Assembly: GCA_038093975.1 (NCBI GenBank)
Contig: JBBPTG010000170.1
Coordinates: 1 to 52,235, forward strand
Length of the DNA stretch: 52,235 nt
Direction of reading: 5' to 3'
Source: Chalciporus piperatus
Taxonomy: Eukaryota; Basidiomycota; Agaricomycetes; Boletales; Boletaceae
In this document: in pieces, positions 1 to 52,235 of the stretch
How the letters are laid out: every line of letters starts with the position of its first letter
How positions within the stretch are numbered: position 1 is the stretch's first letter
Position numbers and translations under genes: made by a program
The notes under the pieces: model-generated
Seen by the model: only the letters and a program-made list of their open reading frames with translations
The model's database searches: none
Told to the model about the DNA's origin: nothing

Positions 1-99
1 CTAAATGAAATATGTGGCATTAGTTGCTGCAGAACGCCGGAAGGATGCTGCCGATTTACTCGACGTGATGACTGCCGAATTCGGAGACTCCAGAACGCG

Positions 100-935
100 C
101 ATGACATGTCCTTTTTGGGACACATAGTTTCAACATACCCTCCCCTCACTTTTCTGCTCAACCATTCGCTTCCCTGCCCTCAGAGATTGTTCCAATTTAT
201 CATCCCAGTACTGTACAGTGTTAGTTGGCATTTCCAACCGCTTTACTTGTAATCTTAGACTGTATATAGGTAGATATCTACAAATGTCAGAAAACCAAAA
301 ATGTGTTCGCATTTTTGATTGGCTGGGTAAATATGTTATAAGACTTGATTCCTAAGTAGTGGATATGTATTGGAACAATATCCTAGCAGCTCAGATAGCA
401 GGGATCTGTCCCTGTGGTGTAGGAGTAGATTGCCCTCCTACCCCTGAATTACAAAAAAGCGGTTCGCATTTTTGATCAGCCAGGTAGACATGCTTTTAAA
501 AGTGATACATAGGTGTGTCATACATATATCTACAGGATAGCAGAAGCTCAGACACCAGGGGGCTTCCCCTGGGATGCAGGAATAGATATGATGCCTATTA
601 CTATATGCTCTGAAGCGGTCAATCCACTAATCTATACATCAGGGCACTATCTAGGTACATAGGATACATAAATTACACTAAATCCCCAAATTTGCGAGAG
701 GCTGGCTTCAGGATTGAGTGCAGAAAGCAAATGTCATACAAAAAGCGTGAGAAAGTGAGCAGAAACTCAGGAGACTTGCAAAAACATACCAGGAACACAA
801 CAATGTGGAGCTCAGGGTGTGATAGGAAAAGAGGGACAGCAAATGGGTATCATTAGGAACAATTCTAGCTACTGTGCCTACTGCATACACCTAGCATTCT
901 GTGGTATCTCAGTAAATCTCCTATAACCTGTCAAA
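100..935. repeat. Unclassified dispersed repeat, family A, copy 1
   Basis: This stretch matches, with scattered substitutions, the sequence at about 43665-44500 and, inverted, 44548-45190. Shared landmarks in order are a pyrimidine-rich start, CTGTATATAGGTAGATATCT, CATTTTTGATTGGCTGG, CATTTTTGATCAGCCAGGTAG and CAAAAACATACCAGGAACAC. I see no long coding frame, no TG..CA ends and no clear target duplication, so the class (MITE, SINE-like or LTR fragment) is undecided. The first 100 bases of the window show nothing I recognise. Confidence 0.7.
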
Positions 936-1336
936 ATATAGTCCAATCCGTGTCTATCCGCTCCTTTCCGCTTCCGGATAGCCCCTATCCGTTTCCGGAT
1001 ACTTCCGGATACATTCCGTGTTTAATCCGATGTTTCCGTTGTCCAGAACGCACGGAAACATCTCCGGATTCCTTGGAACGGATTCCTTTTACATTCGTAT
1101 GTTCTCCTATATGTCATTCACTTGTCTATTCCCTTTCGTGACATCTCTGTTCACCATTCTCCCTTTCTATTCTTATCCATGTCAAGTCCTTGACATTCCT
1201 TGAATCTTTTGCACCCGGAATCGGTCATTCCGGACCGGAATCACGTCGGATCGTTCCGAGCGCATCTCCATCCATCTACTTAAACTCCTCGTCTCACTTC
1301 CAGAGCACCTCAGTCGTTTCCGCCTCTCTTAGGCAT
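936..1336. other. Non-coding stretch with a TCCG-rich cluster
   Basis: No gene is recognisable. At about 945-1080 and again near 1215-1255 the sequence is dense in TCCG, TCCGGA and TTCCGGATA motifs, partly palindromic. The rest is pyrimidine-rich and could be leader or promoter-type sequence. It ends where a fragment of an E2-family LTR (TGTTAT, 1337-1342) begins. Confidence 0.4.
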
Positions 1337-1342
1337 TGTTAT

Positions 1343-1847
1343 TGTTACGGTTCATTACGCTCTTCACAGACATTCTTTGGACTTCAACGTTTCGTTCCAT
1401 TCGATCTTATCTAATCTCTCTCATCTTATCTTTCAGACACGTGCTCTTCACTTTCACTCTTCGCACGGTCACCCATTATGGTTATATTCATTCTCACGCA
1501 CTGCCTTACCTTGACAGTTATTCTCCGTACTGCGCATGGCTATGCCACAGCCTTTCACCTCATGTACTTCATCTCTGCTATCTCGGCTATGCTTCACAGC
1601 CTTCTTATCTCGCTTCTATTCTCATGGGTTCAGGGTAACTCCTTATTTAGTTATAGTACGTACAAACATGTACAAACACTTAGGATAGTATATAAACCCC
1701 AAGGAACTGCTGGTAACCCCAGCTTAGTTCACTTGGTCTTTCCCCAAGACTCAACTGTCCTATCTCAGTTCTCCATTCTCTTCTTCTAAACCGCTTCACT
1801 TGGCGATAGTGTAGACCTGATCTCCATACGAGTTTTGGGTCGTTTCA
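1343..1847 (+). repeat. 5' LTR of E1
   Basis: 505 bp, beginning TGTTACGG and ending TTTCA. The downstream copy carries an extra 8 bp near its start. It contains a TATA box at 1689-1696 and the predicted RNA start at about 1721. The peptides that could be read from it are not likely genes. Confidence 0.95.
1689..1731 (+). promoter_or_regulatory. E1 LTR promoter and predicted RNA start
   Basis: TATATAAA at 1689-1696 is followed about 32 nt later by CCCC and then AGCTTAGTTCA (1721-1731). The position suits a TATA-directed start. Those 11 nt are exactly complementary to the primer-binding site at 1850-1860, which independently supports a start at 1721. The start site itself is inferred. Confidence 0.7.
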
Positions 1848-1849
1848 CT

Positions 1850-1860
1850 TGAACTAAGCT
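1850..1860 (+). other. Primer-binding site, self-priming type
   Basis: TGAACTAAGCT begins two bases (CT) after the 5' LTR. It is the exact reverse complement of 1721-1731, the predicted first 11 nt of the element RNA, and complementarity stops on both sides. This is the arrangement known for Tf1 and the sushi group, where the RNA 5' end is cleaved off and primes reverse transcription. I saw no need to invoke a tRNA primer. Confidence 0.75.
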
Positions 1861-1949
1861 TCTTTCTATCACCTCTACGCTATCGTTTCTCCACCGCTTC
1901 ATCGCGTCGCAAGTGCGTGGACAATCTCTCGCTCAAGTACCTACGTTAA

Positions 1950-2744
1950 CGAGACCTCGTAGTGTACTTCCCATCTTTTCACGCCACTCTTCTCCCATTC
2001 CAGTCCGGGAGGTACTCGCAAGCCGAGAACCTAGACCACCCCTACGTAGCCTCAGTAGTAGTTAGGCACGGACGGGTCGCCGCGATCCCGACCATCGTTG
2101 AGACAGAGCCGGAGGCCGCTGCAGTAGCACGGATCCCAGTGGGTGAAGAAGAACCCGCTATTCCCCTCTCACCATTCAGCCAGACGCTGAAAGGGTTCTC
2201 GGCCCTAGAGCCAGAGCAACTCTACTTTGGGAAAAAGTCAGACGGAACCTACGCAACCTATCACGACGCAGCAACAGTATACGCCCAGGGGCTACTGTTC
2301 AACGGGATACTAGGAGACTTCCACAGACCAGCGTCAGTCAGCCAGGAGTCACTCATCAGCGAAGAATTCGACCCCAATGACCAGACGCCTATCGCCACCT
2401 CGCTCCCACTCCCCGCTCCATCCCCATTAGTCGTACCACGTGGGTTGTCAGAGAAGGCACCCTCGTTGCCGAAAACCGCATCCGCTACCTCTAGCGTCAA
2501 AAGAAGACTCGAAGAGTTTGACGAAGAGGTCAGAACCCCAAAGAGACAGAGAGACGTGATCACAGGACCAGAGAGACCTGTACCGGCTAGGCCGATCAAG
2601 AAGCCTGAGATAAAGATCCCCGCCACCTTCCGGAGAAAAGTAACACGCACTTGGGTAGGAGACATAAACGATCCAGAGAAAATCTCTAGAATAGTCCTAC
2701 GTGCCAAGCACCCAAAGCTTCCCCAACCCCGCTACAAATACTAG
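1950..2744 (+). CDS. ORF0 upstream of gag, unknown function, no ATG
   Basis: An open frame of about 265 codons lies between the primer-binding site and gag and stops 10 bp before the gag ATG. It has coding character: a proline- and acid-rich N-terminal half, a segment LYFGKKSDGTYATYHD, and a basic C-terminal third. It contains no methionine codon from the preceding stop (TAA 1947-1949) through to its end. Expression would need a non-AUG start, a spliced leader or readthrough. I do not recognise the family. An extra frame before gag is unusual for Ty3/gypsy elements. Alternatively it could be an N-terminal extension joined to gag by splicing. Confidence 0.55.
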   Translation, partial: RDLVVYFPSFHATLLPFQSGRYSQAENLDHPYVASVVVRHGRVAAIPTIVETEPEAAAVARIPVGEEEPAIPLSPFSQTLKGFSALEPEQLYFGKKSDGTYATYHDAATVYAQGLLFNGILGDFHRPASVSQESLISEEFDPNDQTPIATSLPLPAPSPLVVPRGLSEKAPSLPKTASATSSVKRRLEEFDEEVRTPKRQRDVITGPERPVPARPIKKPEIKIPATFRRKVTRTWVGDINDPEKISRIVLRAKHPKLPQPRYKY

Positions 2745-2754
2745 TTGTAGAACA

Positions 2755-3948
2755 ATGTCACAGACTGCGCTCCCAGCCGAACTCGCAGCAAGTCTTTCCG
2801 CTCTCGCTCAAAGTCAAAATCAGGATGTAGCCTCTTTAGGAGCACATCTCAGACTTTTCCTAGAAGTCCAGACAGACGCATTACGGGATGAAAGACTCAG
2901 AAATCAACAACTACGTGATGATCTCGATCAAGCAGCAGCCCAGATCACGGCAATTCTTAATACGCCCGCACCCCCAGCTCCAGGAAGAACAGTACCACCG
3001 CCCCCAGCTGAGCCAAAGCTATCGAAAATCGTAGCTGACCCAGGAGATTATGACGGGTCTAAAGGCAAAAAGTTTGAAGAATGGTGGATGAGAGTACGCT
3101 CCTGGCGAGCGGAAAACATCAGAGTACTGGCCAGGATGGCCGGAATAAAGGCAACCCTTAGCCGAATGAAAGGCGGGGACGCCGGAGACTTTGCACGCGC
3201 CACTATGGCACAGATCCTGGAAGGGACAGCCTACACATGGAATGACTTCGAGAAAATGATGACGGATCGGTTCCGTTCATCAAACGAACAAGAATATCAT
3301 CGCAAGATGATCATGGGACTGAAACAGCACAATATGAAATTCGCTAGTTTCATAACCAAATTCGAGATCCACAAAGTGATGGATGGATGGGATAATGAAC
3401 GCCACATCGAAATCCTTGAGCGCAACGCGGATCAAGAATCAGTCAAATTCCTACTTGAAAACGTGGGAAGATTTGACGATTACGACGCATTCGTCGAAGC
3501 AATCCGCGCTCGCTGTAACAGGAAAGAGCTATTCTCATACATCAAAGCAGGCACGGCAGATAGAATCACACGCCGCGACCCTAACGCAATGGACATTGAC
3601 GCCGTCCAAACTAAGAAACCAAACGGAGACAGGAAGCCCAAATGCTTCAACTGTGGCAAAGACCACTTCGTCAGAGACTGCAAAGAACCTAAGACCAGAT
3701 GCCAAGAGTGCGGATGGTCTAGGGGAGAACACAAGTGCATGTGCAAAAGGTACAAGGCACCAAGGAACGTTCGCTTTACCGAGGAACATACCTCCTGGGA
3801 TGAGGATAAAAGCACCGAAACTCCTAAGCCAAACAAGGGCAAAGGAAAAGAAATGGATTGGGTTAGAGCTACCCGAGGCATGGGTCTGGAAGAAGCAAAG
3901 GCTTGGTTCCAGGACTACATCACCCTTACCGACAAGTCGGAAAACTGA
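2755..3948 (+). CDS. gag: Gag (capsid and nucleocapsid) of E1
   Basis: The ATG at 2755 follows the ORF0 stop by 10 bp. The 397-codon frame has a coiled-coil-prone N-terminus, a proline-rich linker, and a capsid-like central region with the typical W..W pattern (EEWWMRVRSWRAENIR). Near residue 300 is a CCHC zinc knuckle, CFNCGKDHFVRDC, followed by a second Cys/His cluster (CQECGWSRGEHKC). The C-terminus is basic. It forms the particle shell and binds element RNA. The frame ends at TGA 3946-3948 and pol lies in the -1 frame, open from at least 3903, so a frameshift or reinitiation would be needed. No stop codon interrupts it, so it appears intact. Confidence 0.9.
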   Translation: MSQTALPAELAASLSALAQSQNQDVASLGAHLRLFLEVQTDALRDERLRNQQLRDDLDQAAAQITAILNTPAPPAPGRTVPPPPAEPKLSKIVADPGDYDGSKGKKFEEWWMRVRSWRAENIRVLARMAGIKATLSRMKGGDAGDFARATMAQILEGTAYTWNDFEKMMTDRFRSSNEQEYHRKMIMGLKQHNMKFASFITKFEIHKVMDGWDNERHIEILERNADQESVKFLLENVGRFDDYDAFVEAIRARCNRKELFSYIKAGTADRITRRDPNAMDIDAVQTKKPNGDRKPKCFNCGKDHFVRDCKEPKTRCQECGWSRGEHKCMCKRYKAPRNVRFTEEHTSWDEDKSTETPKPNKGKGKEMDWVRATRGMGLEEAKAWFQDYITLTDKSEN

Positions 3949-6900
3949 AACCCCTTTCACACGCATCTGGGTGTGTGAGAGGATCTCGCTACGGACCGCT
4001 AGAAATAGAAAACTCCGCTGATGATGATGCGGATGACACATTAGTTTCCAATATTACTTTGCCGACAGAGGAGTCCCTTGATGGGCTCGGCTCGGGCGTT
4101 ACACGGGTGCTTAATTCCTCTATTTCCCCCTCTCCCACACAAATCCCAGACAATGCCTTCGTGCGCTCGCTCCTGCCGGAACGCGAAATACTTCTCGCAA
4201 TCAAAATTCGTCCTGAAACAAGTCGGACATTCATTCCCCTTACGGCACTCCTTGACTCAGGAGCGAATGCCATATTCATAGATCGCCAATGGGCGAAATC
4301 ACATCACATTCCCTTGACAAAGTTACGTCATGCGATTCCCGTTTACAACGTGGACGGAACAAGGAATTCCGCTGGTTCTATTACGCACTCAGCCGAGCTA
4401 GTGCTAGATTACGAAGGACACCACGAAGAAGTCACTGCGGAGGTCACAGATCTTGGCAAGAACGCCTTCATACTCGGATTCCTATGACTGAAACGTCATA
4501 ATCTGGACATTAACTGGAGTAAGGGAACAGTCAAGATGACTCGTTGCCCACACACGTGTGCCCTACTCCAAGAAAGGCCAAACTTAGATATCCAAGATCC
4601 AGATCACCAGGAACGAGATTCCCAGTATTCTGCATACTCTGCTATCCATGCGCTTGACGCGCAAATTCCAAAAGAAAAAGAAAAAACCGTGGAGGAAATG
4701 GTCCCGAAAGAGTACCACAAATTCCTCAAAGTATTCTCTAAAGGCGAATCAGAGCGCATGCCCCTACGCAAGCCGTGGGATCACGCCATTGACCTGAAAG
4801 AGACGTTCAAACCTAAGAAGGGTAGACTGATACCACTTTCGGAAACGGAACAGAAGGAAGTCAGCGACTTCATCAATGATCAGCTCAAAAAGGGCTACAT
4901 CGCGCCTTCAAAATCCCCCCAAACGTCACCAGTCTTCTTTGTCCCTAAAAAGGATGGACGTAAACGCATGGTACAGGACTACCGCTACCTAAACGAACAC
5001 ACAGTCAAAAATAACTATCCGTTGCCGTTGATCGGCCAACTCGTCGACAAGCTCAAAGGAGCTAAATTATTCACAAAGATGGATCTCAGATGGGGATACA
5101 ACAATGTTCGCATCAAGGAAGGCGATGAATGGAAAGCCGCTTTCGTTTGCTTCCGTGGTTCTTTCGAGCCCCGAGTCATGTACTTCGGTCTCTGTAACTC
5201 CCCCGGCACATTCCAAGCGATGATGAACGAGATCTTCGCCGATATGGAAGACGTGCTCGTGGTCTACATAGACGATTTAATGATCTTCACCAAAACAGAA
5301 AATCAGGCAGAACATGACAAAATCGTGCTTGAAGTTCTTCGCAGACTACTAGAAGAAAACGATCTATTCGTAAAACCCGAGAAATGCAATTTCCGCGTAT
5401 CTGAGGTTGAATTCCTCGGAATGATCGTAGGAAAAAATGGGATAAAAATGGATCAATCCAAAGTCACAGCCATACTGGAATGGCCAGAGCCGAAGAACGT
5501 CAAAGGCGTAAGAAGCTTCCTAGGTTTAGCAAACTTCTATTGAAGGTTCATTCAAGACTATGCGCAAGTCGCACGTCCTCTCAATGACGTAACCAAAAAG
5601 GAACAAGCCTTCATATGGGATGACAAATGTCAAAAAGCGTTTGACACGCTGAAAAAGAGTTTCACCTCAGCTCCCATACTCGCCTTCCCTGACGGCAATT
5701 GTCAATTCCGCTTAGAATGCGACGCATCCAATTACGCAACAGGCGCAGTCCTATCTATTCTCAAAGAAGACAAATGGCACCCGGTTGCCTATTCATCACA
5801 TTCCATGACTCCGCAAGAACGGAATTATCCTATCGCCGATAAAGAAATGCTCTCAGTCATTCAAGCATTAGAGCAATGGCGACATTACCTAGAAGGTGCT
5901 AAACACCAGTTTGAGATCTGGAACGACCACGCAAATCTGCAGTGGTTCATGACGAGACAGGATCTCAACCGCCGACAAGCGCGCTGGGCGCAATATCTAT
6001 CTAGATTCAACATGCTCTGGGTTTACAAACCTGGACCTTCTATGGCAAAAGCTGACGCTCTCTCACGTCGAGAAGACCACACCGTCGGAGTTGAAAATGA
6101 CAATAAAGGAATATTGGTCATTGCTCCCGAAAATATCCGCACAGTCGCCTTGACAGATGAAGGGGCACGGATGAAACAAAGAGTCTTCCTTGCAACGTGC
6201 AAGCTATCTGAGACAGAAGTTCAGAAGTTCCAGAAGAAGGGCATTCATGAGAAGCTTGATGGCTTACTCTACGATGAAGAAGATCGATTGTACATTCCGG
6301 AAGATAACGTACTCCGAATGGACATCATTCGTCTACATCACGACACACCGGTTGCTGGACATCCTGGTTACGAGAAAACATTAGAACTCGTCCAACGATC
6401 CTACATGTGGCCTGGACTCGCCACTCTCGTAAAAGATTACGTGTCTCACTGTCAGACCTGTCAGCGATTCAAAGGAACGAATCAGGCACCTGCAGGTCTT
6501 CTCCAGCCCTTACCAGTTCCTGGCGGACCATGGCAACACATCACTGCGGATTTCATTACGGGTTTACCCGAATCACGTGGTTTTAATGCAATCTTGACGG
6601 TAGTAGATCGCTTCTCGAAAGAAGTCGAACTCATACCATGCACAAAAACGTGTTCCGCGCTTGAAACCGCTCGCCTATTCCTTTCCCACGTATGGAAGCA
6701 TCATGGACTTCCTTTATCCATAACATCAGATTGAGGCCCGCAGTTCGCAGCGCAAGTCGCTAAAGAAATCAATGATGCCCTTGGTATTGATACCAAGCTC
6801 AGTACGGCATTCCATCCGCAGACAGACGGACAATCAGAAATCGTAAACAAAGAAGTTGGAAAGTTTCTACGAATCTACTGCTTCGATAAACAAGATCAAT

Positions 6901-7736
6901 GGGCAGACTGGCTAGCCATCGCCCAGTTCTCTATCAATAACAAGTATCATACTTCAACGAAGAAGTCGCCGTTCGAAGTCACACGCTCATATGAGCCACG
7001 CATGGGTACAGAACCACATGCTTCTATGTCTCAGGCACCAGCTGCCAAATCATTCACAGACACAATGCGGAAAACGCTTGCTGATGTCGAAAAGAACCTG
7101 GCCAAGGCCCAAGAACGAATGAAATCACTAGCCGATAAACACCGCTCGGCTGCGCCCGAATATGAAATCGGACAGCAAGTCATGCTGTCAACAACGGACT
7201 TGCGTTTGACACGCGCATCAGACAAATTATCTGAAAAATGGCTAGGTCCATTTAAAATCATCGCCTTGGCAGGACCAAATGCAGTAAAGCTACAGCTTCC
7301 ACGAGACATTCGAATCCACCCTGTGGTTAATGTCCGTCGAATCAAACCTTACAAGGACCGCCTTGACGGCCAGCCTACAGCACGGCCTGGGCCAGTCCTT
7401 GTTACGGAAGAAAGAGACAATGAATGGGAAGTCGACTACGTCGTTGACACACGGTACAAGGGACGAAAGTTGGAATACCTTGTGCACTGGAAAGGTTATG
7501 ATGAAACCGACCGCACTTGGGAACCAAGAGCTAATCTGGCAAATGCCAAGGGCTGCTTGAAGGACTTCTACGCAAAGAATCCAGCCGCACCTCGTGCTCT
7601 ATCCATTAACCCTGCAGATTTTCTATTCCTATTCCAGAAACGTCCAGAAAATCTCACGGACAACGGTCCAGCCAAAATTGACAAACTCATGGCGAACCTG
7701 TCCAGCACACTGAAAACACGGGCTGCGCCCAAATGA
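3903..7736 (+). pseudogene. pol: Pol polyprotein of E1 with three in-frame stops
   Basis: One reading frame carries, in order: aspartic protease (ALLDSGANAIFID near 4250), reverse transcriptase with catalytic YIDD near 5264-5275, RNase H (LECDASNYATGAV to about 6080), and integrase with an HHCC zinc domain (HCQTCQ) and a DDE core (TADFITGLP, then SD..GPQF, then TDGQSE). A chromodomain (about 7425-7590; EYLVHWKGYDETDRTWEP) marks it as a chromovirus. Stops are TGA at 4485-4487 (where E2 has Trp in the WLKRHN-like motif), 5541-5543 (ANFY-stop-RF) and 6732-6734 (SD-stop-GPQF). The last two positions are Arg in E2. Each is explained by a single transition. No frameshift was seen. Confidence 0.93.
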
Positions 7737-7761
7737 AACAACGACAAACAGAGGAAAGATG

Positions 7762-7770
7762 TATATAAGG
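7762..7770 (+). promoter_or_regulatory. TATA-like box before the E1 post-pol ORF
   Basis: TATATAAGG lies 26 bp after the pol stop and about 67 bp before the ATG at 7829. That spacing would allow a separate transcript for the downstream ORF. This is inference from position; it could be chance. Confidence 0.4.
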
Positions 7771-7828
7771 CCTGGATGCCCACCCACCACCCTTCACCAA
7801 ACCACTCTCATATACATTCCTCATTACA

Positions 7829-8299
7829 ATGGACGCCTACCTTAACGGTGCTGGTACCGCCTATATTCGCCCTCTTGCCCAGACCGACATGTCGGTCAAA
7901 AGGCTTCATCGTACCGCTCTCCTCGCTGTCGTCAGCGTCTCCCTTTTCCTCTTGATGGCCATGCCGGTCGTCGTCTATGTCCTCCTCCTTCTCCTCGTCG
8001 TCATCACGCTGGTCGCTACCCTCATCGTGCTCTACACCTCTCTCCGATTCGTTCACATGCTCGTGACGGATCGCACTACCATCGTCGAGTACCAGATCTC
8101 GTGGAGCGAGATGTGGATGACTCTGAAAGTCTTGCACCCTGACGTCCTGCCTCCTCGGTACGCAGATGATCCCATTCCTGCCCTACTGGCCTCGCAGCGA
8201 CCATCACGTTCGCCTTCCATGCTCAACGTTACGCTGGACGTTCCTCAGAACACCCCCACCAACGCAGGTTGGCCAGAGTGGCATGACGCGGAAGAATGA
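7829..8299 (+). CDS. Post-pol ORF encoding a small membrane protein
   Basis: The ATG in context CAATGG opens a 156-codon frame between pol and the polypurine tract, the position of env-like genes in some retroelements. Residues about 28-75 are strongly hydrophobic, enough for two adjacent membrane spans (SVSLFLLMAMPVVVYVLLLL onward). A polar C-terminal half follows, ending GWPEWHDAEE. I see no signal-peptide cleavage site, no run of Cys residues and no fusion-peptide-like region, so calling it an envelope is not justified. It does not resemble a family I know. It may be an acquired host gene, given the TATA box just upstream. Confidence 0.6.
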   Translation: MDAYLNGAGTAYIRPLAQTDMSVKRLHRTALLAVVSVSLFLLMAMPVVVYVLLLLLVVITLVATLIVLYTSLRFVHMLVTDRTTIVEYQISWSEMWMTLKVLHPDVLPPRYADDPIPALLASQRPSRSPSMLNVTLDVPQNTPTNAGWPEWHDAEE

Positions 8300-8319
8300 T
8301 CGCCTGGAAGTCGATCCAT

Positions 8320-8332
8320 AGGAAGGGGGTAG
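8320..8332 (+). other. Polypurine tract of E1
   Basis: The run AGGAAGGGGGTAG directly precedes the 3' LTR start TGTTACGG at 8333. This is the position and composition expected of the plus-strand primer. Confidence 0.85.
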
Positions 8333-8845
8333 TGTTACGGTTCATTACGCTCATATCACCTTCACAGACATTCTTTGGACTTCAACGTTTCGTTCCATTC
8401 GATCTTATCTAATCTCTCTCATCTTATCTTTCAGACACGTGCTCTTCACTTTCACTCTTCGCACGGTCACCCATTATGGTTATATTCATTCTCACGCACT
8501 GCCTTACCTTGACAGTTATTCTCCGTACTGCGCATGGCTATGCCACAGCCTTTCACCTCATGTACTTCATCTCTGCTATCTCGGCTATGCTTCACAGCCT
8601 TCTTATCTCGCTTCTATTCTCATGGGTTCAGGGTAACTCCTTATTTAGTTATAGTACGTACAAACATGTACAAACACTTAGGATAGTATATAAACCCCAA
8701 GGAACTGCTGGTAACCCCAGCTTAGTTCACTTGGTCTTTCCCCAAGACTCAACCGTCCTATCTCAGTTCTCCATTCCCTTCTTCTACACCGCTTCACTTG
8801 GTGGTAGTGTAGACCTGATCTCAATACGAGTTTTGGGTCGTTTCA
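8333..8845 (+). repeat. 3' LTR of E1
   Basis: 513 bp, near-identical to 1343-1847 except for an 8-bp insertion near the start and about six substitutions. It is followed by the GTTAT target duplication. Confidence 0.95.
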
Positions 8846-8850
8846 GTTAT

Positions 8851-9298
8851 GACTGAGTCACAACACAGCGGGGACTTAAGGCAACACTAAGCCTTGTGAA
8901 GGAATATGCTGAGTACTAAAGCTTAATTGCGGTGAAGCAACAAATGGATTAGACTGGGGTCTGTGATAAGTACAAGGCTACTTATATACTATTGAGAAGT
9001 GCACACAGACCAACAGCCGAATAAGGAAATGACAAGGGGAAAGATAGATAAGGTAAACGGGACAATGATAAGAAAAGGTACCAGGCACAGATTAGGGTCT
9101 AGGCCATGACATCATTGCTGACTCATCTAAGTCTGGACCTTTGTCACATGACCTGATTATGTAATAGATTATGTAATGCTACAGGGACTACCGGAGCGGA
9201 TAAAGATGAATCCGGCTTGACCCCTAAGTTGTAGACAAAGTCCAGAGTTTGAATACCGTTGTAGGCAAAAGTTTGAAAAGTTTTTAAATACTATAACA
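8851..9298. repeat. Remainder of an E2-family solo LTR split by E1
   Basis: Together with TGTTAT at 1337-1342, this makes a 454-bp sequence colinear with the 453-bp LTRs of E2 at 35470 and 41569 but more diverged. It ends ACTATAACA. E1 landed six bases inside it, which is why the E1 target duplication is GTTAT. The flanks 1332-1336 (GGCAT) and 9299-9303 (GTATG) do not match, so no target duplication supports a simple solo-LTR origin. Confidence 0.85.
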
Positions 9299-9332
9299 GT
9301 ATGAGACACCAATATCCCTCCACAAAACACTT

Positions 9333-9977
9333 CTAACGATGTTTCCTTCCCTCTGGAGAATTCTGATACTTGGGGCGAGATTTGGGGCAAGTTGATGGTC
9401 CCGAGCCAGTGGCACCAGAACCCCGATGAGCAGCACCAGGTTTGACCTCGACGGCTCCTGATATGCTTGATGCGCTTGATATGAGCCTTCCCTGGCAGCC
9501 CGCATCAACGCAGACTACCACCCATGCGTCCTCGATGCCCATGATCACGTTCACGATCACCTTGCATTCATTGGATGGCGTTGGCGACTCGTCTGGTCGC
9601 GTGTCTTCGCGGCTGGGCGCATCATCATCGTTGTCGAACAGTGTGTCATCATCTTTGAGCTCCCCGTCGTTCTCGTCACCCTCATTGTCCTCATCCTCGT
9701 CTTCGACCGCTTCTTCATCGTCTATGGATTCCACGTCGGCGGCGGTCACTTTTTCGCCAGACGTTTCATGGCTCGAGCCAGCAGGACTTTGGGACCGTGC
9801 AACGGACGGACGGATGGACGGACGGAGATCATTGAGGAAGGACCAGGGATACTCAGAGTCGAGCAGGACAAAAGGGAGGATGACAGAACACGTCAAAACG
9901 TGGGGAGAAAAGGTTGTCGAGGGTGCACGAACATGGTCAGTGCAACACGACGAGCGAGGATGACTCACCAAGACCAT
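9333..9977 (-). CDS. Hypothetical acidic protein (uncertain)
   Basis: A 214-codon minus-strand frame starts with ATG and has a strongly acidic central stretch (DDEEAVEDEDEDNEGDE) and a basic Gly/Ser/Pro tail. I do not recognise it. A donor-like GTGAGT lies just inside its start, so the true exon structure may differ. It sits next to the broken LTR and may be a gene remnant. The opposite strand of the same stretch reads as low-complexity Ser-rich sequence. Confidence 0.3.
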   Translation of the reverse strand: MVLVSHPRSSCCTDHVRAPSTTFSPHVLTCSVILPFVLLDSEYPWSFLNDLRPSIRPSVARSQSPAGSSHETSGEKVTAADVESIDDEEAVEDEDEDNEGDENDGELKDDDTLFDNDDDAPSREDTRPDESPTPSNECKVIVNVIMGIEDAWVVVCVDAGCQGRLISSASSISGAVEVKPGAAHRGSGATGSGPSTCPKSRPKYQNSPEGRKHR

Positions 9978-10690
9978 TTACACACCATTCCCCACCTCCT
10001 ACCAGCATTCACGAACCATCCAGCATCGAAACGAACAACCGCGACCACGAGAAACAGCCGAACTGAAATAGGTGAGTCAAGCAAAACAGTGTTCGCACAA
10101 GAATGATCAGAAAGCGTCGCACGCGACTGCGGATGCACGGAGATTGTCGAGGACGACAAGATGCGTCAAAACGCGTCGATCGAAGGGGAGAAAAAGTTAA
10201 CGAGGATGTTCGAGTGATCGGCGCGGGGTCGACAAAAGCGGTCAGTACGACACGACGAGCGAAGATGACGTACCAGAGACATCCCCATACCATCCCCCAT
10301 TCCCAACACTCTCGAGTCATCCGGCATCTAGACGAGTGACTGCGAAGATGAAAACAAGGCAAACACATGATGTGATTGCACGGACGCACGAGTGGATGTG
10401 TTCGCCGTCGACCTGGCAGCGGTTTTATCTGTGGACGTTTCTGCGCCGCGGTCGTATTGTGTGTTTGTGATCGTGAGTTGTGAAGTTGCGAAGTCAGGCA
10501 GGGCGGACTTACGAAACAGCAGTGTGCGACAGAGACCCGAACTTTTCCTGATGTATACACTCTCGACGCGTGATCTCTGCGAGCATTAAGCTCGTCGCTC
10601 GTGCTGCTTGACCTGTTTCTCTCCCCCTCGAGCAACACGCTCTGGTGATTGTTAGTAGGTGAGTTCCTGTCCACATTTCTGTTCACATTG
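9890..10690. repeat. Degenerate ~300-bp duplication, otherwise no recognisable gene
   Basis: The segment around 9930-9975 (CACGACGAGCGAGGATGAC) recurs at about 10245-10285 (CACGACGAGCGAAGATGAC). Flanking similarity includes GAGAAAAGGTT / GAGAAAAAGTT and runs of CCCCATAC/CATTCCCC. It looks like an old tandem duplication. Candidate frames on both strands are Arg/Ser-rich and unconvincing. From 10690 to 10920 I see no feature. Confidence 0.4.
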
Positions 10691-10921
10691 GCGTCAACGG
10701 ACGTGTTCGCTGTGGTTGTTGCAGCGGTCTTGTCCGTCCCTTTTAGAGTAGTCCCAAGCGAAGTTGGAACTATTTGGGGAACAAGAGTGTGTTTCTGCCA
10801 CTTGTCTGCTTATCCACTGTTTCCACAGCCTTCAACTTCATCACGCACGTATTTCTACCCAAGATGAGTTTTTTTCTTCTCTCCCGTTCTTTTCTTTCAC
10901 ACCCAACCAAGTTTTAGTAAC

Positions 10922-12215
10922 ATGCCCACCTCCACCCGCTCAAACAAATGTGCTGCCCCTGCGCCCAGGCCGGTGAGGGCTCAACAGCCCCGCCGGCCTT
11001 ACTAGGTGAGTTTCCACTCCCCCACCACCACATCCACTTACCTCGAGCATAGCTGCTCGTGCCCCACCATCACCTCCTACCTTCAACACCCACTCGAACA
11101 TGGTCGGCGAGGGCTCAACAGCCCCGCCAGCCTCACTAGGTGAGTTTTCACTTACCCACCACCACATCTACTCACCACAGACCCCCTCCACAGCTCCCCA
11201 CCACTTTTTATGAGCCGGCGAGCTCGTTCGCGCACGCCGCCACCTCACAACACCTCCCGCACCTCCTCCCAACTCAAGGCCTCTAACCCAACATCAAAAC
11301 ACAGCTGGGAAGGGCTCGACAGCCCCGCCGCCATCATCAGGTGAGTTTCCACTCACCTACCACCACATGTACTCACCACAGACCCCCTCCACAGCTCCCC
11401 ATCGCTTTTTCACGAGCCAGCGAGCTCGTTCATGCACGCCGCCATCTCACACGACCACTCGGGCTGCTTGCCCCATCACCACCACCATCCACCTCCTCGA
11501 ACTCAAACAACGAATTAGTTCTCTCCTCAAGTCCCTGGAAGATGACCTCCAGATCAAGAAAGGGTTGATCGACTATGTAAGTTCCATTCCTTTCAATGAC
11601 AATGTACTGTACTACTAAAAATCTGTACAGGCCAGGGAAAAGTTACACAGGTTCAGGGTGAGCTGGTGGCGAAGGCATGCTATGCAGTCCCTGCTGCATA
11701 CAGACTACCTGGTGGACTCAAGGGGGAATTGAGCGGTAGGTTTCGTCTCTCTTAATTTTCAATTGCTGACATTCAAGTTCACAGGTGGAATGCGTCCTTG
11801 TAGGCTTGATTGATGGGGAACCTCAAGAGTTCAACGACACAGTTTTCAGGCCAAGGTATATAGTTTTTCAAGTTGTAGTCGACACTTATTTTTACTATCC
11901 ATATTCAGATGGAAGCACTACATGAAGATGCTCCAAGAATTTGAGGCAAAGTGCCCAACCTATCTGGAAGGCATTCAAAAGAGGATCCAGGAGGACACCA
12001 GGTCAGTTCTCACTGATTTTTGACAAGACATTGCTGATTTTTAACGATACAGAGTGAACCCAGTGTCATTGTCAGGCCTTTCCTTTGATTTCGCCAGTCT
12101 GGAGACCAACGCCAAAACCTCCAATGCTACTGCCACCACCACCATCCCCATCCCCATCCCCGCTACTACCACAGCTAACACTGCCATTTCTGCTGCTGAT
12201 ACCCCCGTCGTTTAG
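10922..12215 (+). CDS. Hypothetical multi-exon gene, possibly decayed
   Basis: The 3' half shows clear exons with GT-AG introns of about 50-60 nt. One encodes ELKQRISSLLKSLEDDLQIK ending at about 11577, then VQGELVAKACYAVPAAYRLP. The next begins at 11786 (VECVLVGLIDGEPQEFND), followed by WKHYMKMLQEFEAKCPTYLE and a Thr/Ile/Pro-rich last exon from about 12051 ending at TAG 12213-12215. The ATG at 10922 is a plausible start, but the 5' region consists of repeated splice-like units and its exon use is uncertain. I could not make all phases agree across the exon ending near 11730, so either a splice site is misjudged or there is a frameshift. The family and function are not recognised. Confidence 0.5.
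10965..11475 (+). repeat. Three tandem exon/intron-like units
   Basis: The motif GGGCTCAACAGCCCCGCC followed by a donor-like GTGAGTTT and then an acceptor-like CTCACCACAG recurs at about 10977, 11110 and 11309. The second and third units stay similar for about 180 bp, including CCCCCTCCACAGCTCCCC and GCGAGCTCGTTC. Confidence 0.75.
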
Positions 12216-12600
12216 ATTTATTGTTTTGATTGTTTTACTTTTCATTTCATCATGTATTATATTAGCACCGAATTCAGCCTGAAGTATTTTAACTCAAGTG
12301 TGATATTTTGACATCAAGAGTAAAAAATGGCGCCATATGGAAAAGCCCCCAGTTGTTTTTTCACTTTTCCATTTGGTGCACATTGTGCACATATCACTTA
12401 TATTGATAGAGGCCTTTTACATGTCTACAGGCCCTGCTATATGATGCACTATAGTTGGGTACTTTTCCCTTTTTGCCATATGGCCCATAGTGCACAAATA
12501 ACATCAAATAAGATGAGGGATTGAGTTGACGGTTGATGTATGCTCTTGCTCCTCCCAAGAGCTCTCATCAGCTTCAGTCTCCATAAGCTCTATGATCTGT
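12216..12600. other. Non-coding spacer with a CATATGG near-palindrome
   Basis: After the gene end I see no coding sequence. GCCATATGG at about 12331 and again at about 12475, with TTTTCC/GGAAAA-type sequence between, hints at a small imperfect inverted repeat. It may be a degraded MITE. Confidence 0.3.
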
Positions 12601-15600
12601 GGGACATAGTGGCGCAGACATCTCCTGTATCAATTGGAGCTTTATACGAAAAAATCGAATCCCAACCACCCGACTCAAAACCCCTATTTGAGTCTGAAAC
12701 GTCGACCAGACCGCAAACAAAAGTGGAATGATACTCTTCACCACCACCCTCTTCCTCAACATCGAAGGAATCGCACAAGAAGTGATCTTCCACATCATGA
12801 ACTGCGGAAACGAAAACATCATCCTAGGTCTCCCATGGCTTGAAAAAGCTAACCCAACCATCGACGAGTCAAAGAAGTTATATACCATACATGCTGCGGC
12901 CTGTAAAGCCAACGACCAACTCTTCACTCGACCTACCCCTCCTCCTCGACACTCTTACGTAACCCCAGAAACCGACAAACAACTCTATGACTACCTGGAC
13001 TGTGAGACCGAATCCACCTTCCTTAACCGCGCCTACGAGAACCATACCCTCAACCACATTATTCGTTGTGGTTCACGCTTTGTCCCCAATCATGTTGTCG
13101 CTCGCCTTACCCAAGCTACAGAACTCGCCATCGCGGCCGAACTGGCCAAACCTAAACCTATCCTTCCAAAAGAATATGTCAAATACACCTCGGTCTTCGA
13201 CGAACCCTCAGCTGGTCACCTTCCTCTATCTCGGGTGTACGACCACAAGATCAACCTGAAGGAATCCTTCGTCCCTAAGATTGGAAAACTTTATCCGCTA
13301 TCTTCAGATAAAAAGAAAGCCACAGAAGACTTCCTCAAAGAGAACCTGCGTACGGGAAAGATACATCTTTCCAATTTCCCCCAAGCTTCCCCTTCTTCTT
13401 CATCAAAAAGAAGGACGGAAAACTCCGCCCCTGCCAAGACTATCGGTATCTCAATGAACATACTACCCGTGGTGCATACCCACTTCCTCTCATCGGAGAT
13501 CTCGTTGACAAACTGAAAGACGCCAAAGTCTTTACCAAGTTCGATGTACGATGGGGTTACAACAATGTCTGCATCAAAGACGGACACCAATGGAAGGCCA
13601 CTTTTCTCACCCACAAAGGCCTCTTCGAACCGACCGTGATGTTCTTCGGACTGAACAACTCCCCGGCCACCTTCCAACGCTTCATGAACGAACATGATAG
13701 CTGAAGGATGGCTCGTCATCTATATGGATGACCTTCTCATCTTCTCCCCCGATGATACTACTCACACCGCTCGCACGCAACAAGTCCTCGAACAGATGCA
13801 AGAGCTAGATCTCCATCTTCGTTTGGAAAAATGCAACTTTGCCGTAAACGAGGTAGAATATCTCGGCATGATCGTCTGCCCCGGAGAGCTTGCCATGGAT
13901 CCCGTCAAACTTGACGGCATCTCTCAATGGCCCATTCCCACTACAGTTAAGGAAGTTCGCTCATTCCTTGGCTTCGCCAACTTCTACCGATGTTTTATCC
14001 CAAACTACTCCTTAGTCGCCCGCCCTTTGATCGATCTGACCAAAAAGGATCGTCGATGGGATTGGAGCAATGCCTGCCAAGATGCCTTCGCTCGCCTGAA
14101 ACAGATATTCCTGGCGAAACCTGGCTTACGCTTCCCAGATCTCTCTAAACCTTTCGCCATCGCAACTGATGCCTCCAAATTTGCCTCTGGAGGTATACTC
14201 TTCCAACCCGACACCAACAGTGATTGGCACCCCTGTTCTTACCTCTCCCAGTCATTTGGTGACGCTGAACGGAACTATGATATCTATGATCGTGAACTCC
14301 TCGCTGTGATTCGCGCACTGAAAACCTGGCGACATTATCTCCATGGCTCTCCCTTCCCTGTCCAGGTGTTCACTGATCACAAAAACCTGACCTACTTCCG
14401 CCAACCCCAAAATCTGAACCGTTGACAAGCCCGCTGGCTCCTTGATCTTGCCAACTTTGACCTGAAAATGATTCATGTTCCTGGCTCGTCCCTCGCCGGT
14501 CCTGATGCCTTATCAAGGCGCACTGATCACTTTCCCACTAACGCCGATGACAATGCGGGTACCACTCTACTACCACCCTCTCTATTTGTCCGCGTCATTG
14601 ACGCCGCCATGAACAACCACATTTCCAGTCTTTCCAACAATGATCCATTTCTCCTCACCGCATTACAAGCCATTGACGGCGATATCCCTGCGCCATTCCG
14701 ATCCCGGTTGGCTGACTGGCAAATGACTAATGGTGTCCTGACCTACCAAGGTCGCGTTTACATCCCGCCAGACAGGAACTTATGTCGCACTGTCGTTCAA
14801 CGCTGCCATGATCACCCCACTGCCGGCCATCCGGGTTATCTCAAGACTAGACAGCTAGTTGCCGCCGAATTCTGGTGGCCTGGGCTTGCACAGTTCGTCC
14901 GCAAATATGTTGAAGGATGCGCAACCTGCCAACAGAATAAGGCAAACACACACCCGACTACTCCCCCTTTAATGCCCATACCGTCAAAGAGCTCTAAACC
15001 GTTCCAGCAAGTGTCTTGTGACCTGATCACCGACCTGCCCATTTCCAATGGCTTCGATTCGCTATTGGTTGTGGTCGGCCACGGGCTTACGAAGGGGGTA
15101 ATTCTCTGCCCTACCAAAAAAACTGTCACCGCCGAAGGGATTGCCTCTCTCTTTTTCCACAAAGTCTACCTGAGGTTCGGACTTTACAACAAAATCATCA
15201 GTGACCGAGGACCACAATTCACATCTGAGTTCGCTCGTGAACTAGGACGAATCCTTGGATACGACCTTTCCCTCTCCACCGCCTATCACCCCCAGTCTGA
15301 TGGGGAAACTGAACATGTCAACCAGGAAGTAGAAACCTATCTCCGAATCTACTGCGGAGATAACCCCATATCCTGGGCTGATTCTATCTCCCACGCTCAA
15401 TTTGCACACAATCATCGATCCCACTCTGTCACCAGCAAATCCCCGTTTTATCTCATGATGGGATATGAACCCTGTCCCCTTCCTTCGACGATTGCCAACT
15501 CCGCTCTACCCGCTGTCGAACTTCGCCTTCACTCCCTCACTGCTGCCAGAGACGAAGCACTCGCCTCGCACGAGCTTGCCAGACAAGTGATGTCCGCACG

Positions 15601-16087
15601 AACTCGACAGAAGTTCAAACCATTCGCCAAAGGAGACAAAGTCTGGCTAGAGGCAAGAAACCTCAAATGATCCCTTACCTCCCCAAATTTTGCCCCGAAA
15701 CGAGAAGGACCCTTTACCATTACACAGGTCCTATCTCTGCTATCTTATAAACTCCGCCTCCCACAAACGTGGAAGATCCACCCCGTGTTTTATGCTTCTC
15801 TGTTATCGCCCTATCGCAAAAACCCCATCCACAGACCGAACTTCCCGGCTCCACCACCTGACTTGATAGAAGGCAAAGAAGAGTATGAGATCGAAAAGAT
15901 TCTCCGACACCGAAGTTTCTCCGGATGCCACTCGTACCTGGTTCGCTGGAAGAGATATACTGCTGACAAAGACCGCTGGCTTAAAGCAGTAGACCTTACC
16001 CACGCCAAGAACGTTCTTGAAAACTATAAGAAAGCTCATCCATCTGCCTTCCCTTCTTCCTCAAGATCTCCATCTTCTGTCAAATGA
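12600..16087 (+). pseudogene. pol: 5'-truncated Ty3/gypsy pol of E3
   Basis: The recognisable frame begins inside the protease (NIILGLPWLEKANP) and lacks the catalytic DSG part, gag and the 5' LTR. It continues through RT (YMDD near 13720), RNase H (ATDASKFASGGIL), integrase with a zinc domain (GCATCQQNK) and DDE core (ISDRGPQF, SDGETEHVNQE), and a C-terminal chromodomain (SYLVRWKRYTADKDRW). Damage: a one-base loss near 13389 and a one-base gain near 13692 put about 300 bp out of frame; TGA at 14423-14425 replaces the conserved Arg of RRQARW; TGA at 15668-15670 falls after ARNLK. The integrase VVVDHG-type motif reads VVVGHG. Pol ends at 16087, 19 bp before the next ORF. Confidence 0.9.
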
Positions 16088-16105
16088 AAAACTCGTCGAT
16101 AAAAC

Positions 16106-16518
16106 ATGTCCGCTCCCGCTACCCCCTCTGTTACTATAGACTCTACTACTATCTCTTCTGTCTCCTCTTTAACTTCATTCCCCTTATCTTCTCCCACTTA
16201 TCCACCTGGCCTACCTATCTCGTTGTTGCCCATGTCCCCTACTCGTCCTCCCACACCCAGTTACTCCATCGCTGCTGATGCCGGCTGGAGCAATGGCTGG
16301 GAAACCCCTAGGGAAGAAGTTGCTGTTCCAACTTCCCTCGCCAATACCTCTGCCCCTCCAGTTGTCTCCGTCGACCTTCCTCTTTCCGCTCATCGCCTCC
16401 GTGATGAACTCATGGACACCACAATCATGGATAGGATGTCTTGTTATCTCCTTGACTCGCGCCTAGCCGTCCCCATCAGCGCTCACTTGGACCTTGGGTC
16501 CCCACTCTTCGCACTTTA
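16106..16518 (+). pseudogene. E3 post-pol ORF, 5' part, interrupted by the 14.5-kb transposon
   Basis: The frame opens at ATG 16106, just after the E3 pol stop. It encodes a Ser/Thr/Pro-rich N-terminus and then a short conserved-looking segment (SAHRLRDELMDTTIMDRM). It is broken at 16518 by the DNA transposon and continues in frame at 31020. Removing the element and one TA leaves an open frame of 1146 nt (381 codons plus stop). Confidence 0.8.
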
Positions 16519-17800
16519 CATCAGCAAGACTGTAAAAAGTCTGAAATGACTGGAGCTTACTGGTCTGACTGGAGCCAGTCAGACCAGTAAGCCAGTAGCC
16601 AAGTGCCCCAGTCATCCAGTCAGATCAGGAAGCCAGTAGCCAAGTGCCCCAGTCATCCAGTCAGATCAGTAAGCCAGTAGTCCAGTGAGTCAGTGCTCCA
16701 GTAATCTCAGTAGTCTCAGTCATCCAGTTATTTAGTTACCAAGTAATCTCAGTAGTCTCAGTCATCCAGTCATTCAGTCACCAAGTTATTTCAGTGGTCT
16801 CAGTGGCCAAGTGCTCCAGTGTTCCAGTCATCCAGTCAACCCAGTGTGGCAGTGCTCCAGTCATCCAGTCATCCAGTCAACCCAGTGTGGCAGTGCTCCA
16901 GTCATCCAGTCATCCAGTCAACCCAGTGTGGCAGTGCTCCAGTAGCTCAGTCATTCAGTAGCCAAGTGTTCCAGCCATCCAGTAACTCAGTCATTCAGTA
17001 GCCAAGTGTTCCAGCCATCCAGTAACTCAGTCATCCAGTAGCCAAGTATTCTAGTCATTCAGATATTCCAGTAGCTTAGTGAGCCAGTGAGCCAGTGAGC
17101 CAGCCAGCCAGTCAGCAATCCTGACAGTACTCCAGTCACCTCAGTCATCCAGTCATCCAGTCATCCAGTTGTCCAGTCATCTAGCTGTCCAGTCATCCAG
17201 TTGTCCAGTCATCTAGCTGTCCAGTCATCTAGCTGTCCAGTGCTTCAGTCATCCAGTAACCCCAGTGGTCCAGTGGTCCAGCAGTCCAGTCATCCAGTCA
17301 GCCAGTCCCTTAGTCAGCCAGTCAGTCAGTACTTCCAGCAGTCCAGTCATCCAGTCATCCAGTAGGCCAGTCAACCAGTTATCCTGTAGCTCAGTAGTCC
17401 AGTAGTCCCAGTAGCCAAGTCATCCAGTCAGCCAGTGATCCAGTAGTCCAGTCCCTTAGTCAGCCAGTCAGTCAGTATTTCCAGTAGCCAAGTTAACCAG
17501 TCAATCAGTCAACCAGTAATCTAGTTGTCCAGTAGCCAAGTCAACCAGTCACCCAGACAATCAGTCAACCAGCAATCTAGTAGTCCAGTAGCCAAGTCAT
17601 CCAGTCAGCCAGTAATCCAGTAGTCCAGTCCCTTAGTCAGCCAGTCAGTCAGTATTTCCAGTAGCCAAGTTAACCAGTCAATCAGTCAACCAGTAATCTA
17701 GTTGTCCAGTAGCCAAGTCAACCAGCGATCCAGTCAAGCAGTAATCTAGTAGTCCAGTAGCCAGGTCATCCAGTAGCCAAGTCAACCAGTCAACCAGCAG
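16519..17800. repeat. Left terminal inverted repeat, CCAGTCA-type array
   Basis: After the terminal sequence comes a perfect hairpin at 16555-16592 (18-bp arms GCTTACTGGTCTGACTGG around AG). About 1.2 kb of short direct repeats follow, built from CCAGTCATCCAGTCA, CAGTAGCCAAGT, CCAGTAGTCCAGT and similar. The right end carries the same array inverted. Such arrays are good candidates for transposase-binding sites, as in the subterminal repeats of CACTA elements. Peptides read from it are repeat artefacts. The inner boundary is approximate. Confidence 0.9.
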
Positions 17801-17809
17801 CTCAATATT

Positions 17810-18640
17810 CCAATACATCAGTAACATAGTTACCCAGTCATTCAGCATGTCAGTGACTCAGTGACTCTGTCATTGAATTCCCAAGCCCTATTCAATCTAT
17901 TCAGAGCAGTAAAATGATTTCAGTGCTACAGGAGTCTAGGTGTTCAACACCCAAATCAACACGCCGCGCCCATGAAAATCAACATCAAGTTGAGGAACCC
18001 ATAGCCCAACAAACACGGATCCGTCAATCCCCTATTCGCTCCCGACTCCCTATTCCTCTCTCCCCACCACCTCAACATCACCATCGCCGAAACGGAAACA
18101 ATTTGTTGAAATCCGGTGACGAGAAAAAAGAAGAAGAAATCAGCTTTGGAAGCTGCTTGGAGGCCTCCATTTTGACGCGGCCTTATTTGCTGTGTTCTTT
18201 GGAGAGACGGGTACTGGTTGCTTGATGGACGGGAGGGAGGGGTGCGATGACGACTTGAGTGAAGCTTTCCCATCGAATGGCTTTCTCAGTGACGGAATCA
18301 ATGTCAGCGGTGAACGTGGGCGCGTCACTGTCGTTCGTCGTCGGCGTCGCAACACCATTCGAACGAGCAGGCGTCGTCGCTCTGCTGGTTGCACCAGACG
18401 ATGACCCACCCATAGCATGATTTTGACTGAGGCACGCGCGTTAGCCTCTAATGATACAAACCACTCAACGAAAAAAATACAGATCCCGCGGCGGGGGTAG
18501 ACGAGTTGATTGCTTGAGGTAGGCAATGCTGTTGGTGACGAGTATGCGGGACTTGGTGGCCAGAATACTTGAGGACCAATGAGTGGTCTGAAGAGGCTCC
18601 CATGTCAAACTTGTGGGAAGGGGAAGGCAGATAACCTACC
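17810..18640. other. Sub-terminal segment, possibly a further captured fragment
   Basis: Between the left inverted repeat and the SEC26-like fragment there is about 0.8 kb I cannot assign. On the minus strand some stretches look coding (TFTADIDSVTEKAIRWESFT near 18300; TNSIAYLKQSTRLPPRD near 18510), but no continuous frame is evident. It may be another host-gene piece. Confidence 0.3.
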
Positions 18641-18649
18641 AGAAACATG

Positions 18650-19650
18650 GCGAGCCACATGGCTTTTGATGCTCCCGAGCGTCCCCGTTAATTTTTCGGT
18701 GATCGTAGGTCGGAGAGACGGAAATTTCTCGACCACTTCTCGAACGAACGCGACGACGTCGAGTGCAGACGGGTTGTTGGAGTCGCCGAGGAAGTCCATC
18801 AGCGCATGTACGACGCTCGCTGCCACCTCTGAGAACTTGATCGCCATGACGTGGATGCTTTGAATCAGAAGTTGTCGGTACTCGGGTGCCTGGGGGGGGG
18901 GGGGGAAAGGTGAGCTATCGGATGGGCATTGCGAGGGGAGCAAAAACCTTGTCGTAATCTTGATCCTGAGTGCGCTGCAGCTGTTTCTTGAGGAACAAGA
19001 CGACCTCTTCTATATTCCGGGTCGACGTCATACTCAGCACGATGCTCATCGCTTTTCGGCGGACCTCCATGTCGGCACTATTCCAGATGTCAGTCGCGTG
19101 GAACGAGATAATATCTCATTCTGGACCTGCCTTGAGAGGACCTGCAGTACATCCATGATGAGTCCGTCCAGGACCGATCCGTGCCTTGAACGAAGGGCAT
19201 CCAGTCTGTCAAGGACGATGAGCTTGACATTGTTGTCCGATTCCTTGATCACGAGGTTGACGAGGCATGACGCTGCAGCTATTGACATCCATCCTTCAGT
19301 CGATGGATGAAGCTGCCGATGAGCCCGACAACGTACCTTTGACTGCAGCAGTATTCTGGGTCAGCGCAGTGAGCGTTGTTGCCGCTTCATACTTGACCGT
19401 GTGCGATGACGAGTTGAGAAGCTCGAACATGCAACGAACATATCGAGCTAGTCGTCATCGAAAAATGTTAGGAAAATGGTGTGACATGTTGCTCTCACTT
19501 GCCTTGTGGGTGGAGTCGTTTGTGCAATCCATTCTCGCGACCTCGATGACGGCCATCTGTAACCCTTCATCCATCGAGGTGACGCCATCCCATACGCTTC
19601 GTAGCCACTCGACCGCTTTATTCATAGCTACGTTGGCGAGGAATTGCCTG
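18650..19650 (-). pseudogene. SEC26: Captured fragment of coatomer subunit beta (SEC26/COPB1)
   Basis: In minus-strand order the segments [56 protein letters not shown], and later QLLIQSIHVMAIKFSEVAAS with ALMDFLGDSNNPSALD match the N-terminal HEAT-repeat half of the COPI beta subunit as I know it. The protein coats retrograde Golgi vesicles and is essential in yeast. Here only an internal part is present. It lacks both ends, keeps intron-like gaps, has a weak or mutated donor (GCAAGT) near 19530 and a long G run at about 18895. It abuts the RAX2 fragment directly and lies inside the transposon, so it is a captured copy rather than the resident gene. Confidence 0.85.
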
Positions 19651-22330
19651 GTTGAGGGTAGTGTCGAACAGGCAAATACCCCGACACCCAACGGTGCCTG
19701 CCTGTGCGAACGAACCCGTAACTATGGGCTCGTAAGGCGTTGCGGTGATGCAGCGGACGACCACGGATGAACCAGAGTTTGCCTGGATGGGTTGAGCTAG
19801 ACCTGTCAGCCACTGTTGCTTACTGAGGTCGTAGATAGCAAATCCATTGGAACCGGTTAGGTTAAATTCGCCATCGACGTATAGATGGGCTCCTGTGTCG
19901 ACGTAAAGGGCGCGAACCACTCCGTAGATTTGATCCCCCGGTGGTCTTGAAATCTTCAAAGGCTTTTTCCAGTATGTTGTGTTTGGTTTCTATCCCTGCT
20001 CGTAAATATCGATACATCTTGTTGCGTAGTGCGAGAGCAGTAGCGGTCGACGTGACTGGATCGTAGATGGCAACGGGCTGGGACTTGGCAGAGGACGATG
20101 CGGAAAACGAGATATTGCCACCAATGATGGCGACCTCATGGGAAGATGAGCTGTTTGACCAGAAGACACCAGCCAAAACTGCCGGAGCTGGAATTGAAGG
20201 CAGCGCGGGGAGTGTGGCCGAGCTCGTCGACGTCTGTCTCGTGAATAGCGTAGATAACCTCATATGAGGGATCCAAGCTGCAGGTCCACGTCTGTGGTTC
20301 CGCCTCTGCGCAGTCGATACCGGAGCGGAGGCATTGACGGTAGCGTCGAGCTGAACACCGAGAGGAGTGACTGTTGGGCCATTGGCGCCGCTATTCGAGA
20401 GCAAAACCATGCCCGTGGCGCCGTATTCTGCCATAGCATGGAGGTTCCCAGCAAGGAACTGCGATTCTCCCTGGCTACTGGAGGTTCCATTGCCGATGAA
20501 AGTGAGGTTACCCATGACGAATCCACCGCTGTTCACCCGCGACGCGCTGGCGCCCAAGTCGCGAAACCGCCAACGGTGGAACTGGTGCCAGCCAAGGTCG
20601 TTATCTCGGTGAAGTTCCCAGCAATTTGAATCCGAGAATTGGCGAGCGCAACACTCGCTACATTCCCGTTGATACCAGCTCCGAGAGAACTCCAAGTGTT
20701 TGTCCCAATATTGTACATCGCAACTCCCATCAACTTCTCTTGTGTCGAAGGAGTCTGGGTGTCAGAGAACGATCCTCCGATGTACAGTTCGTCACCGTAC
20801 AAAGCGAATGACGAGACTTTCCCGTTGAGACCCCTATTAGGCAGTGAGAAGATATTGGATGCGCCGCAAAGAGAGAATGTAGAGAAGTTGCCACCGAGGA
20901 CAATGTCGCCGGAAGGATGTTGAACGACAGTTGGAATGTAGGCGAAACTGGCGTCCGCGGCTCCCAGAGCATTGTAGAGATCGATACTGAGCATGTCCGC
21001 GGCGGTCTCGGTGGAATTTGGCATGACGCTGGTAGCATCGATAACAGCGTTCGAGTTCATTGGCCACTCGAAAAAGCCGAAGCCACGGTGAGTACCAAGG
21101 CCAGCAGATCCGGTTGTCCCATTTGGAGAAGTTACGTTGGCGGAAGTCAAGACAAGCTCTACATTTCCGGCAACAAGCTCATATTGTCCGTTTTGTCCTT
21201 CTCCTGTTGGTTGATCAACTAGCGACATTGTCACCGTAGTGACGAAAGACGACGACGAAGGGACGATTGGACCGGTGTATATCGGCACGGTGACGTCAGT
21301 TTGAACTTGCTGCGAGACAGTGGATACGTATGGCTGTGAGCCATCCCCGGGAAATACTGTGACCTCGACGGAGGTTCGAGAATCAGAATCCTGGAAGTCC
21401 TGACAACCGGGAATAACGAGGTTGACAACATATTGTCCTGACACAGAGACATACGGCATCCAGGTGAAGGTAGGAGCTTGAGACGCGGGTGTATCGACAG
21501 GGACTGTCGCCACAAGGACGGTCTGAAGAGTGGCGGGGATGTTTGTGTTTGCATTCTTGGAGGACCAGCTCCCGGTCATGGTGACATTGGAGGGATTGGG
21601 TGCAAAGCAGGACTGGGTATTTTGGCTGCTGACAGCCGAAGCAAAAGCGCCCGAGGACAGAGGTTGTAACATGTGAAGACCGGGAGCGGTTCCTTTCCAC
21701 TGGGAGAGAGTGATCTGTACACCACTGGTCAGAGAGACAGGAGTCGTGAATAGGAAGTCTCGGTAAAGGATTGAAGAGTCGGTTGACAGTGGACAACTGC
21801 TCGTACAGGTCACGTTTTGACCTGTAGATGGGTCGACGCATGTGAGAGTTTGTAGAGCCTGAGTGTTATGGGGGATCGACGTAACACTACAATGACCAGC
21901 GTCAGAACTTTGGCCAGAGGAAGCGAACATAAAACTTCACCTGAAAGCCGTCGTTCCATAGCCAGTCTGGAATGTGTTCCCTAGTCGGACGCCATTTGGC
22001 CCGCCAGATCCAAGGCAGAGAAAACACCCGACGATGGTGAATATGAGGCCATGTAACTCGCAAAAGTATTGCCGATAGAAATAAAGGAACCGTAGAGGTC
22101 GTTCATGGCGCATCCCGAAGTAATCGAACCGCCAGAATTAGTGGTGGCCAGAGTGGTGGGGGCTCCTTGGGGCGTGCGGGAAAGCAGTGACACCGAAGGG
22201 TCAAAAGTCGACGAGAGGAAGAGATGCGGACGTGAGGCAAGGAGATCGAGCAGACGACACCGAGCCGCATGTGCGCAGTCAGTAATTGCATCGCAGAGGC
22301 TCAAGTTGGGAAACTTACTCGAAGGACAAG
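19640..22330 (-). pseudogene. RAX2: Captured fragment of RAX2-like cell-polarity protein
   Basis: The longest open part (21930-20533) encodes beta-propeller-like repeats typical of fungal RAX2, such as YIPTVVQHPSGDIVLGGNFS, ALYGDELYIGGSFSD and WSSLGAGINGNVASVALANS. RAX2 is a membrane protein marking cell poles for growth or bud-site choice. A phase-consistent intron lies near 21895-21940. Frame breaks occur near 22000, 20560, 20380 and 19950. The tail (ALYVDTGAHLYVDGEFNLTG) runs to about 19650, where sequence switches without a gap to SEC26. The transmembrane C-terminus is absent. It has the same orientation as the transposase and could be co-transcribed from that side only if read through. 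Confidence 0.85.
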
Positions 22331-22468
22331 GCGCCGACCGTTTTACTTTGCGACGGCTGTTCACCAGTTGAAGCAGGCGGTGGAGGTTGTGTGTGTGCGT
22401 AGTGTAAGCTTCGAACGTCGACGACAGGCGTGTGACAATACATTGTACACAAGTATTAGGGGAGACTA

Positions 22469-22543
22469 CACATTTCTGTACGCTTATTTACAACACATTT
22501 CTGTACACTTCTTTACAGCACATTTCTGTACACTTATTTACAA
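22469..22543. repeat. Three tandem ~26-bp repeats
   Basis: Units of the type CACATTTCTGTACACTTATT plus TACAA occur three times in a row, about 100 bp downstream of the transposase stop (minus strand). The role is unknown. Confidence 0.8.
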
Positions 22544-22647
22544 CTTGGGAAATGCCGCCTGCGTCGGCAGAGACCTTGCTTGTGATCTGACTCGTGGGCT
22601 AGGAAGCCTATCATATCTGGGAACTTGGAAGGACAATGTTATTCAAA

Positions 22648-25600
22648 TTAGAAAGCTAACTGATATGCATGATAATCAGAAAACTTGTTGACATAATAGG
22701 CAGAAAAAGCAAAAAGAGAATCTGTATGATTAAAATTTCTGGGAATTTGAGTATCACCATAAACTGGAATCAAGTGAGCAGGGCGCAAAATACTGTCCAC
22801 AGAAATAACAGAAACCAAACGTTCTCCATTGGCATCAAATTCTGGCTCTACCATCCACATGCCAGTCTTGGGACATGGGTGATCACCAATAACATTGAAC
22901 CAGCGCACCAAAGCACAGGAGTGCTTAGTATTCCATCGTGTAAAAGAAAAAAACAGAAGAACTTGAGCAATATATAGGCCATGAATACCTGACAGATTAG
23001 AGTCTTTTTCAATGAAAACACAATCAAACCTTGCAGCATTGGAGTTTCTCCAAGATAGAGAAGCATAAATATGCTGCCGATGAAATCCTCTAATGCCACA
23101 ATGCTCACTAGGAGCATAAAATGTGGCAACAGCTGATGAATAGGAGTGTCCTCGTGTGATGATTAGAGGATACACATCAGGAACATCACCATCAGGATGT
23201 TCATCCTCATAGATGAACTGTGCCACAAGATTGGGCAGCTCTGGGCAGAAAACAGGATCACCCATTTCCTCAAAGGTTTGTAATTTCCTGGGATCTATTT
23301 GAACAAAATTAAAAATATATCAAATGATAAAGTAAACAGAGAAAAATAAACTTACTGGGTAATTTGGCTAGCTCAACCCATGCCTCTATCTCACTCTCCT
23401 CAACCCCTTCAGCTTCATCAACATTAATATCATCTCTATATCCTGCCTCTTCATAAAATTCAATGGCTTCCTGTTGATTATCTTGCTCTATCAAAGGTGT
23501 ATTGAATAATCCTTGTTATAATAAGCCACATGGTTTAATTGTTATTATTGATAGATATAAAACATACCTTCTGCAGTATGTGCATTTCTGTAAGATATCA
23601 AATTATCAAGCCGCTGATTGATAACCAAAATCTGATTTAAGGCTTGATTATGGTTTGAGCGCCTATAGGGTTTCTTGACAGCAGTTATATGCTTGGATTC
23701 AGTGATGGATGAGCAAAGTCCATTGGGGGCACCGAAAAGCTGAATATGCTCCTCATAGTGTTGGAGGGCATGAATGCGAGGAATTGATATTCCTGAAGGT
23801 CGAATTCCACAAGTCTGAAAAATTGATCGGTGGACTTCAAACCGTTGCAAAGCATTCTTTAGTGCTGTAAGATCTTGCTCAGTAAGAGAGTATTGGCGAA
23901 CAATATAACAAAACTCCATGAAAGCAGCTATGGCTTGTACCATCTGAGTTGGCACATAGTCAGCAATTGCTGGCAAATAGACCTAATGTGAGAAATTGAA
24001 TATTTCTTATTTAATACTATTTATTATAGTTTGCATCACTTACTTTCATTAGAGCTTTGGAGTCATTTCCAGTCCACTGTTTAAAACCACGACCTTGTGG
24101 AAATCGTCTTAATCCAGGAAAGGGTGGCACAACTGCAATTCTATATAAATACATATATCATTAGTGATATTGCAAATATATAGTGTGAAAGAAAATGGCA
24201 TACCGGCGATCAATGTCAGCCAAGATAGCATCAGGATGTTGATAATGCATTTTGATATAAGCTTCCACCCATGCAACAAGATGATCTTTGAAGGTTCCCT
24301 TGATAATTTGATGAAGAATATCAGGAGCAATTAGCTCATGGATATTTGCTCTTGGAAAACCTGCAGTGAAAGGCTATCATCATACTTCAATAAAGCTTAT
24401 CATACTATCAACACAACACTTACTAGAATACCATCCACAATACCATATTTTTTCCACAACTGAGTAGAGTCAAGATATTGCATCACTAGTCTTGTGTGAG
24501 TATGATTTCGAGGAGGAGATGTTGATTCATCCAGGTTGTTTCGATTAGCAAGACATCTGAAAGAAAAGTTAGAAGATATTTAAGTATACATAACAAATAC
24601 ACTTACTTTGGACACCATCCTTGAACAATGCATGTCAATAGTACTTGCTCAGGATAGTCAGCAATGTATGGTCCAATTCCATATATGACTCTTCTATAAT
24701 GACCATCAGCACATAGAGTAACTTCAGGTTTTGTCATGGCATTCTTCAAGGGTTCCAGAGCTGCCTGCAAAGAGGCATGGAATAACTGACGCCGAAAATT
24801 GCGAAATTCTTGATTATTTTGAAATTCTTGATCAGCTACATAATGTTGTCATATAGAGTCTGAGTATGCTGGTACAAAGACTTACTTTTAGGAATAGCCA
24901 GGAACCCCAATAAACTAACAGCTGATCCATGGCTCCGTCTAGCACTGTTGTGAACATTGCCAGTGGTAAGGTAAAGTGGCCAGTACTCAATATTGCCAGT
25001 GGCAACAGAGACTGTGGTCTTATCACTTCCAAGAATCACTGGAACAAACATAGCTCCATGGTTTTCCTTATCCTCTGAGAGGGTATTCTAAATAATTTGT
25101 AGCAGTTAATTTGAATAGCTGAATTGTTAAATTAAACTTACACACTGATCCCAAGCCCAATTTCCTGACATGAAGTCCGACCATATACGATCTCCATTCT
25201 CTCCAAACATCTGGCGTGGGCAATAGTCCAGATAGTCCTTGAACTCTGGACAAGCAAGCTGTTCTTGAACAAGAGACTTGGCATTGCGAACTATCAGCTG
25301 ATAGGTTTCCCGTTTCCAAGTAGGAAGACTTTCATCCTCCAGGTTTGCACCAGCATGGGAAAAGGAAAATGAAGACCAAGTTTTGGAGTCATTGATTTGG
25401 TCAATCTTTTGATAAAGATCATGAGCTGAAGCAAAAGGAGGTTGTTTCTTTTGATCGAGGGCAGCCATGATTTGCATGAGCTCATCGACCTGAGCTCCAG
25501 GCATCTCATTTCTGCGAAAGAGAAAATCTGCAAGCTCAAATTGAGCTCGATCAGAAAATGGACTCCAAGGATTTTGATTTTGGGAAAGGTTGGAAGTGGG

Positions 25601-25935
25601 TGGAGGAGTTCCCTCTGGTAGATCATTGCCATTGATGTCACAACATGCACCTATGTTAAAATTCAAGTGGTTAATAACTTGCAGTCTCAGTCTTCAAATA
25701 TTTAATTACCATTTAATACTGGGTGGGGTGTGTAATAGGAACCATGTGGTGGTACATCCTTGCCCTCCTGATGCTGATGAGGATGACTCCTCGATGCTCG
25801 AGTCATTAAGGGCTCATGGATAGTTCTCTTGTGCTCAGAAAACCTTGCATAGGACACAAAGCCTCTTTTGCAAGAGGGTGCAATAGGATTTGCACAAAAA
25901 TATTGTCGAGATTTGAATGTTGAACTTGATGCCAT
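22648..25935 (-). CDS. Plavaka-type transposase, 10 exons, apparently intact
   Basis: Exons read on the minus strand: 25935-25710, 25650-25142, 25087-24886, 24835-24607, 24556-24424, 24373-24204, 24140-24044, 23982-23568, 23511-23356 and 23294-22648. All introns are GT-AG, about 50-61 nt. The total is 2784 nt (927 residues plus stop), and every phase agrees. Residues about 14-42 form a Cys/His zinc-finger-like motif (CANPIAPSCKRGF..HKRTIH). Recognisable Plavaka segments follow: PVILGSDKTTVS near 260, CPKCLANRNN near 389, FPRANIHELIAPDILHQIIK near 440, LFGAPNGLCSSITESKH near 605, and a C-terminus with SILRPAHLIPVYG and YYVNKFSDYH. It should cut and join the element ends. It is the only transposase inside this element, 193 bp from the divergent gene. 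Family assignment is from memory of the motifs; the catalytic residues were not individually proven. Confidence 0.9.
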
Positions 25936-26128
25936 TCGAACAGTAGATATCTATGTAATTAATTGATGAGCTTAGTATAAATTGACATGAACTAATATTG
26001 GAGTACACAATTTGTTTGTCACGCACATTGTTTGGTTACGCGAACAGAACTTGGTATTTTCGTGTACGTCGTGAGTACAACAAGTTACTACTTCACACTT
26101 CACACAACACTATCGACTTGAAGTTCAG
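25936..26128. promoter_or_regulatory. Divergent promoter region between transposase and partner gene
   Basis: These 193 bp separate the two ATGs (25935 minus, 26129 plus). AGTATAAATTG at 25973-25983 gives a TATA-like box on the plus strand, and its complement TTTATACT is a weaker candidate for the other. The sequence is AT-rich near the transposase and pyrimidine-rich just before the plus-strand ATG. Shared regulation is inferred. Confidence 0.5.
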
Positions 26129-29100
26129 ATGGTCAATACACGCGCGAAGAACAAGATTACCCACCCAGGATTAGTTGATTTGGATTCACAGGGTAGCCAG
26201 CGCCAGAAACCACGGTCAAAACTATCGAAGAGCAACACGGCTGCTATGAGCGAAATTGAAGCATTCGAGACGAAATTACTTACGGAACAGCAAGAACGAA
26301 GTGCGAGGGCACGAGAACCACCTGGTCCTGGTATTGCCAAGCAGTCGCGCACGGGACTATCTAACCAACCAGTCACCTCCACTTCGAGCGAGCGAGTAAG
26401 TATGGAACATGATGGTACGTACGTCTACTTATCGGCCGGGGTAGAGTGGTGACTCTGTTGTTGTAGGCCGCCGGCACACACAAGCTGCGACAGACAGCGC
26501 AGGTAAGACGGAACCCTTGTAACTAAAACTCGACAATTCACTAATGAGTTGGAATGTATGAATCATGTGATAGAACGCACTGTTACTCGGGTTAATGGCA
26601 AGGCCGGAGATGATGTCCAGTACGAGGTCGATCGAGACGAGCCTATGTCGAACAGGGATGCTGCAGGCGAGGATGGTGAGGGAGTCGGGCCGCCAAGAAT
26701 ACGTGCGCAGAAGCGAGCGGCTGAAGGTGGACAGGAAGTGGGTGAAGAAACGAACCAGGGAGCTAGACGGGTGTCGAAGAAGTGGAAGGGCGACGGGAAG
26801 CGCCCGGTCAGTAAATCAATACAGCCTCCAGTGCTGATATGGCTAACAATCCACTTACCCGAAAGATTTATGATGTGGATCGGAGGCCTGAAGACAATGG
26901 AATGGACGACAAAGAGGAACGGAATGAAATGGGAACGAAAGAAATAGATATGAGTGAGTTGGGAGACGGAGAAAGCAGGAATAGAGAGGGGGCTGATTAT
27001 GGAAATTTGGCGGAGCGGTGAGTCAATTCGCCTTGACAGGACGCCCCACCTTGTCAAACGCTTCCACACCTGTCCGATGCACCGAATCTCACTCCCTGCG
27101 ATATCCCACAGACCCGTGAAAAATAAATTGACGACTTCGCCTGCCAATACTACCAGCAAGCCTCGGTCGTTCGGATTCCTGTCCAATTGGCAGGACGACA
27201 AGCTCCGCAATACCTCGAACGCTAGCGGGAGCGAAAGTCAAACAGGTAAATCGTCTCCACGGAGATTTCAACATTCGCTACTACTTAAGTCCTCCCCCCT
27301 CAGGTCAAGGTGCTGGTACTGCGAGAACTGAGCACGGTGAGTAGCTCCTAAAATTCAGTTTAATCGTTTAACTAATTTTTCGACTAGGTTACGTGTCTAC
27401 AATTTACGGTGGTCTCATTGACGACGATACCCAGGACCTTGCGCCTCCTCCGTCTCAACCCAGATGGCAATCAACGGTAGAGCTCACCAAATCCCCGCCG
27501 CACTTCCCTTCAAGTTCAAGTCACAACGACCACCTTTATGCATTCACATCTACACTAGAGGACCAGCGCGCGACACAGGATCAAGACACGACCGATGAAA
27601 CGAGCAGCAACCCAGGCGACGACTCGGACAGCCCGAGAGAAGACACGACTCATGAGAATGCTGGCAATTTAAAGGCCGTTCGAGCCAATGTGCGGTTTTT
27701 TCGAGTCGTGTTTAGTAGCAATACTAATTATTATGCTAGATGTCAATGCCTAGGGTAACTCTCCCTCCCACGCTGACGAAGAAGCAACGCCCGCGCGATA
27801 ACGACGTAACCAGCAAAGAAGCTACCAGTTCAGTCGGGGCCGCCGAGCCCAAGGTAAATTGTTGTTATACACTGTATTGTACTACTAATCACCCACTTGC
27901 TAGACGCTCGATATAGTGTCCCGCGCTGCCACGCCAACAAAGATGCCGAGGCCGCACAATGACGAAGAGGCAACCCGTCAGCAAACTGTGGGCGGTAACG
28001 GTAGCGGAGCTTCGCGTAATACCTCGACGACGGGCACAGGCAAAAGTGTAGCCACGCGTAAACCTAGCTCGTCCATGGGCACACCTGCCCGTCCCGACGT
28101 AAGTATCTCCTATGCGACGTATTTCATACCCACCACATACTTTCTAGACATCCGTATCACGCCCGTCTCCACTGTCGAAGAAGCTGCTCCCGCAAAATGA
28201 CAAGGAAGATGTCAACCGCAACGTACGTATTTGCTACGACTCGGAGCTACTATTTCCCATACTAACTCGTACATTTCAGACGCCTGTATCTCATCAATCT
28301 GGATCGACAAAGAAAGCAAATGATAACGAGGAAAGGGCCAATCCGGAACCTGCAAGCCTTAGTGAGGCTGCGCACAGTATGGCTCCCTCTGCTCCCCAGC
28401 CTGACTCGACAGTGGGTATGCCGAGCAACCCCATTGTAGGTACATGTCACCGGTGTGTTTATATACTAACTACATGTCGTCTAGATCCAACCCAATACAT
28501 TGACACGATCGTTGAAGCTTACGAAGATATGCAAGTCTGTTGTCCCACCGAGCCGTGTACGACAGGATGAGGCCAATGGGGTCATCGTGACGGAGACGAA
28601 TGGGGCTAATGGGCCCGAGGCCAATCGGACCGGCGCTGACGAGGCTGATGTGTCTGCTGCTGAACCCACCGAGAACGAAGACGCGACAGCCAGGCGCAAA
28701 CGAAAGAAGGCGAGGAAGTTCCACAACGAAGATTTACCCGGGTATCCAACGATACTGAAGAGCTGTCGTGACATCTTACTCCCTCGCTGGTACCTCTATA
28801 TCAGCCAGCTTGATGACCCGTGGGACCTCGTTCATCCACACCACCTGAAACTCGCGCAGCTACTTTGGAACAAGTTCATAAAGGTGGAACATAAGCTCGA
28901 GCTTAGGGATGAACCAGTGTTCTCACTCGTAAGTTCAGATATATATTCCATCAACAATACTGACTTTAATTTAAGCTCAAACAACGAGCTTGTGAATGGC
29001 GAGGGGAGATCGCCAAAAAGGCCCTTTCAGCTGTGGAACATTTCTTTTCCGACTATGAGGAGCTGACCACCCCCGAAGCTCGAGCAGAGTATGTTGACTG

Positions 29101-29720
29101 GGCTGTTCCCAGCACCCAAATTATTGTGTATCCGGACTCGAAGAAGAGAATTACTGTCCTGCCAGATGTATTCCCTTATATGTGGGCAACAGTTATAGAG
29201 TCCGACACTGGATCATTGGTATGTTCATCTTTTCACTCGAGGATTGTTTATCTATGTTCACATTTTTATAGACACCTAGTGGTGCATTTCGCCACCCTTG
29301 CATTATCGAAACATTTGCTCATTTCCTCGACACTATTGCTTTAATCCCTCCCGAAATTCAAGCTGGACGGAAACCTACATCAGCTCTCGCTCTTTGCACT
29401 GTTGCAGTAAGCTTTCGCTTCTAATTGTTGTAACTGGTTCATTTATTCTGTAGGTCGAGAGAGCATTCAAATATTGGGCGACTGGCACCCTTGTTCTGCC
29501 TTCGAGAAATTCTAGAAAGTTCTCCAAGCGTCACTGGGGGTTTGCGACTGGTGAGGTCATGAGAGCTTCTGTTCACCTTTCGGGCAAGCAGTGGCAGAAG
29601 ATACAAGATTTGGCTCAGGGCTATCTAGAGATGAGGGGACAGGAGACTGAGGAGATCTTATGTTTGAAGGGGGGGGTCAACACAGGGAGGGTAAATTGTG
29701 TTGAGGAGGATTCGGACTAA
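26129..29720 (+). CDS. 15-exon transposon-borne gene of unknown function
   Basis: Exons: 26129-26414, 26467-26502, 26574-26806, 26866-27017, 27112-27245, 27304-27336, 27388-27689, 27740-27853, 27904-28098, 28148-28222, 28280-28435, 28485-28928, 28976-29218, 29272-29406 and 29454-29720. All introns are GT-AG; the total is 2805 nt (934 residues plus stop) with consistent phases. Residues 1 to about 570 are low-complexity, charged and probably disordered (starting MVNTRAKNKITHPG). Residues about 620-900 look folded: SCRDILLPRWYLYISQLDDP, FRHPCIIETFAHFLDTIAL, VERAFKYWATGTLVLPS. The C-terminal pattern reminds me of the DUF6532 regions common in Agaricomycete proteins; this is recollection only. 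By position it could be the accessory DNA-binding partner of the transposase, like TNPA of CACTA elements, or a cargo gene. Confidence 0.8.
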
Positions 29721-29789
29721 CATAGTATCTGATGGGATGTAATGTTTCGAGTTCTCGGAAGAACTGCTCGTGGGGTATTCAATTATTGG

Positions 29790-31017
29790 TTTACTAAACT
29801 GCTGAAACTGGATGACTGGCCTACTGAATGACTGGCTGATTTGGCTACTGGACTACTGGGTGACTTGGCTACTGGACTACTAGATTGCTGGTTGACTGAT
29901 TGTCTGGGTGACTGGTTGACTTGGCTACTGGACTACTAGATTGCTGGTTGACTGATTGTCTGGGTGACTGGTTGACTTGGCTACTGGACAACTAGATTAC
30001 TGGTTGACTGATTGACTGGTTGACTGATTGACTGGTTGACTGATTGACTGGTTGACTTGGCTACTGGACAACTAGATTACTGGTTGACTGATTGACTGGT
30101 TAACTTGGCTACTGGAAATACTGACTGACTGGCTGACTAAGGGACTGGACTACTGGATCACTGGCTGACTGGATGACTTGGCTACTGGGACTACTGGACT
30201 ACTGAGCTACAGGATAACTGGTTGACTGGCCTACTGGATGACTGGATGACTGGACTGCTGGAAGTACTGACTGACTGGCTGACTAAGGGACTGGCTGACT
30301 GGATGACTGGACTGCTGGACCACTGGACCACTGGGGTTACTGGATGACTGAAGCACTGGACAGCTAGATGACTGGACAGCTAGATGACTGGACAACTGGA
30401 TGACTGGACAGCTAGATGACTGGACAACTGGATGACTGGACAGCTAGATGACTGGACAACTGGATGACTGGATGACTGGATGACTGAGGTGACTGGAGTA
30501 CTGTCAGGATTGCTGACTGGCTGGCTGGCTCACTGGCTCACTGGCTCACTAAGCTACTGGAATATCTGAATGACTAGAATACTTGGCTACTGGATGACTG
30601 AGTTACTGGATGGCTGGAACACTTGGCTACTGAATGACTGAGTTACTGGATGGCTGGAACACTTGGCTACTGAATGACTGAGCTACTGGAGCACTGCCAC
30701 ACTGGGTTGACTGGATGACTGGATGACTGGAGCACTGCCACACTGGGTTGACTGGATGACTGGATGACTGGAGCACTGCCACACTGGGTTGACTGGATGA
30801 CTGGAACACTGGAGCACTTGGCCACTGAGACCACTGAAATAACTTGGTGACTGAATGACTGGATGACTGAGACTACTGGAGCACTGACTCACTGGACTAC
30901 TGGCTTACTGATCTGACTGGATGACTGGGGCACTTGGCTACTGGCTTACTGGTCTGACTGGCTCCAGTCAGACCAGTAAGCTCCAGTCATTTCAGACTTT
31001 TTACAGTCTTGCTGATG
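29790..31017. repeat. Right terminal inverted repeat
   Basis: This is the inverted counterpart of 16519 to about 17800, with TGACTGG / ACTTGGCTACTGG repeats, the same hairpin at 30944-30981 and a terminus ending GCTGATG at 31017. Long blocks are identical to the left copy, suggesting recent homogenisation or recent transposition. Copy number of the internal units differs between the two sides. Confidence 0.9.
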
Positions 31018-31019
31018 TA

Positions 31020-31752
31020 CCGTGCTTACCACGGAGCCACCCGCCTTTCTGGCCTACTCCCCACGCTATCCCTTGTCCACAGAGCCTCCAAGGAGGTTGA
31101 ACTCCTTCGCAATATCCAAGCAGACCTCACCGCCAATCTCAGCATTGCGCTCTATGAGTTACAAATTCCTGAGTTCCTCGACGACCTCGACCGCTACCTA
31201 CGAGAGTCGGCTGTCGCTAGTCACTCCGCCCCACCGGTCATTGGTATTCCTACTTCGACTATTTCTACTCCATCCGCTTCTAGCTCCCCTCTTAATTCCG
31301 AAGAGGAAGCTGTCTTCTTTCGAGTCGAGCGGAACCACCATGAGGAACAACGACTACGCCACGGCACTACCGTCTTACCTTCCACACATCCCAGGTACAA
31401 TGATGCCTGCTTCATATGCCACCGCCTTGGGCATTTTCGTGTCAACTGCCCTGTATATCAATGTCCCACATGTCTTGTCTGGTCCCTGGGGCACAATCAG
31501 AGTCGTTGCCCACTTCGACGTACCCGCCAAGCATCTACCACCTCCTCTTTCTCTTCCAATTCCCGTCGACCAAGGAATTCCCATAGAGGTCTTAGACGAA
31601 CCACCCCCTTATACACCAGGATTTCGAACCCACGAGTTACCACCACCACCCACAGCGATGACGAGTCCGTTTGGGATGGTGACGACCCTCACGACGAGGT
31701 CGCGTATGCAAACATGACTGGGTCACCTGGGATGTACGGTAGAGATTTTTGA
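31020..31752 (+). pseudogene. E3 post-pol ORF, 3' part, with CCHC zinc knuckle
   Basis: This is the in-frame continuation of the ORF begun at 16106. It contains an amphipathic helical stretch (ELLRNIQADLTANLS), a CCHC knuckle CFICHRLGHFRVNC, a second Cys/His cluster (CPTCLVWSLGHNQSRC) and a basic Ser/Arg tail. That arrangement resembles a Gag nucleocapsid, but here it lies downstream of pol. It ends at TGA 31750-31752, just before the polypurine-like run GTACGGGGGTAAC. No other gag for E3 is visible because its 5' end is missing. Confidence 0.75.
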
Positions 31753-31794
31753 CTTTGTCTTATCTCCATCGATGACTTGATTCTAGTACGGGGG

Positions 31795-32268
31795 TAACGT
31801 AACGATTCCCCATTCTTTCCTTTTCCTTTACCTTGTACTAAGTCCTAGTCGCTGGTTCAAGTCCCGCCTAGGCCTCTCGTTTCTTACTTTGTCTTAGTCA
31901 GCGAATGTTCTCTCGTGTTCTTTCAACTTCTACACTTTGTCATTGCTGACTCATATGATTACTGAGCATGACTCATTCTTATTCGTCATAGCTCATTCTT
32001 ACCTATTCCGACTCCTTCTATGCCTGCCCTTAACTTGTTCCTTTACCTATATAAACCCTTGAGTCTCCTCTTGTAACCTTAAGTTAGACCTACGCAATCT
32101 AGCCTGGTTACTCCTCGTTTCCCTTGAACCCTCTGGGAGTCACCGTCCCACTCTTGAATGGACGCTAGGCCTTAACGTGGACATCCCATCGTTAGGCTAC
32201 CCTTGAAACCCTTGTCTTTGACTAGGCTTTTGCGTCTACGCTTTGACCTACCCGGTACAAGCGTAACA
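31795..32268 (+). repeat. Probable 3' LTR of E3
   Basis: A polypurine-like run (GTACGGGGGTAAC) precedes about 470 bp that contain TATATAAACCC at about 32047 and end AAGCGTAACA at 32268, like the ATAACA/GTAACA ends of the other LTRs here. There is no 5' partner because E3 is truncated, so the start is approximate. It follows directly after the E3 post-pol ORF. Confidence 0.6.
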
Positions 32269-32795
32269 GGAGGTCGAAGGATGGTGCAACGAAGCGCTTC
32301 GTGCACGCGTGAGTACAGCAGGACATGCATTCTGCTATACTATGCTGAAGGAAGTAGTCCCAACACGTGTTGGAACTCGGAAGATGCTTGAGGGAAGCGG
32401 TGGTGGTGGTGGTGGTGGATGGAAGAGAAGAAGGACGAAGGAGAGAATAGTGTTTGAGCCCCGCTGGGTGATTAAGTTGAAACTCCGATGACACTTACGC
32501 GAAGCTGTCAAATTAGGTAGAGATGTGTTACTTCATTTGATTAGGCAACCTACCCAATCTGGGGAACCACATATTTCTGCGGAGTTTGGAAAACATCCAA
32601 ACAGCGGTCCACAGTTTTCCCTCGTCTACCATCTCTTTCCATCCACACACCACATCACCACCACCACCTCCCTCAAGCATCTTCCAAGTCCCAACACGTG
32701 TTGGGACTACTTCCTTCAGCATAGTATAGCAGGATGCATGTCCTGCTGTACTCGCGCATGCACGAAGTGCTTCGTTGCACCATCCTTTGACCTCC
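32269..32795. repeat. 527-bp fold-back element (MITE-like)
   Basis: Arms of about 170 bp (32269-32440 and about 32625-32795) are inverted copies. They begin GGAGGTCGAAGGATGGTGCA and include CCCAACACGTGTTGG, which is itself palindromic, and TATACTATGCTGAAGGAAGT. About 185 bp separate the arms. It starts exactly where the E3 LTR ends. No target duplication is convincing, and no gene lies inside. Confidence 0.8.
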
Positions 32796-33240
32796 CAGGG
32801 AGCCCCATCGTAAGTTATCTATTCATTTCAGTGTGCGCTCACTTCATTACAGTCTCAACGCTCCTCCAGACATGTTTGCAGTCACAACACTCGTCCCAGT
32901 AAGTTCATCCATTGAGTTCCATCTGCGCTCACTTCTTTACAGTCTCGCCGCTCGTCCAGTCTTCACCATCTACCCTCCTTCCGAATATTATCCCGTGTTG
33001 TCACCATTGTACGTCCTCCTTCGCCCGTTCAATTGTCTCTAATCGCTTTGCAGTCTCACCGCTCGTCCATTCTTCACCATCTACACCACTCCTTCCGCTC
33101 ATTGCTACTGTACAGTAGGTCCATCTATTACTTTCCCTGTGATGCTCAGTCAGACGCGTGTCTGGCGCGAGTGTCTCAGTCACCCCCGTTTGACGCGTGT
33201 CGAACAGTGATGCAAGGCAACGATGCGTATCGTGCCTAGG
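32796..33240. repeat. Degenerate repeats with splice-like sites, no gene assigned
   Basis: TTTACAGTCTCGCCGCTCGTCCA-like blocks recur at about 32850, 32940 and 33052 (shared core CTCACCGCTCGTCCA), two of them followed by CTTCACCATCTAC. The pattern of acceptor-like ACAG and donor-like GTAAGT suggests duplicated exon fragments. No function can be assigned. Confidence 0.4.
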
Positions 33241-33321
33241 CCGACCGACTGATTCATCATGCTCACTACCAATTTGGTAGCAGCCTGATGGTTCTTCTCA
33301 CCCGCCGCGCGAAGGCCGCTC

Positions 33322-33479
33322 TTGGTGCAGATGGTCTGGATGCAAATGCACCGTCAATCACATGCCAAGCCTACCAGCATGGCCGCTGTGGACTATGACT
33401 TGCTACACTGCCACCTCGGTCACCCTTCGCGTGATGTGCTAAAAGCCGCACACAAACATCTCAAAGATTTCCCGGACGT
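33322..33479 (+). pseudogene. pol: Ty1/copia fragment 1: GAG-pre-integrase
   Basis: LLHCHLGHPSRDVLKAAHKH is the His-rich GAG-pre-integrase domain found before copia integrases. The frame continues across the solo LTR into 34130 once one target-duplication copy is removed. The 5' part of the element (gag, protease, LTR) is not visible. Confidence 0.8.
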
Positions 33480-34124
33480 TGTTACGTGTATGCCGGGTAG
33501 GCCCAAACGTAGACCCGGTTCAAGCGCTCACTCAAGAGTAGAGCGACGACTCAGGGATTCTAGGCAAGATCTAGCAACAAGGAATGGATTGCATAGAGAG
33601 CTTGGACACTAGGAAAGAGAGAGAGATAGTTAGGTAGGACACTAGGCTGGGTAGCTGGGTGACCGGGTAGACCAAGGTTAGAGTGTCATAGCGCGAGAAC
33701 CTGGGACTTAAGTATGATCCCAAAGGTAATGACTAAGCAACCAGAAGGGAAAGGGAAGACTAAGGGTAAATGATGAATGTCCGATGATCGGACGGAGGCA
33801 TAAGACAGAATGACAAAGGAATGACAAAGAGAAAGGAAATGCCGACCGGATATAAGATAGGTCCGGAGAACACGAGGCAAACGAGTCAGAGAAAGGCCCA
33901 CGAGGTGGGACATGAGGCGGGTGAGTCACTGGAGGGTCCACGAGGTGGGACACGAGGCAGACAAGTCGAGGGCTAGAGCTAGGATCGGAGATCTGAGTGC
34001 GGATAAGGGATCGATGAAGTAGATCAAGCGTCTACGTGATAGAAAGGACTCGGGGAAGTCAAGGAAGGACTCGGGGAGAGACGGAGACAAGGAAAAAGGA
34101 TAGGGGCAGGTAGTGATCGTAACA
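33480..34124. repeat. Solo LTR inserted in copia fragment
   Basis: 645 bp beginning TGTTACGTG and ending GATCGTAACA, with 5-bp flanks GACGT (33475-33479) and GACAT (34125-34129) that differ at one base. Removing it restores the copia frame. It has no internal region, so it is best explained by LTR-LTR recombination of a Ty3/gypsy-like element. Confidence 0.8.
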
Positions 34125-34385
34125 GACATCGATATTCCGTCCAACCCTCCAATTTGTCCTGGTTGTGAACTGGGCAAACAGCCAAACAGGACGTTTCCTC
34201 ATACTGAGACGCGCGCAAGCGCTCCTTTTGAGTTGATTCACTCTGTTCTCAAGTCGTTTGAGATAGAATCGTACCATAAGTTTAAATATGTGGTCGTATT
34301 CTACGATGACTTCACGTCAATGTCCTGGCTCGCCCTCATATGCACTAAGGACCAGACCCTTAAAATGGTCAAACAATTTACCTAA
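34125..34385 (+). pseudogene. pol: Ty1/copia fragment 2: start of integrase core
   Basis: CPGCELGKQPNRTFP is the second half of the zinc-binding region, followed by the core start. The motif that normally reads HSDLKSF reads HSVLKSF, so the first catalytic Asp is changed to Val. After MVKQFT the frame stops, and the remaining integrase core (second Asp and Glu) is absent, so there is an internal deletion near 34390. Confidence 0.8.
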
Positions 34386-34399
34386 GTGTTCCGGTGCAC

Positions 34400-35469
34400 G
34401 CCCTCACAGACCCGTAAGTCACCCACCCACTGAAGCACATCGACACACCGATGATGAAAGCGAGTCTTCAGACTCTGACTCCTCTGACGATCAGTCTGAT
34501 GCGGTTAATCCCACCCCTGATCCACAGCCAGCACGCCCGGAAACCCCACCTGCACCTGCACCTGCACCTCATGTCACACCGCCATCTGCTCGTCCACCAG
34601 CTGGACCACCCGATGCTCCACCTCGCCGATCTCAACGTGAACGCCGACCCCCTACTCGTCCTGGGAATGTCTATGGCGAAGATCATCATCCTTTACAACA
34701 GATTAAGGACATTGAGAAGAGATCTCGCTGGGAAAAGCTAATTGGACATGGCGAATCATCACGAGAACCGCAGCGTGAACAACCGATCCCAGATTCCATG
34801 CCCGACTCTGATCCTTCGGAAGACGAGATCGAACACATAACCAGGGAAGGGGGAGCGGCATTGATTAACTATCTTTGCTCTCGTGCTTATATTCCGGATG
34901 AAATGAGTAATCCCAACTATCGCGAATGGAAATTCCGTGATATACTCAAACTTCCTGCCGAGGAAGAAAAACTCTGGCGACAAGCCTGCGAAACAGAGCT
35001 TCAGATGCTCAAAGATCGCAAGGTTTACGAAATTGTAGATCGACCAGCTGATCGTAAGATCATTACAAATCGCTGGGTATTTGACGTCAAGTCTGACGGT
35101 CGTAAACGCGCTCGCCTAGTAGCCAACGGCTTCTCACAGGTTGAAGGCGTAGACTACGATCAGATCTTCTCCCCAGTCGTACGATACGAAACGGTGCGGT
35201 GTATGCTCGCCCTTTCCACACTAGAGAACTGGTACATCACCAGTCTCGACGTACGCTCTGCCTACCTATACGGCAAACTGGAAGAGGAACTCTATATGGA
35301 GTTTCCTGAGGGTTTTATGCCACCCGATAAAAAAGGCAAAGTCCTAAGATTACTACGTACTATATACGGCCTCAAACAAGCAGGATTATCCTGGTGGCGC
35401 ACATTAGACAGATCTATGGCTGAACTTGGCTTCACGAGGCTCAAGACTGACGCCGGCCTGTTCATATAC
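34400..35469 (+). pseudogene. pol: Ty1/copia fragment 3: linker and reverse transcriptase N-part
   Basis: A Pro/Ser-rich acidic linker precedes a typical copia RT: IITNRWVFDVKSDGRKRARL, ANGFSQVEGVDYDQIFSPVV, SLDVRSAYLYGKLEEELYME, IYGLKQAGLSWWR. The frame is open until E2 interrupts it after LFIY at 35469. It resumes in frame at 42027. Confidence 0.9.
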
Positions 35470-35922
35470 TGTTATGATCTCTCACAACACGGCGGGGACT
35501 TTGGGCAACACTAGGCCTATGCGAAGGATATGCTGAGTACTAAAACTTAATGACGGTGAAGTCACAAATGGATTAGACTGGGGTCTGTGATAAGTACAGG
35601 GCTACTTATATACTATTGAGAAGTGCGCACAGACCAACAGCCGAATAAGGAAAGCCCAAAGGGAAAGATAGATAAGGTAAATGGTACGATGATAAGAAAA
35701 GGTACCAGGCATGGATTAGGGTCTAGGCCATGACATCATTGCTGACTCATCTAAGTCTGGACCTTTGTCACGTGACCTGATTATGTAATAGTTTACGTAA
35801 TGCTACAGGGACTACCGGAGCGGATTAAGATAAATCCGGCTTGACCCCTAAGTTGTAGACAAAGTCCAGAGTTCGAATACTGTTGTAGGCAAAAGTTTGA
35901 AAAGTTTTTAAATACTATAACA
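35470..35922 (-). repeat. 3' LTR of E2 (element orientation)
   Basis: 453 bp, near-identical to 41569-42021. Three of the four differences I see fall at CpG/TpG positions. Confidence 0.95.
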
Positions 35923-35936
35923 CTATCCCCTCTCTA
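35923..35936 (-). other. Polypurine tract of E2
   Basis: On the minus strand TAGAGAGGGGATAG directly precedes the 3' LTR and overlaps the pol stop codon. Confidence 0.85.
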
Positions 35937-38900
35937 GGAATCGCATTCCAGGCGATTCAGCAACTTGCGCTCAGGAACCTCTGTCAGATTTTCGTATTTC
36001 TGAAACAAGGCAGAGAAATTTCCCATGGTCATGTTAATGTGGCGTGGGGCAGACGGGTGCTTTTTGTGAAAAGCTTTGACAGCTTCAGGTGCATTCGACA
36101 AATGCGCTGCCTTTTCCCATGTACGGTCTGATATGTCCCAGCCTTTCCAATGAACCAGGTACTCTAACTGTCCTTGTTTGACCTGAGATTTCACTACGTA
36201 ATCCACCTCGTACTCTTCTTCTCCCTCTTGGTTGACTACTACCGGATCCGGAAGACGGACCGGTTGCCCCTTCAACGGTTCTTTAGCCGGTTTGACCCGT
36301 TTGACATTAACCGTGGGATGGATATGCATGGAATTGGGCAAGTCTAGTGTGACTGCATTGGGAAGGACCTTCGTGATCTGATAAGGTCCGATCCAGTTTT
36401 GTGTCATCTTTTTGGAGGGATAAGGTAATTTGAGGTTGTCCGTGGATAACATAACGAAATCTCCGTTTTGATAATCTGGAGCTTCGGACCAATGCTTGTC
36501 CGCTTGCTCTTTCATCCGGTTCTGAGTTTCTTCTAACGCCTGCTCGACTTCTTTGTGTGCCTTTCCACATTTCTCTAGGAATGTGCCAGCCGGAGATGAA
36601 TCGCCTTCGAATCCCATGCGTGGGAAGTAGTGATGGAACTGCGCTATCTTCAACCAATCAGCCCATTCCGTTTGACGTTTAGTCACGTAAGCACGGAGAT
36701 ACTGCTGGAGTTCTCGGTTCATGCGCTCCGTTTGGCCATCGGTTTGGGGGTGATAAGCGGTTGACAGCTTTTGTTCTATTCCTAGAAGGGTGCAAAGCTG
36801 CGAAGTGAACTCCGATGCAAATTGTGGTCCTCGATCTGAAACAATCGAAGAGGGAAGTCCGTGTCTACACCAAACATTGTCTCTAAATAGAATAGCTAGT
36901 TCTTTCGAAGAAATTGTCTTTTTACAAGCGATAAACTCGACTTCTTTAGAGAAGCGATCTACAATTACACAAATAGCATCAAAACCACGTGATTTGGGGA
37001 AACCCGTGGTAAAATCTATAGATATATCCTTCCATGGTTCTTTCGGAACAGGAAGGGGAATTAATTTGCCAGCTTGTGCAGTTGACTTTCCCTTCATGAG
37101 GGCGCACGTCTGACAATGTTCTACGTATGTTTTAACGTCTTTTGTGACACCAGGCCACGAGAAATAGCGAGTGACCAAATGTAAAGTACGTCCTTGGCCA
37201 CCATGGCCGCCAATAGGGGAATCATGAAGGATTGTAAGTAGTTTAGTACGTAAAGAAATAGGAACGAAAACTTTGTTTTTGTCATGTTTAAATACTATAG
37301 ATCCCTCGTCAAAAACGAAGCCATCTACCGTATCATTTTTTATTTTTTCTGATTCATTTTGTATTTCGTCATAAATAGGTGAAGAAAGGGTAACCGTATT
37401 AATGAAGACAGAAGCAGGAAGTAGAGTAATATTTTTGTTATGGTCAGGATCTGCTTCTCCGTGATCTTCTCGACGAGATAAAGCATCAGCCCTTCCATTT
37501 GTAGAACCCGGTTTATAAATAATCGAGTAATTATACTCTGAGAGCAACGCGTTCCAGCGTGCTTGACGTGGGCTCAGAGTTTGGGGAGATTTCCAGTATT
37601 CGAGATTCTTGTGGTCTGTCCAAATCTCGAAATGTTCTCGACCCATTAGATAATGTCTCCATTCCTGCAAAGCCCGAATGACAGCTAGAAGCTCCTTGTC
37701 ATAAACCGGGTAGTTCTTCTCGGCAGAACTAAAGGAATGGGAAATGAAGGCACAAGGCCTCCAGAGGCCATCATCGCATTTAACCGAGAGCACAGCTCCC
37801 GTTGCAATATCACTAGCGTCCGTTTCTACTCTGACTTCTTTAGAGCGGTCAGGATAAGCTAAAAGCGGAGCGGTAGTGAATTGCTGCTTCAGCTTGTCAA
37901 AAGCTTGCTGTTGCTCTGGTCCCCACCGGTATGGTGTGTCCTTTTTGGTAAGGTCATTCAAGGGACGAGCAATGTCAGCGAAGCCCTGAATGAAGCGTCG
38001 GTAGAAGTTAGCCAATCCTAAAAAGGACTGAACACCCTTCAACCGAGTTGGCGCCGGCCAATCCAGAATAGCCTGCACCTTCGAATTGTCCATCTCTACG
38101 CCTTTCTGGGAGATAACCATTCCCAAGAAATCTACGGAATCCACTGCGAAGCTACACTTTTCTGGTTTTACGTAAAGATCGTTCTCTCTGAGACGTTGCA
38201 ATACGGTTTTAACTATTTCTAAGTGCTCTGCTCTAGTTTTTCCGAACGTAAAGATCATAAGATCGTCGATATAAATAATGAGAACCCCATGAAGATCGCT
38301 AAATAGATCGTTCATCATTTGTTGGAATGTGGGGGGAGAGTTCGTAAGTCCAAAGTACATGACAACTGGTTCGTAAGCGCCGAATGGAGTAACGAAAGCC
38401 GCTTTCCATTCGTCGCCTTCTTTTATTCTAACATTATTATAGCCCCAACGAAGGTCCATTTTTGTAAACATATCAGCTCCTTTGAGCTGGTCGATAAGTC
38501 CGGAAATGAGGGGAAGAGGGTAAGCGTTCTTGACAGTTCCCTCATTTACATAACGATAGTCCATAACTAATCTCTTTTTACCGTCCTTTTTTGGGATAAA
38601 GAAAACAGGAGATGTCTGAGGGGATTTCGACGGACGAAGATATCCTTTCGATAACTCTTTACCGATGAACTTTTTGACGTCATCTAGTTCCTGTTCGGAC
38701 ATCGGAATCACCCGACCCTTTTTGGGAACGAAATCAGGCTTGAGATCTATTGCGTGGTCCCACGCCTTTCGGGTAGGCATACGCTCACTCTCTTGCTCTG
38801 AGAAGACGTCTAAGTACTCGTGGAGTTCTACTGGGACTTTTTTGGTGAGCCCCGCCTCAAACACTCGACGAATAGAAAAAGAACGATTCAAATGATAGTT

Positions 38901-39518
38901 GACTACTTTGCACTGATCCGTACAGCGTGTGAATCGTACTCGTTTGGCCACCCAATCGATTTCAGGGTTGTGCCTCTCAAGCCAATCATAGCCGATGATC
39001 ATGTGATGAGTGCCAAGTACAGAAACAAAAGCGTCCATATGCTCGAAATGTCCATTATGTCCCAAAACAAGTGAAACCTTGTGAGTGACACTGCCTATCG
39101 CTCCCTCTGAGCCGTCGGCATTGTACACTGGAATAGGAAAAGGAAGTTCTTCCAGTGTCAAACCATGTCGCTCACAGAATGATTTATCTATAAAAATTTC
39201 GGTGGCGCCGGAGTCCAATAGAGCGGCAAACTCCATTTTCTTTCATTGCTCCCCTTTATTGTACATGATAGTAATAGCGAGATCCAGCTCGTTTTTTCGA
39301 TTCTGATTCCTTACATGTATTTTTGATGGGATTTCTTTTTTCGAATAATTTACCTTAAGGGAATTAAACACGAATTGTTTTACTTCTGTCGCCACGCCAC
39401 TAAGGGATGCCCTTTCAGAAGAAGAAGAAAAGTTATATTTGAACGGAACACAAGGAGTAGTACTAATACAACCATTTGGTAAACTATGTCCGAGCCGCCG
39501 AGAACCCATTTCTCTCAT
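35934..39518 (-). pseudogene. pol: Pol polyprotein of E2
   Basis: The ATG at 39518 overlaps the gag stop. TGA at 39243-39245 separates a 91-codon leader from a 1100-codon frame beginning at 39236. Domains in order: aspartic protease (ALLDSGATEIFID), RT with YIDD at 38262-38273, RNase H (VETDASDIATGAVLSVK), integrase zinc domain (HCQTCALMKGK), DDE core (ISIDFTTGFP, SDRGPQFASE, TDGQTERMN) and chromodomain (LEYLVHWKGWDISDRTWEKA). In the integrase C-terminus AQFHH runs straight into YFPRMGFE. Compared with E1, about 20 residues are missing in frame, so the long ORF is not necessarily functional. The stop codon lies in the polypurine tract. Confidence 0.93.
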
Positions 39519-40858
39519 TGGCTGTTTCCTTTTAAAGCCTCGGCTGCCTGTGCCTTAGCTTCTGATTCAATGCGGTCGCGCCAGTACGCTTCCGCTTCTT
39601 GGTTTGTATATGCCGCTTGATGCGACATGTAACTTGTGCTGGTGGACGGGCCAGCGGGGTAGGGGGAAGGAAGGGGAGGGTAGGGTGCAGGGGTGGTACC
39701 TGCGAAGGGCATCTGCCGGTTGTCAAACGGCAGGGAAGTCTCAACGTATTGTTGCGAATATGGATCCCACATAACCACTTGTCTCTGTCGGGGACGGCGC
39801 GGTTTCGGGCAAGCGTTAGCAAAGTGACCAGGCTGATCACAATTGAAACAATTGCCGTGAACCGGCGGTCTTGGCATTTGCTGTGCCGACAGATCCATCG
39901 GGGCTCCACGACCAGGTTGTGTGCCTGTGGGAGTGAAACGTGGGGCCGCATACGGAGTGGGAGGACGCGGGAGTGGGCGAGATGCAATCGGGTATCATGG
40001 TGGAAGGTACGGATACGAAGAAGAAGGCCTAGGGGCAGGAGCGGGTGCCTGACGAACTGGTGCACCACGTTCTACAATGATACGCTCGAAGGTGCGACCT
40101 ATCTTTCGGTAGGTATCGATCGTGTCGTTGTAGCTTTGCTCATCAACAGTAGTGTTGATTTGCGCCTGATAATAAACTTTGTAGTCTATTGCCTTTTTCA
40201 GAAGCTCTTTGGCATGAGCATCTGCTATCTCCGATTCCGCCTTCAACAACTCGAACTCTTGAATGAAGATATCCACAGGTTTCCCAGCCTGCTTCAATGC
40301 TTCCAATTTCCTTAGACTCTCATGAGCGAGAACGTCAATTTGGAAATAGTTCTTGAGCATCTGTGAGAACCTGACCCAATCTGGCCATGCTTTCAGGCCC
40401 AAAGGTGTGCGATCCGGTTCTGGTGCCAACGGATCTTCTTCTGCCGGAGGAGGCGGCAGTTGGAGTTCAAGTCGAGAGCAGGTCTCGATCAACATTTGGG
40501 CGTATCCAGCCGCTTTTCCTTCTAACCGTGAGAGAACGGCAAGACATTGGACCTTGTTGTTTTTCCACGTATGGACGGACTGCCAGGCGTTAACCTGTGC
40601 CCACCATAAACGGAACTTGGTGCGATCACCATCCCATTTTCCCGGGTCGGCAACCTTTTTGGACACGGAGTCCGAATTGGCTGAAATGAGCGCCTTCAGA
40701 GCGGCGGTGAGAGCAGCGATGGGATCTACTGGATCGGCCATCGGAGTTTCGGGGCGGGGAGTAGGTGGATGTGAACTTTCGGATGAAGATGGGAAATGAC
40801 GTGGGGGAGATCGGTAACCTTGAGCTTGTGGTTCTTGATCGTCGAACTCTGCTGACAT
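39515..40858 (-). pseudogene. gag: Gag of E2 with one in-frame TGA
   Basis: The ATG at 40858 opens a frame with an acidic/Pro-rich N-terminus and a capsid-like core (KFRLWWAQVNAWQSV, IDVLAHESLRKLEALKQAGK). TGA at 39995-39997 interrupts it after a Tyr/Pro-rich stretch. The same frame continues with a CCHC knuckle CFNCDQPGHFANAC and a Pro/Tyr-rich tail to TGA 39515-39517. The stop sits where a CGA (Arg) codon would need only one C-to-T change. The gag stop overlaps the pol start as ATGA. Confidence 0.88.
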
Positions 40859-41555
40859 ATAACCTTACTGAACCCTATCTTCCAAGGATTCTCTGGGGTT
40901 GACAGACACGAGGACGAAGGAAATATTTTTTGGAGCGGAGATAATATCTGCGACGCTTATCGGAATCTCTGCAGACCTTCTGAGGAATTTTCCCAAGATC
41001 TGTTTTGATTTTGCACATATACTACTCTCGAACTTCTATCTTCGAGCAGTAGCGAAAACTATCGTAATACAGGATACTATTTTTGATTGTTTTCTATTTT
41101 TGTACCTCGGCGGTGCTGCCGGCTTACGTTGCTACGTATGACTCAGCCAAGGGGGCGGCGACGCGCTTTTCCCTTGTCGTCCTTCGCAATTGGGTACGAT
41201 CCCAATCCGGTCTTCGAAAATCAAATACTACGTATGAGGGTAACAGGAACGGGGCACTAAAGGCTGGCCCAAGAGAATAGAATAGCCAGATGGCGAATGC
41301 GTGACGTCAACGGGTGATCACGCGAACCCGGATTGTGTCTACAGTCAGAGGGTTGGCGCGTGAGCGGGCCCCAAGACGTCTCGAACGATCAAAAAGCCCC
41401 TTGTGCACTATGGGGAACAGCAACTTTATCCTTATTTATAACGGCGGACGACCGTATAGACAACAGTGGATGGAGTTGTTTTCTCCTGTGTGTCACGTAC
41501 ACAAACGATGCTTATTGATCCACTCTTTAGCCCTAGAGTCCAGGCGGTGTTTTCA
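40859..41555 (-). other. E2 leader between PBS and gag
   Basis: About 0.7 kb of untranslated leader on the minus strand. No ORF0 equivalent to that of E1 is visible, and I see no other feature in it. Confidence 0.5.
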
Positions 41556-41566
41556 AGTCTAATCCA
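41556..41566 (-). other. Primer-binding site of E2, self-priming type
   Basis: On the minus strand TGGATTAGACT begins two bases (CT) after the LTR. It is the exact complement of AGTCTAATCCA in the LTR (41668-41678), 33 nt downstream of the TATA box. Although it begins TGG like a tRNA-primed site, the 11-nt self-complementarity and identical layout to E1 favour Tf1-type self-priming. Confidence 0.7.
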
Positions 41567-41568
41567 AG

Positions 41569-42021
41569 TGTTATGATCTCTCACAACACGGCGGGGACTT
41601 TAGGCAACACTAGGCCTATGCGAAGGATATGCTGAGTACTAAAACTTAATGACGGTGAAGTCACAAATGGATTAGACTGGGGTCTGTGATAAGTACAGGG
41701 CTACTTATATACTATTGAGAAGTGCGCACAGACCAACAGCCGAATAAGGAAAGCCCAAAGGGAAAGATAGATAAGGTAAATGGTACGATGATAAGAAAAG
41801 GTACCAGGCACGGATTAGGGTCTAGGCCATGACATCATTGCTGACTCATCTAAGTCTGGACCTTTGTCACGTGACCTGATTATGTAATAGTTTATGTAAT
41901 GCTACAGGGACTACCGGAGCGGATTAAGATAAATCCGGCTTGACCCCTAAGTTGTAGACAAAGTCCAGAGTTCGAATACCGTTGTAGGCAAAAGTTTGAA
42001 AAGTTTTTAAATACTATAACA
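41569..42021 (-). repeat. 5' LTR of E2 (element orientation)
   Basis: 453 bp with TGTTAT/ATAACA inverted ends. On the minus strand TATATAAG is followed about 33 nt later by CCCC and AGTCTAATCCA (41678-41668), the predicted RNA start. Confidence 0.95.
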
Positions 42022-42026
42022 TATAC

Positions 42027-42797
42027 CGCAATGAAAATGAGATCGTCATTGTGATTGTCTACGTTAATGACACCCTCTTCTGTGGACCTAACAAAGCTAT
42101 CGTAGACAAGCTAAAGGCCACATTCATGAAGACATGGGAATGTCGAGACCTCGGGGAACCCAAAGAGTTCCTTGGGATGAAACTTCGTCGAGAAGGCAAA
42201 AAGCTGCACATTGATCAGTGCAAATACCTCAACAAGGTGCTTGAACACTTCGGCATGACAAATGCTAAAGCTGCACCCACTCCACTTCCTCAGGGTTATT
42301 ACCCAGAGAAGAATGTTGCCCCGTTAACTTCGAATTGCGGACGCGCTTTCAAACGGTGATAGGCTCGTTATTATACCTGATGTTAGGCACACGCCCAGAC
42401 ATCGCCTACGCAGTTACTCAACTTGCGAGGCAATCTGCCAATCCTACTAAGGAGCACTTGGATAGGGCATTATATGTATGTCGATACCTGGTTGGTACTC
42501 GTCAATACTCCCTCACCTTTAATGGTGCATCTGGCAACGGCATTTATGCCTGTACCGACTCTGATTGGGGCCAAGACCCCATCACAAGACACTCGCAGAC
42601 AGGATTCTTCCTGAAACTTGCGGACGGTGCTTTCCTTTGGAATTCACACTTGCAGAGCTCTACCGCCCTCAATTCTACGAAAGCTGAGTATATGGCATTG
42701 AGCGATTGCACACGACAAGTATCCTGGATACACCACATGTTCTCTGAACTAGGTTATAAGCTAAAAGCTATACCAGTCTGTGGTGACACAGACCCTT
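42027..42797 (+). pseudogene. pol: Ty1/copia fragment 4: RT C-part and RNase H
   Basis: This continues the RT interrupted by E2 (the YVNDTLFCG motif stands where YVDD is usual, so the catalytic Asp pair is altered to Asn-Asp), then KEFLGMKLRREGK. A frameshift near 42335 precedes the RNase H region (IGSLLYLMLGTRPDIAYAVT, NSTKAEYMALSDCTRQVSWI). It is truncated at 42797 by the hairpin-array element, and no copia sequence is recognisable beyond that element. Confidence 0.85.
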
Positions 42798-42811
42798 CAG
42801 TCAAGTGTCCT

Positions 42812-43345
42812 CGCAAAACTGGTACACCCCAAATGTACAAATGCCTGCAAAAGTGGTACTACCCGAAGTCCGGCCGGGGTCTGTGTTTCTGGTACAGGCC
42901 GGAAGTATAATACCTTGTGAACGTGGTACAGGCCGAGGATTCCCTATAGGATATGTCCGGCCTGTACCAGGTTCACAAAGCATACTTCCACCACGAAACT
43001 GGTACAGGCCGAACATGCCCCATAGGAAGTCTTCGGCCTGTACCAGTTTCCCAGAGCTCATCCCATTGTAAAACTGGTATAGGCCGGACCTTTCCTATAA
43101 GGGATCTTCGGCCTGTACCACTGTCTCAGAGGCTAGTCTGACTGCGAAACTGGTACAGGCCGGCCTTGTCCTATAAGGTATCTTCGGCCTGTACCAGTTT
43201 CTCAGAGGCTAGTTTCATTGCAAAGCTGGTACAGGCCAGGCCTGTCCCATAGAGAGGCTTCGGCCTGTACCAGTGTCTCAGATGCTAGTAGCTGGTACCA
43301 GCTTATATCCTACAGGGAGGCTCCAGCTTGTATCAATCTGTGAAA
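42812..43345. repeat. Left array of GGTACAGGCC hairpins
   Basis: About six units of roughly 85-90 bp. Each has inverted arms like AACTGGTACAGGCCG and CGGCCTGTACCAGTTT around a loop of about 20 nt with CCTATAGGA-like sequence. Reading frames through it are artefacts. Confidence 0.85.
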
Positions 43346-43664
43346 GCTCAACCTCATTGTAAAACAAACCTCATTGTAAAACCAGTGCAGGCTGAGAACA
43401 TTTCTGGTCATAACTTTTGCCATTCATAATGAAACCTTCAAATGTATATCATGTCCTATGAGTATGAGACAGTCATATACTTGCCAAAGCTATCCTCTGC
43501 TTTCCTCCCGAACCTTGCCCAGACATCTTTCTGCTTTGCTGCATATGCCTTTGGTCCTCCTTCCCGACACTCCTTCCTCCGACAATCCCATAGCTGTTCA
43601 TGAGCTGCTTACATAATTGCTAAGACTGCTCATTCTTGTGCGCCGCCGGCACCTTAGGTGCACA

Positions 43665-45190
43665 ACATGTCCATTTTTGAACAAATAGATACAACATATC
43701 CTTCCTTCCCTTTTCTGCTCGACTACTCACTTTCCTGTCCTCTGAGGGTTCTCCTATTGATAATATTAGTGTTATACAGTGTTACTTAGCATTTTCAACC
43801 ACTTCAATTATAATATCTGACTGTATATAGGTAGATATCTACACATAACAATACACCGAAAATGTGTCTGCATTTTTGATTGGCTGGATAAATATGTTGC
43901 AAGATTTGATTTCCAAGTAGTGAATATGTATTGGAAGAATATCCTTGTAGCTTAGATAGTAGGGAGTTGTCCCTGTGATGTAGCAGTAGATTGCCCTCCT
44001 GCCCCTGAATAACAAAAAAACAATTCGCATTTTTGATCAGCCAGGTAGATATGATTTTAAAATTGATACATAGGTACCTCATACATGTATCTACAGGATA
44101 TCAGAAGCTTATCCACCAGAGAGCTTCCCTTATGATACAGGACTAGATATGATGTCCACTCCTATATGCTCTGAAGCGGTTTGGCCAGTAGTCAATACAT
44201 CAGGGTATCTATCTAGGAATCTAGATTACATATAGTACATCACATTCCCAAGTTTTCGAGAGGCTAGGTTCATAATTGAGTGCAGGAGAAAGCAAATAAC
44301 ATTGAAGAAGCGTGAGAAACTGACCAGAAACTTAGGAGACTTGCAAAAACATACCAGGAACACAACAATGTGGAGCTTAGGGTGTGCTAGGAATAGAGGG
44401 ACAGTCAATAGGTGTCATTAGGAATTATTCTGGCTACTGTTCCTGGCATTCTGTGCTATCAAGATGCTCAGAAAGCGAACATTGCATTGAAGCTTTCAAC
44501 AGTTCACTAGCTTGAGGCCTAGGTTAGTAATACTTCAGTTGAGTTACTGCTGTGGGTTATAGGAGATTTACTGAGATATCATGGAATTCTAGGAGTATGC
44601 AGTAGGCACAGTAGCCAGAATAATTCCTGATGACACCTATTGACTGTCCCTCTATTCCTAGCACACCCTATGCTCCACATTGTTGTGTTCCTGGTATGTT
44701 TTTGCAAGTCTCCTAAGTTTCTGGTCAGTTTCTCACGCTTCTTCAATGTTATTTGCTTTCTCCTGCACTCAATTATGAACCTAGCCTCTCGAAAACTTGG
44801 GAATGTGATGTACTATATGTAATCTAGATTCCTAGATAGATACCCTGATGTATTGACTACTGGCCAGACCGCTTCAGAGCATATAGGAGTGGACATCATA
44901 TCTAGTCCTGTATCATAAGGGAAGCTCTCTGGTGGATAAGCTTCTGATATCCTGTAGATACATGTATGAGGTACCTATGTATCAATTTTAAAACCATATC
45001 TACCTGGCTGATCAAAAATGCGAATTGTTTTTTTGTTATTCAGGGGCAGGAGGGCAATCTACTGCTACATCACAGGGACAACTCCCTACTATCTAAGCTA
45101 CAAGGATATTCTTCCAATACATATTCACTACTTGGAAATCAAATCTTGCAACATATTTATCCAGCCAATCAAAAATGCAGACACATTTTC
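43665..45190. repeat. Large palindrome of family A repeat
   Basis: Copy 2 (about 43665-44500, plus orientation) and copy 3 (44548-45190, inverted) are near-identical over 43858-44445 versus 44603-45190, with symmetry axis at about 44524. Near the axis the two copies differ: only the inverted copy keeps CCTACTGCATAC, as copy 1 does. The inverted copy lacks the first ~195 bp. The region 43346-43664 shows nothing I recognise. Confidence 0.85.
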
Positions 45191-45719
45191 TGCTTTTTGA
45201 TAATAGTCAAAGTGTAGTGTAAACAAGTGCAAACAAAGTGTTCCAAAATGCACAAAAACCAAGTCCAAAGTGCACACAAGTGTAGCCACAACTGTGGGAA
45301 TGTGGCTGTGCAAAATTGCGCAGCAAATGTTCAACTTTTTTCCATTGCAAACTTCAGCATCAACCACCACTCTTTGCCTGCCACTTCTTCTTCTCCCTCT
45401 CCTCCTCTTCTTTGTCACTTTTCCTTGTATCTTTTTCTTTTATTCTCTCTTCCTGGAAGATTCCTAGCAGTTCCTGAGCCTCTGGTAAGTCCAACTGAGT
45501 CTGTCACTTATATCATTCTCTTTTCCTTCTTTAGAAGAGTTAGCTGCCCTTTGGGGTACATATCTATACTTTTTTGTTATGTAGGACTGCAGCCTACATA
45601 ATAAAAAAGTGTAGTTATCTAATAGGTGCGCATTTTTCATTCTATTGGAGTTCATACCCTATGTAAGCTACTAATCCTTGGTTTGAGGGTTCAGGAAGTG
45701 TATTAGAACACTTAGCTCT

Positions 45720-46115
45720 GTGCTTGCTCCATTTGGGGTTTTGGGAATGCGGTGTATCAGGATGCTTGATCCTGTGCTCGTGTTTTCATGCTCTCTTTGG
45801 TTTCCGAGGATGCGGTGTATCAGGACACTTGGTCCTGTGCTCGTGTTCTCGTTGGGGTTCTGGGGGCTTGATTTACGAGGGCACGGTGTATTGGGACACT
45901 TGGTCCTGTGCTCGTGTCCTTGATGACTCGGTTTCCGAGAATGCGGTGTATCAGGATGCTTGGTCCTGTGCTCATGTTCTCGTTGGGGTTCTGGGGGCTT
46001 GATTTACGAGGGCACGATGTATCGGGACACTTGGTCCTGTGCTCGTGTCCTTGATGACTCGGTTTCCGAGAATGCGGTGTATCAGGACGCTTGGTCCTGC
46101 ACTCGTGTTCTAGAT
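45720..46115. repeat. Minisatellite with ~130-bp units
   Basis: Blocks such as TGCGGTGTATCAGGATGCTT, GGTCCTGTGCTCGTGT and GATGACTCGGTTTCCGAGAA recur. Two consecutive copies of about 130 bp (about 45845-45975 and 45975-46105) are almost identical. The flanking stretches 45191-45719 and 46116-46474 show no gene. Confidence 0.85.
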
Positions 46116-46474
46116 GGGTTTCTGAGGGATGTTGCAAGGTCAGTCTTCGCTATGGTTCCTTCATGCTGCTCAAACTTGTCTCAAAGATGATCTACCTGTC
46201 CCAGGTTCATAATTTCGGTTTTTTTCATTGAATTTTATTCTTTTGCATTGCATGTGTCAGATATACAAGTATAGTATCAATTGTCATGTAATTTCACTTG
46301 CAGTGCTGGCTTGGAAAGGAGAGGGCCCCTCCTGGAAAGCTGGCCTGCCCTTTGTGGTTCTGATTCATTTGAGGTTTCGAGTTTATTTCTGAATTACTTA
46401 GAAATATCCAATGCAATGAATGTAAAGGGAATGTGTCATTATGCATGTCCGACGTCTGAGATCACGTGACCAAG

Positions 46475-47135
46475 TAAATCTCGGCCTGTACTGGTTTTGC
46501 AGTCAGACCAAGCTCTGAGATGTTGGTGCAGGCCGAAATCTTCCAATAAGATAAGCTCAGCTTGTACCAGTTTTGCAGTGGGATTGAGTGCTGAGACACT
46601 GGTACAGGCCGAAGATTTCCTATAGGACATATCCGGCCTGTACCAGGTGTGTAGTGAGATTGAATTCTGAAACACTGGTATAGGCCGAAGATTCCCTATC
46701 AGACACATCTGGCCTGTACCAGTTTTGCAATCAGAATGGCCTCTGAAACACTGGTACAGGCTGAAGATTTCCTATAGGATATTCTTGGCCTGTACCAGTT
46801 TTGCAGTGGGATTGAGTGCTAAGACACTGGTACAGGCCGAAGACCTCCTATAGGACATATCCGGCCTGTACCAGGTTTGCAGTGAAATTGAACTCTGAGA
46901 AACTGGTACAGGCTGAAGATTTCCTATAGGATATTCTCGGCCTGTACCAGCTTTGCAGTGGAATTGACTGCTGAGACACTGGTACAGGCCGAAGACCTCC
47001 TATAGGACATATCCGGCCTGTACCAGGTTTGCATCACAGGCCTGTACCAGAAATACAGACCCCGGCCGGGCTTCGGGTAGTACCACTTCTGCAGGCATTT
47101 GTACATTTCGGTTGTACCGGTTTTGCGAGGACACT
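46475..47135. repeat. Right array of GGTACAGGCC hairpins
   Basis: This is the inverted counterpart of the left array, with about seven to eight hairpin units. Loops commonly read AGATTTCCTATAGGA. The last part (47035-47135) mirrors 42800-42900. Confidence 0.85.
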
Positions 47136-47141
47136 TGACTG

Positions 47142-47760
47142 CAGTATGTGGGGGGATGCTGTCATTGTCTGTTCTTACCCATTCATGGATTGTCTGGCCG
47201 TTGCCTGTTGGTGGTGACTGCCTTGGAGGAGCAGGTCGTACTCACCCTTGCTGAGGACGGGCTGAACTTCTGCTGGCAACACATCGTTCTCTCATCAGTA
47301 TATATGCTGCCTTCACAGTGATATGTCGAACATCTTTATGGCGATACAGCGAACAATATAGCTAACATCTATAAATAGCGGTACAGCTATATAGCGAATA
47401 GCGATGATACAGTGAACACCTATATCGCCTTATAGCGCATAGCAAATAGTGAACACCTATATCGCCATATAGCGAATGGTGAATAGCAAATAGCAAATAG
47501 CAAATAGCGATGATACAGAAATATGCCTTATGACTACTACCATACACCAGGGATGAATACCGTACTCTTCCGATGGGCCCATTGCGTGCATCAATTAGCC
47601 GACACCCAAATCACCCCATGAGCCCATGGGTCGTTGACCGATCACCCATTTGGGCCCATCAGTAATTTGCCGACTGCCCATATGGGCCGACGTTGGCTGG
47701 GCGGTCGCACTCCCTACACCCATCATATGGGCTGCGCCGTCGGCATCCCAAATAAGTAGC
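47142..47760. repeat. AT-rich simple repeat and GGGCCCA-rich segment
   Basis: At 47330-47520 short units ATAGCGAATAGC / AGCAAATAGC and ACACCTATATCGCC recur. At 47570-47735 the palindromic motifs TGGGCCCAT, CCCATATGGG and CCCATGGG cluster. No gene is visible. Confidence 0.7.
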
Positions 47761-49540
47761 TACATGGGGTGGAAGGCGAACTCCATCGTAGGCAGGAGGA
47801 AGCTAGCGGGGCCTGGTTCTGAGTACGTGAATGCCGCTATCAGCGGAAACAAAACTGGAGGACGGACAAACCCTACCACCGGGATTCGCATTCACAAGAA
47901 CAACCCCCAGGGCATTCGTTGCACCAACGAGCCATGCGTAGGGAAATCACGGGCAGATACCCACGACAAACCTCATTGTTATTCTCCGGCTTGGATTCGC
48001 AACAAGGTGTCGACTACAGAAACTGCAGCTGCTGCAATCACCTTGACTACATCCTCGACCGCATCTACCTCATCCTCACCCCACAACCACGCACGTGACT
48101 TGTCCTGCGCTGCCATCCTCGAGCTAGACGACAACAATCATTCTGAGCTTTCCTGTATCTCATTACCACACGTGTTCGCAACAATCCTAGACTCCGGAAC
48201 TACTTCCCATCTTATCAAAGACAGGGGGTACTTCATAGATTTCACTTCGGAAGATCGTCCCCCAGTAAAAACTGCAAACCATGGCAAGCTGTCAACCACG
48301 GGGCGAGGGACTTGCATTGTCGAATTGGCACTAGGTGGGTCAACATACCGCGTCACTCTGAAAGACTGCCTCCACACCCCAGGCGCTTTGCTCAACTTAC
48401 TCTCAGTTGGACACATGCTGCAGAAGGGATGGGACTGTGATTTCAAGGGTTCGAGCGCTACCGCAGGACCTTACTGTCGTCTATCGCATGGAGGGGAGAT
48501 CCTAGGACAAATGCCGTTATCGGGGAACCTCTGTTACCTCGACGTCCGTTTCATCCACCCAGATGAACTTAACTCAAGAGCGACGATGCACAAGGAGATA
48601 ACAGCACTGGCGGATGAAGAAATCACCGCATATACGAAGGTTCTGCTTACCTGGGATACGTGGCATGCGCGAATGGGCCATCCTGGCACTGAATACGTCA
48701 AACGCCTTCCAATCGTCGCGACCGGAGTATCCATCGAGTCGAACAAACCTATCGGAAAATGCGAAGCTTGCATCGTTTCCAAACACCCTCGCAAACCTTA
48801 CCCTTCATCGAAGACCCCCCATGCCTCCCATATGCTCGACCTCATCCATTCTGACCTCTGTGGTCCTTTCCCCATACGCAGTCCTCACGGAAAGTTATAC
48901 TTCGTAGTGTTCCTCGATGACCACACACACCTTATCAATGTACAACTGCTGGCATTCAAGGATCAAACACTCGACGCGTGGAGAATGGTAAAGGCGCTCT
49001 GGGAGAATCACATGGAGAGGAAGGTCAAGGTCTTCCGATCGGACAACGGAGGAGAGTTCATCAATGCAGCGTTCACCAAGGCACTTCAGGAGGCAGGGAT
49101 AGAGTGTCAACTAGCGTCCCCGTATGCGCATTAGCAAAACGGGAAAGCCGAACGGGCCATACGCACCCTTCAAGGTCACGCGCTCGCTATGCTAGAAACC
49201 GCCAGACTCCCATCAAACTTATGGGGAGAAGCTGTTCTCACTGCCGCGTACTTGTGGAATCGCACAGAGTCCATATCACTCCCCCCAGGCATCACCCCTT
49301 ACAAGGGGGGTCCGTCTACAAGGCTCTTTTGGTTGCGCAGGGTTTCTCTCAGGTCCCGGACTTTCGCACCTGTCATCAAGCCGACCTCAATTCGTCTTCT
49401 TGTCGCTATCGCATGCCAGAATGATTGGGAGATAGACACGTTCGACGCCAAACGCGCCTTCCTCTGGGGTATACTCAAAGAAGAGATCTATATGCGCCAA
49501 CCGAAGGGTTTCGACATCTGCAAAAAAGGATTATGGCTGT
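47760..49540 (+). pseudogene. pol: Second Ty1/copia remnant, internally deleted
   Basis: The frame starts in the C-terminal part of gag, with a Cys/His cluster (CTNEPCVGKSRADTHDKPHC). It then gives the protease (TILDSGTTSHLIKD), GAG-pre-integrase (TWHARMGHPGTEYVKRL) and integrase core (LIHSDLCGPF, VFRSDNGGEFINAAF). TAG at 49132-49134 interrupts SPYAH-stop-QNGKAERA; CAG is the expected codon. Integrase stops near 49300 and joins RT abruptly (AQGFSQVP). A further small deletion shifts frame before FAPVIKPTSIRLL and FDAKRAFLWGILKEEIY. It ends at about 49540. No LTRs are visible. Confidence 0.88.
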
Positions 49541-49544
49541 AGCA

Positions 49545-49735
49545 GCCTGCTCAGCTCTGTAGCCGACGTAGCACTATGTTGTCACTGTGTGTCACGCATG
49601 TCATATATTGACTACTGTAGACAGCTCGGCAGCCCACATAGGACTACTGTAGACAGCTCGGCAGCCGACATAGCTTTATGTCGTTACCGTGCCTCACACA
49701 TGACAACATAGTGCTACAGTAGCTGCTACCATGCC
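49545..49735. repeat. Small fold-back repeat
   Basis: Arms CTGTAGC..AGCACTATGTTGTCA (about 49548-49605) and the inverted TGACAACATAGTGCTACAG (about 49698-49716) enclose a direct repeat of ACTACTGTAGACAGCTCGGC at about 49611 and 49644. It sits exactly where the copia remnant ends, close to the 3' end of the second Plavaka gene, and may be its terminal region. The stretch 49736-50096 shows no gene, only AT-rich sequence and a run of A. Confidence 0.6.
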
Positions 49736-50096
49736 CCAACGAGTCTCCATAGAACAGCAAGCATGTTTATTTGTACATAGATATTAGACATAGTACAATC
49801 ATACTCCATGCAACATATAGCTAACAAAAAAAAAAATTAGCGAGTGAAGGAATGTGTACCTTCTATACTTACAAACTGGCAGCCTGATGGCAGTTGTCTG
49901 TCCCCGCGCGCGGTGGATGCTAGAGAAAGCCGACATGAGGATGGTTGCCGAGAGAATCAGGATGGCCCTCCGCGCCCCCGCGTGATGGAAAAAACAACTA
50001 GAATGATAAAATCAGCTCAGCGTCACGGTTAGGTTGACATATACTTACCACCCACCCACCCGCCCACGCCCCAGCCACCTAAGACTGGCATGCGCG

Positions 50097-52235
50097 TTAC
50101 GACGCGTGCTCCCTGTACTGTTCAAATGTGCGAAAGTCAATGTACCTGTTCAGATAGAAAATGTCAGCTGATGCCATTATACGACTGTGGTTCCATAGTG
50201 GACTGATGGCGCCGCTCGGAAACTTGGGCACAAGATGACAGGGTTGGATTACTTGAGACACGGGAATGACGGCCGCATTTGGTAGGCGGTTCCGTGTTGA
50301 GTGGGACGTTTTGAACATCCGAATGTTGTCGTCCATGTGGTTCAACGGCTTGAACCAATGAACGTAGGCGAGCGGTTCCGAAAAATTGCCAAGGTGAGGC
50401 GGGAGCTTGAATATTGCACGAATCTCGGCCACACGCAGCCCTGCGAAACAAATTAGTTCGAGGAGGATAGAGGAAAGGGAAGCTTACCATGGAACCCGCT
50501 GGTATGCCGCCCACGTGCTTCCTCGTCTTCCAGGACCAATACAGTGTCGAAGCGGGCGGGCGTGGGGGGTTTGCGTTGACCATTGGGTCGTTGTGGATGA
50601 CAACGGATCCTAGCAAAATTGTCGTTTGATGTGTGTTCGTTAGGTTGTAAGGAAATGACCATATTGCTGAAACAGTCAAAACGATCGTTGAGGTTTGGCT
50701 GGAAGTATTGATGTCCATAGGGTAGGGTATGGATAAACGATCTGAGGGCATCAATGAACTGCACGGCGCCATGATGTTGGACTAGATACTGTGCCGTCTT
50801 CTTTGGGAAATGAGGCCGCTTTGCGATGCGATATCGGGGACCTGTAGAGAAAGTCCTCAGTGCAGTGAGAGCCGCATCATCGTCAGCATCGTCACTATGA
50901 TATTCTGATGTCACCTCCTCCGAGTCCTCTGGCGCCGGCGCTGCGTTGCGTGTCTTGTGTTTGTACCAGGTAATATAACCTCTGAACCACATGACGGCTT
51001 CTTGGCGCTGGAGCCATTTCGTCATTTGGATAGTATAGTCCTTGCGGTTACTCTTGAGGTAAGCCTTTTTCGCATAGTCAATATGGAGACGCTCCGAGTT
51101 CTCGGTATTGAAGCCATCGAGACTACCGAACATCGTGATGGTGTCAACGTAGTGGAGTAACGAATGTAGTTTAGGAATGTTGAAGTGCTCACGACATTCT
51201 AGTTCCAGGAATATTTCCTTGTGATCATGAAAGTCGTCAACATCAGCAACACTGCAAAAAGTCTGATTGAAGGGCTTTCTGTAAGGCGAGGATGGTGTCG
51301 TCCGTGTGAGACCGGTACTGCGCGATGTAGATGAAGTCGACTAAAGCTCGACCGGCTATGAGGACATCTTGGTGTGGTGTAGTGCCCATGAGAGAACCGA
51401 CGAAGACGCGCTGGAGTTGTTTATGATCAGCACCGGTCCACTGTTTGACTTTAGAAATTCCCTGCTTAAAGTGACGCAGGCCGGGGTGGAAGGGCATGGC
51501 ACGGAAACGTGCATCAAAGTCTTTCTTCCCTGCGATAGCTGTGCACCATTTTTTGAGGTGGTCCTTGAAGATCCCTTGGTGGAGTTGGTGGAGGATGTCG
51601 GAAGTGATACAGGAGAAGATGTCGGTGTAGGGGAGGTCTGCCCAGAAAGGAGAGAACACAGGACGTAGGCCCTGTGCGATGAATTCTGGTGGGTATTGGC
51701 CGATGGCTTGCGCGTGTAAGATGTTCGTTGTTTGCGCTTGATTGCGAGCTGGAAATTGAAGGTTTGCGCCTCTTTGCTCAGCACGCACGAGGCATTTCGG
51801 ACACCGGTTCTCAGCGCAACAAGCAACGAGGCATTGCTCTGGGTGGTCTCCGATATAAGCAGCCAGGATGGGGAAGACTCTCCGAATACGCCCGTCAGCA
51901 CAGACCATCTCCACTCCTTCCTTGCCAGCCGCGATAAGAGGCTCGAGAAGCCTCTTCATGCAGTAATGGAATAATCGGTACCCTGCGACCGAGTTATCTT
52001 CAAATGACTCTGGCTTCGACACCGGTAGGTAGCCCAGTAGGACTGCCGCATGGCGTGCTGGCTGACGACGAACGCCCTTCGAAATATTACCAATGCTTAG
52101 ATAGACTGGCCAGGCGTTCTTGTCGCCTTTGAACCGTGACAACTCGGTTTTATCCGACGCAAGAATTACCGGAGCAACTGTAGCTCCTGCAGGTAGATGG
52201 CTCTGAAAACACGATAAGGTACGTGAATTGTGTAT
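50097..52235 (-). pseudogene. Second Plavaka-type transposase, 3' part, open at window edge
   Basis: On the minus strand, after an intron acceptor near 52205, the sequence reads APVILASDKTELSRFKGDKN, then NAWPVYLSIGNISKGVRR, CPKCLVRAEQRGAN, DILHQLHQGIFKDHLKKW and QWTGADHKQLQRVFVGSL. Next come FNIPKLHSLLHYVDTITMFG and ERLHIDYAKKAY, typical Plavaka motifs. A GT-AG intron (50487-50441) joins to the last exon, with LPNAAVIPVSQVIQPCHLVP and a stop at 50097-50099. Between KALQ and DDFHDHKEIF lies an extra ~28 nt that shifts the frame. It matches the terminus of the 14.5-kb element, so this copy is probably dead. The 5' end lies beyond 52235. It differs from the other transposase throughout and belongs to another subfamily. 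Confidence 0.9.
51241..51266. repeat. 26-nt relic of the 14.5-kb element's terminus
   Basis: CATCAGCAACACTGCAAAAA followed by GTCTGA matches the first 26 nt of the element at 16519 (CATCAGCAAGACTGTAAAAA, GTCTGA) at 24 positions. It lies exactly at the frameshift in the second Plavaka gene. An excision footprint or aberrant insertion is inferred. Confidence 0.65.

Follow-up and report, generated by a model that had tools for sequence, protein, structure and literature searches.

A PlavakaB-like transposon in Chalciporus piperatus carries a divergent DUF6532 gene and fragments of three host genes

The inserted element and its ends

The DNA examined here, called the window below, is positions 1-52,235 of Chalciporus piperatus contig JBBPTG010000170.1 (GCA_038093975.1). 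A single inserted DNA transposon of 14,499 bp occupies 16519..31017, as is clear from its matching ends, its TA duplication, its inverted repeats of about 1.2 kb and two paralogous empty sites with one TA each. Read inward from 16519 and from 31017, each end is CATCAGCAAGACTGTAAAAAGTCTGAAATGACTGG, flanked outside by TA (left copy 16517..16518, right copy 31018..31019), exactly where an earlier, sequence-only reading had put the boundaries. The empty-site junction predicted by that reading is present at two of the three loci examined. At C304, a paralogous repeat that matches the left flank at 96.4% and the right at 98.6% runs through without interruption and with a single TA at the junction. 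The repeat at C216 does the same (left flank 88.0%, right 87.3%), while at the third locus, C305, the left flank has no match and the site is uninformative. Searched genome-wide with up to 3 mismatches in 25 bases, the terminus pattern gives 264 matches versus 0 for a reversed control pattern, which excludes a chance origin of the termini.

Published PlavakaB elements have 5'-CATCA..TGATG-3' termini and a target-site duplication of 2 or 3 bp (PMC12730594). Both ends of the window element are CATCAGCAAGACTG, and the duplication is TA, with the two empty sites. Among 12 other paired copies, all of them short, six have a clear duplication of 2-3 bp (TT, TT, AA, AG, CTA, TA) and six are unclear, with none visible. 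The TA duplication proposed earlier thus stands at this insertion, but not as a rule: TT, AA, AG and CTA at other copies rule out TA-specific targeting. The 12 copies share the terminal sequence, as had been expected of further copies, although their selection, by similarity to the leftmost 482 bp of the element, would have let copies with other ends escape. Because of its termini, its 2-3 bp duplication and its full-length Plavaka transposase, the element fits the published PlavakaB group, to judge by sequence.

The left arm (16519..17870, plus strand) and the right arm (29787..31017, minus strand) form an inverted repeat of degenerate 8-bp units resembling CCAGTCAT, with approximate inner boundaries. 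When aligned, 1256 nt on the left and 1211 nt on the right are 85% identical across 1309 columns, in keeping with the 1.2-kb repeats first described. CAGT cores number 118 on the left and 111 on the right, versus about 5 in base shuffles. The distance from core to core is exactly 8 bp in 58 of 117 cases on the left and 61 of 110 on the right, and is mostly 16 or 9 bp in the remainder. The left tip also holds a 38-nt palindrome (16555..16592), whose right-tip counterpart lies at 30944-30981 (95% between tips), and the predicted DNA fold of 16519-16600 has an energy of -23.4 kcal/mol (z -7.2).

Two divergent genes

The transposase gene (22648..25935, minus strand) has 10 exons and encodes 919 amino acids, with an N-terminal C2H2-like finger. 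Every intron is GT-AG. The phases are consistent, as the sequence-only reading had it, but the coding sequence is 2760 nt rather than 2784, since intron 5 is placed here to retain the conserved PFT motif. The protein covers positions 1-325 of the 325 in the Pfam Plavaka profile (PF18759; 426 bits, cut-off 26.3; E 1.3e-127), and together with the PlavakaB-like termini this upholds the original Plavaka-type assignment. It contains the motifs GSDKT, ADYPEQ, CxxC and ITESKH, which are conserved across 38 of 120 listed homologues. The C(2)C pair is invariant (C384 and C387 of homologue P0003), and the homologue alignment also shows conserved candidate D and E residues; an H(3-4)H motif was not found with certainty in this comparison of conserved residues. 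The closest listed homologue is P0002 of Boletus edulis BED1. Compared with the transposase of the sister element C361, dN/dS is 0.21 over 909 of 919 codons, with dS above 1.

The second gene (26129..29720, plus strand) has 15 exons and encodes 934 amino acids. It is separated from the transposase start codon by a 193-bp gap (25936..26128), presumably a shared promoter, and the C361 pair likewise stands head to head. The divergent gene of 15 exons and 2805 nt described earlier is thereby recovered at the same length. Pfam matches a single domain in its protein, DUF6532 (PF20149; 33.5 bits, cut-off 24), at residues 708-871, behind a long and repetitive N-terminal part. A PDB search with the protein gave no significant match (best E 0.37), and the AlphaFold model of a homologue has a pLDDT of 44, too low to be of use. 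The start of the gene, MVNTRAKNK..HPGLVD, is common to the window and C361, where the C-terminal introns are also the same, and a B. edulis BED1 protein, P0126, is a relative (65% identical over 45%); these comparisons support the start and many of the exons of the model. Both P0126 and the transposase homologue P0002 come from contigs of identical length, 128101. Pfam DUF6532 does not itself match the relatives P0126 and P0001. Between the window and C361 dN/dS is again 0.21, a ratio biased low because it covers only the alignable 55% of the gene (516 of 934 codons), with dS above 1. With both ends, a duplication and two intact multi-exon genes, the element looks as complete as it did at first reading.

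The same two genes are found together elsewhere in the genome. C361 has the same divergent pair, a weaker and more distant pair lies at C21, and at C361 and C256, two loci found by protein search, the right end next to the DUF6532 gene is a close variant of the terminus of the window element. Among the DUF6532 loci found with Pfam, 23 of 49 are within 12 kb of a Plavaka locus, and 19 of these 23 near pairs are divergent. By the Plavaka loci found, no more than 6.4% of the genome falls inside that distance, an expectation that assumes random placement and that repeat-rich contigs would raise; the orientation result is independent of it. A DUF6532 gene thus more probably belongs to the core of many Plavaka elements here, as their second gene, than to the window element in particular. 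The sequence-only reading was right that a second long gene is present; it is a DUF6532 gene, most likely a regular partner. Exceptions to the pairing exist in this draft assembly: 26 of 49 DUF6532 loci have no Plavaka inside 12 kb, and of 91 Plavaka loci only 25 have DUF6532 nearby when a set of 53 DUF6532 loci is used. Both counts are incomplete, as three DUF6532 genes (window, C361, C256) escaped the exon-by-exon PF20149 search of the genome, and 123 of 211 Plavaka candidates were scored.

Host DNA in the element and in its short relatives

Fragments of three host genes, all on the minus strand, lie between the left arm and the 3' end of the transposase gene, each with a donor-like locus in the same genome. 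An ABC-transporter fragment (17945..18661) resembles C142 (89% over 708 aligned bases), a coatomer-beta fragment (18662..19644) resembles C182 (90% over 979 bases), and a RAX2 fragment (19648..22237) resembles C12 (93% over 2490 bases). The ABC donor has Pfam matches to ABC_tran and ABC_membrane below cut-off, and we take the fragment to be an ABC transporter also from motifs judged by eye. Adaptin_N is above cut-off both in the window frame of the coatomer piece and in its donor; the name coatomer beta comes from its motifs. The segments abut with 0-3 nt between them. The coatomer piece keeps three introns of the donor (as judged by eye), which rules out RNA-mediated capture. The RAX2 piece has a 477-nt deletion, a 91-nt insertion with relatives in C10, C277 and C300, and frame-breaking indels, and such indels rule out the three pieces as working genes. 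Host cargo had been noticed from the start; it amounts to three genes rather than two, all of them broken, and is now probably passive. A left breakpoint shared by the captured coatomer piece and the coatomer fragments of C117 and C182 was considered and rejected, as the coatomer part of the query starts there and the C182 fragments extend further.

A different host mosaic, including helicase and P-type ATPase segments, stands next to the transposase 3' end of C361, and we infer that it lies inside that element. Host pieces also lie between the arms of the short copies, 8 of 12 of which hold RPL4 and/or H+-ATPase sequences. The H+-ATPase and RPL4 pieces were recognised by nucleotide similarity to C32 and C67; Pfam on ten cargo frames gave one match above cut-off (Cation_ATPase_N) and one below it (ribosomal L4). 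None of the 12 shares the interior of the window element, which rules them out as its deletion derivatives. Since the C361 mosaic differs and most short copies carry host pieces too, the element family captures host DNA repeatedly. All five segments judged for orientation (RAX2, coatomer and ABC here, helicase and P-type ATPase in C361, where three further segments were left out) run in the transposase sense, too few to claim a preference.

A probable two-gene transposon that captures host genes

We put at about 75% the probability that this is a cut-and-paste transposon of the CACTA-related PlavakaB lineage, autonomous now or until recently, which encodes its own second factor in the DUF6532 gene and has captured host DNA. 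The transposase would cut at the CATCA..TGATG ends. The DUF6532 protein would be the second factor, most likely binding the 8-bp arrays as TnpA does in En/Spm, and by analogy this binding would bring the ends together and regulate them. Both proteins would also work in trans on the numerous short copies that share these ends. The entry point of host DNA would lie between the left arm and the 3' end of the transposase gene, and entry would probably take place during gap repair after excision, by copying from wandering DNA templates, which would explain why intron-retaining pieces of several loci abut. It is doubtful that this extends to mushroom Plavaka generally, with DUF6532 as a TnpA-like end-binding partner, and that, downstream of the transposase gene, PlavakaB elements have a fixed slot where autonomous copies keep assembling sense-oriented host chimeras.

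The DUF6532 gene could instead be a passenger, either a captured host gene or extra cargo, that contributes nothing to transposition. DUF6532 proteins are not known to have a function, 26 of the 49 loci found here stand apart from Plavaka, and the window element plainly acquires host genes. But unlike the cargo this gene is undisrupted, its start and C-terminal introns are kept in C361, its dN/dS estimate is as low as that of the transposase over alignable codons, and DUF6532 genes lie divergently beside other, distant Plavaka genes, all of which makes a passenger improbable. A partner gene that acts on silencing or chromatin rather than on the element ends is a possible though tentative alternative. 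In two Agaricales species, TET/JBP genes are found in PlavakaB families, and TET/JBP genes on transposons are proposed to counteract silencing (PMC12730594), so a slot for helper genes exists; the repetitive N-terminal part, judged by eye, is unlike a classical DNA-binding domain. However, Pfam sees no domain besides DUF6532, nothing in the PDB is significantly similar, and the unusually long arrays suggest a binding protein. Very unlikely, finally, is an origin of the host mosaic in some other process, such as a nested capturing element, segmental duplication or assembly error. Coatomer-beta fragments do occur in C182 and C117 with no match to the arms or genes of the element within the 5.0 and 8.0 kb examined, so that gene is scattered by another process as well, and the relatives of the 91-nt RAX2 insertion could point the same way, but the window segments abut, different host genes lie beside the C361 transposase and in the short copies, and errors of assembly would presumably be needed in many contigs.

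The proposed two-gene transposon has parallels in several known systems. It shares with PlavakaB its termini, duplication and transposase, whereas the extra gene published there is TET/JBP and here we find DUF6532 and a host mosaic; a word search of PMC12730594 yielded no mention of either. The En/Spm element (CACTA; TnpD and TnpA) has a similar two-protein logic, subterminal repeat arrays and short copies moved in trans (PMC2613891), but makes its proteins by alternative splicing rather than from separate divergent genes, and the window arms differ in their 8-bp units and more than 110 cores each. DUF6532 differs further: searches of Pfam and the PDB detect no DNA-binding protein, solved or named, that resembles it. 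Pack-TYPE elements (Pack-MULE, Pack-CACTA; soybean Tgm-Express) likewise enclose pieces of more than one host gene between terminal repeats (PMC8903248, PMC1947982). These elements are described as non-autonomous (PMC8903248), whereas the window cargo shares its element with an intact-looking transposase and a partner gene; the short copies with host scraps would fit Pack-TYPE better. In Pyrenophora tritici-repentis, transduplication by hAT and Tc1/Mariner likewise gives fungal DNA transposons with host-like sequence, and the hAT family occurs in both long and short versions, but the superfamilies are others, and whole ORFs in near-identical copies are found there instead of chimeric, decayed fragments (PMC3538342).

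In the open literature consulted, one paper names DUF6532, next to Plavaka in a list of protein domains with no link drawn, and no description of gene capture by Plavaka was found (subscription papers and Repbase lay outside the search); specialists may know of either already. Should the pairing hold beyond this genome, it would provide a function for a fungal protein family whose very name says that it has none assigned, and would make Plavaka a two-gene system that can be tested like En/Spm. Here, a CACTA-related transposon has captured host genes in a mushroom, and with donor-like loci, joints and two mosaics in one genome, the mechanism of capture can be studied directly.

Insertion site, ends and arms

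The sequence-only reading had placed the element at 16519-31017, with a TA duplication and 1.2-kb inverted repeats, and all of these were seen when termini and arms were compared. The terminal sequence CATCAGCAAGACTGTAAAAAGTCTGAAATGACTGG is identical at 16519 and 31017, TA lies outside both ends, and in alignment the arms are 85% identical over about 1.2 kb. Degenerate 8-bp units make up both arms. The left arm has 118 CAGT cores and the right arm 111, against about 5 in base shuffles; the complement ACTG occurs 4 times in each, and the spacing between cores is exactly 8 bp in about half of the gaps. The flanks are repeat DNA with at least 40 other genomic matches, retrotransposon-like to judge by its frames. 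On contigs C304 and C216 this repeat is continuous with one TA at the junction, just as had been predicted for the empty site; a third locus compared, C305, has no match to the left flank. The interval is a single insertion of a single element. Genome-wide, the terminus pattern (at most 3 mismatches in 25) recovers 264 ends and a control pattern recovers 0. Near-perfect palindromes of 38 nt sit by each tip (16555-16592 and 30944-30981) and could form hairpins; several other copies have one too.

The contig forms an island of repeats; several frames at 1950-8300, 12698-16087, 34267-39242 and 47638-49542 are Gypsy- or Copia-like, and stops interrupt some of them. Three of the five frames scanned carry retroelement domains (36000-39242, 34267-35511 and 47638-49131), and no such domain was found in the other two (12698-13513 and 31016-31714). 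A partial second Plavaka transposase gene runs along the minus strand at 50097-52199, at the contig end (Pfam, 308.7 bits at 51543-52199). Tandem arrays of ~76-bp units with GGCCTGTACCAGT-like motifs in both orientations, at 42996-43289 and 46478-47033, could be candidate arms of another element.

Two genes and their pairing across the genome

The transposase gene (minus strand, 10 exons, 919 aa) is undisrupted; its protein matches the Pfam Plavaka model over the full length (426 bits) and has an N-terminal C2H2-like motif in common with its homologues. Of 7994 candidates scored, 2518 were homologues, and the best 120 are listed; among the matches listed the closest is from Boletus edulis (78%). 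In an alignment of 38 of these 120, GSDKTTVS, CADGHYRR, IADYPEQ, WCxxC, LLHQxIKGTFKDH and SSITESKHI are invariant, nearly invariant or consensus, and the window's protein keeps all six, except that ILHQ replaces LLHQ.

The divergent second gene (plus strand, 15 exons, 934 aa) starts 193 bp from the transposase start and encodes a DUF6532 domain near its C-terminus (Pfam, 33.5 bits; cut-off 24). Its splice models were made by eye, and outside support was drawn from relatives. The closest match, B. edulis P0001, reaches 66% over part of the protein (33% over residues 1-457, 66% over 645-771). With B. edulis nearest for both genes, and Butyriboletus and other Boletales also ranking high, the host is probably a boletoid mushroom. 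The sister element on contig C361 has the same start, MVNTRAKNK..HPGLVD, and keeps the positions of the last three introns. Between the window element and that on C361, dN/dS is roughly 0.21 for both the transposase (909 of 919 codons) and the DUF6532 gene (516 of 934), with dS above 1 and only alignable codons counted. The alignment with P0001, the start and introns shared with C361, and the dN/dS values each support the models. Exons 8-11 (27740-28435) resemble copies of one phase-0 exon by eye, with a [ST]P..[ST]KK..P..[ND]D.E-like motif, which suggests exon duplication.

The two Pfam models, run over the 35.5-Mb draft assembly (484 contigs), matched DUF6532 83 times and Plavaka 135 times; merging reduced these to 49 and 91 loci. 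A Plavaka locus lies within 12 kb of 23 of the 49 DUF6532 loci, whereas the stretches within that distance of the Plavaka loci found cover no more than 6.4% of the genome. Nineteen of these pairs are divergent, 2 are on the same strand and 2 are convergent, one of the latter (C445) also having a divergent Plavaka slightly farther away. Simple binomial tests on this set give 4e-15 and 1e-8, values that call for caution, as repeats tend to cluster. Adding four loci from the protein search (the window's own, C361, C256 and C21) brings the counts to 26 of 53 near Plavaka, 22 of them divergent. No Plavaka was found within 12 kb of 26 of the 49 loci, and a DUF6532 neighbour is present at only 25 of the 91 Plavaka loci; the Plavaka list is incomplete, as 123 of 211 candidates were scored, and so is the DUF6532 list, the window's own gene being absent from the Pfam genome matches. 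In B. edulis BED1, the closest transposase (P0002) and a relative of the DUF6532 protein (P0126) are both on contigs of 128101 nt, which suggests one and the same contig.

Captured host DNA

The stretch from the transposase 3' end to the left arm holds fragments of genes for an ABC transporter (17945-18661, 89% over aligned bases to donor-like sequence on C142), coatomer beta (18662-19644, 90%, C182) and RAX2 (19648-22237, 93%, C12), joined bluntly or with 3 bases in between. The ABC assignment is based on Pfam matches below the cut-off and on the frames read. The coatomer piece retains three introns, which were identified by eye in the donor: no indel in the aligned pieces is longer than 3 nt. 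The captured pieces are dead, for indels break their frames, and the RAX2 piece has in addition lost 477 nt and gained 91 nt. The insertion (19941-20031) has close short relatives on C10, C277 and C300 and is possibly a small mobile element in its own right. More broken coatomer-beta fragments occur at C182:28500-33500 and C117:52500-60500, stretches with no match to the element's arms or genes; a separate process scatters this gene.

A different mosaic adjoins the transposase 3' end on C361, in a stretch that stops short of that element's left end. Its pieces match C24 (90%), a helicase gene with Sec63 and DEAD domains that we take to be BRR2-type (C262/C242, 94/97%), C267 (98%), C182:4847 (100%) and a P-type ATPase gene (C296/C71, 89/86%). 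Twelve short paired copies (L033-L044, 0.86-4.3 kb), chosen from genome matches, have the window element's ends. RPL4 (C67) and/or plasma-membrane-type H+-ATPase (C32) pieces are found in 8 of them; in L037 seven such pieces follow one another with no more than 19 nt between them. L035, L039, L042 and L043 match neither piece, and the interior of the window element was found in none of the 12.

Mechanism and known relatives

What we observe is a defined insertion with intact-looking genes, arrays and DNA-level capture, in several mosaics. Host DNA would be captured as excision gaps are repaired from shifting templates. The DDE-type transposase would cut the CATCA ends, and the DUF6532 protein may be the element's second factor, binding the arrays much as TnpA of En/Spm, a protein needed together with TnpD, recognises subterminal repeats (PMC2613891).

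Transduplication by other fungal DNA transposons (PMC3538342), Pack-TYPE elements in plants (PMC8903248) and TET/JBP genes in PlavakaB (PMC12730594) have all been described. The termini and the 2-3 bp duplications are those given for PlavakaB in the last of these, and the window element therefore fits a described lineage. The sequence-only reading could not match an apparently complete, gene-capturing element of this group with a second long gene to any description; in the literature searched, in the portions available, neither DUF6532 as a Plavaka gene nor the capture of genes by Plavaka came up. With a second gene that appears to be standard equipment, the element is less singular than that reading supposed, and for the same reason more interesting.
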